Positions 1 to 64,000 of a stretch of DNA of 64,000 nt are shown here, in pieces. Source of the DNA: Rivularia sp. PCC 7116 (GTDB lineage: Bacteria > Cyanobacteriota > Cyanobacteriia > Cyanobacteriales > Nostocaceae). The stretch spans positions 6,510,001 to 6,574,000 of the forward strand of contig NC_019678.1 of NCBI RefSeq assembly GCF_000316665.1. The letters run 5' to 3'. A program made the position numbers and the translations under genes. Numbering within the stretch: position 1 is the stretch's first letter; every line of letters begins with the position of its first letter. The notes beneath the pieces are model-generated. The model did no database searches. It worked only from the letters and a program-made list of their open reading frames with translations, and was not told the origin of the DNA.

Positions 1-3000
1 AATAGAAAAAGACAAGGAAGACGACGAAGAAAAAATTTTACAAGCAAAACCAAATAAATCAAAGACACCCAGAGTTGCACCAAATTTAGAAAATCATCTT
101 AATGCCAGTAGGGGAAGCGGACAACCTTTGCCTGAGTCTACCCGTGTTTTCATGGAAGATAGATTTGGGACTGATTTTAGTGGCGTGCGGGTGCATACTG
201 ATTCAAATGCCGTACAGATGAATCGGGAGTTAACAGCGCAAGCTTTTACTCGTGGCAATCATATTTATTTTGGTGCGGGTAAGTCTCCTGGTAATAATGA
301 GTTGATGGCGCATGAGTTGACGCATACTATTCAGCAGACTGGTGGACAGATACAGCCTAAATTAATTGATAAAGCTACAAAAACAATAAATAAAATCAAT
401 CATAAGCCCGATTTAAACCTTCAGATGAAGGAAGTACCGGGATATGAGATAAATACACAGATAAAGCAAGAATTAGCAGCAAACAATACTGTTAATCGAG
501 TCGCACCCCTAGAAACTGCCCCGAAGCAAGAAATAAATACAACATCTGTTACTTCCGAAGAGAAACAAGAAGAAAATCAAGAAGCAGCACCTCTAGAAGC
601 TGAGAATCAAGAAATTACTGCAACAGCTACTGAAACAGCAGAGGAAGAAACTGCTCCTACTTCCCCAGAATCAGATCCAGATTTTCAAGCGGTAGTTGCT
701 AAGGCTAAAAGTGTTGCAAGTAAAGAGAAAAAACACGCCCCAGCGAGTACGAAAGCCAAACAAGCCCAAGATGCAGCCGAAAGCCCTGCAAGTGAAATAG
801 AAAGCAAAGCCCAAGCGAATCAAGTGGGTGAAATGGAACAAGCTCCCACCCCTGGTTTTAATGCTGCTGCTTTCAAAACTAAATTAATGGAGCGCATCAA
901 GGAAGCGGCTCCTAAAAATCTTGAAGAAGCGGATAATTTTAAAAATAATCATAAATTGGCTGGTGTTAAAAGCCAGATGCAAAATACAGTCGAGCAAGAG
1001 CAAACTGCATCTCAAACACCATTAACAGAGAAAGCGCAACAAACGCCAGATACCAGCATTATCAAACCAAAATCAGTAACTCCCCTAGCTTCTAACGAAG
1101 CGGGAGCAGCAACAAAAAATATTGGCGCTCAAAAAGCTGTTCCCAAAGCCAAAAAACAAAGTCAAGTTGAAGCACCGCTACAAGAAAATAGCCAAAAACT
1201 TGAGCAACAAATGGCTGAAGCTAATGTTACTGAAGAACAATTAGCTAAATCTAATCAACCACAATTTAAAACCGCTTTAGAAGCCAAAACACAAGCTCAA
1301 ACCAATGCCCAACTTGCACCCCAAGAATATCGCCAATTTGAGCAAAACCAGCTAACCCAAGCCCAAGGAGAAGCCACAGCCACAGCAGGAGAAAAACTGC
1401 AAGGAATGCATAGCGATCGCACTCAATTATTATCTGGGGTACTACAGCAGCAAGTTGAAGCTAAAGGTAAAGATGAGCAAGCACGAGCTAAGGTTGCTGG
1501 AGATATTCAAGGAATTTATCAGCAAACTAAAACCAAAGTTGAGCAAATTCTCAACGGTTTAGATAATAAAGTAGATACAGAATTTGAAACTGGTGCCAAT
1601 CAAGCCAAAAAAGCCTTCGAGGATTACGTAGATGAAAAAATGAAGGCTTACAAAGATGAGCGCTATAGTGGTGAATTAGGTTGGATTCGCTGGGGTAAGG
1701 ATAAACTACTGGGTATGCCTTCAGAAGTTAATGTTTTTTACCAAGAAGGACGACAATTTTACCTACAAAAAATGGATGTTGCCATTGATAAAATTGTCAA
1801 CATTATTGGTAGCGGCTTAATCGATGCTAAGTCAGAAATCACCAAAGGTAGGCAGCAAATTAAAGAATATGTAGCTCAATTACCCGAAAATCTGAAAAAA
1901 GTAGGGCAACAAGCTGCTACAGATATTCAAAGTCAATTCAACGAGTTAGAACAAAGCGTTGAGGGCAAACAAGATGAGTTAATTAATAACCTCGCGCAAA
2001 AATATAACGAAAACCTGCAAGTAATTGATTCGGGCATCAAAGAACTCAAAGCTGCTAACCAAGGTTTAGTCGATCAAGCAACCAATGCCATAACCGGAGT
2101 CATCAGCACTATCAAGAACCTCAAAGAGATGCTGCTGAATGTCTTGAAAAAAGGCGCTAGTGTAATTACTAACATAATTGCAGACCCCATCGGTTTTTTA
2201 GGTAACTTAATTAGTGGTATTAAACAAGGCTTTGAAAACTTTGTCGCTAACATTGGCAAACACCTACAAGCCGGTTTGATTGGCTGGCTGACGGGAGCCT
2301 TAGGACCAATAGGTATTCAAATACCCGACGATGTCTTTAGCTTACCGGGAATATTTAGTTTAGTAACACAAGTATTAGATTTAACGTTTAATAACATCCG
2401 TAGAAAAGCAGTCAAAATGTTTGGCGAGCCAGTAGTAGCTGGTATGGAAAAGAGCGTCGAAATTTTTCAAATATTGCGATCGCAAGGTGCAATGGGGCTA
2501 TGGGAACAGGTTAAGGAAGACTTCAGCGATTTAAAAGAAACAGTTATCAGCGAAATCAAGAACATGGTAATTACTCAGGTGATAACCGCCGGGGTGAAGT
2601 GGATTCTGAGTTTCTTAAATCCAGCATCAGCATTTATCAAAGCCGCAATGGCAATTTATGACATTATCAGGTTCTTCGTCAATCGTGGTAAACAAGTATT
2701 GGAATTGGTAAATGCGGTTGTCGATGCAGTAGTGAAAATTGCTTCTGGTGCTGTTAGTGGTGCAGCTAAGTTGGTTGAAAATGCTTTGGCGAAAGCTGTA
2801 CCTGTGGTGATTGGTTTCTTGGCTTCTTTGTTGGGAATTAGTGGTTTGGCGAAGAAGGTTGAGAAGATTGTTGGTAAGATTCGGGAGAGGATTGATAAGG
2901 CGATTGATAAGGTGCTTTTGAAAGCTGAGGGGTTGTTTAAAGGGGAGAAAGGTAAGAAGAATAAGAAAGCTAATAAAGAAAAGAGTAATCAGGAAAAAGA

Positions 3001-4321
3001 TGAGCGTTCTCCAGAGGAAAAAGAGCATGATTTAAAGGCTGCTCAGAAAGCCTTAAAAGAAATTATTTCAAAATCTATGAGTATCGCTCAAGTAGAAAAG
3101 GCTTTTCCAGCTATAAAAAATAAATTTAGATTGAAGAAGCTTGAGTGGGAAAAATTAGGTACTCCATCCGCTGCTATTATGATGGAAATCAATCCAAAGG
3201 CAACTATTGATCTTAACCAACAAGGACCCTTAAAACTGAATGAAGGAGATACAACCCACAGCAATAGACTAGGACTTAGTCAAGATATTACTTTTGAAGG
3301 CGGTACTATTGCAGGTTTTCCAGTTGGACGAAAGATGACTGCTACTAAATTAGGTCCTAATCATCCACAAGGAGGAGGTCCTCAAAGCAGTGCACTAGCA
3401 AAAATTATGGAAAAATTACCAACAGATCCTAAAAAGGGTAATGATGAAAAATACGTCAAAGGTCATCTCTTAAATGATAATCTTGGTGGACCAGGAGAAA
3501 ACAGAAACTTATACCCCATTACTGCTGGTGCAAATAAAAAACATGTAGACCACGTCGAATCTTACGTTAAAAAGTGGGTCAATACGGAGGGGTACTGGGT
3601 TTATTACAAAGTTGAAGTTGACCAAAAACAGATCAATCTTTCTCAAGGTAAAGTTACGGCTGATTTAATTTGTGAAGCTAATAAGCTGGATGCAAATGGT
3701 AAGAGGACATCTGAGGATGCACTGAAAAAAACTATTCACTCTGAATTAAATAGCCAAAGCGGGGTTGACGAATATAAAGCTGAGTTTGATAGTACAGCCC
3801 ACCAGAGTAGAACAGATCCAGGATTTGATAAGGACAAAGTAGAATTGTCAAAAACCAAGGAAGATTCAAGTTTTCCTCAAGGATTAAAGAATAATATAAA
3901 AATAGTAATTTTAGAAAATAATAAAATAATAAAAAAAATGCTTGTTGATAAAGAAACAATCAATGAGGCAATCAAAAATATTGAGCGTAAGACATTCAGA
4001 CGGAAGATATTAAACGATCTTGATTTTAACTATGAAAAGTATAGTGAAAACCAAAGTAGGCTTAGTGCATGGAACAGAGCTATTAATGATTTAAATCAAG
4101 ACTCAAATAAAATAGTGGAGTTTTTCAACGCCTATAATTATCAGCTAAACAATTATATAGCTGAAATAGAGAAGTTTGGAGATAATTTTTACTGGCAGGA
4201 TAATAAGAATAAGACAAAAAAAGATATTCTAGAAATTGCTAAAAACCCTAAAAATACAGAAATAGGAATTAAACTTGCTCAACAGAGATTAAAACAAACA
4301 AAAAAGGTCCGCTATATGTAA
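1..4321 (+). CDS. eCIS-associated DUF4157 protein with C-terminal nuclease-like domain (5' partial)
   Basis: The reading frame is open from base 2 to the stop at 4319-4321, so the gene starts outside the window; a TTG at 128 lies inside the DUF4157 domain and is not a believable start. About 1439 residues are visible. Near the N-terminus is a DUF4157 domain with the zinc-metallopeptidase-like motif HELTH (bases 311-325). A Gln/Ala/Glu-rich coiled-coil region follows, then amphipathic and hydrophobic segments (about 2070-2940), then a Lys-rich linker. The segment at 3440-3590 reads KGHLLNDNLGGPGENRNLYP and resembles DNA/RNA non-specific endonuclease toxins, with the KGH histidine at 3464. An AT-rich tail of about 200 residues has no recognised fold. 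DUF4157 proteins are typical cargo of eCIS loci, and the baseplate genes lie just downstream. The likely role is a delivered nuclease effector; delivery and activity are inferred. No adjacent immunity gene is evident. Confidence 0.85.
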   Translation, partial: IEKDKEDDEEKILQAKPNKSKTPRVAPNLENHLNASRGSGQPLPESTRVFMEDRFGTDFSGVRVHTDSNAVQMNRELTAQAFTRGNHIYFGAGKSPGNNELMAHELTHTIQQTGGQIQPKLIDKATKTINKINHKPDLNLQMKEVPGYEINTQIKQELAANNTVNRVAPLETAPKQEINTTSVTSEEKQEENQEAAPLEAENQEITATATETAEEETAPTSPESDPDFQAVVAKAKSVASKEKKHAPASTKAKQAQDAAESPASEIESKAQANQVGEMEQAPTPGFNAAAFKTKLMERIKEAAPKNLEEADNFKNNHKLAGVKSQMQNTVEQEQTASQTPLTEKAQQTPDTSIIKPKSVTPLASNEAGAATKNIGAQKAVPKAKKQSQVEAPLQENSQKLEQQMAEANVTEEQLAKSNQPQFKTALEAKTQAQTNAQLAPQEYRQFEQNQLTQAQGEATATAGEKLQGMHSDRTQLLSGVLQQQVEAKGKDEQARAKVAGDIQGIYQQTKTKVEQILNGLDNKVDTEFETGANQAKKAFEDYVDEKMKAYKDERYSGELGWIRWGKDKLLGMPSEVNVFYQEGRQFYLQKMDVAIDKIVNIIGSGLIDAKSEITKGRQQIKEYVAQLPENLKKVGQQAATDIQSQFNELEQSVEGKQDELINNLAQKYNENLQVIDSGIKELKAANQGLVDQATNAITGVISTIKNLKEMLLNVLKKGASVITNIIADPIGFLGNLISGIKQGFENFVANIGKHLQAGLIGWLTGALGPIGIQIPDDVFSLPGIFSLVTQVLDLTFNNIRRKAVKMFGEPVVAGMEKSVEIFQILRSQGAMGLWEQVKEDFSDLKETVISEIKNMVITQVITAGVKWILSFLNPASAFIKAAMAIYDIIRFFVNRGKQVLELVNAVVDAVVKIASGAVSGAAKLVENALAKAVPVVIGFLASLLGISGLAKKVEKIVGKIRERIDKAIDKVLLKAEGLFKGEKGKKNKKANKEKSNQEKDERSPEEKEHDLKAAQKALKEIISKSMSIAQVEKAFPAIKNKFRLKKLEWEKLGTPSAAIMMEINPKATIDLNQQGPLKLNEGDTTHSNRLGLSQDITFEGGTIAGFPVGRKMTATKLGPNHPQGGGPQSSALAKIMEKLPTDPKKGNDEKYVKGHLLNDNLGGPGENRNLYPITAGANKKHVDHVESYVKKWVNTEGYWVYYKVEVDQKQINLSQGKVTADLICEANKLDANGKRTSEDALKKTIHSELNSQSGVDEYKAEFDSTAHQSRTDPGFDKDKVELSKTKEDSSFPQGLKNNIKIVILENNKIIKKMLVDKETINEAIKNIERKTFRRKILNDLDFNYEKYSENQSRLSAWNRAINDLNQDSNKIVEFFNAYNYQLNNYIAEIEKFGDNFYWQDNKNKTKKDILEIAKNPKNTEIGIKLAQQRLKQTKKVRYM

Positions 4322-4655
4322 ATTTTTTATGATAGATCGTAGCCCGTATCTTGGGATTAGGAACATAACCCAACCCTAATAAAACGACTTGAGAAACCAA
4401 CCCTCAACATCACCATATATTAACTATCATTACAAATTTAGATAAAACCTAAAAAAAACTTCAATTTTAACAGCTAAACGCTATTATTATACATACGGCT
4501 AATAACTTAATAGTTAAAAAATTAACTCCACCGATATTAAAAATTAAAAAATATATCGGATTTGGCCCAATTTTATACTCCAAATAAGTTGGTTGAGTAG
4601 CAAAAAAATTCCGCATAATTACTTATTCATACAAGCATAAAGGATATCAGTTGAT
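4322..4655. promoter_or_regulatory. AT-rich leader between effector gene and CIS tube gene
   Basis: This is 334 bases without a gene. It is very AT-rich and has an inverted repeat CCGATAT (4531-4537) / ATATCGG (4553-4559). An AAGGA ribosome-binding site at about 4639 precedes the ATG at 4656. The gap suggests that the baseplate genes have their own promoter, but no clear -35/-10 pair can be assigned. Confidence 0.35.
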
Positions 4656-5288
4656 ATGACTGCCTATCCCCCATATCCACGACTGCTAAAAGGTTCTATT
4701 GTCGTTCTAAATTCATCTGGAACCATAGTCTCAGACATAATTCCCTTTCAATACAACCCAGAATCTCTGAGTCGTACCTTGCAGGTACAGGCAACGAGCA
4801 ATGAAGGTGGCGAACGTATGGAAGCCTTACGATTGGAAGGGGCACCAGTAGAAACTTTCAAGCTGGATATAGAAATTGATGCCACCGATGGGTTGGAAAA
4901 AGGTCAGGTGTCCGCCGTTACTTTGGGTATATATCCACAATTATCGGCACTGGAAACCTTGATTTATCCAACTAGCGGGCAGGTTAAGAAAAATATGCGG
5001 CTAGCTGATAAGGGAAGCTTAGAAATTGTACCGATGGAAGCACCAATGACTCTCCTGGTATGGGGAGTTCAGCGTTTGCTGCCCGTGCGGATAACAGATT
5101 TCAGTATTACCGAAGAAGCTTACGATATCAACCTTAATCCCATACGTGCCAAAGTTTCACTTGGTTTGCGAGTCCTCAGCTATAACGATTTACCTTGGAA
5201 GAAACGTGGATCTCAGCTGTTTATGGCGCATCATAAATTCAAAGAAGGCATGGCAAGGCTAAATAGCATTACAAATCTTACAAGTTAA
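4656..5288 (+). CDS. CIS tube-domain protein (Afp7/Pvc7-like, tube domain only)
   Basis: This 210-residue protein matches the contractile injection system tube-domain family. Its N-terminal part (FQYNPESLSRTLQV, residues about 27-40) and the segment ending in GLRVLSYNDLPW are characteristic. In Afp/PVC systems this domain joins the inner tube to the spike and is usually fused to a C-terminal LysM. Here the protein stops after the tube domain, and the LysM-like part is a separate gene 146 bases downstream. The start is supported by an AAGGA site and by the conserved N-terminus. It is probably a baseplate hub or adaptor protein at the tube-spike interface. The family call is firm; the exact position in the particle is inferred from homologues. 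Confidence 0.85.
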   Translation: MTAYPPYPRLLKGSIVVLNSSGTIVSDIIPFQYNPESLSRTLQVQATSNEGGERMEALRLEGAPVETFKLDIEIDATDGLEKGQVSAVTLGIYPQLSALETLIYPTSGQVKKNMRLADKGSLEIVPMEAPMTLLVWGVQRLLPVRITDFSITEEAYDINLNPIRAKVSLGLRVLSYNDLPWKKRGSQLFMAHHKFKEGMARLNSITNLTS

Positions 5289-5316
5289 GGCTTAATGTAA
5301 ATGCTCGATTTAGGTA

Positions 5317-5434
5317 GTTAGGAGTTAGGAGTTAGGAGTTAGGAGTTAGGAGTAATGAGTAATGAGTTTTAAATCCTCAATGCCCCATGCCCAATCCCCC
5401 ATGCCCAATCCCCAATCCCCAATGCCCCATTTTT
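5317..5434. repeat. Tandem heptamer repeats (GTTAGGA) and CCCAATC-type repeats
   Basis: Five copies of GTTAGGA occupy 5317-5351. They are followed by AATGAGT copies and a run of ATGCCCAATCCCC-type units up to the next start codon. Such short tandem repeats are widespread between genes in heterocyst-forming cyanobacteria. They create false in-frame ATGs upstream of the LysM gene. Confidence 0.85.
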
Positions 5435-5725
5435 ATGTTTGAACCAACAAGCCGCTATTACAACTTAGAAACTGCTCAAATTACTACTACTGATGGTCGT
5501 AGAATTGCTTATAAGCGCCGTCGCTTTTTACCCCAGGGTAGAGATATGCCAATTGCGGAAGAGGTGATTGTTAAAGATGAGGACAGATTGGATTTGATTA
5601 CTTTTGCAACTTTGGGAGACTCAGAACAGTTTTGGCAGATTTGCGATGCTAATAATGCAATGAATCCTCCTGAGCTAATTGCAGAACCCGGTAGAATGTT
5701 GCGGGTTCCGATTCCTGAAGTTTAA
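5435..5725 (+). CDS. Small LysM-like baseplate protein
   Basis: The open frame reaches back to 5387, but its first 16 residues only translate the CCCAATC repeat, so the ATG at 5435 (MFEPTSRYY) is the better start, giving 96 residues. The C-terminal half (DRLDLITFATLGDSEQFWQI, then a Pro/Ile-rich end) has the pattern of a LysM or phage tail X domain: a repeated turn, a Trp, and a final 'PGRMLRVP'. It is probably the LysM half of a split Afp7-type protein. The domain is short and degenerate, so the fold is moderately certain; the context supports it. Confidence 0.75.
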   Translation: MFEPTSRYYNLETAQITTTDGRRIAYKRRRFLPQGRDMPIAEEVIVKDEDRLDLITFATLGDSEQFWQICDANNAMNPPELIAEPGRMLRVPIPEV

Positions 5726-5767
5726 CGACGAACGTTAAATAATTAATGTTGATGGGCACATTATTGT

Positions 5768-5880
5768 TTGTAGTTGCGCTTCAGCGCCTTCGGATAAAGG
5801 AATATGACGGGTTCGTTTCTCTTCAAATCTAGGGAGACGTAACAGTGAATGGGACAAACCACTAGTAACTCGCGGATTAT
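5768..5880. repeat. GTAGTTGCGCT-type dispersed repeat fragment in a baseplate intergenic gap
   Basis: The sequence GTAGTTGCGCTTCAGCGCC begins near 5769. It shares GTAGTTGCGCT with the element at 50754-50826. The rest of the gap up to 5892 has no gene. The frames that seem open here on the minus strand are shadows of the gpD gene. Confidence 0.5.
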
Positions 5881-5892
5881 TAGGAAAATATT

Positions 5893-7029
5893 ATGGCAAA
5901 AGGGATTAATCTGACGCTGAAAATTGGTTCTAATAATCCTCAGCCTGCTTCCAGGGAGTTGATGGAGGCTCTTGATAGTGTAGAAGTTACTCACAATGAT
6001 ACGGGACGTTCTGGGTTTCAGATTGTTTTTGCGGTGGGGCGCTCTGGTGCTAAAGACCAAAAAGATTACAAATTACTACGGAATTCTTTACTAAAACCTT
6101 TTAATCGGGTAATTCTAATTGTGTCTTTTAATGCCAAACCCAAGATTCTCTTGGATGGGATTATTACCAATCAGCAGTTAGCAGCTAGCAACGAACCTCG
6201 GGGTTCTACCCTAACTGTTACTGGTGAAGATGTCAGCGTAATGATGGATTTGGAGGAAAAATCGGCGGAACATCCCCAACAAGATGAGGCAACTATTTCT
6301 AGAATGCTGATTTCTAAGTATTCTAAATACGGTATGGTTGCTAAAGTCGTTAAACCGTCTTTAAAAGAACGTCCCACAAAGAATGAAAGAGTACCCGTAC
6401 AGCAAGGTACAGACTTGGAATATATCAAGCAGCTAGCAGAACGGTTTGCTTATGTTTTCTATGTCGAACCTGGTCCAGTTTCTACTAAAAATACCGCTTA
6501 TTGGGGACCGCCGCGACAAGGGACTAAAGTTCAAAGGGCGCTAACTGTAAATATGGGTTCTTTTACCAATGTTGATTCTCTTAACTTTCAAAACAACGCT
6601 CTGGCAGCAACTACGGTAGCCGGTAAAGTTCAAGATCGGAAAAATAACCGCATTCAAAAAGTGCAGGATAAAAGTAGCGATCGCCCTTCTTTAGCTCAAA
6701 AATCGGCTGTAAAATCTCAAACTAAAGTGAGGGTGAAACAGTTCCGGGAGACTGGACGCAGTACGGCTCAGGCTATTTCTCGCGCCCAAGCTATGATTGA
6801 CCGCTCTGTAGATGATGTAGTTACTGTGACTGGGGAATTAGACAGCGTTCGCTACGGGGGACTTTTGGAAATCAGGGGAAAGGTAGGGTTACGGGGTGCG
6901 GGCTACAGCTACGACGGTTTGTATTATGTCAAAAGCGTCACTCATAAAATCCGCAAAGGCGAATACAAGCAAAGTTTTACAATTACTCGCGAAGGAACGG
7001 GAACAACAGTGCGAGGAGTGAAAGTATGA
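5893..7029 (+). CDS. Phage late control gene D / gp27-like hub protein (Afp8 N-terminal half)
   Basis: This 378-residue protein has the layout of the phage GPD/VgrG hub family: a beta-rich N-terminus (ALDSVEVTHNDTGRSGFQIV), a middle GTLTVTGEDVSV-like strand set, and a conserved 'QGTDLEYIKQLAERFAYVFY' segment at about residues 179-198. The C-terminus is the 'YYVKSVTHKIRKGEYKQSF' end seen in GPD proteins. It should form the trimeric hub that carries the spike. Its stop overlaps the start of the next gene by 4 bases (ATGA), so hub and spike are translationally coupled. In Afp8 these two parts form one polypeptide. Confidence 0.88.
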   Translation: MAKGINLTLKIGSNNPQPASRELMEALDSVEVTHNDTGRSGFQIVFAVGRSGAKDQKDYKLLRNSLLKPFNRVILIVSFNAKPKILLDGIITNQQLAASNEPRGSTLTVTGEDVSVMMDLEEKSAEHPQQDEATISRMLISKYSKYGMVAKVVKPSLKERPTKNERVPVQQGTDLEYIKQLAERFAYVFYVEPGPVSTKNTAYWGPPRQGTKVQRALTVNMGSFTNVDSLNFQNNALAATTVAGKVQDRKNNRIQKVQDKSSDRPSLAQKSAVKSQTKVRVKQFRETGRSTAQAISRAQAMIDRSVDDVVTVTGELDSVRYGGLLEIRGKVGLRGAGYSYDGLYYVKSVTHKIRKGEYKQSFTITREGTGTTVRGVKV

Positions 7030-7826
7030 AGGAATTTTGGGGGAAGTATCGCGGTAAAGTTACCGGTAGCAAAGACCCCTTACATTTAGGCAGGGTGCAG
7101 ATAGAGGTTCCGGCAGTGTTGGGAGAAGGGCGCAAAAGTTGGGCTATGCCCTGTACGCCTTATGCAGGTAAGGATATTGGTTGGTTTACTGTTCCACCTG
7201 TAGGAACAAATATTTGGGTTGAATTTGAAGGAGGAGACCCCGATTATCCGATTTGGTCTGGTTGTTTCTGGAATGAAAACGAACTGCCAAAAAATGCCCA
7301 GGTGGATGAACCAGATAAAGTACAGGTATTTAAGACTGATGGCGTTACTGTTACGATTAGTAATTTAGGCAGTAATAAAGGCTTAACCATTGAAGTTGAT
7401 AAACCCGTAGTCAAGCGCAAGCTGAAAATGGTTTTTAATGCCGATGGGATTGAAATTAATAATAAAGATGAGACAGTAGTTAAATTAACCGCAGATATTA
7501 TTGAATCAAATAATCAGGAAAATTCTACTATTACTGTTACTAAAGATAATATTCAACTTAAAGAAAATTCTGTCGAAATCAAGCTGACATCTAATAGCAT
7601 CGATTTAATTGATAATCCCTCAACTATAAAATTAACTACATCGGGAATTGAATTAGCCAATAATCCAGCCAAAGTAAAAATCGCACCGGCAGCGATTGAA
7701 CTCAGCGACACTCCCGCAACCACAAAAGTTGCTCCTTCCGGAATCGAAATGAGCATGGGTGCAGCTAGCGTTAAACTTTCCCCCGTCAGCGTCAATGTTA
7801 ACAACGGAGCCTTGGAGGTGATTTAA
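7026..7826 (+). CDS. Baseplate assembly protein V / spike (gp5-like OB fold plus beta-helix)
   Basis: This 266-residue protein has an OB-fold N-terminus (residues about 1-95: GKVTGSKDPLHLGRVQIEVP, then VPPVGTNIWVEFEGGDPDYP), as in gpV/VgrG spike proteins. Residues about 110-260 are a regular Ile/Lys-rich repeat (EIKLTSNSIDLIDNPSTIKL and relatives) with a period of about 18 residues. This probably forms the trimeric beta-helical needle. It overlaps the gpD gene by 4 bases and the PAAR-like gene by 1 base (TAATG), so hub, needle and tip are made together. Confidence 0.9.
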   Translation: MKEFWGKYRGKVTGSKDPLHLGRVQIEVPAVLGEGRKSWAMPCTPYAGKDIGWFTVPPVGTNIWVEFEGGDPDYPIWSGCFWNENELPKNAQVDEPDKVQVFKTDGVTVTISNLGSNKGLTIEVDKPVVKRKLKMVFNADGIEINNKDETVVKLTADIIESNNQENSTITVTKDNIQLKENSVEIKLTSNSIDLIDNPSTIKLTTSGIELANNPAKVKIAPAAIELSDTPATTKVAPSGIEMSMGAASVKLSPVSVNVNNGALEVI

Positions 7827-8149
7827 TGCCCGGTTTTTTATTAAATGTCGGTTCCGTCGTTTTTTGCGCCCACGGCGGACAAGCAAAACCAACCGTACCC
7901 AACCCTCGGGTTAAAGTCATGGGACAACCAGTAACCACCTTCGGACCTCCTTATATGGTTGCTGGTTGTGCCAATCCACCACCACCGGTAAATGTGGGAC
8001 CTTGTATAGTTTGTAATTGGATTACTGCTTCTTTACGAGTAAAGGTAATGGGAATGCCCGTATTGTTGCAGGATAGTAAGTCTGTTTGCGTGCCTACTGG
8101 AACCCCAGCTAATGTGGTATTTACGCAGCTACGAGTTAAGGCGATGTGA
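7826..8149 (+). CDS. PAAR-like spike-tip protein
   Basis: This 107-residue protein contains two related halves, each with the pattern 'RVKVMGxPV', plus a Gly/Pro-rich turn and conserved Cys/His positions (FCAHGG near the start, GCANPPPP, GPCIVC, SVCVP). This fits the PAAR/DUF4280-like group that caps gpV needles and often binds a metal. Its start overlaps the spike stop by one base. The role at the tip comes from family knowledge; metal ligands cannot be fixed from sequence alone. Confidence 0.82.
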   Translation: MPGFLLNVGSVVFCAHGGQAKPTVPNPRVKVMGQPVTTFGPPYMVAGCANPPPPVNVGPCIVCNWITASLRVKVMGMPVLLQDSKSVCVPTGTPANVVFTQLRVKAM

Positions 8150-8155
8150 AAGGAA

Positions 8156-8294
8156 TTGGGAATGGGTAATTGGTAATTGGTAATTGGTAATTGGTAATGG
8201 GTAATGGGTAATTGGTAATTGGTACTCCTAATAACTAACCACTAACCACTAACCACTAACAACTAATAACTAACAACTAACCACTAACTTCTAA
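8156..8294. repeat. TTGGTAA / CCACTAA tandem heptamer repeats
   Basis: Repeated TAATTGG units (8160-8222) are followed by ACTAACC/ACTAACA units (8228-8290), which end directly before the gp25 start. They fill the whole gap between the PAAR-like and gp25 genes. The frame has no recognisable Shine-Dalgarno sequence. Confidence 0.85.
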
Positions 8295-8295
8295 A

Positions 8296-8655
8296 ATGCA
8301 GCAGATTAATTATCCATTTTTGATTGATAATCGCGGTAGGATAGCGTCTCCGGATTATAACCAGCATATTCGGCAGATGATTGAGCAGGTGTTGTTTACT
8401 TTTCCTGGTGAGAGAGTGAATCGTCCAGATTTTGGCACTGGTTTACAACAGTTGATTTTCGATCCTAATGGTGGTGAATTAGCTGCTGCAACTCAGTTTT
8501 TGGTGCAGGGTGCTTTGGAGCAATGGTTGGGAGATTTAATTGAGTTAGAAGCGGTAGAGGTGGAAAATCAAGATTCTAAGTTAACGGTGACTATTCAGTA
8601 TATTGTGAAGCGTACTCAAGAACAGCGATTGGAAGAATTTTCTCGTGAAATTTGA
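8296..8655 (+). CDS. gp25/GPW-family baseplate wedge protein (Afp9-like)
   Basis: This 119-residue protein matches the gp25/gpW family in length and key features: 'IRQMIEQVLFTFPGERVNRPDFG' (broken here by position: residues about 26-48), with the EPR-like core replaced by GERVNRPDFG, then LIFDP and a C-terminal beta hairpin (LTVTIQYIVKRTQEQ). The protein links the baseplate wedge to the sheath and starts sheath polymerisation in related systems. It lies between the spike group and the J-type proteins, as expected for an eCIS locus. Confidence 0.9.
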   Translation: MQQINYPFLIDNRGRIASPDYNQHIRQMIEQVLFTFPGERVNRPDFGTGLQQLIFDPNGGELAAATQFLVQGALEQWLGDLIELEAVEVENQDSKLTVTIQYIVKRTQEQRLEEFSREI

Positions 8656-8716
8656 TAAGTACTAGAAAAACCTCTGCGCCCCTCTGCGCTTAACTTTGCA
8701 CTCCTCTGCGTTCATC

Positions 8717-8809
8717 AAAATTTCAGTTGGGTGCAATACAGACTCAACCTCACCCCCTTCCCCTCTCCTTATTAAGAAGAGGGGGGAGGTTCAACCGAAA
8801 TTCGCTATA
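8717..8809. repeat. Palindromic repeat element (MITE-like), copy 1
   Basis: The element runs from TTTCAGTTGGGTGCAATACA (8721-8740) to AACCGAAATTCGCTATAA and has a CCCCTCTCC hairpin in the middle. Both arm types recur at 16467-16596 between two other eCIS genes, so this is one dispersed family. It looks non-autonomous; no transposase was seen. Confidence 0.65.
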
Positions 8810-8840
8810 ACCAACCACTAACAACTAACAACCAACTCTT

Positions 8841-11348
8841 ATGAGTACCCAATACTTATGCAAAAACCAACTAAGACGGGCTAAAGTCCTCAGTAAAAAT
8901 ATATTAAACGGAATTGATTATTTAGAGGTTGGAGCAGATAGGAAAACACTGCTTGTATATTTTTTACATAATCTTCCGGGTGTTGCTCAAGAAGATTCGG
9001 TACCTGCAAATTCCAATGCTTTAACGGCAGACAATATTTTAATTACTGGTGGCATAAGGGTTCGTAGTATTGTTGTTGAGTCTGTAACTTCGTTTGAGAA
9101 TCTTTTGACTGTAAGGGTGAGTGGTAATAGTGATTTTTCTACTTATACTCTAAAGTTAGTTGATTCTGATGGTATAACTGCTCCTAAAGGTTTTGATTCT
9201 CAACTTTCTCAGGTAGATTTTTCTTTCTGGGTTGAGGATAGAAGCGAGTTTGACTGTAAAACTCCGGATGCGCCAACGGAGAAACAACCACCTCCACCTT
9301 TTATTGATTATCTTGCTAAGGATTACGCTAGCTTTCGCCGTTTGATGCTGGATAGGCTGGCAGTTACCGTACCGGATTGGCAAGAGCGCAATCCCTCGGA
9401 TATTGGTATTTTGCTTGTAGAAATTTTAGCTTACGGGGCAGATCATCTCAGCTATTATCAAGATGCTGTGGCGACGGAGGCTTATTTAGGTACGGCTCGC
9501 AAACGGGTTTCGGTGCGTCGTCATGCGCGAATGTTGGACTATTTTATGCATGATGGTTGTAATGCTCGTGCTTGGGTTGTACTAGAGGTAGAATCTAAAT
9601 CTCAGGCTGATGGGTGTATTTTGCAGGCAGCCGTTAACAGCCTGAAACTACAAGAAAATAAAATCAAGACTCGTTTTTTAACAAAAATCAATTTAGCTAA
9701 AATTCAAGGGGAAAAAGATGATATTGGCGTGCGGATTAAGCCGGAAAAATACGAAGAATTATTAAATCAACAGCCGCAAGTCTTTGAACCGCTTCACGAT
9801 ATTACTTTATATGCTGAACTTAACAAGATTAATTTTTATACCTGGGATAACGAACAATGTCGATTACCCAAGGGAGCAACTAAAGCAACTTTAGATTTTT
9901 GCGATAAGCCACAACTTTGCAAACAGCTTGAAGGTAGGGTGCTAATTTTTGAAGAAGTTAAAAATCCTCAAAATGGAGATTGCTTTGATTTCGATCTGAC
10001 TCATCGTCATGCGGTACGGTTAACCAAGGTGACAGAAACTACAGACGCTCTTAACGATGATAGAAAATTATTGCTGGTGGAATGGGCGGTTGAAGATGCC
10101 TTACCCTTTGATTTATGGATTTCTAATTTAGATAGTAAAGGGGCGCAAATTGAAAATATTAGTATAGTTCGCGGTAATGTGGTTTTAGTGGATCGCGGTC
10201 AAACTGTAGAAGGTGATGATGCAGATTTGGGTACTGTTCCCCAACAGGGTAAGTACCGTCCTTTATTGCAATTTGGTCCTTTGACTCAACAAGGATACGT
10301 CCGGGATAATCGCGATTTATGGGTAACTTTTAACCCTGAAGCTTCTGCAACATCGGCAATGAATTGGGAAATGCGCGATGTGAAACCGAGTATTTCTATA
10401 TGGGAACTAGGAAAACGACAAATTCCCTGGTTTTCTCAGCAAGATTTACTTAATAGCGATAGATTTTCACGAGAATTTGTTGTAGAAACCGAAGACGATG
10501 GACGTACCTACCTGCGTTTCGGGGATAACCAGTTAGGAAAAAGACCGACACCGGGAACCAGCTTTCAGGCAATTTACAGAATTGGCAATGGTAAATTAGG
10601 TAACGTTGGTGCCGATACTATCAGCCATGTAGTTACCGATATTGATGGTATTACCAAGGTATACAATCCCTTACCAGCCCAAGGCGGTACCGAACCAGAG
10701 GCTATTGAAAAAGCCCGTTTGGATGCACCCCAAGCATTTCGTACCCAGCAACGCGCCGTCACTGCATCCGACTACGCTAACGTTGCACAACTTTACAAGG
10801 GTGTTAAGAAAGCAATAGCTAACCGCCGCTGGACGGGAAGTTGGTATACCATTTTTATAACTGTAGACCGAGAACAAGGGCTACCAGTAAATGAGGATGA
10901 AACTTTCAAGGATAATTTGCGTAATTTCTTGGAAAGCTTTCGTCTCGCCGCACACGATTTAGAAATTGAAGGTCCCCGCTATATTCCTTTAGATATAGCG
11001 ATGACGGTGCATTTATTACCCGATTATTTCCGTAGCAGCGTCAAAACAGCGCTTTTAGAAACTTTCAGTACTTCGGTATTATCCAACGGTAAATTAGGCT
11101 TCTTCCATCCTGATAATTTTACCTTTGGGCAACCAGTATATCTGAGTCAGGTTGTAACTACAGCCATGCAAATACCCGGAGTCAGTTCCGTTGAGTTAAC
11201 AAAATTTCAACGCTGGCAACAACCATCCAATCGGGAATTAGAAAACGGTCAAATTCCCTTTGATAGATTGGAAATAGCCCGTGTTGACAACAATCCTAAC
11301 GCCCCCGAAAACGGACAAATTGTATTCAATATGAAAGGAGGAAGGTGA
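8841..11348 (+). CDS. Putative baseplate assembly protein, J-like (Afp11-type)
   Basis: This 835-residue protein belongs to the 'putative baseplate assembly protein' family related to P2 gpJ/T4 gp6. It has the central motif 'DIGILLVEILAYGADHLSYY' (about residues 190-209) followed by TARKRVSVRRHARML. The conserved C-terminal block starts at 'QGGTEPEAIEKARLDAPQAF' and continues RAVTASDYANVA, the J-like signature. It probably forms part of the baseplate wedge ring. Unlike the next gene, it has no propeller inserts, so it serves as an internal control for the inserts there. The start at 8841 follows an AACTAAC repeat and has no clear ribosome-binding site. Confidence 0.88.
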   Translation: MSTQYLCKNQLRRAKVLSKNILNGIDYLEVGADRKTLLVYFLHNLPGVAQEDSVPANSNALTADNILITGGIRVRSIVVESVTSFENLLTVRVSGNSDFSTYTLKLVDSDGITAPKGFDSQLSQVDFSFWVEDRSEFDCKTPDAPTEKQPPPPFIDYLAKDYASFRRLMLDRLAVTVPDWQERNPSDIGILLVEILAYGADHLSYYQDAVATEAYLGTARKRVSVRRHARMLDYFMHDGCNARAWVVLEVESKSQADGCILQAAVNSLKLQENKIKTRFLTKINLAKIQGEKDDIGVRIKPEKYEELLNQQPQVFEPLHDITLYAELNKINFYTWDNEQCRLPKGATKATLDFCDKPQLCKQLEGRVLIFEEVKNPQNGDCFDFDLTHRHAVRLTKVTETTDALNDDRKLLLVEWAVEDALPFDLWISNLDSKGAQIENISIVRGNVVLVDRGQTVEGDDADLGTVPQQGKYRPLLQFGPLTQQGYVRDNRDLWVTFNPEASATSAMNWEMRDVKPSISIWELGKRQIPWFSQQDLLNSDRFSREFVVETEDDGRTYLRFGDNQLGKRPTPGTSFQAIYRIGNGKLGNVGADTISHVVTDIDGITKVYNPLPAQGGTEPEAIEKARLDAPQAFRTQQRAVTASDYANVAQLYKGVKKAIANRRWTGSWYTIFITVDREQGLPVNEDETFKDNLRNFLESFRLAAHDLEIEGPRYIPLDIAMTVHLLPDYFRSSVKTALLETFSTSVLSNGKLGFFHPDNFTFGQPVYLSQVVTTAMQIPGVSSVELTKFQRWQQPSNRELENGQIPFDRLEIARVDNNPNAPENGQIVFNMKGGR

Positions 11349-11514
11349 GCAGTGAACAGTGAGCAGTGAGCAGTTAATACCATAAGTGGGAATTAGGTAT
11401 TGGGGATAGAAAGTTAGGAGTTAAAAGTTATAGAATTTTGGATTTTAAATTGAGAGTGAGTAGTGAGTAGCAAGTAAATAATTACCAATTACCAATTACC
11501 CATTACCAATTACC
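11349..11514. repeat. GTGAGCA / ATTACCA heptamer repeats between baseplate genes
   Basis: AGTGAGC units (about 11347-11373) and ATTACCA units (about 11481-11513) fill the gap. They are the same class of short tandem repeat as at 5317 and 8156. They may affect coupling of the baseplate genes, but that is only inference. Confidence 0.7.
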
Positions 11515-14500
11515 ATGACTAATTCAGATTCACCAAAACCAATTTACAACAGACCTGGATTGCCAGCTATAGTTTACCGCGTTGGTGACTATAATTCTTT
11601 TCGGCAGCGTTTGATATCGCAACTATCTAGCCAAATAGTACAAAGCGATACTCCATCGACACGCAGACCTCTGACAAGACTGACAACTCGTTCCAATGAA
11701 GATCCGGCGATCGCGCTTCTTGATGCTTGGGCTGTAGTTGCCGATGTGCTGACGTTTTACCAAGAGCGGATTGCTAATGAAGGTTATATACGCACTGCGA
11801 CAGAACGATTTTCGGTGTTGCAGTTGGCGCGTACTATTGGCTACGAGCTAAGTCCGGGTGTAGCTGCTAGTACTTATCTGGCATTTACTGTGGATGATGC
11901 TATTGAAAGCGTTACTCAAGCCATTGTTCCCCAGGGAACTCCGGTGATGAGTATTCCAACGACAGATGATGAAGTACCCCAAACTTTTGAAACTAGTGCC
12001 GAAATTCTGACGCATCTCGACTGGAATAGTATCCAGCCTAGGTTAAGTAAACCGCAGGTAATTGCTGAAAATATTAATCAAATTTATTTAGAAGGAACTA
12101 GTACCCAACTGCAACCGGGAGATTGGGTTTTATTAGTTGGCAATCAAGAACAAGATATTGAAACTTATTTACTTAATCTGACTGCTGTAGAATTATCGGC
12201 AGATAATAATTACACGTTAATTAGTTGGGAGAAACAATTACCGCAGGCTATTAAAAGTAGACTTCGCAATCCTGAAATTTTCGCTTTCCGCAATTCGGCA
12301 TCGTTATTTGGTAAAAATGCTCCCAATTGGGAAGATATGCCTGATGAAATTAAAAAGGCTGCTGGTGGTACGTTAGCTGGGGGTGTTTTTTGTAGCGAGG
12401 ATAATGGCAGTAATTGGATTTCTGTAAATGATAATTTAGCAAATACAGATATTCTTTGTCTCGCTGCATCTAGTAAAAACTTGTTTGCGGGTACTCCAGA
12501 TAGGGGAATATTTCGCTGGCAGGATGGTAAAAATTGGGAAGCAGTTAATGCTGGTTTGACTAACTTAAATATTCAAGCGCTTTATATTCAACCTGGGAAA
12601 GGATATATATTTGTTGGTACTCCGGGAGGTGGTGTTTTCCGCTCTAAGGATAATGGTGATAATTGGGTTCCGATTCATACGGGAAACGTGCAGGTACAAG
12701 GTAAAGGGGATAATAATTGGCAGTCTGTAAATACAGCTATTCCTAATACCGTTGTGCGTTCGTTATTAACTTATTCAACCACAACAAATTCAGGTACGGG
12801 GACAATTGAAAGTGAAGGTAATAATGTCAGCGGTGAGGGTACAGAATTTACTAGAGAATTTAATGTTGATGATACCATCACAGTAGGGAATGAAAGTAGA
12901 AGAATAACTGAGATTAATTCCGATGTTTCTTTACAAGTAGATAGTCCTTTTATTAGTAATTTAGCTTCTGGTACCTCTTTTACTACTCCTAACCGAGAAA
13001 TAAATTATATATTTGCTGGAACTGATAGTGGTGTTTATCGCTCTCAAGATGCAGGTAAAAATTGGATACCACAAGGTTTATTGGATGGATTATCTGATAG
13101 AGTAATTCGTGCTTTGACTAATGATGAAAGCGATATTTTTGCTGGCACTGATAATGGTATTTATCGTAGTAGTGATTATGGAAAAAACTGGCAGTCAAAA
13201 AGGTTGGAAGACGCAGATAATGTCTTTTCATTAATTAATTATCAACTAGGAGACAAAACTTATCTTTTTGCTGGCACGGATAATGGTGTTTATCGTTCTG
13301 AAGATGAAGGAGAAACTTGGACAACTTTTAACAATGACTTACCAGAAAATATCACAGTTTATGCTCTAGATAGCGATGATACAAATTTATTCGCCGCTAC
13401 TAATGAAGGTATATTTACTTCTACAAATAACGGCGACTCTTGGCAAGAAATTAATCAAGGTTTAACTAAAACTAATATTACTTCTTTAGCTGTTAATCAT
13501 AAAATATTTGCCGGTGCTTTATTTTCAGGGTTTAAAGAAACAGAGTGGTTGGATTTTGAAGTTACGCAACCGGAAATTGATTTAAATACCATTTATCCCA
13601 AAATTTTAGAAAATAGCTGGATTGTTTTATTAAATGAAAATCTGTTTCAAGCTGTTCGAGTAAACAAGGTATCTACTGATTCTGTTAGTAAATTCAATTT
13701 AACATCGGAAGTTACGCAAATTGCTTTTAATAATTCTGTTGATTTAAGCGGTTTTGGTAGACGGAATACTCAAGTATTAATTCAAAGCGAATCTTTAGCT
13801 TTAGCGCCGGAAGTTTTAACGGTGAGGATGCAGCAGGAGAATATTTTTCTTGACCCCATAAATAAAGATAAAATTTATCTGAGTAAATTTATTCCGGATT
13901 TGCAGTCAGATAAAACTTTGATTGTCAGCGGTAAGCATATCCGAGCTATCGCTGAAGATATTGGCGGCTTTTTTGTCTGGAATGCTGATGAAAATAAATG
14001 GCAGCGCCATAATCAAGGTTTAACTAGTACCAATATTCAAGCTTTAGCTGTTGATGAAACAGAAAATGAATATCAATATTATATCGGCACCAGTCAAGGT
14101 GTTTTTCGTTATTTAGATAAAAATCAAACTAATAATCCAATTTGGGAACCTTTAAAAAATCAAGGTTTATCAGATACTGATATACAAGCACTTTGTATTC
14201 CCCAGACTAAAGAACTTTTTGCGGGTACTCCCAGCGGAATTTTTTACTATTCCGATAGCGGATGGGAAGCAAGGAATCAAGGATTGGTACATAAAAATGT
14301 GCAAACCTTGGTAAGTTATCAGGAAGGTGAAACTATTTCGATTTTCGCTGGAACTTTTGACGGTGGGGTTTTTGTTTCTCGGAATAACGGTGAGAGTTGG
14401 AATTCTACTGGTTTAACTAATGCCGATGTGCAAACTTTGGTTGTTAACACAGAAACTGGTGAATTATTTGCTGGCACTTTTCAAAAAGGTATTTTCCATT

Positions 14501-16461
14501 CTGATAATCAAGGTAATAGTTGGCAGCAGTTAACAAATATTGAAAGAGGTACGGGTACGATTTCCAGCGATAATATTACGGTTAAAGGTGCAGGGTTGAA
14601 TTCCCAACAGTTGCAGGTAGGGGATATTATTAATGCTGGGGGACAAACTCGGACTATTGTATCTATTAATAATGAAACCCAAATTATTACAGTTGATACC
14701 GCTTTTCGTCCCGATTTAGCCGAAAGAACTGCTTTTACGATTAATACGGGTTTAACTAATCTCAATATCACTTCGCTGTTGATTCTACCTCAAGAGCAAG
14801 AAACAATTTTGTTTGCTGGTACCGGTGGTAGCGGTGTTTTTCGTTCCCAAGATAACGGTAAAAGATGGCAGCAGGTTAATACAAATCTCCAAGATTTAGA
14901 AATTCGTACTTTAGTAAAGAATTCTAGCAATGAAATATTTTTAGGTACTGCTAGTAAGGGAATTTTTCATTCCGTTGATAATGGCGATTCTTGGCAAGCA
15001 ATTAACGATAATTTAACCAATACCGATATCAAGGCGATCGCTATTTCTTCTAACGATAATAAAGACAATATAATTGCTGGCGGCAATGGAATTTTAATTT
15101 CACAAGATGGTTTTTATACTGTTCCTTTAAATAAGAGCGATTTGCTTTGGGTGATATCGCCGCCAGTAAAAGAAAAATATCTTAAATGGTTGGTGAGAGA
15201 TATCAATGGTTTTGTAGGCAATATTGAAACCATCACCGATAAAGAACTTTTCTTACAGCCTGCCACGGAAGAAGATGGTATTGTCAGTGAAGTTTGTACT
15301 ATCAAAAAACCACCCACAGAGCAGCAAAATCCCGTCATAGTCTTAAAAAAACCTTTAAAATACGCTTACGATCCAGAAACAGTGACGATTTACGCTAACG
15401 TAGTAATGGCTACCCACGGTGAAACCGTTGTTGAAGTTATGGGAAACGGTGACGGTACTATACCCAATCAAAGCTTTATCCTCAAACAGCCGCCGCTTAC
15501 ATATGTACCTGCACCTACAGCCAGCGGTGCTAAAAGTACTTTGGAGGTGAGAGTTAACGATGTACTTTGGGAAGAGGTTGATACTTTATATGAAAAAGAT
15601 ACTCATCTCCAAGGTTATATTATCCGTTTAACTGACGATAATACTCCGGTAATTACCTTTGGAGATGGTGAAAATGGCGCTCGTTTGCCTACTGGGGAAG
15701 AAAATGTTAGCGCTACATATCGCAGCGGTATCGGTTTAGAGGGGCAAGTTGCTCCCGAAAGTCTGACTCAACTAAAAGATAAACCTTTGGGTATTCTTGA
15801 GGTGATAAATCCTTTATCTGCTTCTGGTGCTGCACCTCCGGAAAGTCGAGATGAAGCCAGAGAGAAAGCACCATCCCAAGTGCGTACTTTGGATAGAATT
15901 GTTTCTATACAAGATTTTGAAGACTTTTCTCGCGCTTTTGCGGGTATCGGTAAAGCTCAAGCTGTTCCTTTATGGAATGGGCAAAGTCAATTAGTACATA
16001 TTACTGTCGCTGCTGCGGATGGTTCCCAGGTAGATACAGATAGTAATCTTTATCAACAATTAGTTGCAGCAATTGATAATAATCGCGACCCCATTCAGTT
16101 TGTAGAGGTGGATTCCTACGAGCTGCAATTGTTTAACGTTGAAGCAAAATTGCAGTTTAATCCCCGCTATCAGCAAGAATTACTAATTGAAAATGTGACT
16201 GCATCTTTAAAGGCTAAATTTACCTTTAGCAATCGCAACTTTGGGCAAGATGTCACGGCTGCGGAGGTAATTGCTACCATTCAACAAATTGAGGGAATAG
16301 TAGCTGTGGATTTGGATGCTTTATATAAATTAGGTAGTAGTAAAGGCTTGCAGCAATCTTTGAAAGCTGATTTAGCTCGCTGGGATGAAGAAAATGATAT
16401 TGCTAAACCAGCCCAGTTGTTATTGATAAATCCTCAAGATATTAAATTAACTACGATATGA
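11515..16461 (+). CDS. Baseplate J-type protein with two inserted BNR/Asp-box propeller blocks
   Basis: This 1648-residue protein has a normal J-type N-terminus ('LLDAWAVVADVLTFYQERIA', about residues 69-88) and a normal J-type C-terminus (ITFGDGENGARLPTG, then ESRDEAREKAPSQVRTLDRI). Two long blocks interrupt the matrix: about residues 284-672 and 812-1205. Each has many copies of 'F-A-G-T-x-x-G-V-x-R-S-x-D-x-G-x-x-W', the BNR/Asp-box hairpin of beta-propellers such as Ycf48 and sialidase-like folds. Each block also has one 'GTGTIxSxGxxVxGxGTxF' beta module. Matrix sequence resumes between the blocks (IYPKILENSWIVLLNENLFQ). The J parts should sit in the baseplate; the propellers are probably surface-exposed binding modules. 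The next gene has a similar block. Confidence 0.85.
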   Translation: MTNSDSPKPIYNRPGLPAIVYRVGDYNSFRQRLISQLSSQIVQSDTPSTRRPLTRLTTRSNEDPAIALLDAWAVVADVLTFYQERIANEGYIRTATERFSVLQLARTIGYELSPGVAASTYLAFTVDDAIESVTQAIVPQGTPVMSIPTTDDEVPQTFETSAEILTHLDWNSIQPRLSKPQVIAENINQIYLEGTSTQLQPGDWVLLVGNQEQDIETYLLNLTAVELSADNNYTLISWEKQLPQAIKSRLRNPEIFAFRNSASLFGKNAPNWEDMPDEIKKAAGGTLAGGVFCSEDNGSNWISVNDNLANTDILCLAASSKNLFAGTPDRGIFRWQDGKNWEAVNAGLTNLNIQALYIQPGKGYIFVGTPGGGVFRSKDNGDNWVPIHTGNVQVQGKGDNNWQSVNTAIPNTVVRSLLTYSTTTNSGTGTIESEGNNVSGEGTEFTREFNVDDTITVGNESRRITEINSDVSLQVDSPFISNLASGTSFTTPNREINYIFAGTDSGVYRSQDAGKNWIPQGLLDGLSDRVIRALTNDESDIFAGTDNGIYRSSDYGKNWQSKRLEDADNVFSLINYQLGDKTYLFAGTDNGVYRSEDEGETWTTFNNDLPENITVYALDSDDTNLFAATNEGIFTSTNNGDSWQEINQGLTKTNITSLAVNHKIFAGALFSGFKETEWLDFEVTQPEIDLNTIYPKILENSWIVLLNENLFQAVRVNKVSTDSVSKFNLTSEVTQIAFNNSVDLSGFGRRNTQVLIQSESLALAPEVLTVRMQQENIFLDPINKDKIYLSKFIPDLQSDKTLIVSGKHIRAIAEDIGGFFVWNADENKWQRHNQGLTSTNIQALAVDETENEYQYYIGTSQGVFRYLDKNQTNNPIWEPLKNQGLSDTDIQALCIPQTKELFAGTPSGIFYYSDSGWEARNQGLVHKNVQTLVSYQEGETISIFAGTFDGGVFVSRNNGESWNSTGLTNADVQTLVVNTETGELFAGTFQKGIFHSDNQGNSWQQLTNIERGTGTISSDNITVKGAGLNSQQLQVGDIINAGGQTRTIVSINNETQIITVDTAFRPDLAERTAFTINTGLTNLNITSLLILPQEQETILFAGTGGSGVFRSQDNGKRWQQVNTNLQDLEIRTLVKNSSNEIFLGTASKGIFHSVDNGDSWQAINDNLTNTDIKAIAISSNDNKDNIIAGGNGILISQDGFYTVPLNKSDLLWVISPPVKEKYLKWLVRDINGFVGNIETITDKELFLQPATEEDGIVSEVCTIKKPPTEQQNPVIVLKKPLKYAYDPETVTIYANVVMATHGETVVEVMGNGDGTIPNQSFILKQPPLTYVPAPTASGAKSTLEVRVNDVLWEEVDTLYEKDTHLQGYIIRLTDDNTPVITFGDGENGARLPTGEENVSATYRSGIGLEGQVAPESLTQLKDKPLGILEVINPLSASGAAPPESRDEAREKAPSQVRTLDRIVSIQDFEDFSRAFAGIGKAQAVPLWNGQSQLVHITVAAADGSQVDTDSNLYQQLVAAIDNNRDPIQFVEVDSYELQLFNVEAKLQFNPRYQQELLIENVTASLKAKFTFSNRNFGQDVTAAEVIATIQQIEGIVAVDLDALYKLGSSKGLQQSLKADLARWDEENDIAKPAQLLLINPQDIKLTTI

Positions 16462-16466
16462 ACAAA

Positions 16467-16596
16467 TATAGCGAATTTCAGTTGAGCAGAATAGACTATT
16501 ACCTCACCCAGCCCTCCGGGCACCCCTCTCCTTATAAAGGAGAAGGGAAAAGTCAAGAGAATCGCTGTATTGTACCCAACAGAAAACTGCGATATA
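16467..16596. repeat. Palindromic repeat element (MITE-like), copy 2
   Basis: The left arm TATAGCGAATTTCAGTTGAG (from 16467) pairs imperfectly with the right arm ending GAAAACTGCGATATA. The right arm contains TGTATTGTACCCAACAG, the reverse complement of an arm of the element at 8717-8809. A second CCTCTCC/GGAGAGG hairpin follows at about 16626-16650. The element fills most of the 227-base gap between two baseplate genes. Confidence 0.65.
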
Positions 16597-16688
16597 AATC
16601 AAGCTTAAATTCTCCTCTAAGACACACCTCTCCTTAACAAGGAGAGGGGAAGGGGTGAGGTTTTTCATGTTGACTACCTACCGATATT

Positions 16689-19600
16689 ATGAACCAGCAT
16701 TCATCAGTAGAAAGATTGTATAATTTACTTCCAGCTATTTACCGGATTCGAGACGAAGCTCAAGGGCAGCCGTTGAGAGCGTTGTTGGCGATCGCTGCTC
16801 GGGAAATGCAAGTTTTGGAGGATGACATAGACAATCTCTATGAAAACTGGTTTATTGAAACTTGCGATGAATGGGTAGTACCTTATATTGGCGACCTTTT
16901 AGACGCTCAGGAATTATACGCACAAAATAGTATTAATTATGGTCAGCAGCAGCGACGAGCTTATGTTGCTAACACCATTGCTTATAGAAGACGTAAGGGT
17001 ACTGCTCCTGTATTAGAGCAGTTAACGCGAGATGTTACCGATTGGCGAGCAAGAGCGGTAGAATTTTTTCAGCGTTTGGCTACTACTCAGAATTTAAACC
17101 ATCTACGCCCTAATAATACGACAGTTAATTTAAATCAGTCTGGGCAACCGGAATTTTTGGGTACTCCCTTCGAGCAACAGGTTTCCTACAGTATCAATAT
17201 TGGTGATGCCTTAGAAGGTAGGGGATTTCACAATATACCCAATATTGGTTTATATATTTGGCGGTTGCAAAGCTATCCAATGGAGAAAGCTACGGCAAGG
17301 ATGGTTGAAGGTGGTGAAGTTGATGGGCGTTATTATTTTAGTTGTCTTGGTTTAGAAGACTTTCCTTTATTTAACCAGCCGCAAACTGAAACGGATATTT
17401 TGCATCTAGCTGAAGAAATAAATGTTCCAGCAAAGTTGCGTATTCCACCTTTGAAGAAGGAGATAGAGAATTTATTAAATAAAAAAGAATCCAGCAATAA
17501 TATTGGTTATTTTGATGCGACTCCGGTATTAGAAGTTTTTGTCGATGGGGAAGAATCATCAATTCCTCCGAAAGAAATTTTGATTGCTCCATTGAAGGTA
17601 GAGGATAATAATGATTGGATGTCGGTAAAATGGAATGATTTTGATTCTAATATAAGGGTAGCAATCGATCCAGAATCCGGAAGATTGGCTTTTCCTCCTT
17701 CGCAGTTACCTAGTGAAGTGGAGGTGAGTTATTTTTACGGTTTTAGTGGGGATATTGGTGGTGGCTCTTACCAAAGAAATTTATCGCAGGAAAGTTGTGT
17801 TTGGGAAAGGGAGATTTACCAAGAAAGTTTGGGTAGGGTAATTCAGAATTGGAATGCTTCTGTAGAAGTTTGGAAGTGTTTGCAGCAGGGTAATGGTGTT
17901 GCACTTGGGGAAATTTTTGTTGGTGATTCTGTTTCTTTGCAAGATTATGGATTAAATAACCGCAGGGAAGCAGAGGGAAGAGATGATGAGAAGTTGCAGG
18001 TTATTGTGTCTGATGATGGCGTGATAACTGTTAAAGCTGGGATGGTTAGGGATGAAAATGACAATCCTATTTGTTTGGAAAATGATTGTCAATTGGATGT
18101 GAGCGCTTTTGCTGGAGAATCTTTAATTTTATTTATTACTCATCAACCTGGTTTGGGTTTACCAGATTTACGTGTGGTTAATCATGGTGCCGGGGATGGG
18201 TGGTTATGTTTGGGTGTTGCTTTAAAGGAAGTTTTTGAGAAAACGGAGTCGGTAATTTCGATTCCGGATAATAAAACTTATTTTGGCGATTTAACTATTG
18301 TGATTCCGGCAGATAAAACTTTGAAATTTATGGCTGCCGATGGTTTTCGTCCCCATTTATTAGGTAATTTGTACGTACAGGGGATAACTCCTTTTGGTAA
18401 TAATACTAAAAATATTAACAATCCCGGTGAGTTTATTTTAGAAGGTTTATTAATAGAAGGAAAGCTGACGGTATTACCGGGAAGCTTGAGAAGTTTGCAT
18501 ATAAATCACTGTACTTTAGTTCCAAAAGAAGGCGGGTTGAGGGTTGCAACTTGGGAAGTTGTAGAAGATGATGATAACAACGAAATCTCAGATGATAGTT
18601 GGACATTAATTGCGATCGCTATCTATTTTATTAATGCAATTCGCAGTTTAATCGGGAAGGGTACGCCAGGTAAAAGTTTTAATATATTGCTGAAAATAGC
18701 GATTAAGCAAGCACAATTGGTATTTTCCCAGTTTCGCGAGTTGATTCAATGGCGATGTGTGGATGAATATCCCGTTGCCGATGGTTGTTTGCAACCGGGT
18801 ATGAAAGATAGTCTGAATTATCAATTGGATAATTCGCGATTAACTATCAGCATCTATCGGAGTATTTGCGGTGCCCTACATTTAGCTGAAACTGTTCCCA
18901 CTTTGTTGATAGAAGAAAGCATTATTGATAATAATTTGGGTGCAGATACAACTGCCGATATAGAAAAATTAGTTGCCATTGATGCTTCAGGTACTGCTGT
19001 AGAGCAGTTGCAATCAAGTACTGTTTTTGGCACAACTAAAGTACGTAGCTTAGAAGCCAGCGATAGCATTTTTACTGGTAGAGTCACAACTTTACGCAAG
19101 CAAATCGGCTGTATGCGTTTCTGTTATCTTCCCGATGGCTCCCAAACTCCCCGCCGTTATTTATGTCAGCCGGATAAAGCTTTAGCTGAAGAGTTTGATA
19201 TTAGTAAATTACCATCTGCTATTACTTGTTTAACAATAAATAAAATTGATTCTTCTCATCATCAATTAATTTCCGGTACTTCTGGTAAGGGTTTATTTTC
19301 TTATCAAATTAATCAAGATAATCAAAATCAATGGCAGCCGATAAATAAAGGTTTAGATAATTTCAATATCACGACTTTATTTTATCAGGAACAAGAAATC
19401 TATGCTGGCACAATTGGCGGTGATGTTTTCCGCAGTCAAGATAATGGTAATTCCTGGGAAAGTATTAATCACAAAGAAGAAATAGAACCCAAAAAAGCAA
19501 CGGGTACAATTTCTAGCGCTGGAAGAATCGTAAAAGGAAATAAAACTAATTTTATCCAAGAATTGAAAATTGGCGATATTATTACCGCTAACGGACAAAA

Positions 19601-20852
19601 AAGAATTGTCACTCAAATTGATTCCAATTATTTCTTCTGTGTTAATACTCCCTTCGAGCCAAGTTTAGATAATGTTGGATTTAGCATAAGTAATTTAATT
19701 TTAAACACAGATATTACCGCTTTCGCAGTGCATGAATCAACTATCTTTGCTGCAACTGCTAGAGGTGGTGTTTTTGGGTTCTTAAAAGAACCAGATAAAC
19801 CAGAAGAACCAGAAAAATGGACTGCCGTCAATGTTGGCATCACAAATCTTAATGTCACATCATTAATAGCGGGTGAAGATGGTTATATCTATGCAGGAAC
19901 TTATGGAGGTATTTTTCGTACTCGCGATCCCGGTGAAGGGTGGTTGGCTATCAGTTTTGGTTTAGAAAACTTGGAAATTACAGCTTTAACAATAGATGTC
20001 ACCAGACAGTTATTCGCCGGTACATCAGGGGGAGGAGTATTTCGTTTTGATGAATACAGTAATATTTGGACTGCGGTAAATGATGGTTTAAGCAATTCTT
20101 ATATTACAGTTATGGCGGCAAGCGGTCAAAGGTGTGATGGTACTGTAAGCAGCGAGGGTAATAAATTAAATGGAGAAAACACCAATTTTACAGCGGATTT
20201 TCTTGGTAGAAGTATAACCGCAACCGGACAAACTCGCACCGTAACAAAAGTTGTATCTACCACAGAAATTATCGTTGACGAATCATTTTGTCCCGAATTA
20301 CCAGCAGAAACAATTTATTCCTACGAGAAATTTTTAGTAGTAGGAACAGTTGGTGGGAGTATTTTTTATTCTGTTAATAGTGGAGAAACTTGGCAACAGG
20401 TTAACGCTGGTTTGAGCGATACGGATGTCAGCGATTTGGTTATTATTCCCTCAGTTGAGGAAGCAGGGAGCAGGGAGCAGGGAGCAGGGGGAGAAGAAAG
20501 AAATAATAGCGATCGCGCTATTTTTGTGGGGACAACTGCGGGTAATATCCTCTGCTTATCCGACGATATGCAAACATGGAAATCGCTTAATAGCGGCTTG
20601 GTAAATGTCGAAGATAAGCTGCGGGTTTTATCAAAAATACAGCCTAGATTTACTTCTAAACAATATGGCAACCCTGCCTACGCTCAACTAAGTCAAAATT
20701 GCGCTGTAGAAATTCGTACCGGTGCAGAAGACGGTTCCGAAATGGGAGTATTTAGTTATTTAAAGCAACCGCAACGTCAAGCAAATTTAGAAGCTAGTCT
20801 AAAAGAGTACTTGCGATTCGGTTTGAAAGTAGGCATTTTTTACGAGACATAA
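16689..20852 (+). CDS. Phage tail protein I-type baseplate protein with inserted propeller block
   Basis: This 1387-residue protein starts with the P2 gpI-like tail-protein domain (LYNLLPAIYRIRDEAQGQPL, then ETCDEWVVPYIGDLL). It ends with the family's conserved C-terminus (NPAYAQLSQNCAVEIRTGAE, then LKEYLRFGLKVGIFY). Between about residues 847 and 1310, exactly at the junction between 'YLCQPDKAL' and 'IQPRFTSKQYG', lies a block of BNR/Asp-box repeats (AGTIGGDVFRSQDNGNSWES and relatives). It carries two 'GTISSxGxxVKGNxTxF' modules like those of the preceding gene. A stretch at about 20459-20500 translates a tandem repeat (SREQGAGGEE). The matrix is probably a baseplate component; the block looks like a modular graft. 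Only 11 bases separate it from the fibre gene. Confidence 0.85.
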   Translation: MNQHSSVERLYNLLPAIYRIRDEAQGQPLRALLAIAAREMQVLEDDIDNLYENWFIETCDEWVVPYIGDLLDAQELYAQNSINYGQQQRRAYVANTIAYRRRKGTAPVLEQLTRDVTDWRARAVEFFQRLATTQNLNHLRPNNTTVNLNQSGQPEFLGTPFEQQVSYSINIGDALEGRGFHNIPNIGLYIWRLQSYPMEKATARMVEGGEVDGRYYFSCLGLEDFPLFNQPQTETDILHLAEEINVPAKLRIPPLKKEIENLLNKKESSNNIGYFDATPVLEVFVDGEESSIPPKEILIAPLKVEDNNDWMSVKWNDFDSNIRVAIDPESGRLAFPPSQLPSEVEVSYFYGFSGDIGGGSYQRNLSQESCVWEREIYQESLGRVIQNWNASVEVWKCLQQGNGVALGEIFVGDSVSLQDYGLNNRREAEGRDDEKLQVIVSDDGVITVKAGMVRDENDNPICLENDCQLDVSAFAGESLILFITHQPGLGLPDLRVVNHGAGDGWLCLGVALKEVFEKTESVISIPDNKTYFGDLTIVIPADKTLKFMAADGFRPHLLGNLYVQGITPFGNNTKNINNPGEFILEGLLIEGKLTVLPGSLRSLHINHCTLVPKEGGLRVATWEVVEDDDNNEISDDSWTLIAIAIYFINAIRSLIGKGTPGKSFNILLKIAIKQAQLVFSQFRELIQWRCVDEYPVADGCLQPGMKDSLNYQLDNSRLTISIYRSICGALHLAETVPTLLIEESIIDNNLGADTTADIEKLVAIDASGTAVEQLQSSTVFGTTKVRSLEASDSIFTGRVTTLRKQIGCMRFCYLPDGSQTPRRYLCQPDKALAEEFDISKLPSAITCLTINKIDSSHHQLISGTSGKGLFSYQINQDNQNQWQPINKGLDNFNITTLFYQEQEIYAGTIGGDVFRSQDNGNSWESINHKEEIEPKKATGTISSAGRIVKGNKTNFIQELKIGDIITANGQKRIVTQIDSNYFFCVNTPFEPSLDNVGFSISNLILNTDITAFAVHESTIFAATARGGVFGFLKEPDKPEEPEKWTAVNVGITNLNVTSLIAGEDGYIYAGTYGGIFRTRDPGEGWLAISFGLENLEITALTIDVTRQLFAGTSGGGVFRFDEYSNIWTAVNDGLSNSYITVMAASGQRCDGTVSSEGNKLNGENTNFTADFLGRSITATGQTRTVTKVVSTTEIIVDESFCPELPAETIYSYEKFLVVGTVGGSIFYSVNSGETWQQVNAGLSDTDVSDLVIIPSVEEAGSREQGAGGEERNNSDRAIFVGTTAGNILCLSDDMQTWKSLNSGLVNVEDKLRVLSKIQPRFTSKQYGNPAYAQLSQNCAVEIRTGAEDGSEMGVFSYLKQPQRQANLEASLKEYLRFGLKVGIFYET
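20459..20500. repeat. GGGAGCA short tandem repeat inside a coding region
   Basis: The heptamer GGGAGCA occurs in tandem inside the propeller block of the tail-I gene, in frame. The same repeat occurs in intergenic DNA at about 35930-35970. It codes for an AGSREQGAGGEE-like loop that interrupts no recognised repeat core. Confidence 0.75.
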
Positions 20853-20863
20853 AGGAGTAAGTT
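20853..20863 (+). promoter_or_regulatory. Strong ribosome-binding site for the fibre gene
   Basis: AAGGAG lies 6-7 bases before the ATG at 20864, just after the preceding stop. This is the clearest Shine-Dalgarno sequence in the cluster and supports co-transcription of fibre and tail-I genes. Confidence 0.7.
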
Positions 20864-23800
20864 ATGAAAGGAGATTTCACCAGGTTTACATTTAAACCAG
20901 AGAAACATTACACCAGCGTGTTAATGCAGCAGGGGCGGGTGCAGTTAGATGCCGATTGGAACGAACAAGCAAATATCCACGCTTATTTTAACCAGTCTAT
21001 AGCCCAAGATATGATTGGTAATTCCGGTGTTGCAAAAACTAGTGGTGGGTTTGAAATACAAATAATTGATAACAGCACGGATTTATTAATTACTCCCGGA
21101 CATATTTATGTTGATGGTATTCTTTGTGAATTAGAAGGGAATTTATTTGATGTTACAGAAAGAGTTAATATTCAAAGTAACCAAAAACAAATTGAATTAA
21201 AAAGTATATATATAGATAATCGTATTTTAGAAAAAGGAGAGTGGCTGGAAGTTGAATTAATAGATAAAAATAATAATAATCAACTTAGTAAAAAACAGTT
21301 GCAAATTCAAGAAGTTGATAAAAAAAATCAACTACTAACTTTTAGAAATACAGAAAATATTGATGGTGATATAAAACAACTGCGTCGGTTAACTACTTAT
21401 AATAATCAACCAGATTACCCCCAAGAAATACAAATCGATAGTAAAGACAATAGCAAAACTTTCGTAGAAGGAAAAAATTATCTTGCTTACCTAGATGTTT
21501 GGCAAAGAAACATTAGTGCAATAGAAGATAAAGACATTCGGGAAATAGCGCTACAGGGTTCAGATACAGCCACTCGTACAAAAACAGTTTGGCAGGTAAA
21601 ATTATTAGAGTTGGAAAATAATCATATCTCCAAACATAATTTGCATACTTCAACTAAATGGGAAGCATTAAAAAAACGTAATGTCTACCTCAACGTTGAT
21701 GATACAAATGCCTCCGGTGGTGAAGGAGGCTGGAAAAATCAACTGTACCGCGTAGAGATTCATAAAGGTAATCAAGAACAAGATAATTCAGCAGAAGTAA
21801 CCTTTAAATGGTCTCGAAATAATGGTGCTATAGTATTCCCAATTAAAGAAATTAAATCAGATTATATAGAAGTAAGCAATTTTAGTCGCGATATTTCCGA
21901 TTCCTTTAAATCCGAGCAATGGGTAGAAATTACCAATGATGTTCGAGAATTGCAAGGTGAACCGGGAACCCTGGTACAGTTAAGAAATATATCGCAAAAC
22001 AAATTATTTTATAACCCAGCCACAATAGTTAATGACTCTAGTGATTCGTCAACTTTTCCCCAAGGGCACAATCTAAAAATTCGCAGTTGGGATAGTAATC
22101 ATAGCAATAATCAAGACGCAATTCCTCTAAAATCTTCCGATCGGAAGGTTGTTTTAGAAAACGGCATTCAGCTAGAGTTTGAAGGCGATTCCTTTAAAAC
22201 TGGCGACTACTGGTTAATTCCAACCCGCGCAGTTAAAGTTAATAAGCATCATATTCAGTGGACTTTTGATAGTTCAGATAAACCCATACCGCAACCACCG
22301 GAAGGAATCGAACATCACTATTCTGCTTTAGCTTTATTATCTTATCAAAACAACCAATTAAATCTCGTAGAAGACTTACGAGAAACCTTTCCATCCCTAT
22401 CTAATTGCTTGGATAAAACAGGCGATATCATGACAGGTGCTTTGGAAATTCAAGATAATCTTTATATTACTGGTAAATCTAATCAAGATAATCAATATAT
22501 TCCCGGTAAAGTTGGTATCGGAACAAAAGAACCCCAACAAAGACTAGTTATTCTTGATAAAGATGATATTAAAGGTAGAGTCGCAATTGGTTTTAACGAT
22601 ACAGAACAAACTGCCGCTTTAGCAATTAAAGAGAACGTTGGTATTGGTTATTTTAATATACCAAAAACTACTGCTTTAGCAATTAACGGTAAAGTTGGTA
22701 TCGGTACAAAAGAACCCCAACAAGCATTAGTCATTCTTGATAAAGATGATATTAAAGGAAAAGTTGCTATCGGTTATAACAAAACAGGACAAAAAGCCGC
22801 TCTAGCAATTAAAGATAAAGTTGGTATCAATACAATTTTACCTAAGAGCGATTTAAGTGTATTGGGTAACGTTGCCATCGGCTCTACTAACTACACCGAA
22901 ATTGCTAACGCACCAGATAACGGCTTAATTGTTGAAGGAAATGTCGGTATTGGTAGCCCAAATCCCACCTCTGCAAAATTAGAAGTAAACGGTGATGTCA
23001 AGATTACCGGGGATAGTATTAAAAATACCAATAACTTTAAAATTATTGATACTCAAAATCAAGATTGGTTAAATATAAATCCCGATGCAGAATATCCCGG
23101 TATTGCCTTATATAATCCCGTGGCGATTTCCAAAGGTGGCTTAGTGATTGGGGAATTAACTAAAATATCTGATGGTGAACTTAAAGTTAGTAAAAATACA
23201 TTATTAGCAACAACATCTGGTAAAGTTACTATTGGCAATCTCCAACAAGTAAGCGAAAATACGCTGTTAGAAGTTGCCGGTAATACTATCATTGGCTCCT
23301 CATACATAGGCGATCGCGCAGCACCAGAAAATGGACTTTTAGTTGAAGGCAAAGTCAATATTGGCGATACGCCAAAAAATAATCAACCAGCCGAAAATGC
23401 TCAACTTTATACTCAAGGTGACGCTTATATAAGCAACAAACTTTATACAACTGATTTATCTGTCACGGGGAATATAGAACTTGGAGAATCAACCCAATTA
23501 TCCATTGCTGAATTAGAAGTTAGTAAAAGTGCTTTCTTAGCAACTGCATCAGGTAAAGTTGGTATCGGAACTCAACAAATACATAATAATACCTTCCTCG
23601 GAATAGCAGGAAATACTACCATTGGTTCATCTTATATAAATAGTAAAGCTGCACCAGAAAATGGTCTTTTGGTTGAAGGGAAAGTTAATATTGGCGATAC
23701 ACCAAAAGATAATCAACCAGCGGAAGATGCTCAATTCTATAATGAAGGTGATGCTTATATAAACGGCACGCTTTATACAAAAGATTTAAGCGTTATAGAC

Positions 23801-24829
23801 AATATCGAATTTGTAGAATCAACCCAATTATCTATCGCTGAATTAAAAGTTAGAAAAAATTCCTTTTTAGCAACTACTAGAAATAGTCAAGTTAGTATTG
23901 GTAGCCAGCGGAAGCCAAATACAAAAACTCTTATGGGAATTGCAGGAAGTACCACCATTGGTGAATCTTATATAAATAGTAAAGCTGCACCAGAAAATGG
24001 GCTTTTAGTTGAAGGAAAAGTTAGTATTGGCGGTACGATACCCCGAAATAATCAACAAGCCGAAGACGCTCAAATCTATACTGAAGGCGATGCTTATATA
24101 AACGGCACGCTTTATACAAAAGATTTAAGCATTACAGATAATGTAGAATTTGCAGAATCAACCCAATTATCCATTGCTGAATTAAACATTAGTAAAAATG
24201 CTTTCTTAGCAACTACTAAAAACAATCAAGTTAGTATCGGTACCCAGCAAAAGCCGAATGCAAAGACTCTTATGGGAATTGCGGGAAGTACTACCATTGG
24301 TGAATCTTATATCGATAGTAAAGCTGCACCAGAAAACGGTCTTTTAGTTGAAGGAAAGGTCAGTATTGGTGGTACTATACCTCGAAACAACGAAGCTAGA
24401 ACATCACAACTTTACGTTAAGGGCAACGCTTATATTAATGATACTTTGTTAACAGATACCATTGTCTATAACCAAATGATGCAGCGCTCTTCACAGCAGT
24501 ATAAAGATAATATTACCGAGCTTTCCATTCCAGAAAGTTTGCAAATATTAGAAGATTTAAAGCCTGTTAAATACAGTTATATAACAGATGAAACTAAAAG
24601 AATTCACGCTGGATTTATTGCCGAAAAATCTCCGGAAATTTTTACTTCTCCTGACAAAACAATGCTTAATTCCACGGGGATTATCGCAATATTAACCAAT
24701 GTATTAAAAGAACATATTCATACAAATTCTGCTTTGAATCGCGTCATTGCCAATCAGCAGCAAGAAATTGCTAACTTACGAAAAAGAGTAAATAAATTAG
24801 AAGAAAAAAATAATAAATTATTTTGGTAA
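20864..24829 (+). CDS. Tail-fibre protein: DUF6519 N-terminus, repeated shaft, S74 chaperone C-terminus
   Basis: This 1321-residue protein begins with a DUF6519 domain (MKGDFTRFTFKPEKHY, then VQLDADWNEQANI), a module found in phage-tail-like loci. Residues about 510-650 hold 'KVGIGTKEPQQ...LDKDDIKG' repeats. Residues about 770-1200 hold four units of about 105-110 residues (each with SIAEL..SK..FLAT, then AAPENGLLVEGKVSIG), at bases about 23170, 23500, 23830 and 24170. The C-terminus is an intramolecular chaperone of peptidase family S74 with the dyad Ser1209/Lys1214 in 'SSQQYKDNI' and a later Ser/Gly-rich 'RIHAGFIAE'. Such domains trimerise the fibre and then cut themselves off. A coiled coil ends the protein. 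It is likely the receptor-binding fibre or an attachment fibre. Confidence 0.87.
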   Translation: MKGDFTRFTFKPEKHYTSVLMQQGRVQLDADWNEQANIHAYFNQSIAQDMIGNSGVAKTSGGFEIQIIDNSTDLLITPGHIYVDGILCELEGNLFDVTERVNIQSNQKQIELKSIYIDNRILEKGEWLEVELIDKNNNNQLSKKQLQIQEVDKKNQLLTFRNTENIDGDIKQLRRLTTYNNQPDYPQEIQIDSKDNSKTFVEGKNYLAYLDVWQRNISAIEDKDIREIALQGSDTATRTKTVWQVKLLELENNHISKHNLHTSTKWEALKKRNVYLNVDDTNASGGEGGWKNQLYRVEIHKGNQEQDNSAEVTFKWSRNNGAIVFPIKEIKSDYIEVSNFSRDISDSFKSEQWVEITNDVRELQGEPGTLVQLRNISQNKLFYNPATIVNDSSDSSTFPQGHNLKIRSWDSNHSNNQDAIPLKSSDRKVVLENGIQLEFEGDSFKTGDYWLIPTRAVKVNKHHIQWTFDSSDKPIPQPPEGIEHHYSALALLSYQNNQLNLVEDLRETFPSLSNCLDKTGDIMTGALEIQDNLYITGKSNQDNQYIPGKVGIGTKEPQQRLVILDKDDIKGRVAIGFNDTEQTAALAIKENVGIGYFNIPKTTALAINGKVGIGTKEPQQALVILDKDDIKGKVAIGYNKTGQKAALAIKDKVGINTILPKSDLSVLGNVAIGSTNYTEIANAPDNGLIVEGNVGIGSPNPTSAKLEVNGDVKITGDSIKNTNNFKIIDTQNQDWLNINPDAEYPGIALYNPVAISKGGLVIGELTKISDGELKVSKNTLLATTSGKVTIGNLQQVSENTLLEVAGNTIIGSSYIGDRAAPENGLLVEGKVNIGDTPKNNQPAENAQLYTQGDAYISNKLYTTDLSVTGNIELGESTQLSIAELEVSKSAFLATASGKVGIGTQQIHNNTFLGIAGNTTIGSSYINSKAAPENGLLVEGKVNIGDTPKDNQPAEDAQFYNEGDAYINGTLYTKDLSVIDNIEFVESTQLSIAELKVRKNSFLATTRNSQVSIGSQRKPNTKTLMGIAGSTTIGESYINSKAAPENGLLVEGKVSIGGTIPRNNQQAEDAQIYTEGDAYINGTLYTKDLSITDNVEFAESTQLSIAELNISKNAFLATTKNNQVSIGTQQKPNAKTLMGIAGSTTIGESYIDSKAAPENGLLVEGKVSIGGTIPRNNEARTSQLYVKGNAYINDTLLTDTIVYNQMMQRSSQQYKDNITELSIPESLQILEDLKPVKYSYITDETKRIHAGFIAEKSPEIFTSPDKTMLNSTGIIAILTNVLKEHIHTNSALNRVIANQQQEIANLRKRVNKLEEKNNKLFW

Positions 24830-24871
24830 GTTAGACTCGTCCAAAATATAATCTAGACACTATTTGCAGGT

Positions 24872-25309
24872 TCATTTATTTTTTTCAATTGGTGTAGAAG
24901 AATGCTCTAACATCTCCTTCGCCATTTTTCGATGAATTATATTGACTAATTTCACACCTATTCTTTGACGACAGCGAACTAATATTGAGGCCTCAAAGGT
25001 GTTTCATTACTATAAGATAATATCCCTATCAAATATTTTAGATAAGGGTTGTTCTTGATTTACCAAATCAGTCTCTCTATCACTTATTCCTAATTTCTCT
25101 TTAATAATTAACGCCCTTAGTGCCATAGGAAAAGATTTAGCAGGTGCCCTTATATCCTCGGAAAAAGTTGAAGCATATTCTTCTTAAAATTCTGACCAAG
25201 GTATTAATTAAGCCATCATTACCCAACGATTATCTTCCGACAACTTTCCCTCAAAAGCGAGTTCAAAGTTTTCTAATGATATTTGGGCTTGCTCCTCAAA
25301 ACGGTATAC
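24872..25309 (-). pseudogene. Decayed IS5/IS1182-like transposase (N-terminal DUF772 part)
   Basis: Read on the minus strand with frameshifts and stops, this stretch gives 'ENFELAFEGKLSEDNRWVMM', then 'PWSEF' (stop) 'EEYAS', then 'APAKSFPMALRALIIKEKLG' and 'ISDRET', and finally 'TFEASILVRCRQRIGVKLVN' near the end. This order matches the N-terminal part of the DUF772-containing IS5/IS1182-type transposases. There are at least three disruptions and no catalytic C-terminal half. A plus-strand open frame over 25144-25389 is its antisense shadow. Confidence 0.75.
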
Positions 25310-25399
25310 AAATACTAAAGTACGCGCAGCGTACTACTCGCGGTAATGCAAAGGTTTCGAGTTATTTTAAAGTTTTTTCTTGCACCTGAATATATTCCT

Positions 25400-25551
25400 C
25401 TGGTCTGAAAATGTATGCTGCACAACATTTTCGTGTTAATTCAGCAAGCCCTACATAGCTTGTCGGCTATGAAGATATAAATGACTATGAAACTCTACCT
25501 CACGATCCAATATTTACACTTGCAGTTGGAAAAGTAATTAACGCTCCCTAG
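25400..25551 (+). pseudogene. IS1380-like transposase remnant
   Basis: Bases 25465-25551 translate to 28 residues, 'GYEDINDYETLPHDPIFTLA' then VGKVINAP, before a stop. The GYEDxNDxxxLRHDP pattern is typical of the IS1380 family. Just upstream an in-frame TAG (about 25456) interrupts it, and nothing of the rest of the enzyme is left. It is adjacent to, but unrelated to, the minus-strand transposase remnant. Confidence 0.6.
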
Positions 25552-25684
25552 TAAGGGATTGTCTGCAATTTGAGAGCTTGATTTTTGTTTAATTCCCATT
25601 ATGGGTATGTAAATATTTATATGTTTTCTGGGAATACTAATTTTATCAAGGCAAAAACAAACGTCTACCATGAGGTAAGCATAA

Positions 25685-28600
25685 ATGACTAATGCAAGTT
25701 CCGTTCTTGTGATTCCCGGATATCAAATTAGCTCTCAACTGTATGCAGGCTCTAGAACTAGAGTATATCGAGCAATCCGAGGGCTAGAATCACTTGCAGT
25801 AGTTGTGAAATTGCTGACATCTGAATATCCCGGCTTCAACGAATTACTGCAATTTCGTAACCAGTACACCATTAGCAAAAATCTCAACATTCCCGGTATT
25901 ATTCGTCCTTTATCATTAGAAACTTATGGTAATGGTTATCTTTTAGTGATGGAAGATAGGGGAGAAATTTCTTTACGAGAATACACTAAAACAACAACTC
26001 TTTCACTTGTCGAATTTTTGGAGATAGCTATTCAATTAACTAACATTCTCCACGCTTTACGCCAAAACTGTGTTATCCATAAAGACATCAAACCCGCAAA
26101 CATACTGATTCATCCAGAAACAAAAGAAGTTAACCTGATAGACTTTAGTATTGCTTCTGTGTTGCCCAAAGAAACTCAAGAAATTAAAAATCCTAATGTT
26201 TTAGAAGGAACTCTCGCTTATATTTCCCCCGAGCAGACAGGTAGAATGAATCGAGGGATAGACTACCGCAGCGATTTTTATTCTCTAGGTGTGACATTTT
26301 ATGAATTATTAATAGGAGAATTACCATTTACATCTGAGGATCCTATGGAATTGGTGCATTGTCACATTGCTAAAAAACCTACGGCATTGGGAAACAGGTT
26401 TGGGGGAACAGGTAGCAGGGAAAATATCCCAGAAGTACTTTCAGATATTGTCATTAAATTAATGGCAAAAAACGCCGAAGAAAGATACCAGAGTGCTTTG
26501 GGATTAAAATATGATTTAGATAATTGTTTATATCAACTAAAAGAAACTGGCAAAATTATAGATTTTGAAATAGCCCAGAAAGACATATGCGATCGCTTTC
26601 TCATCCCCGAAAAACTTTATGGACGAGAAACAGAAGTTGTAACCTTGCTAGAAGCTTTTGAGCGTGTCACTAACGGCAATTCAGAAATGATGCTAGTAGC
26701 AGGATTTTCTGGAATTGGCAAAACTGCGGTAATCAATGAAGTCCACAAACCAATCGTGCGGCAGCGTGGCTACTTCATTAAAGGCAAATTTGACCAATTT
26801 AATCGCAATATTCCCTTATCTGCGTTTGTTCAAGCCTTTCGTGACTTGATGGCACAGCTGCTGAGTGAAAGTGATGTTCAACTAGCAGCATGGAAAACCA
26901 AAATCCTCGCCGCAGTAGGAGAAAACGGACAAGTAATTGTGGAGGTGATTCCTGAACTAGAGCGGATTATCGGTAAACAACCCCCTATCCCTGAACTATC
27001 AGGCAGTGCTGCTCAAAATCGCTTCAACTTACTATTTCAAAAATTCATCCAACTGTTTACTACCAAAGAGCATCCCTTGGTGATGTTCCTGGATGACTTG
27101 CAGTGGGCAGATTCAGCTTCCCTAAACTTGTTGCAGTTATTGATGAGTGAAGCTGGTGGTGGATATTTACTGATTCTGGGAGCCTATCGAGACAATGAGG
27201 TATTTGCGGCGCATCCTTTGATGTTGACTCTGGAACAGATTCAGAAAGCAGAAGCGCCAGTGAATACGATTTTCCTAGAACCTTTAAGGGAAATCACGGT
27301 GAATCAGTTGGTAGCAGATACCTTGACTTGTAACGAGGAACTGGCTCAACCCCTGACAAAGTTGGTGTATCAAAAAACTAAAGGAAATCCCTTTTTTACA
27401 ACTCAGTTTCTCAAAGCATTGTATGAAGATGGTTGGATTGAGTTCCAGTCAGAACTGGGTTCTTGGCAATGCGATATAGCGGCAGTGCAGCAGTTAGCAT
27501 TGACGGATGATGTGGTGGACTTCATGGCATTGCAGTTGCAGAAACTTTCAGTGGAGACGCAAGCAGTTTTGAAATTGGCGGCTTGTATTGGTAACCAATT
27601 TGATTTGATTACTCTGGCAATTATTTCCGAACAATCTCCTGTTGAAACAGCAACTAACCTCTGGAAAGCATTACAGGAAGGGCTAATTCTGCCACAAAGT
27701 CAAGTGTATAAATTTTATCTGAGCCGTGATGAGTCAGATAGGAATACTAAAAACATCGAAAACGTAGGCTATCGGTTTTTGCACGATCGCGTCCAACAAG
27801 CTGCTTATTCTCTAATTCCCGATAACCAAAAACAAGCAACTCATCTAAAAATCGGTGAACTCTTACTCCAAAAAATACCAGCAACGAAGCGAGAAGAAAA
27901 AATCTTTGATATTGTTAATCAATTAAATTATGGTGTTGAACTAATTACGGAATCGGCAGAACGAGAAAAACTTGCGACTTTAAATTTATCTGCTGGCTCG
28001 AAAGCGAGATTCTCTAATGCTTATAATGCTGCAACCGAATATGCTACTGATGGGATTAAATTGTTAAAAGCAGATTGTTGGCATAGTCAGTATCAGTTGG
28101 CATTAGAATTGCACAACCTAGCAGCAGAAGCAGCTTATTTGGCTGGCAATTTTGAATTGATGGCGGAATTTATCCAAAAAGTTTTAGATAGCGTTGAAAA
28201 TCCCTTTGATAAAATCAAAGTTTATGAAATACAAATTCAAGCCTATGGCGCACAAAATCAACCATTAGCAGCAGTTAAACTTGGACAAGAAATTTTGAAA
28301 TTATTGGGAATCGAACTCCCGGAAAATATTAGTAATTCTGACATACAGGCTCAACTAAATCAAACTCAATCTCTTTTTGCCGAACAATCTATTGAAGATT
28401 TAATTAATCTGCCTGTGATGACGGATAAAACAGCTTTGGCAGCAATGAAAATTTTATCAAACATTACGACTTTTGTGTTTCAAGCAGTTCCAGAGCTATA
28501 CGTTTTCGTGCCATCGACGCAAGTGAGTCTTTCTGTTAAATATGGTAATTCTGAGCAGTCAGCTTTTGGTTATATAGGCTATGGAATTATTCTCAGTGGG

Positions 28601-31117
28601 TTAGTTGAAGATATTGATTCTAGCTATAGATTTGGTCAATTAGCGCTTGATGTTTTAAGTCAATTTGATACCAAAGAAATGACTTCAAAAGTGATAAACG
28701 GATTTGATTGTTTGATTCGGCATTGGAAGAAACATACTCAAGAAACCGTACAATCGCTCTGGCAGTGTTACTCAGTTGGGTTAGAAACAGGAGATTTAGA
28801 GTTTGCGGGAATGAGCCTCCGTTACTACGATACTCATCTATATTTCCTTGGTCGAGAGCTTAAGGCTTTAGCCACAGAGATGGCAACCCATACCCAGGCA
28901 TTCCAGCAAATGAAGCAATACAGGTTTGTTCAACACAATCAAATTCAAATGCAGAGAGCTTTAAATTTATTAGGAGAAGTTGATGATGTCTTGTGTTTGA
29001 AAGGTGAAGCCTGTGATGAAGAGACTTTGCTTCCCCTAATTATGAATGATGGATTTGCACTGATCGAATTTTATTTTACTAAGCTTCAACTCAGTTATTT
29101 GTTTGGCAAATATGAACTGGCTCATGAATACGCAGCCCAAGTAGACCGCTACGCTTCTGGTGGTCGATCTTTCGTTATTTCTCGACAATGCAATTTTTAC
29201 AAATCTCTAGTAAAACTTGCTATATTTTTAAATGTTAGTCAAGATACACAAACACAGCTTCTAAATCAAGTTACAGATAACCAAGAAAAAATGCAACTAT
29301 GGGCACAACACTGCCCAATGAATGTTTTACACCAATATTATTTAGTAGAAGCTGAAAAATACCGGGTTTTAGGTCAGAATTATGAAGCAGGAGATTTTTA
29401 CGATCGTGCCATAGGCAAAGCTAAAGAAAACGGCTACATCCAAGAAGAAGCCTTAGCCAAGGAACTGGCTGCCAAGTTCTATCTTAACTGGGGCAAAGAA
29501 AAAATTGCCAGCGCCTATATGCAGGAAGCTTATTACTGCTACGCCCGTTGGGGAGCCAAAGCTAAAACAGATTACTTAGAAAAATGCTATCCCAAACTAC
29601 TAAAGCCCATCCTATTACAACAACGAATTAACCTCAATCCCTGGGAAACTATAGGAAACATTAGTGTTGCTCAGACAATTTCGTCTACTATCACTTCTAC
29701 TACTGCCAGCCACACTATTTCCGATGCCCTCGATTTTAGTTCCCTTCTTAAAGCCGCTCAAACTATTTCTAGTCGCATCGAATTAGACCAACTCGTTACC
29801 TGTCTTACCAAAATTATTCTGGAAAACTCCGGTGCCAAAAAATCTGCATTAGTTCTTCCTGAAAATGCAACTTGGCAAGTTAAAGCAATTACTTCGATTA
29901 ATCATCAACAAAATTCACCACTTCCAACACAAACCATCCTTGACTCACAATCAATAGATACTTGCGAAGATATTCCCAGAAAAATTATTAACTATGTCAA
30001 GAATACCCAAGAAACCATCGTTATAGATAATTGCCAAACAGATATTCCTGGACTAATTGGGGAATATATGATCGAACATCAACCCCAAAGTATTTTATGC
30101 ATGCCAATTACTAATCAAGGACATTTAGTAGCAATTCTTTATTTAGAAAATAAACTTATAAGCGGCGTATTTACCCAAGAGCGTCTACAAGTCATCAATT
30201 TACTTTCCTCCCAAGCTGCAATCTCCTTAGAAAATGCTCAACTTTATCAACAAGCCCAACAAGCATTAGAAGATTTAAAAAACGCACAATTAAAAATAGT
30301 TCAAAGTGAAAAAATGTCTGCACTCGGTAATTTAGTCGCTGGTGTGGCACATGAAATGAATAATCCTTTGGGTTTCATTTCTGCGACTCTCGAACAAAGT
30401 AAACCCGCCCTTGCCGATATTGTAGAACACCTGGGATTATATCAAGAAAATTTATCAGAACCTGGCGAGGAAATTATTGAACATGCAGAAGAAATCGACT
30501 TGGACTACAGCCTAGAAGATTTACCTAAGATGATAGATTCAATGGTGATGGCTTGCGATAGATTGAAAAATATTAGCACAAGTTTGAGAACTTTCTCTCG
30601 TGCTGATAAAGATTACAAAGTAAAGTTCAATATCCATGATGGGCTAGATAGCACAATTTTAATTCTCAAACATCGCCTCAAAGCCAATGACAAACGTCCA
30701 GCAATTGAAGTTATCGCCGATTATGGGGAAATATCACAAATTGAGTGTTTTCCCGGTCAATTAAATCAGGTATTTATGAATCTTTTAGCTAATGCCATTG
30801 ATGCTTTAGATGAGTCTAATGATGGACGGAGTTATGAGGATATTAAAGCTAATCCCAACAAAATTATCATTAAAACTCTAACTGAAAATGAACAAATCAA
30901 AATATTAATTAGTGATAATGGTAAAGGAATGAGTCAAGAGGTGAAAACACAAATATTTGACCATTTATTTACTACTAAAGGTGTCGGTAAAGGTACTGGT
31001 TTGGGATTAGCGATTGCTAAACAAATTGTTGAGGAAAAACATGAGGGTTGCCTAGAAGTAGAATCCGAGTTGGGAAAAGGTACGTCATTTTATATCAAAC
31101 TGCCAATAATCAGTTGA
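25685..31117 (+). CDS. Hybrid Ser/Thr kinase - AAA ATPase - GAF - histidine kinase
   Basis: This 1810-residue cytoplasmic signalling protein is of the HstK type common in filamentous cyanobacteria. Domains in order: a Ser/Thr kinase at about 13-280 (catalytic Asp134 in HKDIKPANI, then GTLAYISPEQTGRMNRG); an AAA/NACHT-like ATPase at about 308-580 (Walker A GFSGIGKT with Lys346, Walker B MFLDDLQWAD); a long helical TPR-like region at about 690-1290; a GAF domain at about 1360-1510; then HisKA (His1556 in AGVAHEMNNPLGF) and HATPase_c (N box FMNLLANAIDAL, DNGKGMS, GTGLGLAI). The HATPase and kinase residues are intact. A small insert (LGNRFGGTGSREN) replaces the usual short loop in the kinase domain. 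No receiver domain or partner regulator is adjacent, so the output is unknown. Confidence 0.93.
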   Translation: MTNASSVLVIPGYQISSQLYAGSRTRVYRAIRGLESLAVVVKLLTSEYPGFNELLQFRNQYTISKNLNIPGIIRPLSLETYGNGYLLVMEDRGEISLREYTKTTTLSLVEFLEIAIQLTNILHALRQNCVIHKDIKPANILIHPETKEVNLIDFSIASVLPKETQEIKNPNVLEGTLAYISPEQTGRMNRGIDYRSDFYSLGVTFYELLIGELPFTSEDPMELVHCHIAKKPTALGNRFGGTGSRENIPEVLSDIVIKLMAKNAEERYQSALGLKYDLDNCLYQLKETGKIIDFEIAQKDICDRFLIPEKLYGRETEVVTLLEAFERVTNGNSEMMLVAGFSGIGKTAVINEVHKPIVRQRGYFIKGKFDQFNRNIPLSAFVQAFRDLMAQLLSESDVQLAAWKTKILAAVGENGQVIVEVIPELERIIGKQPPIPELSGSAAQNRFNLLFQKFIQLFTTKEHPLVMFLDDLQWADSASLNLLQLLMSEAGGGYLLILGAYRDNEVFAAHPLMLTLEQIQKAEAPVNTIFLEPLREITVNQLVADTLTCNEELAQPLTKLVYQKTKGNPFFTTQFLKALYEDGWIEFQSELGSWQCDIAAVQQLALTDDVVDFMALQLQKLSVETQAVLKLAACIGNQFDLITLAIISEQSPVETATNLWKALQEGLILPQSQVYKFYLSRDESDRNTKNIENVGYRFLHDRVQQAAYSLIPDNQKQATHLKIGELLLQKIPATKREEKIFDIVNQLNYGVELITESAEREKLATLNLSAGSKARFSNAYNAATEYATDGIKLLKADCWHSQYQLALELHNLAAEAAYLAGNFELMAEFIQKVLDSVENPFDKIKVYEIQIQAYGAQNQPLAAVKLGQEILKLLGIELPENISNSDIQAQLNQTQSLFAEQSIEDLINLPVMTDKTALAAMKILSNITTFVFQAVPELYVFVPSTQVSLSVKYGNSEQSAFGYIGYGIILSGLVEDIDSSYRFGQLALDVLSQFDTKEMTSKVINGFDCLIRHWKKHTQETVQSLWQCYSVGLETGDLEFAGMSLRYYDTHLYFLGRELKALATEMATHTQAFQQMKQYRFVQHNQIQMQRALNLLGEVDDVLCLKGEACDEETLLPLIMNDGFALIEFYFTKLQLSYLFGKYELAHEYAAQVDRYASGGRSFVISRQCNFYKSLVKLAIFLNVSQDTQTQLLNQVTDNQEKMQLWAQHCPMNVLHQYYLVEAEKYRVLGQNYEAGDFYDRAIGKAKENGYIQEEALAKELAAKFYLNWGKEKIASAYMQEAYYCYARWGAKAKTDYLEKCYPKLLKPILLQQRINLNPWETIGNISVAQTISSTITSTTASHTISDALDFSSLLKAAQTISSRIELDQLVTCLTKIILENSGAKKSALVLPENATWQVKAITSINHQQNSPLPTQTILDSQSIDTCEDIPRKIINYVKNTQETIVIDNCQTDIPGLIGEYMIEHQPQSILCMPITNQGHLVAILYLENKLISGVFTQERLQVINLLSSQAAISLENAQLYQQAQQALEDLKNAQLKIVQSEKMSALGNLVAGVAHEMNNPLGFISATLEQSKPALADIVEHLGLYQENLSEPGEEIIEHAEEIDLDYSLEDLPKMIDSMVMACDRLKNISTSLRTFSRADKDYKVKFNIHDGLDSTILILKHRLKANDKRPAIEVIADYGEISQIECFPGQLNQVFMNLLANAIDALDESNDGRSYEDIKANPNKIIIKTLTENEQIKILISDNGKGMSQEVKTQIFDHLFTTKGVGKGTGLGLAIAKQIVEEKHEGCLEVESELGKGTSFYIKLPIIS

Positions 31118-31272
31118 ATAATCTCATTGACATCAAAATAACCAATAACATGATGCGGTGGTGGAAGGAACGAGTTTAGTAAGATGAAGCTTTTTTTAGT
31201 CGATGAGACACCAGCACGAAGGCGGGAATCCGTTTTTAGCTACAAACCATCAAAAAATCAGGAGTCAAATAA

Positions 31273-32880
31273 ATGTTGGATTGTATTGTAATTGGAGCTG
31301 GCCCAGGAGGTCTAGTTACCACCAAAGAATTACTCGAACAAGGACTCAGCGAGGTCGTTTGTTTGGAGCAAGCAGAAAGTGTCGGAGGCGTTTTTGCCAA
31401 TACCTATGACAATTTAGTGCTAACTTCCTCTTGCACTTATAGTATGTTTTCGGACTTTTGGATGGGTAATGGAAACCAACACAAATTTTGGACGAAGAAC
31501 GAAGCTGTTGACTATTGGAAACGATATGCCAAACATTTTGGCGTTTTGGGTAAAATTCGCTTCAATTCTAAAGTTGTTGCGGTGACTGAGCAAGGTAATC
31601 GAGGGTGGCAAGTTCAACTGCTCTCTGGAGAGACTTTGCGCTCAAAACGAGTGGCATTGGCGATTGGCAACAACAGTATTCCAAATTATCCCCAGTGGAA
31701 AGATTCATTAACTGAGGTGGAGTTTTCTCATTCCCAAAAATATCGCAATGCAAGTAACTTTGTAGGCAAAAATGTATTAGTGGTGGGCGGAGGCGAGTCA
31801 GCTTCAGACATAGCCCTAGAAATATCTGGAGTTGCCAAAAATTGCTGGGTTAGCCTTCGTAATTCAACTGGGTTTGTAGTACCTCGCAAGAGAGGCAAAC
31901 GTGCTAATGACATCAGTACTAATAGAGGTATATACGGATTGCCAAGAGAATATGGTCATACTCTGAGTAAAATTATCTCTCGCCAGTGGTCGAGCTACAA
32001 AGATCCAATCGAGAAAACAGCAGTTAGGCTGAACGAGAAGGTCAAATCTCGAAATGGACTTTGGGGAACTTATGGAACTAAAACTTATGCCTTACCCAAG
32101 GCAATCGCCCATCATGGGTGTAAAGTCGTCGGTGAAATAATCGGCGTAGAAGATGGGGGCAGAACGCTACTGGCTGTCGATGGAGAAACCCTGCATTCGG
32201 TAGATGCCGTAGTATTTTGTACTGGCTACCAAAACTATATGTCTTTCCTTCCCGAAGAACTCAAGAAAACTGACCCTCGAAGTCTTTACAAACATATGTT
32301 CCATTCCCGGTATCGAGATCGGATAGTTTGGATTGGCTTGGCACGTCCGGGGTTCGGTAGTCAGTTTCCAATAATGGAAATGCAAGCCCGATTGTTTAGC
32401 TTAATCTGTACTGGCGAAAAAACTCTTCCTGCTGCTGTCGCAATGGAGAAAGCCGCATCTGTAGACCGACAGAAGTATTTACAACAGTTTGAACATAATG
32501 CCCATCGCATCCGTAGTTTGGTTGATTATCATATTTATATGGATGAACTAGCCGATTTAATTGGCTGTAAACCTCCTTTGTGGAAATACTTTTTCTTACA
32601 TCCTCGCCTCTGGTTACGTCTGGTATATGGTGCGACTCAGGCAACTCAGTTTCGTTTGCGAGGTCCAGGACAGAAGGAAACTTGGGCTAAAGAAGCGATC
32701 GCTAAATTACCGGTTGTTCAATTTAATTATTTCTTTCTAGCTGGTCTAAGAGGTCGCGCCATCTATAGCTTCAAGGCTATCGTTAAGGGGATGGGACTAA
32801 TCCGGGAGCAACGCGATTTCGTAAAAATGAGTGCGATCGCCAAGATTCAATCTGCGTATCTAAAATATTTAAGACATTAA
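31273..32880 (+). CDS. Flavin-containing monooxygenase-like oxidoreductase
   Basis: This 535-residue protein has an FAD-binding GAGPGG motif at residues 8-13 and an NADPH-binding GGGESA motif at 172-177, the two-dinucleotide-fold plan of FMO/BVMO-like enzymes. The conserved 'DAVVFCTGYQNYMSFLP' segment lies near residue 312. The reaction is probably oxygenation of a small substrate using NADPH; the substrate cannot be read. A GGAG site at about 31260 supports the start. The preceding kinase is 155 bases away and may be an independent unit. The haem-oxygenase-like protein downstream is also a possible oxidative enzyme. Confidence 0.88.
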   Translation: MLDCIVIGAGPGGLVTTKELLEQGLSEVVCLEQAESVGGVFANTYDNLVLTSSCTYSMFSDFWMGNGNQHKFWTKNEAVDYWKRYAKHFGVLGKIRFNSKVVAVTEQGNRGWQVQLLSGETLRSKRVALAIGNNSIPNYPQWKDSLTEVEFSHSQKYRNASNFVGKNVLVVGGGESASDIALEISGVAKNCWVSLRNSTGFVVPRKRGKRANDISTNRGIYGLPREYGHTLSKIISRQWSSYKDPIEKTAVRLNEKVKSRNGLWGTYGTKTYALPKAIAHHGCKVVGEIIGVEDGGRTLLAVDGETLHSVDAVVFCTGYQNYMSFLPEELKKTDPRSLYKHMFHSRYRDRIVWIGLARPGFGSQFPIMEMQARLFSLICTGEKTLPAAVAMEKAASVDRQKYLQQFEHNAHRIRSLVDYHIYMDELADLIGCKPPLWKYFFLHPRLWLRLVYGATQATQFRLRGPGQKETWAKEAIAKLPVVQFNYFFLAGLRGRAIYSFKAIVKGMGLIREQRDFVKMSAIAKIQSAYLKYLRH

Positions 32881-33365
32881 TTTGTTTTAGCTGACAATCT
32901 TAACGGCACAAACGTTTTCGCCATTCATCTTTTTGGCTAAGTATTATGAAAATATACTGAACTTATATATGAAGATTCACTGAAAATACATAAAAAAAAC
33001 GATACAAATTCAATAATTTTCTCAGTTGCCAAAATACTTCTTTATAAGACAACATAGAAGCATGAACGCATATATTTTCGGCTAAATAAGCAAAAAATTT
33101 TGGTTCTCCCGGAGAAATTGGCTATGATAAATTAATCATAAAAAAAGGTTAAAATAATTGATGTAGCAAGGTTATAGCAATATAAAATTTAAAGTTTAAA
33201 TTTTAATAAAAATGTGCTTTTTTTGTCTAAAATCCTTGCTATATCACAATTAAAGTTGGTATTAAATATTAATTTACATAACTAGTCTGGGAGACCTAAA
33301 ATCTTTCAGTAATTTTGAAACAGAATTGAGCAAAAACTCTCAAATTTAAAAAATTAAGGTATAAC
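32881..33365. other. AT-rich intergenic region with an inverted repeat
   Basis: No gene was found in these 485 bases. An inverted repeat TAGCAAGG (33164-33171) / CCTTGCTA (33234-33241) frames an AT-rich core. It could be a small palindromic element or the regulatory region of the next gene. Confidence 0.5.
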
Positions 33366-34061
33366 ATGTTAACTTTACAATCGATAGAAAATGTTGAGGA
33401 TGTAATATCGTCAATAGAAAATTTTGAGGATACACTATCTTCAATAGAAGATGTTGAAAATGCACTACAGTTAAAATTTCATAAGCAAGTAACTGAGCCG
33501 GGCATAAAGAATCCAGTCAAGTTTTTGCAAAGATGGTCATATCTTTCTACCCAAGTAACACGACTTGCTGGAGCTGCATTGAGTCGCGCACATCTCGCAG
33601 ACATTCAATACTTATTAGCAGAAATTGCTTACAGCGAGTGTGGTCTGGGAAATAAAGACGAAACTCACAGTAAACTAATGATTGAGTTGATTAATAAATC
33701 TCCTCATGCTGATGCCATTACTCAAAGATTAGATACATACTTCTTAAATTTATTTGAAGAAACAATTCTCGAATTATCCCAGATGAGCCAAGAAGAAGCA
33801 GTTGGATTTATTGTTTCCCTAGAAGCTCCTGCTTATCAAATTCTGGAATTGCTAAAACAAACTTCTATAGCTGTTGGTATTTTTGAAGTGGACTTCTTAA
33901 ACTCTGAGTATTTTTTGATTCATGATGCTATGGAAAAAGAACACCAAAAATCATGTAATGAATCAATGCAAGTTGTTGTAGATAATGGATTGGAATTAAG
34001 TAAAATTTACAAGGGCGGCGAGAGAGGAATTAAGTTTCTTGTTGAATTCCTTGGGTGCTGA
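33366..34061 (+). CDS. Haem-oxygenase-like di-metal protein (CADD/DUF3865-like)
   Basis: This 231-residue all-helical protein is of the haem-oxygenase-like di-iron type. Candidate ligands are Glu91 or Glu86, His101, Glu153 (SLEAPA), and the triad His186-Glu190-His193 in 'IHDAMEKEH'. The i, i+4, i+7 spacing equals that of Chlamydia CADD, which supports a di-metal site. Members of this fold make p-aminobenzoate, fatty-alkene or other oxidation products; the product here is unknown. The N-terminus repeats a short SIEN/SIED phrase three times. Just after the stop a partial copy of the active-site segment is found. The flavin enzyme upstream may be functionally linked. Confidence 0.72.
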   Translation: MLTLQSIENVEDVISSIENFEDTLSSIEDVENALQLKFHKQVTEPGIKNPVKFLQRWSYLSTQVTRLAGAALSRAHLADIQYLLAEIAYSECGLGNKDETHSKLMIELINKSPHADAITQRLDTYFLNLFEETILELSQMSQEEAVGFIVSLEAPAYQILELLKQTSIAVGIFEVDFLNSEYFLIHDAMEKEHQKSCNESMQVVVDNGLELSKIYKGGERGIKFLVEFLGC

Positions 34062-34109
34062 TTTTTGAGGTAGACTTCTTCAACTATGAGTATTTTTTGA
34101 CTCATACAT
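34062..34109 (+). pseudogene. Partial duplication of the di-metal active-site segment
   Basis: Directly after the stop, the frame reads IFEVDFFNYEYFLTHT then stop. This closely copies IFEVDFLNSEYFLIHDA of the gene just upstream (33883-33925). It lacks the EKEH part. It looks like a remnant of a tandem duplication or of an alternative 3' end. Confidence 0.7.
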
Positions 34110-34117
34110 AATGACTC

Positions 34118-34852
34118 ATGACACTCGATTTTTGGGTAAAAACAAACGGTACTTGGATCAATGCCATCAGTGTTATTTTGGGTACAGCTGGCGGTATGCT
34201 CTTGAAACACCGCCTTCCCTTGAGAATGCAGCGTATTATCACCCAAGGAGTAGCGTTGATTACCCTATTCATTGGTTTTCACATGGCTCAAAGCCTGTTA
34301 CAAGTCAAAAATAGTCGAGTTGATGGGGTCGTATTAGGACTAGTTGCCATCATCATCGGCGGGCTGTTGGGTGAATGGTGGCATCTAGAAGAGAGGCTTT
34401 ATCGGGTGGGGGAGTTTCTGAAAGTACGCTTTCAAAAAAGTGGCTATTTCACAGAGGGGTTTGTTGCCGGTAGTTTGCTATTCTGTGTGGGACCAATGGC
34501 TTTAATAGGCAGTCTCAACAACGGTTTAACCGGGAATAACACTCTGCTGATATTGAAAGCGACAATGGATGGTATAACTTCTATAGCTCTTGGTAGTAGC
34601 TTTGGTATCGGAGTCGGATTTTCATCTTTAGTAATTCTGGTTTACCAAGGCGGTGTCTCCCTCTTAGCTGGATTTTTAATTCAATCTTTACCAGATCCAA
34701 CTCACGATCCCCACTTATTGCTGATTACTGGTGTGGGTGGTTTAACAGTTATAGGTTTGGGATTTAACTTATTAGAAGTGTCTCAGGTGAGAGTAGCTTC
34801 CTTTCTCCCAGCCTTGCTCGTAGCACCACTTCTCTATTTTTTGTGCCAGTAA
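34118..34852 (+). CDS. DUF554 membrane protein
   Basis: This 244-residue polytopic membrane protein has the DUF554 pattern: an N-terminal NAISVILGTAGGMLLKHRLP, a following GVALITLFIG helix and 'FCVGPMALIGSLNNGLTGNN' (about residues 125-144). About seven hydrophobic segments can be drawn. The function of the family is unknown; members are candidate transporters. The ATG at 34118 follows the duplicated active-site fragment, and no strong ribosome-binding site is seen. Confidence 0.9.
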   Translation: MTLDFWVKTNGTWINAISVILGTAGGMLLKHRLPLRMQRIITQGVALITLFIGFHMAQSLLQVKNSRVDGVVLGLVAIIIGGLLGEWWHLEERLYRVGEFLKVRFQKSGYFTEGFVAGSLLFCVGPMALIGSLNNGLTGNNTLLILKATMDGITSIALGSSFGIGVGFSSLVILVYQGGVSLLAGFLIQSLPDPTHDPHLLLITGVGGLTVIGLGFNLLEVSQVRVASFLPALLVAPLLYFLCQ

Positions 34853-34945
34853 ATCGAACAGTTTTTTTTATCAAGGGTGCAAACTGGAAGATTTTGTGGC
34901 TATAGAATAGTTAGACTTAATACATATTTTTGAGCCAATCACTAC

Positions 34946-34977
34946 ACCCGGATTTCTCGCAAATGAGAAATCCGGGT
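34946..34977. terminator. Perfect 13-bp hairpin between convergent genes
   Basis: ACCCGGATTTCTC (34946-34958) pairs perfectly with GAGAAATCCGGGT (34965-34977) across a 6-base loop. It lies between the convergent DUF554 and LRR genes, where a bidirectional terminator is expected. There is no clear T run, so it may instead belong to the ACCCGG-type palindromes (compare 54745-54770). Confidence 0.55.
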
Positions 34978-35075
34978 TATATCATGTTCGGATAAACAGT
35001 TCTCAATGCGATTAGAACGCTGAATGCTTCGCACAACAAACAATGACAATTCTGAAGTGCCGAATGTGGGCGATT

Positions 35076-35648
35076 TTATAACTGTGGTAACTGCGCTATT
35101 GTATCCACATCTTCAGGAATTAACAGCTCGTCGCCATTTTTCTCAAATTCGCATATAGATTCTGGTTTTACGGGACAGGTTTTGTTTTTAATGGGATTTT
35201 CGCCGACAAAAAGCCAAGTTAAATTGGTTAATTGGGAAAGCGGGGATAAATCACCTATCTGATTTGATTCAAGGAAAAGAAAATTTAGGTTAGTTAATCG
35301 AGATAGGGGAGATAAGTCGCTGATTTGATTGTAAGAAAGATAAAGTTCTTTTAAATTAGTTAGCTGGGCAAGGGGTGACAAGTCGCTAATTTTATGGGAC
35401 GAAAGGTCTAGTATTTGTTTTTTTCTGAGTTTTTGCTGGGCGCGATCGCAGTTATTTGTACCAGCTTTTCGCAGTAAAACTTTAACTGTATATTTTGTTT
35501 GCTTGGGTAAGCTCTCTTTGTGCTTACACAATTGAGTAAAGCTGGGAATAGGTTTTTGGTTTCTTTTTCTGGGAACAGCTGCAGTCGGTTTAGCATTTAC
35601 TATGGTGATTCCCATCAGTGCTATACAAACTAAACGTATAAATTTCAT
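35076..35648 (-). CDS. Leucine-rich repeat protein with signal peptide
   Basis: This 190-residue protein has a predicted signal peptide (KFIRLVCIALMGITIVNA, Ala-x-Ala-like end near residue 19), so export is likely. Three to four internalin-type 22-residue repeats follow: LSSHKISDLSPLAQLTNLKE, then ELYLSYNQISDLSPLSRLTN and so on, about residues 84-165. The C-terminus has Cys residues (KTCPVKPESICEF). LRRs bind protein partners; the partner is not apparent. The next gene on the left is convergent. Confidence 0.85.
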   Translation of the reverse strand: MKFIRLVCIALMGITIVNAKPTAAVPRKRNQKPIPSFTQLCKHKESLPKQTKYTVKVLLRKAGTNNCDRAQQKLRKKQILDLSSHKISDLSPLAQLTNLKELYLSYNQISDLSPLSRLTNLNFLFLESNQIGDLSPLSQLTNLTWLFVGENPIKNKTCPVKPESICEFEKNGDELLIPEDVDTIAQLPQL

Positions 35649-36288
35649 CGGTTTATAGTATTTTTTAATATCAACAAGGTTATTAAACCCAGCAAAATCG
35701 AAATAATCAAGTTATATATGACACTTTGTATTATTTCTTGACAGTATAATTATTAACTAGATAATACTGATATCCGATTTATTTAATTCTTACGAACTAT
35801 CTAATACCATTTCTTTATAAAGATGCGCCCCTATGAAAGCCCGTGTAGACGGTGAATCTAGTTGGGGGTGTCGGTTTCCATCCCCCAAACTAGTACTCTG
35901 GCAAGCCACAATTGCCGGGTAAGGGCAGGCAGGGGGAGCAGGGGAAGCGGAGGGAGCAGGGGGAGAAAAAACTTTTTATTTCCACGCTAAACCCAGCAAA
36001 GTTCGCTTGGCGAACCACTAGTGTTCGCGGAGCGTCTCCCGGAGGGAGATACCCGGAGGGGCTTTGTTTAAGTAGCCCCACTCTTATAGAGTGAGGGCTA
36101 TTGAGCGCAGCCTCATACAGAATTGATATAAGGTATTAATATTTTTCTATTTCTAATTCCCAAAAGACATCTCTCCAAAGCTCCTTCCTCACGGGAGAGA
36201 GGCTTTTGAATCCCCATTCCCACATCTGGGAGGGGTTAAGGGGTTAGCTTTTAGGGATTGGGAATATAAATATATTGCTTTAAATTCT
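35649..36288. other. Intergenic region holding a MITE-like element
   Basis: No credible gene is present. The element at 35889-36022 is described separately. A repeat of GGAGCG/CCCGGAGGG type follows at about 36023-36062. Two overlapping open frames of about 60 residues on opposite strands across it are low-complexity shadows. Confidence 0.7.
35889..36022. repeat. MITE-like element with ACTAGT termini, copy A
   Basis: Inverted ends begin ACTAGTACTCTGGCAAGC and, on the other strand, ACTAGTGGTTCGCCAAGC. The interior is a purine-rich GGGGGAGCAGGG stretch. A related element with the same ends and GCAAAGTT core lies at 42603-42725. It is 134 bp and contains no transposase. Confidence 0.7.
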
Positions 36289-38289
36289 CTAAATCCTTTT
36301 TAAAATACCCATAACTTGATGCTTTTGCAAAACTCTTATTAAATGTTGTGCTTGAAGTTTGTATAAAGGTACTTTTAAAGTCTGAGGTAAATTATTGATT
36401 AATTCTCTGGCTTTATCTAAAGGGTAGTTGGAAATTTTGGCAATTTGATTTGCTCCTTCAAATTTGGCTTCTTCTGTATTGGCGCTTTGAATGACTACTT
36501 GCCAATTTTTGGGATAAATACCAATTCTTCCTGCTTCCATTCTTTTCAACCCATCGATGGTTGCAAGAACAGTTAAACTGATACCTGGTTCTATTTGCTT
36601 GTATGCTTTAGGCATTAACTCTCCTTGTAGCGGTGGTTTTTGATATAAAATTGGTACTACACCATAGCCGTAAGCAATTTCGGAAAGCATTAAACCATTT
36701 AAAGTATCAACTTCAGTAAATTGATATTCCGTGACTAAAACTGTTTGGTTGTGTAAACGGAATAAGTCAAGAATGTTTTCACCAAATGCGGCTCCGGCAA
36801 AGGCTTCTGCTGCGACTGCGTAAGCTGATATTATTTGAGCTTTGGGTAATATTTGAGCCAAGTTTTCACTCAAACGCTGCCCAAAAGTACGAATTACTAA
36901 ATTACTTTTGGGGTTAATTTTTAAAGCTTTTAGTCCCATTTCCACGTTTAACATTTCGTCTTCGCTAGTAGCAATTACGCTTTTCGCTGTGGAAAGATTT
37001 ACTTTAGTCAAAGACTGGTTTAAATCACCTTTGAATAAAGGTATATCTGGTAAATGATTGTCATCAAAGTCGTCTTCTAAGGCAATCGCGACTAAGGGTT
37101 GATTGAATTGCTGTAATATCTTTGCTGCTTTACTACCAACTCTTTTAATGCCAATAATTACTATATGCTCTTCTTCGGGAACTGGAGAGCGTTTTTTGGA
37201 AAATAGAAATTTAGTTGATAAGAGTTTTTCGGTAGCCAGCGCATATAATACCCCAACAAAAGCTGTTCCAGCTACCGCTAACGCCAAAGCTAAAAATTGC
37301 AAAATTATCGAGTTGGGCTGTACGCTATACAAAAAATCTGCATATCCACCCAAGAGTAAACTAATTGTCAGATATAAAGGATTTACAGAAGTCGAATTTC
37401 CTACTAATACATAAAAGAGTATGGTTCCTACAGTTACCAAGCCAATGGTTACTAAAATTGAAACAATTACCAACCGACGAATTTGGGAACCAGAATGCCA
37501 ATAATCTAAAAACTTTTTTCTAATTTTAATTTGATTAAAAATATTTGCTGGCTCTTTCCATATTTGCTTTTTCTTGGGAGTATTATTAATCGCACCTTTT
37601 TTTTGTTTTGATAACAACCTATCAAATTGTTCTACATATATCAGAGTCGAATCTTCCTTAATTACTGTTTCAGAATCCCAATCATAAAAGCAATTAAAGG
37701 CATCATATTTATTCGGTAAATAGCACAGTAACTTTCGAGAGCCAGAATTTATTTCAAAAAGCTGACGACGGTGAAAAATATCTCTATCACGAACTTTATG
37801 CTGAAAGACTCCCAGCCAATTATTATTTAAATTAAAAAATCCTAACGAATCTCCCCCTAAAGCCGCAAGAGCAAAGGATGCAGCCGATAAATGAATGGGA
37901 TCGTAACCAACATAATTGCTTAACTGCTCCTCTAAAAGTTGATTTAAATTTTCCTTCGTCGAACGAACTACCAAGCGAGCATTTTTGTTAAGTTGTCTGA
38001 CAGCGATGGCAGTTTCGGCGTTAATCAATTCGTCGCTAGTGACAATCAAAACAGCACGGCAAAGTTCAATTTTCGCACGCTCAAAAGTGCTATTTTGACG
38101 ACAGTCACCGATAATTAGTTCATCGAGCAATTTATCTACACCGGGAATTCTCCAACTTTTCGGCTCTACTAACTCAATTCCAACCACCTTTACCCCGAAT
38201 TGTTTCAAAGCAATTACGCATTGCTGCCCCAATCCTCCTAAACCACATATTAGAAAACGCTCTTCTGTAGCAGGTTTATGTTCTCCCAT
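36289..38289 (-). CDS. Twin-RCK NAD-binding channel-like membrane protein
   Basis: This 666-residue protein has a TrkA_N/RCK domain at about residues 10-130 (LICGLGGLGQQ), two or three TM segments at about 272-355, a second RCK domain at about 375-500 (IVIIGIKRVGSKAAK) and a TrkA_C-like end. This order (RCK-pore-RCK) is known for cyanobacterial channel-like proteins and K+ transport regulators. In the loop between the TM segments the filter position reads GGYAD (residues 314-318), not the canonical TVGYGD. Either conduction is altered or this is a regulatory protein. It is divergent from the small anchored protein at 38504. Confidence 0.85.
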   Translation of the reverse strand: MGEHKPATEERFLICGLGGLGQQCVIALKQFGVKVVGIELVEPKSWRIPGVDKLLDELIIGDCRQNSTFERAKIELCRAVLIVTSDELINAETAIAVRQLNKNARLVVRSTKENLNQLLEEQLSNYVGYDPIHLSAASFALAALGGDSLGFFNLNNNWLGVFQHKVRDRDIFHRRQLFEINSGSRKLLCYLPNKYDAFNCFYDWDSETVIKEDSTLIYVEQFDRLLSKQKKGAINNTPKKKQIWKEPANIFNQIKIRKKFLDYWHSGSQIRRLVIVSILVTIGLVTVGTILFYVLVGNSTSVNPLYLTISLLLGGYADFLYSVQPNSIILQFLALALAVAGTAFVGVLYALATEKLLSTKFLFSKKRSPVPEEEHIVIIGIKRVGSKAAKILQQFNQPLVAIALEDDFDDNHLPDIPLFKGDLNQSLTKVNLSTAKSVIATSEDEMLNVEMGLKALKINPKSNLVIRTFGQRLSENLAQILPKAQIISAYAVAAEAFAGAAFGENILDLFRLHNQTVLVTEYQFTEVDTLNGLMLSEIAYGYGVVPILYQKPPLQGELMPKAYKQIEPGISLTVLATIDGLKRMEAGRIGIYPKNWQVVIQSANTEEAKFEGANQIAKISNYPLDKARELINNLPQTLKVPLYKLQAQHLIRVLQKHQVMGILKRI

Positions 38290-38503
38290 GACTTAATTTT
38301 GGATTCTATATTAGTTAAGACGGTTAAAATTTACAAATTTTGAAACAGTTATTATTCCTTATAAAAAGAAATAGTAAATCATTAGAATGTATTTAATATA
38401 TATACAGTTGATTTATCGGTATTTTACGAAAAAGGTTTGATACTCATTCAAACAGCCGCAAAAATCATAGCATAGTATATTAATATACTTATAGCTATAC
38501 GCC

Positions 38504-38998
38504 ATGACTAAAGCAGTAAAGATAGTTAGAAATTTGATTATAGGTTTTGCTTTAATTACAATGATTTCAGCAATCGGCGTTTATGGTTTAATTATTTTCG
38601 TCTTTTCTGCCGAGAATGTAGAGGAATATGAAAGTAAACAAGCGCTATCAAGCCTACAAATAAGGTTTGCAAAAGGAAATATTTCTAATGCTTATGTAGC
38701 AACTTCTACTTATTGGCACGATTATAATTATTACGCTCGTTTTAATGCAAAAGCAGACTTTATCGAGAAATTTATCGTCGAAACCAAAAATAACAGAAAT
38801 AAACTTCAAGAAGAACCTATAGATTCTAAGGCTTGCCAAATAATACTCTCTGAAAAAATTAGACTTTCGTGGTGGAATCCGCAAGAGTTTGACGTAGATA
38901 AATGCTATTCAGATAAGAATATTTCACCTGGTACCTTTTCCGTATTGCTTTATCATCCCGAAAGCAGAACTGCATTTTATTACCACCATAATAATTAG
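38504..38998 (+). CDS. Small N-terminally anchored hypothetical protein
   Basis: This 164-residue protein has one N-terminal TM segment (about residues 10-33, FALITMISAIGVYGLIIFVF) and an extracytoplasmic remainder rich in Tyr, Asn and charged residues, with two Cys (about 109 and 129). Its end is a His/Asn-rich 'FYYHHNN'. No family was recognised. It is likely a periplasmic or cell-surface protein; it might hold a disulphide. Start by TTGCGC-poor but ATG-supported N-terminus. Confidence 0.65.
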   Translation: MTKAVKIVRNLIIGFALITMISAIGVYGLIIFVFSAENVEEYESKQALSSLQIRFAKGNISNAYVATSTYWHDYNYYARFNAKADFIEKFIVETKNNRNKLQEEPIDSKACQIILSEKIRLSWWNPQEFDVDKCYSDKNISPGTFSVLLYHPESRTAFYYHHNN

Positions 38999-39091
38999 CA
39001 TCTCAATGCAGAATATGTATTTTGAAAGAGGTGGGAGAGGGGATAGATTATAGAAGAAAAAATTCCCATCACTCCATTACCCATTACTCCA

Positions 39092-39517
39092 TCACTTCAT
39101 GACGTATCTGGATTTTTCCCATAAACCCAAACCTCGCTGTTTAGCATTAGCTTCTGCTACCAAATACTGGATTCTGCTTTCATAACAATTTTGCTCTACA
39201 GAAGTTTTATCTACAACAGCTTTACCTTCTTTAACCATTTGCAGATTTATCGATTTATTATTTAAAAATACTTCCCCAACAATTTGCGATTCCTTATAGG
39301 TATCTGCAAACCTAATAACTATAGGATTACCATTCGGTAAAAGTTGTTTCAATCTTTGATTAGCTTCATCTCTACGAGATTTTCGAGTTGGTATGTGAAT
39401 GCAAGCCATCTTTACAGTGGCTACTTGCCCGCTGACATTTTTTGCACGAATGGTTTCCCCATCTACCACACCCACCACAGTTGCGAGTATCAACATTAAT
39501 TCTGTTAAAGAAGTCAT
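39092..39517 (-). CDS. Staphylococcal-nuclease-fold protein lacking catalytic residues
   Basis: This 141-residue protein has the SNase-like (thermonuclease) layout: VVDGETI (residues 17-23), a strand ending 'VKMACIHIP', and NLQMVKEGKAVVDK, then a YLVAEANAKQRGLGLWEKS end typical of the family. The active-site motif normally reads like RLIGIDTPE; here it is CIHIPT, with His and Ile in place of the Asp/Thr/Glu. The later Gly-Arg (Arg87) position reads Gly-Glu. It is likely catalytically dead, with a ligand-binding or cell-surface role. A hydrophobic N-terminus could be a signal or anchor. Confidence 0.78.
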   Translation of the reverse strand: MTSLTELMLILATVVGVVDGETIRAKNVSGQVATVKMACIHIPTRKSRRDEANQRLKQLLPNGNPIVIRFADTYKESQIVGEVFLNNKSINLQMVKEGKAVVDKTSVEQNCYESRIQYLVAEANAKQRGLGLWEKSRYVMK

Positions 39518-39885
39518 TTTTTATTTTAAAAAAGAATATAAGTAATACCATGTTACTTTAATAACTGCGTATTTGGTGAAGTTTAACTCATATTTGACGC
39601 AGGGATTTTATACTCCCATTACCCTCTAAAATTTTCGATCAAATTTCTCTCCATAAAAATGCGGAATTCTTCTGAAAGAAATTGAAGGTTACTAAGGATG
39701 GCTGATTGTCTATTCTCCTCATAGAATAGAGTTATTCCGGCAGGGAGTATGATTTTTTTTAGCTCAAATTTTACTGACTAGGATTTGTATCGTTAGCGTT
39801 ATCAGAAAGCATCTGTGGCATTTAATTTTCGAGGCTTCTAATAAACGTCTGCGTAAAAACCTTTGTAGGAAATAAGAAATTAAAG
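39518..39885. promoter_or_regulatory. Divergent intergenic region upstream of the GH9 cellulase
   Basis: It holds 368 bases without a gene. A hairpin CTATTCT (39710-39716) / AGAATAG (39723-39729) lies upstream of the cellulase. An AGGAAATAAG ribosome-binding site lies just before the ATG at 39886. No known riboswitch was recognised. Confidence 0.4.
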
Positions 39886-42357
39886 ATGAATCAGAATCAA
39901 CCGAAATTCAACTACGGTGAAGCTCTACAAAAGTCTAATCTTTTCTACCTAGTTCAGCGTTCTGGAGATTTGCCCGACGATTATGTTATTTCTTGGCGCG
40001 ATGATTCTGCTGTTAATGACGGTGCCGATGTCAACCGCGATTTAAGTGGTGGATACTACGATGCAGGCGACCATGTTAAATTCGGCTTTCCGATGGCAGC
40101 CTCAATGACGATGCTTGGCTGGGGCGTAATCGAATATACCGAGGGCTATAAGAAAGTTGGTCAGTTTGACAATACCCTTGAGAATATCAGATGGGGAACT
40201 GACTATCTTCTTAAAGCATACGACGATAAAGGAACTGCAACTACATCAGATGATGTTTTCTGGGGGCAAGTAGGTAACGGTCAAATAGACCATGCTTACT
40301 GGGGAGCGCCTGAAGACATGACTATGCCTAGACCAGCTTTTAAGGTAGATGCACAAAACCCCGGTTCGGATTTAACCGCAGAAAGCGCTGCTGCATTAGC
40401 TTCTGCTTCCATTGCTTTCCGCTCTACTGATGCAGCTTATGCCGATAAGCTCTTGGAGAAAGCTAAAGGGCTTTATGAATTTGCGGAGCAATATCAAGGT
40501 GCATACACTGATTCCATCACTAATACTCGGAGTTTCTACAATTCTTGGAGCGGCTATGAAGATGAACTGGCTTGGGGAGCAGTTTGGTTGCACAAAGCGA
40601 TTCAGGCAAACGGCGAGACGGATAGCCAATACCTAGATAAAGCACAAAACTACTACAAAGGTATTACTCCTGGCTGGACGCATAATTGGGACGAAAAATC
40701 TTATGGTACTGCTATTCTATTAGCTCAACTGACAGATAAATCTCAATACAAGCAGGATGTAGAAGCTTGGTTAGATAACTGGGCAGATCCTAATGGTGGC
40801 ATCCAGAAAACTGCTGGCGGTTTAGCCTGGTTGGATCAATGGGGTTCGCTACGCTATACAGCAAATACTGCTTTTTTAGCCGGTGTTTATGGTGACACTG
40901 TTAACGATAAACAAGGAAAATACACGGAGTTTTCTGAAAGCCAGATTAACTATATTTTAGGAGACAATCCTAATAATTTTAGTTACATGGTGGGTTTTGG
41001 TGAGAACTACCCCCAAAATCCTCACCACCGAGCAGCTTCTGGTACGACTAATATCGGTGACTCTGACTCTAATGAATACACTCTCTACGGTGCATTAGTT
41101 GGTGGTCCCTCTGCACCAAATGATGATGCTTATCAAGATAAGCGTACCGACTATATCGCCAATGAAGTTGCATTAGACTACAATGCAGCTTTTACCGGCG
41201 CTCTAGCACGCATGACTGAGCAATTCGGTGGGGAAGCACTGACTGAAATTCCTGGTATTAACCTTGATGGAAGTACTAATCCCAACGACTCGGGTGGCAA
41301 TGATAATCCCGACGTAGATAATCCCAACGATTCGGGTGGCAATGATAATCCCGACGTAGATAATCCCAACGATTCGGGTGGTAACGATAATCCCGACGTA
41401 GATAATCCCAACGATTCGGGTGGTAATGATAATCCCGACGTAGATAATCCCAACGATTCGGGTGGTAATGATAATCCCGGTGGAGATAATCCCAATGATT
41501 CGGGTGGTAATGATAATCCCGATGGAGATACCGGAACATTAAAGGATGTCCAATTCTCTGTAGTAAATCAATGGAATAATGGCTTTACAGGCAAAATCAA
41601 AATTACTAACAACAGCAATCAAGCTATTGATGGCTGGGAGTTGGAATTTAATGCTCCTTTCGAGATAAAAAACACGTGGGACGCTAGTATTGAAAGCGAT
41701 GAAGGAAACGAATATGTCATCAAGAATCTCGGCTATAACCGTTTAATTGCGTCAGGAGAATCAGTTGAGTTTGGTTTCCAAGGTAGTTATTCTGGTGATA
41801 TCAATTTAGCTATTGATAATGTAGAGCTTAATGGAACGGGAAATCTTAGCAGTGCGGTTGGTTTAACCGATAGTAATCCAATCGTTCCAGCTACTGCTAG
41901 CGATAACCCTGATGAAAGTAGTAATCCAATCGATCCAATTACTGGTAGCGGTGATAATTCCAATACAGATAACAATCCAACCGATCCAATTACTAGTGGT
42001 GGTAATCCCGATTCAGCTAATGAAGCAATTGATAATGTCGTTTTCTCTCTAGTAAATCAATGGAATAATGGTTTTACAGCCAATGTAAAAATTACCAACA
42101 ACAGCAATGAAGTTGTAAACGGTTGGGAATTAGAATTGAACACTCCTTTTGAGATTAAAGAAATCTGGAATGGCAGTATTGAAAGTCAGGAAGGAAACGA
42201 ATATCTGATTCAAGATGTGGGCTGGAATGCCTCCATTGCACCAGGCTCATCCCTTGAGTTTGGCTTTAATGGTATCAATGCCGATGCTATAAGCGAGCAG
42301 GATATTATCAACCAAATTAGCTTTTCTTCGGATTCCTTGCCAATTTCTGACTCTTAG
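39886..42357 (+). CDS. GH9 endoglucanase with repeat linker and two CBM2 domains
   Basis: This 823-residue protein has a GH9 catalytic domain at about 1-450 (SGGYYDAGDHVKF with Asp59/Asp62, then PHHRAASG, then NEVALDYNAAF at the catalytic Glu end). A tandem linker of six exact 14-residue units NPNDSGGNDNPDVD follows, coded at 41278-41529. Then come two CBM2-type modules (about 548-645 and 715-815, each with 'FSVVNQWNNGFTGKIKITNN'-like starts). Substrate is expected to be cellulose or a similar beta-glucan; cellulose-containing sheaths occur in this group. No N-terminal signal peptide is visible: the frame upstream runs to a stop without another ATG. Export must use another route or the protein stays inside. 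Confidence 0.93.
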   Translation: MNQNQPKFNYGEALQKSNLFYLVQRSGDLPDDYVISWRDDSAVNDGADVNRDLSGGYYDAGDHVKFGFPMAASMTMLGWGVIEYTEGYKKVGQFDNTLENIRWGTDYLLKAYDDKGTATTSDDVFWGQVGNGQIDHAYWGAPEDMTMPRPAFKVDAQNPGSDLTAESAAALASASIAFRSTDAAYADKLLEKAKGLYEFAEQYQGAYTDSITNTRSFYNSWSGYEDELAWGAVWLHKAIQANGETDSQYLDKAQNYYKGITPGWTHNWDEKSYGTAILLAQLTDKSQYKQDVEAWLDNWADPNGGIQKTAGGLAWLDQWGSLRYTANTAFLAGVYGDTVNDKQGKYTEFSESQINYILGDNPNNFSYMVGFGENYPQNPHHRAASGTTNIGDSDSNEYTLYGALVGGPSAPNDDAYQDKRTDYIANEVALDYNAAFTGALARMTEQFGGEALTEIPGINLDGSTNPNDSGGNDNPDVDNPNDSGGNDNPDVDNPNDSGGNDNPDVDNPNDSGGNDNPDVDNPNDSGGNDNPGGDNPNDSGGNDNPDGDTGTLKDVQFSVVNQWNNGFTGKIKITNNSNQAIDGWELEFNAPFEIKNTWDASIESDEGNEYVIKNLGYNRLIASGESVEFGFQGSYSGDINLAIDNVELNGTGNLSSAVGLTDSNPIVPATASDNPDESSNPIDPITGSGDNSNTDNNPTDPITSGGNPDSANEAIDNVVFSLVNQWNNGFTANVKITNNSNEVVNGWELELNTPFEIKEIWNGSIESQEGNEYLIQDVGWNASIAPGSSLEFGFNGINADAISEQDIINQISFSSDSLPISDS
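41278..41529. repeat. Six 42-bp tandem repeats encoding the cellulase linker
   Basis: The unit of 42 bases codes for NPNDSGGNDNPDVD; the last two copies differ at one or two codons. Units are nearly identical at base level, so copy number may vary between strains. Confidence 0.92.
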
Positions 42358-42399
42358 ATGTAACAGTTTTAGATTTGTAGGGGAGGCTCTCTAGCAGTG

Positions 42400-42450
42400 T
42401 CGTAATCCAACATTACTCTATTCATGTTGGGTTACGGTGCAATTTCTAAC
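42400..42450. repeat. TGTTGGGTTAC hairpin repeat (REP-like), copy 1
   Basis: GTAATCCAACAT pairs with ATGTTGGGTTAC, followed by GGTGCAATTTC. Related copies lie at about 43686-43750, 44088-44153 and 47321-47380, all with the same flank. Confidence 0.75.
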
Positions 42451-42452
42451 TT

Positions 42453-42608
42453 ACTAGTACTACACCACATTAATTTTGAGGAGTTATAAACTTTCTTTTA
42501 AAAAACCGCAGAGAGCGCAGAGGGCGCGGAGGAAGAGAGTTCAGAGGATTATCTTGTTAAAAGGGAAATTTCTGTTATCCCTCATTACTTATGTGGCAGA
42601 GTACTAGT
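42453..42608. repeat. MITE-like element with ACTAGTACT...CCACAT termini
   Basis: The left end reads ACTAGTACTACACCACAT and the right end, reverse complemented, ACTAGTACTCTGCCACAT. The interior contains the CGCAGAGNGCGCAGAGG repeat. It shares its terminal ACTAGT (42603-42608) with the next element, so one may have inserted into the other's end. Confidence 0.7.
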
Positions 42609-42725
42609 ACTCAAGCAAGCCAATATTGGCTGAGGTAAAGGAGGGGGGAGAGAGGGAAGAGGGGGGAGAGAAAATTGTCTGTATTAACGATACATCCTGC
42701 AAAGTTTTCTTGGTGAAGTACTAGT
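42603..42725. repeat. MITE-like element with ACTAGT termini, copy B
   Basis: The left end reads ACTAGTACTCAAGCAAGCC and the right end, reverse complemented, ACTAGTACTTCACCAAG. The core contains GGGGGGAGAGAGGG and TGCAAAGTT, as in copy A (35889-36022). It is 123 bp long. Confidence 0.68.
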
Positions 42726-42775
42726 CAAAAAATCATACTTATAAAAGCACTTAACCCAACCTACTGAGCGCGTTG

Positions 42776-43534
42776 TTAATCAGTTCCTCTACGGTAGAAT
42801 GGTTCGCAGTTATTTTTGAAGTAATCAGAAAAATAACTTTCAGAACTATCAATTTTAACGAAATCCACGGGTGGATCTGGTATTTCAATGTTGCGAATGC
42901 ACAAGTCTAAACCCGAAATCACAGCATCCCAATCACCATAATCTTCGATAGCTATAAGGGTATGAGGTTTTTCATCATATGATGGGTCGAAAAAGTGAGC
43001 AAGATAAGCGGATTTGACCGATTTAAACTTTGTTAAATAATTTTTTAATACCTCAACCAAAGCCTTGGGATAATTTGCGGGCTGACCAATCATTATTTCG
43101 GTTCCACTTTGGACTTCCCTTGCTGAATCTTGGTTAAAAATACTCCCATCTAAAAGAGATGCAATTTCTTCGACTGTAAATTCTTTTCCACAATCATTAT
43201 TTGGATTTAAAAGTAATTTTTGTCCTTTAGTCATCTCAAAGAAAGTCCTGGCATTAAAACTAACATAATCTGATTCTTCCCTAATAGCTCTTTGCAAAGC
43301 TGTAAACGAACTGAAAAATGGTAAATAAACATTACCGTTTATTTCCATAGACTGGATTGAGATGGATTCTTGCTCACCCGCAATTCTTGAACCATAGCTT
43401 GGCTTTGAATTAGGGGGTTGTACTAAGAAAATATCGGATTCCAAAATAAGTTTGTAAAAATCATTACGAACAACCGGGTCATTGGCTGCCTTAACTAAAA
43501 GTTCTTCTAATTGATTACTAGGATTAAATTCCAT
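42776..43534 (-). CDS. SseB-family protein
   Basis: This 252-residue protein matches the two-domain SseB family (enhanced serine sensitivity). The N-terminal domain includes 'LPFFSSFTALQRAIREES' (about residues 73-90) and 'LLLNPNNDCGKEFTVEEI'. The C-terminal domain includes 'GQPANYPKALVEVLKNYL' and SAYLAHFFDP. The biochemical role of SseB is not well settled. The protein is cytosolic. It is flanked by repeat elements on both sides and has no operon partner. Confidence 0.85.
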   Translation of the reverse strand: MEFNPSNQLEELLVKAANDPVVRNDFYKLILESDIFLVQPPNSKPSYGSRIAGEQESISIQSMEINGNVYLPFFSSFTALQRAIREESDYVSFNARTFFEMTKGQKLLLNPNNDCGKEFTVEEIASLLDGSIFNQDSAREVQSGTEIMIGQPANYPKALVEVLKNYLTKFKSVKSAYLAHFFDPSYDEKPHTLIAIEDYGDWDAVISGLDLCIRNIEIPDPPVDFVKIDSSESYFSDYFKNNCEPFYRRGTD

Positions 43535-43685
43535 TTAATTAATTATTTTAGATATTGAAGCATACTTTAGAATGCTTATTTTACTTACTAAAATAGTCTA
43601 TAAATTATACTTACGCCTGCGAATTATTTCGTATATTGGTTTAGACAGGAAAATAATTTGCTTAGAAACGGTTGGTTTGAATTCT

Positions 43686-44025
43686 GTCGTAATCCAATAT
43701 TAGTAATTTGAAACAACCACAAATAATTTTGGATTAAGGTGCAATTTCTTATTCTTTAACTAAAAACCATATTTATCAAAGCACTGCGAGCGTAACCTAC
43801 AATTACTATTCTCTTCAATAATTTTAAATTATCGAATGGTGCGTCACGGCATCAACAAATTAACTCTTTCTTACCAAAGTTATTCAAGCCGTGGCACAAC
43901 GGCAATATTGTGGGAAGAAAATCTACACCACAATTTGCCTCCCCTACAATTACCAATTACCCATTCACCAATCCCTTAAATTTCTCATATAAAGGCAATT
44001 GCTTCAAAATCGGGGTCATTTACAG
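43686..44025. repeat. Direct repeat copy A, with decayed 3' end of a TPR gene
   Basis: This 340-base stretch closely matches 47321-47680. It includes a hairpin repeat, the GGTGCGTCACGGC/GCCGTGGCAC palindrome, ATTACCA repeats and, at its right end, bases encoding VNDPDFEAIA on the minus strand. This is the C-terminus of the TPR gene at 47613-50492. In this copy an indel and stops follow, then KFKGLVNG in a shifted frame. Confidence 0.9.
43966..44025 (-). pseudogene. 3' fragment of the coiled-coil/TPR gene
   Basis: Minus-strand codons match VNDPDFEAIA of the intact gene, followed by an in-frame stop, a frameshift and the remnant of its last nine residues. There is no upstream coding part. It marks the end of the duplicated segment. 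Confidence 0.85.
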
Positions 44026-44030
44026 TTTTT

Positions 44031-44153
44031 AGGTTGGGTTAGGCACCAAAACTAATTTGATTAAAAACGATAACTTTAAATCGTGTCCTAACCCAACATC
44101 AATCATTTGAAACAATCACAGATAATGTTGAGTTACGGTACAATTTCTAATTA
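44031..44153. repeat. AGGTTGGGTTAGGCAC-type repeat with hairpin
   Basis: The segment AATTTGATTAAAAACGATAA, TTTAAATCGTGTC and the following ATGTTGAGTTACGG hairpin match 47263-47380. It sits between direct repeat A and the TetR gene and forms part of the duplicated unit. Confidence 0.8.
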
Positions 44154-44155
44154 TT

Positions 44156-44752
44156 TTAATTTGATACAGGATTCTCAACTAGCATTTCCTTCACATATCG
44201 CTCAATAACCAATCGCTGTTCTTCGCTTGTTAGGCGATTGGCTTGAATCAGCCAGTCAAGACTAACGCCATTTACCAGTGCTAGAAGAGCGTTGGCTTCA
44301 ATACCAGGCTTTATATCCTGGCGCAATAAGTTAGCTGCTTGCAACCCTTCAAGCTCCTCTACTAACATCTCTCGCAGTTGTGCTGCGCTCTGCTGATGTT
44401 CGCTCATCAGGTTTTCCCGACCAACGGCATATCCTAAAAATGCTACCCAGACTCTCAGTATATCTTGCCGCTCTCTATCTAACGGTAAAAATGCTGAGAG
44501 CATGGTGACTAATCTTTCTATTCCCGAAACAGAATCAATTGCTTCTGCCATAAAAGTTTTGAGTTTTTCTGTCACCTGATTTAAAGCGAACAAAATTAAC
44601 TCTTGCTTATTGCGAAAGTAATGAGTGACAACCCCTGTCGTACAACCCATTTCCTGCGCGATCGCCCTCATGCTAGTACGGTCTAACCCCTCCCGCACAA
44701 TTACTTGCCAAGCTGCTTGCGATACCTCAAGACGACGCTTTTCCTGGGTCAT
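44156..44752 (-). CDS. TetR/AcrR-family repressor
   Basis: This 198-residue protein has the TetR HTH at about 22-55 ('GLDRTSMRAIAQEMGCTTGV' then VTHYFRNKQEL). The helical C-terminus is of the TetR_C_6/BetI-like type. The gene is divergent from the membrane protein at 44850, with a 97-base gap that holds two mirror-image palindromes, the likely operators. It probably represses both genes and is released by an unknown small ligand. A drug- or lipid-related substrate would fit, but nothing here identifies it. Confidence 0.92.
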   Translation of the reverse strand: MTQEKRRLEVSQAAWQVIVREGLDRTSMRAIAQEMGCTTGVVTHYFRNKQELILFALNQVTEKLKTFMAEAIDSVSGIERLVTMLSAFLPLDRERQDILRVWVAFLGYAVGRENLMSEHQQSAAQLREMLVEELEGLQAANLLRQDIKPGIEANALLALVNGVSLDWLIQANRLTSEEQRLVIERYVKEMLVENPVSN

Positions 44753-44784
44753 AGATTCTCAAATAATTCTTCAACTACTAGTTC

Positions 44785-44849
44785 TTGACAAACTATCATA
44801 ACAGTTGTTATATACTAAATATGCATAACAACTGTTATGAGGTAAAAGA
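44785..44849 (+). promoter_or_regulatory. Promoter with two TetR operator sites
   Basis: TTGACA (44785-44790) and TTATAT (44808-44813) are separated by 17 bases, a good sigma-70-type pair for the membrane-protein gene. ATAACAGTTGTTAT (44798-44811) overlaps the spacer and -10. ATAACAACTGTTAT (44825-44838), its exact reverse complement, lies further down. The centres are 27 bases apart. A GAGGT site precedes the ATG at 44850. Binding by the divergent TetR protein is inferred. Confidence 0.75.
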
Positions 44850-45479
44850 ATGCAGACAACGCAGCGACAACACTACAAGAATCTCTTTACCGATAGTCCT
44901 ACTCCTCGTTCTGGCTGGGTAGGTATAATAGACCGCTTTATTGGACCAGGAGCAACCCCGGCTGAGTTATGGCTGCAGTTTTTACCAGCAGTCATAGCTG
45001 CAATCGCAGCACCTGCTTATGCTCTCACGCTCTCCGATTCCTGGACAGGGCTACAGCTTGGTTTGATAGTTCTGCTGGGGTTTGATTGTGTTGGTGGTAT
45101 TCTCACCAATGCTACTGCTTCTGCTAAACGCTGGTATCACCGTTCTGGACAAGGGTGGCAACAACATATGATTTTCGTTGCTTCTCATACGATACATATC
45201 AGCTTGGTTGCTTTGCTGTTTCGGGAAAGCGATTGGGCGTTTTTAATCGTTGTATCTGCTTATTTACTGATAGCATCCATAGGGATTTTGCGTTCGCCAC
45301 TTTATCTTCAGCGTCCTATAGCGCTAGGGTTTTACGGATTAGCTTTGCTCGGCGATCGCTATCTATTTTCTCCAACTCTAGGTTTGGAGTGGTTCTTACC
45401 TTTTTTGATGTTGAAGCTTTTGGTCAGTCATTTACTTGCAGAAATTCCGTATTCCTCTGATGTCGATAGGCAGTATTGA
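44850..45479 (+). CDS. Hypothetical membrane protein controlled by TetR
   Basis: This 209-residue protein has about five hydrophobic segments ('FLPAVIAAIAAPAYALTL' about 44-61, LGLIVLLGFDCVGGIL, VVSAYLLIASIGIL and the C-terminal LPFLMLKLLVSHLL). No family was recognised. 'GFDCVGGILTNATASAKRWY' has the look of a conserved core. The gene is divergent from the TetR repressor and is probably its main target. The next reading frame starts 32 bases downstream. Confidence 0.7.
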   Translation: MQTTQRQHYKNLFTDSPTPRSGWVGIIDRFIGPGATPAELWLQFLPAVIAAIAAPAYALTLSDSWTGLQLGLIVLLGFDCVGGILTNATASAKRWYHRSGQGWQQHMIFVASHTIHISLVALLFRESDWAFLIVVSAYLLIASIGILRSPLYLQRPIALGFYGLALLGDRYLFSPTLGLEWFLPFLMLKLLVSHLLAEIPYSSDVDRQY

Positions 45480-45510
45480 ATGCATCCACATTTTTGATTT
45501 TGGGAAAATT

Positions 45511-45806
45511 ATGATGACAACTTTTAACAAATATGCGATTGCCGGACTTTTGGCTTTATCATCCGTTTCCCTAAGCGTGTTAGTACCCGGAGGACCGATT
45601 GAAACCCGTAGTTTTTCTCATATAAATCCGATTATTCTAGGAGTATTTAATACCTTCTTAACTTCCCTGAGCATTATTAGTCTATTAATCGTCTATTTTG
45701 TTTTGAAGCAAAAGTACTGGGCATCTATAATATCTGCGGTTTGCGGTGTGTCCTATTTTCTGGTGTACGGTTTGGATTTAGCTCGTATATTTCCTGTTTC
45801 TCCCGA
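45511..45806 (+). pseudogene. 5' half of a membrane-protein gene split by IS630
   Basis: The likely start is the ATG at 45511 (MMTTFNKYAIAG), not the earlier in-frame ATG at 45436, which overlaps the preceding gene. The frame holds three or more TM segments (LLALSSVSLSVLV; FLTSLSIISLLIVYFVL; VCGVSYFLVYGL) and is interrupted at the TA at 45807-45808 by the IS element. Removing the IS and one TA joins it in frame to 47002-47247, which gives a protein of about 181 residues. The frame now ends after five residues of IS sequence. Confidence 0.85.
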
Positions 45807-45808
45807 TA

Positions 45809-46997
45809 AGCTGCTACGCAGCTAAATTGAATAAACAGCGTTACCTTTATTTTTAATCTTGCGGTCCCACTTAATAATAAGACCTCCTTGATTTAACAAT
45901 TTATTTAATAATTCTTCAAGCTGTTCTACTGATTCAAATAATCTATGAGCTATATATTCTTTCGCTGAGTGCCAAACTAATTCAATTAAATTATAATCTG
46001 GACTATATGGTGGTAAGAATTCCAAAATTATATTTGGCATTTCTTTTTCAATTTTCTCTAAAATATCTTTTCTTTTATGAAAGCTGGCATTATCTAAAAT
46101 AATCACTATTTTAGCTGCATAATCATTAAAATATTCAATTTTATTTCCTTTTTCTACCCATTCTTGTAAAATAAAACTATACAAAAGAGTAAGTTGTTCA
46201 TAGAATACATCCGCGTCTCCTTTTTTGATGACGAAATTCATTCTTTTTTTATCGTGATAACGTAATCCTCCCATGATATTTACTCTTCCTCTTCTTCTTT
46301 GACCGGTTACTTTTTTTCTATGACCTTTTTTACCCCATGTTTTTCTTCTTATAACCCTCAAACTGAATCCGCTTTCATCCCAAAACCATACCTGCAAACG
46401 TTCTGGGGTTTCTTTTGTTATTTTTAAATATTCGGATAATTTCTCTTTAAATATCTTACGCTTCTCAGGATTTTGTTTATCCTCCAAGCTATATTTTGCC
46501 CACAGGTAAACGAACTTTTTTCTTGATAATATTCTCCTGACTTGAGAGCCACTTAACTTAATTCCTGTTAACTTTTCAAGATAAGTTGCTAATCGAGCAG
46601 ATGTCCATCGACCAAATTCATATCCATACTCTGACGGTTCTTTATCAACTATTTCTAATAATAAGTCTTCATATTCTTTAGTTGCTTTACGGAAATTACC
46701 CTCTCTTCTTCCATCTAACAAACTATCTAAGTTGTCTGGGTCGCCATGAACTGCCCAGTATGCAACTGTTCCATATGCAATATTTAAAAAATCACTAATC
46801 TCTTGATATGTTTTTCCATCATTCATCAATAATAAAATTAGAATTTTTTCTCTTACATAAGGGTTCTCATACTCTTTGAGGGCTTTTAGCAGTCGTTCTC
46901 TCTGCTCCTTAGAAAGATGATTTTTGGCTGGCATATCTAAATGGCGATCGCACCCGTTACTGATTTTTGTATTATACAATCAAGCTGCGTAGCAGCT
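45809..46997. mobile_element. IS630-family insertion sequence (complete)
   Basis: The ends are AGCTGCTACGCAGCT (45809-45823) and AGCTGCGTAGCAGCT (46983-46997), exact reverse complements. Homology of the inverted repeat continues inwards (TGATTGTATAATA versus AATTGAATAAA). TA dinucleotides at 45807-45808 and 46998-46999 are the target duplication expected of IS630/Tc1-mariner elements. The element is 1189 bp and carries one transposase on the minus strand whose stop lies inside the left inverted repeat. Confidence 0.92.
45822..46934 (-). CDS. IS630-family transposase
   Basis: The preferred start is the ATG at 46934 (MPAKNHLSKEQRERL), giving about 370 residues; the frame also opens 15 codons earlier at 46979. 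The N-terminal HTH (residues about 35-70, TYQEISDFLNIAYGTVAYW) is followed by the DDE catalytic core: WFWDESG (Asp), IILDNASFHK (Asp), PPYSPDYNLIELVWHSAKE (Glu). The triad is intact, so the enzyme may still be active. It lies inside the IS described separately. Confidence 0.93.
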   Translation of the reverse strand: MPAKNHLSKEQRERLLKALKEYENPYVREKILILLLMNDGKTYQEISDFLNIAYGTVAYWAVHGDPDNLDSLLDGRREGNFRKATKEYEDLLLEIVDKEPSEYGYEFGRWTSARLATYLEKLTGIKLSGSQVRRILSRKKFVYLWAKYSLEDKQNPEKRKIFKEKLSEYLKITKETPERLQVWFWDESGFSLRVIRRKTWGKKGHRKKVTGQRRRGRVNIMGGLRYHDKKRMNFVIKKGDADVFYEQLTLLYSFILQEWVEKGNKIEYFNDYAAKIVIILDNASFHKRKDILEKIEKEMPNIILEFLPPYSPDYNLIELVWHSAKEYIAHRLFESVEQLEELLNKLLNQGGLIIKWDRKIKNKGNAVYSI

Positions 46998-47001
46998 TAC
47001 C

Positions 47002-47247
47002 ATGCCTACAGCACTCTTAAATATTGAAATTCTGGGAATAGTGCTTTCATTACCTTTGATGCTGTTAGCAGGAAAAAGTATTTTTCAAAGTAGTAAGTTG
47101 TCTGGAGAAACCAATACTTTCAACCATCAGAGTGATGCGATCGCACTACCTTTAGTTACCCGAAGACGGTTTGCTTATGCTGTTGCTATTGTTTTATTAG
47201 CAATTAGCATTATTACTTTTGCTACCAAGTCGGCTATGGGGGTTTGA
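47002..47247 (+). pseudogene. 3' half of the membrane-protein gene split by IS630
   Basis: The ATG at 47002 is not the original start. In the rejoined gene the frame reads PD-T-MPTALLNIEILGIVL across the insertion site. The fragment has two hydrophobic segments (ILGIVLSLPLMLLAGKSI and AVAIVLLAISIITFAT). It follows the right IS end by two bases and ends at 47247. It is likely not translated as a functional protein. Confidence 0.85.
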
Positions 47248-47612
47248 ATATACCAGTTAGTAGGTTGTAGGTTGAGTTAGACACGAAATTAATTTGATTA
47301 AAAACGATAAATTTAAATCGTGTCGTAACCCAACACCAGTAATTGAAACAACCATAGATAATGTTGGGTTACGGTGCTATTTCTTATTCCTTAATTAAAA
47401 ACCATATTTATCAAAGCATCGCGATCGCAACCTACAATTAATATTCTCTTCAATAATTTTAAATTATCGAATGGTGCGTCACGGCATCAATAAATTAACT
47501 CTTTCTTACCAAAGTTATTCAAGCCGTGGCACAACGGCAATATTGTGGGAAGAAAATCTACACCACAATTTGCCTCCCCTACAATTACCAATTACCAATT
47601 ACCAATTACCAA
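47248..47612. other. Intergenic region made of direct repeat copy B and hairpins
   Basis: No gene. It holds the 47263-47380 hairpin repeat and the bulk of direct repeat copy B, with GGTGCGTCACGGC / GCCGTGGCAC arms and ATTACCA repeats just before the TPR gene stop. Confidence 0.8.
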
Positions 47613-47680
47613 TTACCCATTCACCAATTCCTTAAATTTATCATCTTCTGCAATCGCTTCAAAATCTGGGTCATTTACAG
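47321..47680. repeat. Direct repeat copy B, overlapping the TPR gene end
   Basis: It matches copy A at 43686-44025. It is longer by about 20 bases, from extra ATTACCA units. It ends inside the intact TPR gene (47613-47680 coding for the last 22 residues). Confidence 0.9.
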
Positions 47681-50492
47681 CATCTTCTTTGTACTTCTCG
47701 TTTAATGCAATTGCTTTTTGCAGAGTTTCTACCGCTTCATCAACTTTTCCTTGATAACTATAAGCAATGGCTTTGTTGTAATAAGCGCTAGCATAATTCT
47801 CGTCAATTTCCAAGGCTTTATCGAAGCTAGTTAATGATTCTTCATCTCTTTCTAATTCAATTAAAACATAACCCCGCTTATCATAAGCTTTAGGAGTGGG
47901 ATGCAAGGTAATGGCTTTATCAAAGGAAACTACTGCATCATCGTAACGCTCCAACATTTCTAACGCCATGCCGCGATTCATCCAAGCGGTTGCATTAGTT
48001 GGCTCAACTTCTACGGCTTTATCAAAGGCTTGAAATGCATCTTCATGACGCTGCAATTTACCTAAGATTACACCTTTATCAACCCAAGCTTGATAATAAT
48101 CGGGCTTAATTTTCAACGCTCGATCAAAACCTGCGATCGCGTCTTCGTAACGCTTGATTCTTCCCAAGCTCATTCCCAAGACAAACCACAGCTTTTCGTT
48201 ATCTGGCTGCTTTTTCACGACTTTACCAAAAGCGGAAATTGCACCTTCATAACGCTTCAATTCCATCAAGGCTAAACCGCGATGGTACCAGCTATCGGCA
48301 TCTTGGGGATTAATTTCCAATACTTTGTCAAAACACTGAATCGCATCTTCGTATTGCTGCAATTCCCATAAACTTAAACCTAACTGATACCAAACTTTTT
48401 CGTTTTCTGGCTGTACTTCCAAGGCTTTATTATAAGCGTCGATGGCTGCTTGATAATCTCCGCTTGCAAATAACTCGTCACCTTGAGTAACAAATTCATC
48501 GACATTGACAAATAATTGGGGATGATTTGATTGTAATTTTTCTACCGGTTCTACTACCTTTTCAAGCTTTTGCAAGATTTCGCTCACGGCAGAGGAGGCT
48601 ATTTCGCTGGGTGTAATTTCGGATAGTTTTTGTAGTATCTGCTGCTTCTCAGTTTCTGCATCCGATTGCACTAACTTTAATTGTTCGCTTAAGGTGGATT
48701 CCAATTTATCCAATTTATCTAAACTAGAATCTTTACGAGCGGTAATTTCCGATTGTAAAGCAGCAAGTTGTTCCTGAGCGGTTTTTTCTAATTTTTGCAA
48801 GCTTTCTAAAGTTTGATTTTGCTGAGATTCGATGCCGTTGGTAGAAGTTGAAATTTTGTTGTTGGCTTCTTTTTCTAAATTCTGCAATAATTCGTAAGCG
48901 GAATCCTTACGCACTTGTACTTCAGATTGTAAAAGAGCAAATTTTGCGGTTAAATCAGTTTCCAACTGCGATAAACTTTGTAGGGTTTCTTGCCTTTGCT
49001 CTTGAATTCCCGATTGTGATTCTTGAAGTTTTGCAGCAACGGAAGTTTCTAAATTAACTATATTATTTTGAGTTGAATTAACTTGCTGCTCAATCAAGTT
49101 TTGCGCTTGTTTCAATTCAACACTAATTTCCGAACGCAATTTTTCGAGATTTTGTAGCGTTTCATCCCTATATTGTCCAGCTTTTTCTCTGGCATCGGTT
49201 TCAATATCATCAAGTCGCGGAGCAAAATCGGTTTCTAATTTTTGTAAACTCTGTAAAATAGCATCTCGCTGTTTTTGAGCATCTTGCTGAAGCTGAGATA
49301 ATTGATTGCTGAATTCGGATTCGGTACCGGCAAATCTTTGTAAAGTACCGTCTTTTTGGGTTTGTAAATCGGTATGTAGTTGAGAAACCGTAGAAGCAAA
49401 CTGATTTTCGGAAAGTTTTAAATTCTCGATAATCGCATCCTTCTGACTTTGTACGTGAGTCAAAATCGCCGACAGTTGAGGAGCAAAATTCGCTTCTTGC
49501 TGCTGTAAATTCTGTAAAATTTGCTGTTGCTGGGCTTGAGTCGCCGATTGTAGCTGCTGCAACTCGGTTGTAAAATCGGCTTGCGATTGTTTGATATTTT
49601 GTACTGTTAAATCCTTATGTTGCTGTAAATCCGCTTCCAGAACATTTAATTTAGGTTTAAACTCCGCAGAAAGGCTTTGCAAGGAAACTAAAATTAAATC
49701 TCGCTGCTGCTCCGCAACCGATTGAAGTTCCTTTAACTCGCCGATAAAATCAACCTGCGACTGCTTGAGATTTTCAACCACATCATCCTTCTGCTGCAAA
49801 ACATCCGACTGCAACCCCTGCATTTGGGGAACAAACTCACCACTCAACCTTTCCAAATTTTGAATTATCGCATTACCTTGTTGCTGAGCATTAGCTTGAA
49901 CTTCCGATAGCTTACCAGTAAATTCCGTATCCAACTTATTCAAAGCTTCCCTAAATACAGCAATCTGCGATTCAATTTCCGACAAAGCTTGTTGCTTCGA
50001 CGCAGATAAATCGGAAACTAAAACTGATAAACCTTCTTGCTTGCTACCAATATCTTCACTTAAAACCTTAGCTTCTTGGTTCAACTCATCAACAGTACCT
50101 TCCGCTTCTTCAATGAGTTTTTGTACCTTTTTATTAGCACTAGCAATTTTAGCTTCTAAATCACCCAACTCCTTAAAACGTGCAGTTACTAAATTTGTAA
50201 CTTCCCGAAACACCGCACGTCTTAACAAAAATATAGAAATAATCACCCCAATCATTAATACGACTAAGGTAGCGAGAAATAAACTGAAGAGAAAAGTAGT
50301 TTGTTCAATATATTGATTAGTATTTTGCTGCTGTTGCTCCAACCGTTCAATTTGCTGCTCCGTTGACGCTTGAGCAACAATATAATTATTAGTAGGTTTC
50401 GCAGCCTCTACCCCAACAGACAACAAAAGGGTTGATAACATTATATTGCCGAACGAAACCCAAGCAAATACCTTTGAATTAAAGCCTTTCAC
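47613..50492 (-). CDS. Membrane-anchored coiled-coil protein with TPR C-terminus
   Basis: This 959-residue protein has a signal-like N-terminus (FAWVSFGNIMLSTLLLSVGV) and a TM segment at about 67-90 (FLFSLFLATLVVLMIGVIIS). A very long Gln/Leu-rich coiled coil follows (about 95-640), made of about 13 irregular units with 'LQSxxxxQxDxILQxLQKLE'. The C-terminal 270 residues are about eight TPR units ('GDYQAAIDAYNKALEVQPEN' and relatives). The plan suggests a cell-envelope scaffold protein; no partner is known. A copy of its last residues lies at 43966-44025. Confidence 0.85.
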   Translation of the reverse strand: MKGFNSKVFAWVSFGNIMLSTLLLSVGVEAAKPTNNYIVAQASTEQQIERLEQQQQNTNQYIEQTTFLFSLFLATLVVLMIGVIISIFLLRRAVFREVTNLVTARFKELGDLEAKIASANKKVQKLIEEAEGTVDELNQEAKVLSEDIGSKQEGLSVLVSDLSASKQQALSEIESQIAVFREALNKLDTEFTGKLSEVQANAQQQGNAIIQNLERLSGEFVPQMQGLQSDVLQQKDDVVENLKQSQVDFIGELKELQSVAEQQRDLILVSLQSLSAEFKPKLNVLEADLQQHKDLTVQNIKQSQADFTTELQQLQSATQAQQQQILQNLQQQEANFAPQLSAILTHVQSQKDAIIENLKLSENQFASTVSQLHTDLQTQKDGTLQRFAGTESEFSNQLSQLQQDAQKQRDAILQSLQKLETDFAPRLDDIETDAREKAGQYRDETLQNLEKLRSEISVELKQAQNLIEQQVNSTQNNIVNLETSVAAKLQESQSGIQEQRQETLQSLSQLETDLTAKFALLQSEVQVRKDSAYELLQNLEKEANNKISTSTNGIESQQNQTLESLQKLEKTAQEQLAALQSEITARKDSSLDKLDKLESTLSEQLKLVQSDAETEKQQILQKLSEITPSEIASSAVSEILQKLEKVVEPVEKLQSNHPQLFVNVDEFVTQGDELFASGDYQAAIDAYNKALEVQPENEKVWYQLGLSLWELQQYEDAIQCFDKVLEINPQDADSWYHRGLALMELKRYEGAISAFGKVVKKQPDNEKLWFVLGMSLGRIKRYEDAIAGFDRALKIKPDYYQAWVDKGVILGKLQRHEDAFQAFDKAVEVEPTNATAWMNRGMALEMLERYDDAVVSFDKAITLHPTPKAYDKRGYVLIELERDEESLTSFDKALEIDENYASAYYNKAIAYSYQGKVDEAVETLQKAIALNEKYKEDAVNDPDFEAIAEDDKFKELVNG

Positions 50493-50845
50493 AACTCCCT
50501 TCCCTTGTCTGTTGGTAATTAGTTAACGCCTATATGATAGCGGGTTTTGACTGTTGTGTGGGAATTGGGGATTGGGCATGGGGCATTGGGGATTGGGCAC
50601 GGAAAAATAATTGTAGGGTGTGTGACGCTTCGATAATTTTTGTTGGTGGTTACAAAGTAGTTAATAGCGTCACGCACCATCTTTGGGTTTTGGGGATATT
50701 TTAAAGTGGTTGATGGGAGTGCGATCGCATTCTAAAAAATGCTTCTTAGGTTCGTAGTTGCGCTACTCTGCGAGAAAGCTTTGCTTACAGCGCCAATCAA
50801 TATTGATGTCAAAGCGCTACTATAAACATATTTTGCGATTATCTT
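50493..50845. other. Intergenic region with hairpin and dispersed repeats
   Basis: No gene. A GGGATTGGG-type heptamer tract lies at about 50556-50600. GGTGTGTGACGCT and AGCGTCACGCACC (about 50620-50680) form a hairpin with one mismatch. A GTAGTTGCGCT...AGCGCTACTA element lies at 50754-50826 and resembles 5768. Confidence 0.65.
50754..50826. repeat. GTAGTTGCGCT-AGCGCTACTA palindromic element
   Basis: Arms TAGTTGCGCT and AGCGCTACTA flank a core with AAGCTTTGCTT. A partial copy was seen at about 5769. It ends just before the TRADD-N membrane gene. Confidence 0.55.
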
Positions 50846-51115
50846 TTAACTTTCTTTCTCTTCAACCAAAATCTTATCAAGTCTATCATTAGCATCTTTA
50901 GCAAGCTGAGTACATCGTACACCTGAAACCAAACCAACAGCAGTAATTACAGTTCCTTGTGGAACCTTATTTGATAAAAATATTCCCGCACCTACTAAAC
51001 TTATAAAGAAAGTCACGGTAGTTGCAACAATCGCAAGGTTAAAGCTGTAACGTGATTGGCGTAAGCGCTCTTGAGTAATGCTTAATTCTATTGAAGATTG
51101 AGATTGAAAGTTCAT
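50846..51115 (-). CDS. TRADD-N-associated membrane-domain protein
   Basis: This 89-residue protein matches the cyanobacterial TRADD-N-associated 2-TM domain. Residues 15-30 read TQERLRQSRYSFNLAI, then two hydrophobic helices (about 28-47 and 53-71), then 'RCTQLAKDANDRLDKILVEE'. The family is described as a partner of TRADD-N proteins in putative conflict or cell-death systems. It is divergent from the HTH-TRADD-N-pentapeptide gene, with 157 bases between the starts. The family call rests on recognised sequence pattern; the partnership is inferred from position. Confidence 0.82.
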   Translation of the reverse strand: MNFQSQSSIELSITQERLRQSRYSFNLAIVATTVTFFISLVGAGIFLSNKVPQGTVITAVGLVSGVRCTQLAKDANDRLDKILVEEKES

Positions 51116-51272
51116 TGATTAAACCGTGTTGACTACATCTCTAATATCACTCCGTTAAATCAAGATATTGACTGCTCAATGATTGTCTTGTAAACAACTT
51201 ATGATTTACGTATGATTGCTTTATGACCACGTTTTGATTGTGTAACTAATTACGATAGATAGCTGCAATATT

Positions 51273-52736
51273 ATGACAGACCTTAACCTCAACGGCAGAA
51301 AAAAGCAGAAAATAACTTATACTGCCTCTAATGAAGGTATAGAAGAAGCAGAGAGGGCTTTAAAAAGGCTAGGGTTTGAGTCAAAAAGTAATTTTGCAAA
51401 GTCACAATTAATATCTCGCACTACAGTTACAAAATTTTTTAATCATCAACCAATTCAGCTTGATTCTTTTAAAAGAATATGCGATGCATTAACATTAGAA
51501 TGGGGAGAAATCGCGGAATTACGAGAAAAAAAGCAATTAGAATCCTTTGAAAAAACTGCTTGCAGTGGCTCAATGATTAATAAAGAGGTGGAAGTAGAAA
51601 TGACTAGCCGCCGTCAAGTAACTGTGATAGATAAAAAAAGTGAAACAATTAAAGTTCAAATTACATTAGAAGGTGATATTAATTCAGTTAGTAATTTTAA
51701 AATTCTCGAATTAATTTTACGAGAACATTCGGGAGACACTATAAAAGTTATTGATATTCAAGAAGGCAGTATCAAGTTAACTATAGAAGGTTCTCAACAA
51801 GATATTGAAAGGCTTGTAGAGCGCATACAATCGGGAGAAATAACGGAAGTAAATGGCTTTCCTGTTACAAACTTTCAAATTTTGGGCGAAAGTTCAGGCG
51901 ATCGCCTAAGTAACGAAGCAGTAGACAAATGGAGTTTGGTACAAGAAATAGTCACTCAGCCAATTCAAGAACGAGATTTGAGAGGTATTGATTTGAGTGA
52001 TGCAGACCTTAGTGGTGCCGATTTAAGCTATGCCGATTTAAGCTATGCCGATCTTAGTGGCGCAGACCTTAGTGGCGCAGACTTAACCTTTACCGACCTG
52101 AAGGCTAGCCGCTTAAGCAGTGCGAACTTGAACGGTACAGACTTAAGTGGTGCCAATTTAATATTTATCGACCTCAGTGGTGCCGATTTAAGCTATGCCG
52201 ATTTAAGCTATGCCGAACTAAATAATGCATTCCTAAGTGGGGCTAATTTAAGTAGTGCCGACCTAAGTGCTGTTGACCTAAGTTATGCCGATCTCAATGA
52301 TGCTGATTTGAGTGATGCCGACTTGAGTGCTGCTAACTTAAAGGGTACAAAAATTAATAACAAAACAAAGCTTGATAATAAATGGTTTCTTGTCTGGACA
52401 ATTGTAAATTTTGATGCTGTATTTCAAAACTTAAGAAATGTTGACCTGAGAAGTGCTGACTTGAGAAATACCAATTTGAGTAATGTAGATTTAAGCGGTG
52501 CCTTCCTAGAAAATGCTGACTTAAGTGGTGCAAATTTAAGTGATGCTGATTTGAGTAATGCTAACTTAATTGGAGCAAAAATGAGCGGCACTAATCTTAG
52601 CAGAGTAAAAGTAAAGGGCGCTATCTTCGGAGATAATATTGACCTTCCTAAAGATATGGAATGCGATCTGGAGAACGGAGGCGCTATTTTTAACGATTCT
52701 CCAGGCGATCGCTCTGGAGCCTTGGCTCGCTATTAG
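51273..52736 (+). CDS. HTH - TRADD-N - pentapeptide repeat protein
   Basis: This 487-residue protein begins with an HTH (about 27-82, 'SQLISRTTVTKFFNHQPIQL' then ICDALTLEWGEI) like those at the start of cyanobacterial effector-associated proteins. Residues about 115-205 form a TRADD-N-like domain (VIDKKSETIKVQITLEGDIN then IDIQEGSIKLTI). Two blocks of pentapeptide repeats follow (A(D/N)LSx, about 236-345 and 395-450), separated by a short non-repeat segment. Pentapeptide repeats make a right-handed beta-helix. The 2-TM partner is divergent. It is a candidate apoptosis- or immunity-like module; the trigger and the effect are unknown. Its stop overlaps the stop of the convergent next gene. Confidence 0.82.
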   Translation: MTDLNLNGRKKQKITYTASNEGIEEAERALKRLGFESKSNFAKSQLISRTTVTKFFNHQPIQLDSFKRICDALTLEWGEIAELREKKQLESFEKTACSGSMINKEVEVEMTSRRQVTVIDKKSETIKVQITLEGDINSVSNFKILELILREHSGDTIKVIDIQEGSIKLTIEGSQQDIERLVERIQSGEITEVNGFPVTNFQILGESSGDRLSNEAVDKWSLVQEIVTQPIQERDLRGIDLSDADLSGADLSYADLSYADLSGADLSGADLTFTDLKASRLSSANLNGTDLSGANLIFIDLSGADLSYADLSYAELNNAFLSGANLSSADLSAVDLSYADLNDADLSDADLSAANLKGTKINNKTKLDNKWFLVWTIVNFDAVFQNLRNVDLRSADLRNTNLSNVDLSGAFLENADLSGANLSDADLSNANLIGAKMSGTNLSRVKVKGAIFGDNIDLPKDMECDLENGGAIFNDSPGDRSGALARY

Positions 52737-53629
52737 GATTGCTGTCCTTGCTCTTCCTGATATTTCTTCATTGCCGCATCAAACGCAGCGATAATCTCAT
52801 AACCCGAAAGGCGATCGCCCTGCCATACCTGAGCAAAAATTTCCATCCCGCAACGGCTAATAAGACCTTCATCTGGGTCATCAGGATGTTCGGGGTGAGG
52901 TTTCAATTCGTTTTCTCCGCCAGCAGCACAGATTAAATCAAGCATTATCTTATGAGTTGGTTGTGAACTATCCAAATCGTCAGGTTTTTCCATCGCGTCT
53001 ATAATTCCCTGAATTCTATCTGGATGGGCTTGTGCTACATAGTTGAGTAGGATAGGAAATAGTTCAATCTGGGTTCTATCTTCAAATCCGCTTGCCATCA
53101 CAGCCAAGTATGCAGCAGCTTCAGTATCAGTCAAGGTTGTTAAGCGAGTACTTACTCGTTGTTGCAACCGCTCAAGGAATGGCACACCTAAATGTTTTTC
53201 TAAAGCATCTAAGGCACTAGGCATTGTGGCTACTTTCAATTCTGTCCGAGCTTTGGCTCTAAAATCTTCTGGAACATCAGCCAAAAGTGCTTCGGTGGCA
53301 TTGTCACTAAGTATGATTCCTCCTTGCGGATGAACGCTGAAATCTTTGCCTGGTGTGTACCCCTTTTCAACAAGCACTTGATAAAGAGTCTTTGATGCTT
53401 CTTGCATCATGCGCTCGTACCCTGACTGACCTAACATAGTTTTATAACACCACTTAAAATCCTCTGACGGTAGCGTAGGCAAAACTTCATTGATTACTAA
53501 ATCTGTTGTGCGCTCTGCTCCCAATTTTAAACACAGTTTTCTTATAAACTTTTCATACGCTTCTGAATTATGACTACTGATTATCTTGGTAATCAGACGT
53601 TTTTCTTTTTGAAATCCGAATCCTTTCAT
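52733..53629 (-). CDS. Hypothetical protein, no recognised family
   Basis: This 298-residue protein is acidic and mostly helical by composition. Phrases such as 'DNATEALLADVPEDFRAKAR' and 'DTEAAAYLAVMASGFED' do not match a family I recognise. A central HPQGGIILSD segment is followed by a Pro/Asp-rich 'PHPEHPDDPDEG' linker. It is convergent with the TRADD-N gene and shares the overlapping stop codons TAG/TTA (52733-52736). It may be part of the same island, but no operon link can be claimed. Confidence 0.7.
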   Translation of the reverse strand: MKGFGFQKEKRLITKIISSHNSEAYEKFIRKLCLKLGAERTTDLVINEVLPTLPSEDFKWCYKTMLGQSGYERMMQEASKTLYQVLVEKGYTPGKDFSVHPQGGIILSDNATEALLADVPEDFRAKARTELKVATMPSALDALEKHLGVPFLERLQQRVSTRLTTLTDTEAAAYLAVMASGFEDRTQIELFPILLNYVAQAHPDRIQGIIDAMEKPDDLDSSQPTHKIMLDLICAAGGENELKPHPEHPDDPDEGLISRCGMEIFAQVWQGDRLSGYEIIAAFDAAMKKYQEEQGQQS

Positions 53630-53943
53630 TTTATAAATTTTGATTAAGGTTCATTAGCAAAATCAAATACGTTGTTAGTTATTGTTGCGAGACTTACTTT
53701 TTTGATTTGTTAAGTTGCCCATAAATAATAAAACGTGAATCGAAATTTTGCACTGGGTAAGGAGAAAAATCTATAAGTGAAGTTGCTCTAATTATCGAGA
53801 TTAGAGAAGCTACAACAATAATTAAGATAATTAGGATAGTTTATACATTCTTGTTTCCCACCAAAGAAACATTATAAAGTTGAGATAACCATGAGTCTTA
53901 TATAAGTGGAGAATATAAAAAAATCAAACTGCGAGGAATCCAC
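53630..53943. other. Intergenic region without recognised features
   Basis: These 314 bases are AT-rich. I saw no gene, no hairpin above chance and no repeat family. Confidence 0.6.
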
Positions 53944-54282
53944 TTAATCCTCTACTTCCGGTTCACCAATTGTCTGCTGTGACGCATGACGAATATGAAG
54001 AATTCTCACAGTTGCGGCTGGCTGCTCATCAAGAATCGTAAATAGAATCCGGTAAGTTTGTTTTCCTTGTCCGTAGAGAAGTTGACGAATTTCTTGGCTA
54101 AAAAAGGCATCTTCACGAGCGATCGCACAGCGCCGAGGCATTTCTTGAAGAGAAACGATGGCGTTAATCAGCCCTTGGTACCAAATTTGGGCGCGTTCGG
54201 CCGTGGTAAACTGAGAAAAATTTAAAAATGCTGCGTCGGCTTCAGCTTTGGCGATGCTAGAAAAATCAATGCGGTATGTCAT
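53944..54282 (-). CDS. RelE/ParE-family toxin
   Basis: This 112-residue protein has the RelE/ParE fold pattern: residues about 1-30 with an N-terminal strand, a long helical middle, 'EIRQLLYGQGKQTYRILFTI' (about 64-83) and VRILHIRHASQQ. The latter is the usual end, with the RHA motif. These toxins inhibit growth either by mRNA cleavage on ribosomes or by blocking gyrase; the sequence does not separate the two. Its start overlaps the antitoxin stop by four bases (ATGA). Confidence 0.9.
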   Translation of the reverse strand: MTYRIDFSSIAKAEADAAFLNFSQFTTAERAQIWYQGLINAIVSLQEMPRRCAIAREDAFFSQEIRQLLYGQGKQTYRILFTILDEQPAATVRILHIRHASQQTIGEPEVED

Positions 54283-54533
54283 GCTTCAAGAGACAATCCA
54301 TATTTTTGATTTTGCTCGGCAATAAAATCCTCTAAACTCGAAGATTGTCCTTGCTCAAAATCATCAAGCCCGCGTTGAATTCCTTTCAAAGCCTCGAAAA
54401 AATCTTGGTCGTCTAAACTCAGCCCCAAAGCCAGAACAAAGAGTGCCATTTGCGAAATATCTTGTCCAGTACTTTCAGCACGCTGTCGCAACAGTGCCTC
54501 AATTTTCGGTGGCAGATCGAGCGTAATGGACAT
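54279..54533 (-). CDS. Antitoxin of the RelE/ParE-type module
   Basis: This 84-residue protein has a short RHH-like N-terminus (SITLDLPPKIEALLRQRAES) and a flexible acidic C-terminus (GLDDFEQGQSSSLEDFIAEQ) that probably wraps the toxin. It precedes the toxin gene and overlaps it by 4 bases. The gene order antitoxin-toxin is the common one. It is likely to repress its own promoter, but no clear palindrome was found upstream. Confidence 0.85.
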   Translation of the reverse strand: MSITLDLPPKIEALLRQRAESTGQDISQMALFVLALGLSLDDQDFFEALKGIQRGLDDFEQGQSSSLEDFIAEQNQKYGLSLEA

Positions 54534-54937
54534 TGTTGATTTTCTCTGTGGGATACTGGTTTTATTATAGCGAAAGTGTCAGAAACACCAGTTGTAGGTT
54601 AGATTATGCCCTATGTCTTATCGGACACGCTGCGAAGACGGTTTCTCAACCTACTAACTAAAATCCATTTTTTACAATCAAAAATTTAGCTCGTGTAATA
54701 AGTCTATATACACCCATCGTCTTAAACAAATTTAATTCCTTAAAAACCCGGTTTTTCAAAAAACCGGGTTTGTTAATCATCCAAATCGGAACTTATGAAA
54801 ACCATATTTCAAAAATCCACACCCCGAACAAAATACTAAATACAAACCGTGCAATCTAGAGCGTCAATTTGATCGAGTCACAAACTATGAGTATTTATCA
54901 CTAATAGTTAAAGCACAACATAATTGGATTAGTTAAA
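54534..54937. other. Intergenic region with a strong hairpin
   Basis: No gene other than the small one starting at 54938. The hairpin at 54745-54770 is listed separately. The rest is AT-rich. Confidence 0.6.
54745..54770. terminator. ACCCGG hairpin
   Basis: AACCCGGTTTTT (54745-54756) pairs with AAAAACCGGGTT (54759-54770) with a 2-base gap. It resembles the palindrome at 34946-34977 in its ACCCGG core. It may act as a terminator or be a member of a repeat family. Confidence 0.55.
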
Positions 54938-55084
54938 ATGCTTCAAATATTTAGCTTATTCCTGGAAAAAATTGGCAATATCAAAGAGCAGAAACATGAA
55001 GGTATGGCAGCAGTTGTTGCTTATTTAATGTTTACTTCTTATTGCCTCACACTGATAGCACTAATAGTCATCATCGCATTGTAA
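54938..55084 (+). CDS. Small 48-residue membrane peptide
   Basis: An ATG at 54938 opens a frame of 48 codons, ending with TAA at 55082-55084. The N-terminal part is amphipathic (MLQIFSLFLEKIGNIKEQKH) and the C-terminal part is one strong TM helix (AAVVAYLMFTSYCLTLIALI then VIIAL). No good Shine-Dalgarno sequence was seen. The composition strongly suggests a real membrane peptide, but expression is untested. Confidence 0.55.
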   Translation: MLQIFSLFLEKIGNIKEQKHEGMAAVVAYLMFTSYCLTLIALIVIIAL

Positions 55085-55159
55085 TAATTCATCCGAATAA
55101 TTGATAGAGCGCAATCAATAAACGCTCTACCAATTAAAAACTTGCCTTCTCGAATGCTT

Positions 55160-55474
55160 TCACGAAGTAATTTTATCAGCCTCTGGTTTTTCCAGTACAA
55201 TACGCTCTTTTAAATTAGCTTGATGATTTTTACATGCAGTTTCATCAATGATATTAAACTTATGACCAATAAAATGGTCGGCTTCACCAATGAGAAAGTC
55301 AATTACTTCATCACCTATCGCAATTTCGAGTATTTTCGACATTTGCTCAGACTGCTCTTCCGATAAAGTTTTTAGAGCCGCTAAATAGCAATATTCTTGA
55401 ATAATTTGTTTTTGCTTGCGAGTTAAAGGTAGTTTTTGACTATTCATTAATTTTATCTTTGATAAATCAATCAT
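55160..55474 (-). CDS. Small hypothetical protein
   Basis: This is 104 residues if it starts at 55474, or about 95 from an internal Met (MNSQKLPLTRKQK). It is charged and helical, with EEQSEQMSKILEIAIGDEVIDF. No family was recognised. It is divergent from the sigma-factor gene, with a 302-base gap, and may share its regulation. An anti-sigma role is only a guess. Confidence 0.6.
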   Translation of the reverse strand: MIDLSKIKLMNSQKLPLTRKQKQIIQEYCYLAALKTLSEEQSEQMSKILEIAIGDEVIDFLIGEADHFIGHKFNIIDETACKNHQANLKERIVLEKPEADKITS

Positions 55475-55776
55475 TTTTTAGCTCCTCACCAAATTCTGTT
55501 CAGACTTACACCGTCTAATAAGTAACGACTTATTTACAAAGTGCAGTATCTTAATGGTAAAAAAATAGAACATATTTGGTTCTATTTAACCTCCTAATAA
55601 GTGTGAATAAATAAGGCTTTTGTGACTATCTCTATTTAGTGATGTACTAGTAGTTTTTGTGACTCTAATTAAGTAAATGTCACAAAATCTTTATTTTTTA
55701 CACTAAAAGGTACAGTTAATTGATGCAGTATGAATAAAAGCTCAATTGTGCCTTATTTACTCAACTGGAGGATTGG
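55475..55776. promoter_or_regulatory. Divergent promoter region of the sigma-factor gene
   Basis: It holds 302 AT-rich bases without a gene. A GGAGGA ribosome-binding site lies at about 55768-55773, just before the ATG at 55777. TTGTGAC is repeated (about 55619 and 55656), a possible regulator site. Confidence 0.4.
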
Positions 55777-56349
55777 ATGGTAATCTATAATTCTCGCCAA
55801 GCATTTGATGCAGAGTTTGAGACGCTGCTGTTTCCTGGTAGTTCTTCTGCTCATTCAATGCTGGGTTTTATCCTACGTAGCCTTGCTCAGTTTAACCTAT
55901 CACGTAGTTTTACTGTCACTGAAATCCTAATCGAAGCATATGTACGTGGTGTGAAACAAATTGAGAAAGGAGAATACATTGAAAACCCTATTCCCTGGAT
56001 TAGATCCACATCTTACAACATAATTCGAGAATATAGCAGACAACGTAATAGAATTTGTCAACTCGAAGAAGAAAGAATAGAACCTCCTACAGATTGCAGT
56101 CTACTTGATTTTAAGGACGTTAACGAAGATTTAGAAAGGGTATTATTAGCATTTGAAAAATTAGATGAAGAGGAAAAAGAAATTCTGAGATTAAAAATAA
56201 TAGAAAAATTAAAATGGAAAGAAATTATTCAAGTTCTAGAAGACAGGGGTATTAGATTTAAAAACGAAGCAGCATTGAGAAAGCGTAAGGAAAGAGCTTT
56301 AAAACATCTTCGCGAAATTTATCATTCACTCTATCCTCAGAATGTTTAG
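55777..56349 (+). CDS. ECF-like sigma-70 family factor
   Basis: This 190-residue protein has a sigma region 2-like part ('ENPIPWIRSTSYNIIREYSR' about 69-88, then QRNRICQLEEE) and a region 4-like HTH (LDEEEKEILRLKIIEKLKWK then EIIQVLEDRGI). There is a moderate linker. The N-terminus (about 1-60) contains no recognised domain. It is a strong candidate for a stress sigma factor; its target promoters are unknown. The GGAGG site and the ATG fix the start well. Confidence 0.82.
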   Translation: MVIYNSRQAFDAEFETLLFPGSSSAHSMLGFILRSLAQFNLSRSFTVTEILIEAYVRGVKQIEKGEYIENPIPWIRSTSYNIIREYSRQRNRICQLEEERIEPPTDCSLLDFKDVNEDLERVLLAFEKLDEEEKEILRLKIIEKLKWKEIIQVLEDRGIRFKNEAALRKRKERALKHLREIYHSLYPQNV

Positions 56350-56596
56350 CCTTTATTTCACCCATTCCTGACAAGTTAACGTTATACGTTTACAGCCTTA
56401 ACTCGTCACGAATGCTGGTGTTGATTTGCTAAAAATAATTTTTTAGTAGACTATCATTTCAGAAGATATACCAAAAGCTTGTTAGGCAAACACTTTGGGT
56501 TATCGTCATACCTTTCTAGATGTAATTACAGCAATCAAAATAAACAATATTTCGCTTGGTGTTGCAAGCGATTCAAATAAACTTGACTAGAAAAAA

Positions 56597-57169
56597 TTAA
56601 CCCAACAACCTTCCCGGCAAACCCTCAATAACTCTTTCAAAAGGTTCGGTATCATCCAAAATTCTTACCAATACCAACGCTCCTTGAATTTGCGCGATCG
56701 CGTCTTGTGCCCTGATTGTGGCAATGTCTTTCTCAATCCCCGCTTCCACCAAAACTTTCGCTAAACTATCAATCACCAATTCCAATCTCGCTTTTACTTT
56801 ATCGTGAAACAATTTATCCGCTTCACCAAAGGACATAATCGCTAAAAAACAAGAATTTCTCCCAGAATTATAAAATTGTCGCAGACGTAAGCAAGCTGCT
56901 TGAATTTTTACTATAGGCTCACCATCTCGCTGCAAAGTCTTCAACACTGACTTACTAAAATCACTATCCACATACTCAAACACAGCAGCAGCCATTTCCG
57001 ATTTACCACCGGGAAAGTAATGGTAAAGACTCGCTTTTCCCAATCCAGTCGCTTTGGAAAGCAAGGTTAAACTCGCACCTTCATAACCATATTTCCTAAA
57101 TGCTGGAATTAATTTGACTATCGCTTCTTCTTTGGACATTGAAAAATTATATTTTGGCTGTGTTGACAT
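56597..57169 (-). CDS. TetR/AcrR-family repressor divergent from GST
   Basis: The frame opens at 57181, but the ATG there lies inside an operator-like palindrome. Better starts are 57169 (MSTQPKYNFS) or 57139 (MSKEEAIVKL). The HTH is in 'GYEGASLTLLSKATGLGKAS' then LYHYFPGGKSEM. The C-terminus (about residues 85-190) resembles the LmrA/YxaF-type TetR ligand domain. The gene faces the GST gene, with two related palindromes in between. It probably represses both. Confidence 0.9.
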   Translation of the reverse strand: MSTQPKYNFSMSKEEAIVKLIPAFRKYGYEGASLTLLSKATGLGKASLYHYFPGGKSEMAAAVFEYVDSDFSKSVLKTLQRDGEPIVKIQAACLRLRQFYNSGRNSCFLAIMSFGEADKLFHDKVKARLELVIDSLAKVLVEAGIEKDIATIRAQDAIAQIQGALVLVRILDDTEPFERVIEGLPGRLLG

Positions 57170-57172
57170 TCT

Positions 57173-57220
57173 ACCGAACAATCGGTACAGTCATTAATAT
57201 CACTGAACCAAACGTTCGGT
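57173..57220. promoter_or_regulatory. Two TetR operator-like palindromes between TetR and GST genes
   Basis: ACCGAACAATCGGT (57173-57186) and ACCAAACGTTCGGT (57207-57220) share the form ACCRAANNNTCGGT. Their centres are 34 bases apart. The first overlaps the extended TetR frame; the second lies just before the GST start. Binding is inferred. Confidence 0.7.
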
Positions 57221-57244
57221 ACAATGATTAGCGAGGGAATAACA

Positions 57245-57847
57245 ATGAAACTATATGATTTAGAGCTTTCCGGGAATTGCTATAAAGTACGTTTATTTTT
57301 ATCCTTGCTGGATATCAAATACGAACTTGTGCCCGTTGATTTTATGTCTGGAGAACACAAATCGCCAGAATTTTTACAGTTAAATCCTTGGGGAGAAATT
57401 CCGGTATTGGAAGATGGCGATTTAATTTTGAGAGATTCCCAAGCGATTTTAGTTTATCTGGCAAGAAAATATGGTGGAGATTGGTTTCCTAACGATGCGA
57501 AAAACATGGCATTAGTAACTCAATGGTTATCAACAGCAGCCAACGAAATTGCTCGCGGTCCTAATGATGCTAGATTAAACAAAAAGTTTGGTTTTGCGAT
57601 TAACTTGGATGCAGCACAACAAAAAGCAGAATCAATTTTAAATCTTATCGAAAAGCATTTAACTACAACTAAAAATCAATGGTTGGCCTTAGATTATCCT
57701 ACAATTGCCGATATTGCTTGCTTTCCCTATATTGCCTTAGCGCCAGAAGGTGGTGTGATGTTAGATAAATATCCTGCCATAAATCAATGGTGCGATCGCA
57801 TTAAAAAATTGCCCAACTTTATTGAAATGCCCGGAATAAGCAAGTAA
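57245..57847 (+). CDS. Glutathione S-transferase-family protein
   Basis: The GAGGGA site at 57233-57238 points to the ATG at 57245 rather than the in-frame ATG at 57224, giving 200 residues. The N-terminal thioredoxin-like domain includes 'LQLNPWGEIPVLEDGDLILR' and DSQAILVYLARKYG, typical of GSTs. The C-terminal helical domain ends with 'QWLALDYPTIADIACFPYIA' and a 'PGISK' tail. It conjugates glutathione to an electrophile; the substrate is unknown. It is probably controlled by the divergent TetR repressor. Confidence 0.9.
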   Translation: MKLYDLELSGNCYKVRLFLSLLDIKYELVPVDFMSGEHKSPEFLQLNPWGEIPVLEDGDLILRDSQAILVYLARKYGGDWFPNDAKNMALVTQWLSTAANEIARGPNDARLNKKFGFAINLDAAQQKAESILNLIEKHLTTTKNQWLALDYPTIADIACFPYIALAPEGGVMLDKYPAINQWCDRIKKLPNFIEMPGISK

Positions 57848-58000
57848 GCTATAGTCACAAGTTAATATGCCACTCAAAGGCAAGGTGTAACAGGCATAAA
57901 AGCAATATCTCTTTTTACTTCTTACCTCTGTGTCCTCCGTGTCTCTGCGGTTTTTTAATAAGTAATCTTCCGAAAAAAAATAGAATAATCCAAAATTGAA

Positions 58001-58621
58001 ATGACTCAAAACTGGTTCGACAACATATATATAAAAGCCAAAGGAGATTCCAATCAAGTACCTTGGGCAAATATGACAGCAAATGCCTATCTCAAAGATT
58101 GGTTAAACCAACATTCAGAAATTGAGAAAAATGCTAAAGCTTTAGTTATAGGATGCGGATTGGGAGACGATGCAGAAATCTTGGCTGAAAAAGGTTTTAA
58201 TGTAACTGCTTTTGATATTTCTTCTACGGCAATAGATTGGTGTAAACAAAGGTTTCCCAATTCTTCTGTTAACTATGTTGTTGCCGATTTATTTGATTTA
58301 GATTCTAGTCACAACTGGATAGGAAACTTTGATTTCGTTTTTGAAGCGAGAACAATTCAATCCCTACCTTTAAAAGTGCGCGAGCAAACAATGGAAGCCG
58401 TTGCTCAATTCGTTGCCCCCGAAGGTACATTATTAGTTGTGACCGTGACTCGCGATACTCCCGAAGAACCAAGTGGACCACCTTATCCTTTATCTTTGGA
58501 AGAAGTAGATTATTTTCAGCAGTTGGGATTATCAGAAATTAACCGTAATAGTTATTCGGAGAAGAATAGTAGATTTCCCAAACGTTTGAGAATTGAATAT
58601 CGTTTTCAGTCAAAATCTTAA
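58001..58621 (+). CDS. SAM-dependent methyltransferase (TPMT-like)
   Basis: This 206-residue class I methyltransferase has motif I 'ALVIGCGLGDDAEILAEKG' (about residues 46-64) and FDISSTAIDW. The 'NWFDNIYIKAKGDSNQVPWA' start and the 'EEVDYFQQLGLSEINRNSYS' end resemble thiopurine-methyltransferase-like proteins. The acceptor is unknown. It is 153 bases from the GST gene, with no visible link. It overlaps the stop of the convergent membrane-protein gene by 4 bases. Confidence 0.86.
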   Translation: MTQNWFDNIYIKAKGDSNQVPWANMTANAYLKDWLNQHSEIEKNAKALVIGCGLGDDAEILAEKGFNVTAFDISSTAIDWCKQRFPNSSVNYVVADLFDLDSSHNWIGNFDFVFEARTIQSLPLKVREQTMEAVAQFVAPEGTLLVVTVTRDTPEEPSGPPYPLSLEEVDYFQQLGLSEINRNSYSEKNSRFPKRLRIEYRFQSKS

Positions 58622-59190
58622 TCATCTTGAGCTAACTGTCTTAACATTTTCTCAACTTCTTGCGGATTGCGAATTCCCATGAATCCTATTTCCTCGGTTG
58701 TGTGATTTCTACGATTGTTGACATATTTGGTGCTTTGTTGAACTGCCATAACCACATCACCCGTACCATCTGCTCGCTCTTTCCGATATATATTTTTTAA
58801 CTCGGAAGGTGGATAACTTCTGATAGTGGTAGACAGGATATTACCAAAGGAGGTAACTGGAATAGAAATAGATATAGCTCGTTTATTTGTAATTAAATAA
58901 GCTGTATTTCGTGCTGAGAGCCTTAACCATATAGGACTAGACAACATCCCGAAACCAACAAGCACAAAAGGTATACCGAAAAGAGCAAACAAAATGCTAG
59001 CCGTTGATGCCATCAACATCCAAAATACGGCAAAAGCCGTCCAAGGAATAGCGAATAAAAAACTGCCTATAGAAGATGCTGTTAAAAAACGAGGTACGGG
59101 CTGCCCAATCCATCTAATAGATTCCCCAATTTCAACTTCTTTATCTACTTTTTGACGAAGTTTATTTGGTAGCTGCAATTTATTTATCAT
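58618..59190 (-). CDS. bPH-like membrane protein
   Basis: This 190-residue protein has two TM segments (about residues 38-95, AIPWTAFAVFWMLMASTASI and the following FALFGIPFVLVGFGM). A C-terminal cytosolic part has the 'TAYLITNKRAISISIPVT' phrase typical of bacterial PH-like domains. A helix near the C-terminus (NPQEVEKMLRQLAQDD) ends it. It is probably an envelope protein; the role is unknown. It is convergent with the methyltransferase. Confidence 0.72.
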   Translation of the reverse strand: MINKLQLPNKLRQKVDKEVEIGESIRWIGQPVPRFLTASSIGSFLFAIPWTAFAVFWMLMASTASILFALFGIPFVLVGFGMLSSPIWLRLSARNTAYLITNKRAISISIPVTSFGNILSTTIRSYPPSELKNIYRKERADGTGDVVMAVQQSTKYVNNRRNHTTEEIGFMGIRNPQEVEKMLRQLAQDD

Positions 59191-59882
59191 AATTAGTTTG
59201 TTGGAAACTTATTTAATTTACTTGTTAAATTCAACCAGTTAAATACATCTTCAAGAATTATTTGCCAATTTCCAACATTTAATATAGGTAAAATATCTTG
59301 TTTTTCTTTTACTTCCTTTGCATCAAGAAAATAGTCTTATTTTTTATCCACAGAACTGTTTAATTGTCAATCACAGTATGTCAGCGACTCAAAAAAAGTA
59401 TTTAAAGTCACAACGAACTTTATATTTATTTATATAAACTTCTAGTTTTAAGTAGAGTAAGTTTGAACTATGTAATACGATTCTTAGCTCATGTAATACA
59501 GAAGTCAATTCAATTGCTGTTTATTAAAGGGTTGTTTAGCTAATAATCTAAAACTATAAATACTGCTCCCCTAAAAATAACAATATCACGTTTTGGCTCA
59601 AACTCCTGTAATCTCGTGAAATAATTGAGAATAGTATCAATAGTGATGTTCATGTAAATGAAGGTAAAGTAATTGTAACGGAATATGAATACAGAAGTTT
59701 AATTGAGTTTGGATTTTCAGCAAGTTTTATTTATCAGATGATGATTTCTGATTTTTTATTTGAGAATATGATGATTTTTGATGAGATGATCGGAGATTAA
59801 CTTTAAAATTAAAGAACCTGTAATTTTTTAGGTTTTGATGGGTGAGTGCTAGATTTACTTTTCAAGATTAAGGTGAGGGAAG
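59191..59882. other. Long intergenic region with one weak open frame
   Basis: It is AT-rich. A 62-codon frame at 59612-59800 has a protein-like translation ('VIVTEYEYRSLIEFGFSASF') but no good start codon, so it is more likely a remnant. No repeat family was recognised. Confidence 0.5.
59612..59800 (+). pseudogene. Possible small-gene remnant
   Basis: The frame lacks an ATG near its start and ends at a TAA. The translation has IIENSINSDVHVNEGKVIVT and FENMMIFDEMIGD. No family was recognised. Composition suggests former coding sequence. Confidence 0.3.
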
Positions 59883-60671
59883 ATGGCGCTTTACGACAAG
59901 ATAGGGAAAGCCTATGCTCAAACGAGGAAAAGAGATCCGCGTATAGCGAGAAAACTATTAGAACTGTTGGAATTTTCGCGAGCTTCTACAATTGTGGATA
60001 TTGGTGCTGGAACTGGTTCTTATGCATTCTTCCTTGCCGAACATGGGTATGAAGTTCTTGCGGTAGAGCCTTCGGCGACGATGAGAAGTCAGGCGATATC
60101 CCATCCCAGCATTGAGTGGATTGATGGTTATGCAGAAAATTTACCATTACCTAATAAGTCGGCAGAAGCGGCGATAATCATGCTTGCTTTTCACCATTTT
60201 CAAGATTATCGGCAAGCATTGCGTGAAATTCATCGAGTTGTAGGTGAAAATGGTCAGATATTATTGTTAACTTACGACCCGGCAATGATTTCAGGCTTTT
60301 GGTTAACTAAATATTTTCCTTCGTTTATTAAAGATGTTGAATCTAGTTTTATTTCAATGTCGGAGTTAACCGAGGAGATTCATGCGGTTACGGGGAATAG
60401 GGTAAAAATAGTTCCTTTTCGATTGCCGCATAATTTATCGGATTCGTTTGCCGCAGTTGGATGGGCAAGACCGGAATTGTATCTCGATTCTAATATTCGT
60501 AATGGTATTTCTTCGTTTGTGAAAATAGATGCTGTTGAAGTTGAACAAGGGTTGTTGCAGTTAGAAGCAGATTTGGAAACGGGAAGATGGGATAAGGAAT
60601 ATGGGCATTTACGCAAGCAAAAACGATATGATGTTGGCTATCGTTTTATTCAAAGTATAGGTTCTCAATAA
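59883..60671 (+). CDS. Class I SAM-dependent methyltransferase
   Basis: This 262-residue protein has motif I 'STIVDIGAGTGSYAFFLAEH' (about residues 35-54), 'LAVEPSATMRSQA' and 'AIIMLAFHHFQDYRQALREI', the pattern of UbiE/Methyltransf_11 enzymes. The C-terminal part has QGLLQLEADLETGRWDKEYG. The substrate is unknown. A GAGGGAAG ribosome-binding site precedes the ATG at 59883. It may act on a small metabolite, as the next gene is a P450, but they are convergent. Confidence 0.88.
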   Translation: MALYDKIGKAYAQTRKRDPRIARKLLELLEFSRASTIVDIGAGTGSYAFFLAEHGYEVLAVEPSATMRSQAISHPSIEWIDGYAENLPLPNKSAEAAIIMLAFHHFQDYRQALREIHRVVGENGQILLLTYDPAMISGFWLTKYFPSFIKDVESSFISMSELTEEIHAVTGNRVKIVPFRLPHNLSDSFAAVGWARPELYLDSNIRNGISSFVKIDAVEVEQGLLQLEADLETGRWDKEYGHLRKQKRYDVGYRFIQSIGSQ

Positions 60672-60784
60672 AAACGACTTTAATTGAAGTTATCCTGTTA
60701 AAGCGCCAATATGCTCCTTGCTGCATTAATAATCTGGCGAAAAACATTAGGGAATTACTGCTAATATTCGTTACCCATTACCAA

Positions 60785-62140
60785 TTATCTATTACCAATT
60801 CCCTTAACTACCATCTTCACTCCACCAGCAGGAGCAAGAGTGAAACCGCGACGCTGGATTTTTACGGGTTTATTGTCTAAGGCAGCAAGTTGATATTTAG
60901 AGATAATAGTTGCTAGAACTAACTTCATTTCTAATAAAGCCAGAGCATATCCCAAACATCGGCGACTTCCACCGCCAAAGGGAAAGTATTCGGAAGGGGA
61001 ATATTGTCGTTCCAGAAAACGTTGTGGTTGAAACTTTTGGGGATTGGGATATAAATCTTCTCGGTAATGTACTAAATAGAGACTTGGCATAAATGTGGTT
61101 TCAGCATCAAATTGGTATCCGCCTATTTTTATTGGCGATTTAGCGATGCGTGGAAAAAGCACTGGAAGTACTGGGTACATTCTCAGAGTTTCTTGGCATA
61201 CGGCTGATAAGTAGGGAAGTTTAGCAATTTCTAATGGGTTAGGATTTTCTCCCAAGCTTGCCAATTCAATTTGTAATTTTTCAAGTACGTCTGGATTTTG
61301 ATAAATTTGGTAGAAAGCCCATGCTAATGTTGTAGCAGTAGTTTCATGACCGGCAAATAAGATGGTTAGCAGTTCATCTGTTAATTCTTCATCGCTCATT
61401 GCTTGACCATCTTCATAACGTACAGACATCATTAAGCTGAGAACGTTATTATTTTTATTTAATGTTTCTGTTTTGCTTCTTTTCTCTGCAATTTCTGCTT
61501 GAAGTAAATCGCGAACTTGCTGCTGTCTTTTTCTCATCTTTCCCCAGGGAGTCCAACTTCCCCAATCTTTTTGTAGGAATTTGAAAAACAGCATACTTGA
61601 ACGTAGCGGAGAATCTGTCATATCGAGCCAATCGGTAAGTAAAGGTTTAAGTTGTTCGTAGCGGCTTCCTTCACTTAAACCAAAAACAACTTGTAAAATT
61701 ACCTCTAAACTGACTTTCTGCATTGTAGAGCGAACAATGAAAGATTCGCCGATTTGCAATTTACTGGTAATGTTTTCGGTAATATCGATAATTTGTTGGG
61801 CGTAAACTTGAATTTTCTCACCGTGAAACGAAGGCATTAATAACTTTCGTTCTCTTCGATGGCGATCGCCGTCCATCATCATCAAAGAATTTCTGCCAAT
61901 TAGAGGCTCTGCGAGTGCGTTGGCTCTGCCGATATCAAATTTAGCATCTTTGCTAAAAAGTTCTTGGATGGTTTGGGGATTAGCAATAACTACATAAGAA
62001 CCAAGTCCAAATAATCGCATAGAAAAAATATCTCCATACTTCTGGCTGTATTTCTTCTGAAATTGGATTGGATCGCCAATCCAATTGATTAATTGCCACC
62101 AAGGAGGTGTGGAAATGCAATTCGGTAATTGACTCGACAT
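60785..62140 (-). CDS. Cytochrome P450 (CYP110-like)
   Basis: This 451-residue protein has the P450 marks: I-helix AGHETT (residues 263-268), ETLR of ExxR (317-320), and the heme-binding [19 protein letters not shown] with Cys395. The closest pattern is the cyanobacterial CYP110 group, which hydroxylates fatty acids and related lipids. It has no signal peptide. The substrate is not determined. A redox partner is not encoded nearby. Confidence 0.92.
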
Positions 62141-62642
62141 TAAGCTTCCCCCAATTCTAATTGTTTATTATTTTATCGAATCAGAGCGGGAAGAGGGGGA
62201 GAGGGGGGAGTGATTGAATTCCCGATCAAAAAGATGCTCCCAAAACATCATGTGTAATCGTAAGCTTTTAAATATTGGTTTTAAATTTATTGGCTATGTC
62301 CTACATTCAGTTTACACTTCCCAAAGTTATCGCGGATTTTAACCTGAATCTTGTAGAAGGAGTTTTCAACCAGCTAATTTCTATGGTTAGTTGTTGTTGA
62401 TTGTATATCAAAGTGTGATGCTAAAAATTTTAAATCAATCATTTATTCGCTTTTAACTACGATTTGGCTGAATGCAGAGCAATTTTAAGGATTACCGCTA
62501 CTATCATCATCCTATTTATTCTTTAAAATTTTCTCGATGCTAGCGTCAGAATGTTGATACGCCAGAGGTGGAGGCAAATACACCCTTTACTATAACCTTC
62601 TAGCGCATCTTCCAGAAGTTAAGCGGATAGTAGAAAATTAAT
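62141..62642. other. Intergenic region with one short open frame
   Basis: AT-rich. The 34-codon frame at 62296-62400 is listed separately. I saw no repeat family. Confidence 0.5.
62296..62400 (+). pseudogene. Short frame that resembles an N-terminal gene remnant
   Basis: An ATG frame of 34 residues begins MSYIQFTLPKVIADFNLNLV. This looks like the start of a type found in cyanobacterial hypothetical proteins, but the frame stops early. It may be a 5' remnant. Confidence 0.3.
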
Positions 62643-63485
62643 TTATAAATAATCTATCCCTAAATGTTGTACATCTTTAATACCAGGTATTTTTTTAAGG
62701 ATTTTAGCGATGGTATTAATTTTTTCTATTTCTGTAGGCATTTCACTTTGAGAAGTTGGATGTAAAGTAATAAGTAGTTCGATAACATCTTTACCTTCAA
62801 AATCAAAATCTTGCTTTACCGAAGATATGAAAAATCCTTGTTTTGCAATGTCATACATTACTTGAGCCAAAATACCTACTTGATTATGTGCCATTAACCT
62901 CAAACCAATTGTACAAGCTATATCAAGTAGTAATTTTTGATTCATAATTTCATCAACTAATCTTTCCTCCAACTGTAATTTTTGGTCATCTTTGTCTGGA
63001 TTCTTGTAGATATTACGGTTATGGTTTTTTGTTTGTTCTAATGCGGCTAATATTTCATCAGCTTGATTAAATTTCATCACATCTTGAATCTTTATCTCCT
63101 GCAAAGTTTTAATAAGACTTTTTAAGTCAGCATCTTCGGGGATACATAGGACAATTTGCACTAAAACAGGATGCTTTTCAGATTCAACTTGGAATTTAAA
63201 GATATTTCCATTAAAATCCGCTATTTTACTCGCAATAAATGCGAATGAACCCCTGATACCGCTTGGCAGCCAGATTTGCAGCCTGAGCAGCGAGAGATGA
63301 GAAAAGCTTAAACTACGTTGAGAGGGGGCAGAGCGGCTGAGGGCTAATCTCCCATCAGCTATTTGAGTTAACAACCCGCTGATGTAGGGTTTTTTACCAT
63401 ATATGCAACCATACTTTTCTGCTAGATTTTCCAAAAAATGCTTAGTCTCTGGAGACATTTGTACTCGAATGCTTTGATTAGCCAT
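62643..63485 (-). CDS. RHH-like N-terminal protein with C-terminal ACT-like domain
   Basis: The preferred start is the ATG at 63485 (MANQSIRVQMSPET, residue 22 of the longer frame), with an AGGAAG site upstream, giving 280 residues. The longer frame (63548) crosses a perfect palindrome. The N-terminus resembles a ribbon-helix-helix DNA-binding domain (RVQMSPETKHFLENLAEKYG). The C-terminus (about residues 190-280 of the shorter form) has LMAHNQVGILAQVMYDIAKQ and 'DVIELLITLHP', an ACT-like pattern. It is probably a ligand-responsive regulator. The middle has a low-complexity Ser/Leu-rich segment (SRSAPSQRSLSFSHLSLLRL). Confidence 0.65.
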   Translation of the reverse strand: MANQSIRVQMSPETKHFLENLAEKYGCIYGKKPYISGLLTQIADGRLALSRSAPSQRSLSFSHLSLLRLQIWLPSGIRGSFAFIASKIADFNGNIFKFQVESEKHPVLVQIVLCIPEDADLKSLIKTLQEIKIQDVMKFNQADEILAALEQTKNHNRNIYKNPDKDDQKLQLEERLVDEIMNQKLLLDIACTIGLRLMAHNQVGILAQVMYDIAKQGFFISSVKQDFDFEGKDVIELLITLHPTSQSEMPTEIEKINTIAKILKKIPGIKDVQHLGIDYL

Positions 63486-63531
63486 ATCTTTTGCTTCCTG
63501 ACAAGAGTCTACTTTTAATTCCGTTTTATTG

Positions 63532-63620
63532 TGACAAAGTTTTGTCAAAAATAAATCAATTATCCGGCTTAGATCGGTAAATCAGACTACATAAACGACA
63601 TTGTTGTCAAAGTTCTGTCA
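63532..63620. promoter_or_regulatory. Two palindromic operator-like sites upstream of the RHH-ACT gene
   Basis: TGACAAAGTTTTGTCA (63532-63547) is a perfect palindrome. TGTCAAAGTTCTGTCA (63605-63620) is a near copy. The centres are 73 bases apart. They lie upstream of the 63485 start and support that start and possible autoregulation. Confidence 0.65.
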
Positions 63621-64000
63621 AAATATATCTAAAGAAATAGTTTTTAGGTAACTTTGCGTAGTAGAATATTATTATCAAGTTGATATTGTGTTAAAAACAT
63701 TGCTCTTGTCATGGAGATAGATTTACGGTTCATAGGTGTATAGAGTGTTAAAAATGCTATGCCCTATAGAGATTTAACTTAAATAGTTAATCATTTGTTT
63801 TGCGGCTGGGGTTGGAATAGCTCTTGCTGCATATGAGTTTTGGGTTTTAATGCCTATTCTACTGCTTATCTTGTCTGACGTACCTTAAATAGGGATAAAA
63901 GATATGCTCTAATCTATTCAACCGCTATATGGCTTCGCTGATATCAAGAGCTACCATTTCTTGCAAAGCCAATTTTATCGACTCTTATTTTACCGAAACT
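63549..64000. other. Window-end intergenic region
   Basis: Apart from the palindromes, no gene is evident. A short minus-strand frame (about 63944-64000) may be the end of a further gene outside the window, but it is too short to judge. Confidence 0.5.

Follow-up and report, generated by a model that had tools for sequence, protein, structure and literature searches.

An eCIS locus with a two-J-plus-tail-I baseplate

We analyzed a stretch of 64,000 nucleotides from Rivularia sp. PCC 7116 (NC_019678.1, positions 6,510,001 to 6,574,000; hereafter the window), in which all features described below lie on the forward (+) strand. The window carries an eCIS locus of the two-J-plus-tail-I type. An eCIS_core protein (128..4321), probably cargo judging from its sequence, has a C-terminal match to the NS_2 nuclease model (26.0 bits; cut-off 27). 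Family models identify a CIS_tube protein (4656..5288), a Phage_base_V spike protein (7026..7826) and a gp25-like sheath initiator (8296..8655). Two Baseplate_J/TIGR02243 wedge proteins follow, J1 (8841..11348, 835 aa) and J2 (11515..16461, 1648 aa). Both exceed the curated cut-off of 155.8 bits for TIGR02243 (putative baseplate assembly protein), with 290.2 bits for J1 and 249.9 bits for J2, where the match is split into two stretches. A PHROGs search of J2 returned baseplate families only. The next gene encodes a tail-I-type wedge protein, TI (16689..20852, 1387 aa), which stays below cut-off for both tail-I models, Tail_P2_I (16.4; cut-off 20.6) and TIGR02242 (16.5; cut-off 51.85), and gave zero matches in PHROGs; its position and the gene order are consistent with the Tail_P2_I adaptor of eBAP5 eCIS. 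Beside it lies a tail fibre (20864..24829, 1321 aa) with a DUF6519 N-terminus (172.1 bits; cut-off 22.4) and a Peptidase_S74 chaperone C-terminus. DUF6519 is named eBAP5 in PMC12923769.

Three predicted seven-bladed propellers in J2 and TI

To place the inserts in these proteins, we used comparison with insert-free homologues. J2 has an insert at each of two sites, about aa 285–672 (site 1, 12367..13530) and about aa 810–1205 (site 2, 13942..15129), and TI has one at aa 846–1309 (19224..20615). A preliminary description of this DNA had claimed the same arrangement, including the lack of an insert in J1, with boundaries within a few residues of ours. It had also stated that the matrix resumes cleanly after each insert. 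This holds for J2 site 1 and for TI, where insert-free homologues have clean loops, but site 2 ends less sharply on its right side, at residue 1205 or 1241 according to the point chosen for matrix resumption.

Each insert contains seven BNR/Asp-box blades. In J2, sites 1 and 2 each have six complete blades flanked by two half-blades, one on either side, and matches to the blade model give seven for TI; by this count of sequence repeats, each insert falls within the six to eight blades of a propeller ring. J1 gave zero matches to the blade model and to Pfam propeller families. Because the blade model was built from the inserts' own sequences, the independent evidence for propellers comes from Pfam and the PDB. 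J2 matched Sortilin-Vps10 (E = 9.3e-26; 91 bits, cut-off 33), a Beta-prop model (1.4e-12) and BNR (3.8e-8; 32.6 bits, cut-off 27). The TI insert was weak in Pfam, below cut-off for both Vps10 (E = 4e-4; 19.7, cut-off 33) and BNR (11.4; cut-off 27), yet its family profile matched PDB sequences with E-values down to 2.8e-17. At E ≤ 0.001, the family profiles of site 1, site 2 and TI matched 22, 27 and 28 distinct PDB sequences, respectively, all of which we take, from the names we recognised, to be propeller proteins. These data suggest that the inserts adopt the fold of seven-bladed BNR/Asp-box β-propellers, in line with the original proposal.

Four short modules noted earlier within the propellers are real. 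They lie at J2 aa 425–497 (12787..13005) and 1011–1082 (14545..14760), and at TI aa 935–1006 (19491..19706) and 1148–1216 (20130..20336). A search of the PDB for a known fold gave no convincing match to the module (best E = 0.026, ribosomal L6), and to call it SH3-like would be a guess.

TI also contains a hydrophobic hairpin (aa 632–688; 18582..18752), which we predict to be helical. The mean Kyte–Doolittle value of its first helix is 1.62. A hairpin model matched all 21 available propeller-bearing TIs (20 at E < 1e-3; L076 at 0.08) and none of 62 other TI frames, nine of which are short or cut, so that the feature is specific to the propeller-bearing clade. TI longer than 1300 aa plus the hairpin can serve as a marker of the lineage. 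J2 length cannot, since homologues with other inserts, or with inserts of no assigned identity, also exceed 1200 aa.

The propellers are an old addition shared by a cyanobacterial clade

A tree built from 86 J2 cores placed 22 of the 23 propeller-bearing proteins in one supported cyanobacterial clade. (Ten loci present under two names were each counted once. The J2 tree leaves out L072, L075 and L137, in which the segment is missing, and L069 and L094 have no J2 containing the middle segment; the J1 tree leaves out 18 loci lacking an available J1, and TI counts leave out L070, L074, L075, L077, L079 and L089.) Propellers in J2 and TI go together: they co-occur in all 21 loci with both sites available, and both are absent from all 52 loci that have a propeller-free J2 and an available TI site. 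The propeller at site 1 or site 2 has been lost in L073, L076 and L040, so neither J2 propeller is indispensable.

Every insert had its best match at the same site in other loci (64/64). The result was unchanged after segments were trimmed to the blades (64/64, and 47/47 without near-identical strains); the narrowest own-site margin, for the TI insert of L071, was 113 versus 99 bits. The three propellers are therefore orthologous domains rather than swapped cassettes, which rules out a graft of recent date as well as an exchange of cassettes among J2 and TI. An origin limited to the window's family is likewise ruled out, as propellers occur in Leptolyngbya, the unicellular genus Crocosphaera, Nodosilinea and others. 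The propellers date back to the ancestor of a cyanobacterial clade and are an old addition common to the lineage. The earlier view of the blocks as a set added to the baseplate stands insofar as relatives elsewhere lack them, but not as a recent or strain-specific event. The closest homologues have the blocks, whereas more distant ones mostly do not; by the standard that the preliminary description set for its own refutation, this counts halfway against it.

Searches of mobile elements gave little. TI had zero tblastn matches in 50,697 phage records; viral contigs yielded one confirmed J2 relative, without blades; and 40 plasmid records matched J2, none covering 80% of it at one place. In a sample of the phylum searched with J2, at least 7 of 386 genomes matched at E ≤ 1e-30, the source genome included, an undercount because two candidates were scored per genome.

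J2 homologues elsewhere carry propellers of other families. A WD40 propeller occupies site 1 in a gammaproteobacterium and a DUF346 propeller is present in an acidobacterium, while BNR propellers occur in Cyanobacteria and in a Chloroflexota MAG. A Pfam scan (E ≤ 0.01) of 16 J-type proteins that are enlarged or odd and have no BNR blades assigned another propeller family to two (L084 and L121), so non-BNR propellers are uncommon. Genomes were also sampled with TIGR02243, with matches in at least 80 of 400 for the phylum of the L075 genome (E ≤ 1e-20), at least 21 of 297 for that of the L121 genome (1e-25), and, for the L084 genome, at least 26 of 369 in its class (1e-30) and 6 of 40 in its order (1e-20); in the larger samples, two or three first-look candidates were scored per genome. 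From these samples came 12 regions with some of the longest frames, and eight of their proteins are among the 16 scanned with Pfam. The unrelated propellers in two other phyla, and the hairpin in propeller-bearing TIs, are new beyond the preliminary description.

Faster evolution of the inserts than of the core in J2

In all pairs measured, 11 of 11 for each insert, both J2 inserts showed lower conservation than the core. Between the window and Rivularia MS3, identity was 93% for the core and 59 and 85% for the inserts, with dN/dS of 0.15 for the core and 0.48 and 0.30 for the inserts. The J2 inserts thus evolve faster than the matrix, yet under purifying selection. Such faster evolution is also compatible with relaxed constraint on spacer domains, and to that extent speaks against a receptor role. 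In TI the difference is weaker: 8 of 10 pairs showed the insert to be less conserved than both parts of the matrix, and across six pairs its dN/dS was clearly higher than that of the matrix in two, higher by 0.01–0.03 in three and lower in one. Among the whole blades of propeller 1, conservation is highest in blades 2 and 3, which have identities of 0.55 and 0.65 to the window, versus 0.34–0.50 for the other four.

Possible roles of the propellers

The preliminary description had suggested anchoring or target binding. Target binding emerges as the likeliest role. We propose that the propellers may sit on the wedge as receptors of short range whose binding gates firing, a role comparable to that suggested for the AlgoCIS cage, and consider this reading evenly poised between right and wrong. 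If each of six wedges contains one copy of J1, J2 and TI, there would be 18 propellers in a particle. The DUF6519 fibre would first catch a surface; the propellers, presumably exposed outward, would then bind a nearby glycan or protein, and this binding would help the baseplate to open and the sheath to be released.

A serious contender, though on balance unlikely, is that the propellers elaborate the structure without binding a target, as bulky spacers or as a cage that joins neighbouring wedges or encloses the spike and cargo. The extra domains of Alg11 and of Anabaena Cis11 do form a cage, as described in PMC13314943 and PMC8894136. The conservation of blades 2 and 3 in propeller 1 is what a docking surface would show, and the joint retention of J2 and TI propellers and the hardly faster evolution of the TI insert also fit. 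The occasional empty J2 site inside the clade argues against this idea, as does the rate at which the J2 inserts change relative to their core. An enzymatic role, in which the propellers would be glycoside hydrolases and remove a polysaccharide sheath ahead of penetration, appears very improbable. J2 does exceed the cut-off of the NCBIfam F510_1955 family glycosylhydrolase model (NF045728; 180.7 versus 175 bits), and the PDB matches of the insert profiles include GH74 xyloglucanases. But that score is the sum of six stretches across two propellers for a model of 246 positions, and the best stretches matched in xyloglucanases cover some 50 to 200 positions of the profile rather than entire enzymes. 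Annotation may be misled by the curated model, under which a J2 of this kind would be labelled a glycosylhydrolase.

Could the propellers and the TI hairpin instead hold the particle on the producer's own thylakoid or cytoplasmic membrane, in the manner of tCIS or Streptomyces CIS? We consider this improbable. The restriction of the hairpin to propeller-bearing TIs, together with its hydropathy, hints at membrane contact, separately from any homology to tCIS. According to PMC8894136, tCIS too relies on an extended Cis12, whose extension carries a putative amphipathic helix. However, the thylakoid connection raised in the preliminary description fails at the level of homology: neither J2 and TI of the window nor the profiles of J2, insert-free J2 and insert-free TI matched the Anabaena tCIS (7b5h) in the PDB. 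A tCIS fibre has a transmembrane helix at its C-terminus; the window's fibre has no transmembrane-like stretch (best 19-residue hydropathy 1.11) and ends in the S74 chaperone. Moreover, the propeller clade includes Crocosphaera MAGs, whereas PMC8894136 reports the tCIS membrane helix only from filamentous cyanobacteria. To class another locus of the same genome, L147, as thylakoid-type would overstate the evidence: the best match of its J-type protein is Streptomyces Cis11 (E = 5.7e-59), ahead of AlgoCIS (1.1e-9) and, weakly, Anabaena All3317 (4.5e-8), and the locus contains a Tail_P2_I gene.

Returning to receptor gating, we also entertain a broader view, speculative and more probably wrong than right. 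The J2 loops may be a natural docking place for unrelated propeller families, from which one old cyanobacterial lineage would have built a ring of 18 sensors that, with a membrane-touching TI hairpin, probes the surface of the target and permits firing.

Comparison with known systems

In repeat type and fold class, the inserts resemble by sequence the propellers of Ycf48, sortilin Vps10, two-component sensors and GH74 enzymes. Those are free-standing, membrane or enzyme domains, not known as parts of an injection machine. The closest solved J-type relative, found with the insert-free J2 profile, is the CIS of Streptomyces coelicolor (Cis11/Cis12, 9gtp; E = 3.9e-17); the insert-free TI profile found zero relatives in the PDB. 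As described in PMC12237407, the solved Streptomyces wedge comprises two J-type proteins and one tail-I-type protein, like that predicted for the window, but a single J-type protein of 652 aa is used twice, and the system is cytoplasmic and has no conventional fibre. The tCIS of Anabaena is likewise cyanobacterial with extended baseplate proteins, but has one Cis11 and one Cis12 with different extra domains, and the word propeller is absent from the main text of PMC8894136. In the eBAP5/DUF6519 class, as presented in PMC12923769, a DUF6519 fibre lies beside a tail-I-type adaptor, an arrangement that the window's fibre and probable adaptor TI fit, although the class is tied mainly to Actinobacteriota and the window is cyanobacterial. 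That source also reports eCIS fibres with β-propeller lectins (eBAP3); there the propellers are in the fibres, whereas in the window they are in the wedge proteins.

The AlgoCIS of Algoriphagus machipongonensis has one Cis11-type and one Cis12-type protein in its wedge, unlike the two J-type and one tail-I proteins of the window, and the word propeller is absent from the main text of PMC13314943. Yet it, too, bears extra domains on a J-type wedge protein. According to that account, the extra domains of Alg11 make up a cage that includes two potential carbohydrate-binding modules; fibre binding is proposed to be insufficient, and firing would require that the cage first contact a secondary receptor. 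The window's lineage bears on the firing decision of contractile injection systems. It offers a natural series of wedge proteins with recognisable binding folds at fixed sites and natural losses at single sites, through which the question that AlgoCIS raises becomes testable.

Predicted propeller inserts in two baseplate wedge proteins

The preliminary description had placed two BNR/Asp-box propeller inserts in J2, the 1648-residue J-type wedge protein (window 11515–16461), and one in the tail-I-type protein TI. Family models, a blade model and alignment limits agree on this assignment. Both J-type proteins, J1 and J2, pass the TIGR02243 cut-off, and J2 also passes the Pfam cut-offs for Sortilin-Vps10, a beta-propeller model and BNR. 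By alignment to insert-free homologues, the inserts span J2 residues 285–672 (site 1), J2 810 to 1205–1241 (site 2) and TI 846–1309. Under the blade model, each J2 insert consists of six whole blades plus a half-blade at either end, the closure expected for a ring placed in a loop with neighbouring ends; the TI insert has seven blades. Profiles of the insert families matched 22 (site 1), 27 (site 2) and 28 (TI) distinct PDB sequences at E ≤ 0.001, all of which we take, by name, to be propeller proteins (sensor kinases, GH74 enzymes, Ycf48, sortilin and designed propellers). The J2 and TI inserts are predicted to be seven-bladed propellers. J2 also exceeds the NCBIfam cut-off for F510_1955 family glycosylhydrolase (180.7 versus 175 bits) by summing blades, and automatic annotation may misname propeller-bearing J2 proteins as enzymes.

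The GTxxSxGxxVxGxGTxF module, a unit of ∼70 residues, is present in four copies in the window, as had been counted. Relatives carry up to 14 copies in one J2, a protein of 2894 residues (L081:8087-16771) with at least 20 blade hits and nine of the modules in tandem. The module also occurs in the gene after TI in 12 loci (eight shown to be fibres, four by position; some scores low), and a module search did not find it in the window's own fibre. Comparison with Pfam gave no fitting model, and comparison with the PDB no convincing sequence match; from its sequence, we read the module as SH3-like.

Locus organization

The eCIS locus, in a host genome of 8.7 Mb, has genes on both strands; its nearest relative is that of Rivularia sp. 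MS3. Sheath, gp19-like tube and T4-baseplate-like proteins are encoded on the minus strand, ∼2–7 kb upstream of the window. On the plus strand, the order is eCIS_core protein with nuclease match, CIS_tube, spike, PAAR-like, gp25, J1, J2, TI and a DUF6519/S74 fibre. The order from gp25 through J1, J2 and TI to the fibre is the same in each of the 21 loci of the first comparison, which comprised the window and 20 regions picked among homology matches. The eCIS_core protein (window 128–4321, plus strand) has a family match to the NS_2 nuclease. Relatives also encode eCIS_core proteins (L067:10503-12407, again with an NS_2 match; L066:17103-19967; L089:16916-17932), and in three Crocosphaera MAGs eCIS_core genes directly follow J2. 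Those with a nuclease match are probably nuclease cargo of the lineage.

Just downstream of the eCIS genes (window 25685–31117) lies a gene for an 1810-residue hybrid of Ser/Thr kinase, AAA_16 ATPase, GAF and histidine kinase. Elsewhere in the genome, a second CIS- or phage-like locus (G000:C1:2128000-2147000) has a Tail_P2_I gene and a J-type protein that matches Streptomyces Cis11 (9gtp; E = 5.7e-59), and AlgoCIS and Anabaena All3317 weakly. A further J-type frame, of 772 residues, lies in G000:C1:6325000-6342000.

Distribution and age of the propellers

The named loci are the best 80 of 556 matches obtained across 84,980 species genomes. In a tree of 86 J2 cores, with inserts left out, rows drawn in part from these best 80 of 556 and a bootstrap not fully settled, all propeller-bearing rows except that of Moorena (L070) form one clade of 22 (support 100/98), entirely cyanobacterial. 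Both J2 sites and TI are filled in 18 of these; two lack the site-1 insert, one lacks the site-2 insert, and for one the TI is not in hand. Among loci drawn in part from the best 80 of 556, TI carried a propeller in 21 of 21 rows with a propeller-bearing J2 and TI in hand, and in 0 of 52 with a propeller-free J2 and TI site in hand; these are rows, not events, and several are closely related to one another. When 60 genomes of the family were searched with the TI N-terminus, 12 had matches, at 13 places: five in long frames (1392–1612 residues) and eight in short ones (740–877), with both kinds in one genome (G012).

In a J1 tree of 72 rows, made by a quick method, the propeller clade comprises 24 rows, and four more make up its less well supported (90) sister group. 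In L075, a Chloroflexota MAG, site 1 is filled by BNR blades and site 2, at the end of the contig, gives another propeller match; the long branch of L075 and its contig of only 10.5 kb make misbinning possible. L070 has a propeller at site 1 only, and no TI was found in the 9.9 kb downstream. The two Nostoc members, L093 and L127, have no propellers and retain a short module copy at site 1, which may be a remnant of a lost propeller. Two changes, for example one gain and one loss, would suffice to explain this pattern.

Every insert has as its best out-of-genome match an insert at the same site (22/22, 22/22 and 20/20). This holds with segments trimmed to the blades, and without near-identical strains (16, 16 and 15), indicating no shuffling of inserts between sites. 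Conservation was compared in 12 pairs, with site 1 and site 2 each missing in one. Conservation of each J2 insert was below that of the J2 core in 11 of 11 pairs, and that of the TI insert below both TI matrix parts in 8 of 10; in most of the pairs compared, insert-free J1 likewise fell somewhat below the J2 core. Between the window and MS3, the site-1 propeller differs most (59% versus 93% in the core); insertions and deletions in the alignment account for part of this. For J2, dN/dS in eight pairs was 0.10–0.48 in inserts versus 0.07–0.16 in matrix. For TI, in six pairs, it was 0.14–0.29 versus 0.07–0.17, the insert being clearly higher in two, higher by 0.01–0.03 in three and lower in one. 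By these values, the domains are maintained. We regard the propeller set as a real, old and well-maintained elaboration of a known machine.

Unrelated propellers in other J2 homologues

Of 16 J-type proteins that are odd or enlarged and have no BNR blades, only two gave a propeller match (E ≤ 0.01). A gammaproteobacterial J2 homologue (L084:10939-14814) has a WD40 propeller at site 1, behind the same LFGxNA motif. An acidobacterial one (L121:2780-7063) has seven repeats of DUF346 type, which we take to be a lectin propeller, between matrix segments at another J2 loop. We interpret these two cases as convergence. Three enlarged homologues (L095:3400-7197, L077:1-3765 and L153:286-3846) have ∼430–490 residues separating the N-terminal matrix segment from the middle one, with no propeller family match in this extra region; in L077 it resembles repeats of the matrix segment found there. 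We find this one strain less interesting than the natural series and the convergence.

A hydrophobic hairpin, and comparison with known systems

Propeller-bearing TIs have ∼57 extra residues (TI 632–688, window 18582–18752), in which the sequence suggests a hydrophobic helix and, after it, an amphipathic one. A hairpin model, for which 11 sequences from the clade itself were used, matched 21 of 21 propeller-bearing TIs in hand (20 at E<1e-3, L076 at 0.08), the second half of the split TI in L072, and none of 62 other TI frames, of which nine are cut or <500 residues. Mean hydropathy of the first hairpin helix in the window is 1.62, borderline for a membrane helix; membrane contact is possible.

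An insert-free J2 profile aligned to Streptomyces Cis11 (9gtp) confidently over residues 288–613 and very weakly over 71–126 (2.3 bits). The two insertion sites would lie in the interval separating these stretches, where ∼310 J2 positions face 160 in Cis11, one flank being very weak; T4 gp6 would have only ∼20 residues there, by weak alignments (14.1 and 9.8 bits). As a lead rather than a mapping, the sites seem to precede the J core, in a middle region of which simpler relatives have only a short version.

Within open-access full text, no description turned up of propellers in the baseplate proteins of a CIS, and none of a contractile injection system in Rivularia. One eCIS report has propellers on fibres (PMC12923769), and another paper maps a bnr/Asp-box gene, in Nostoc cyanophages or a related prophage-like element, as a gene of its own away from the baseplate genes (PMC4916379).

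What might the propellers do? A purely structural role is conceivable, if rather doubtful. That they serve as an anchor is unlikely. Anchoring of tCIS, as described in PMC8894136, relies on two features, an extension of Cis12 and a transmembrane helix in the fibre-like Cis13; neither is recognizable in the window's wedge and fibre proteins. This speaks against the thylakoid role first entertained. The TI hairpin keeps a membrane role possible. Action as enzymes is the least probable of the three. We favour receptor contact. Passages of PMC12237407 describe the Streptomyces wedge as two J-type proteins and one tail-I-type protein; by analogy, each wedge here would consist of J1, J2 and TI in one copy apiece, and six wedges would display 18 propellers. 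For AlgoCIS, parts of PMC13314943 report that fibre binding to resin did not trigger firing, and propose that a J-type cage with two potential carbohydrate-binding modules meets a secondary receptor. We infer that the propellers may act like this cage, meeting a secondary receptor for firing.
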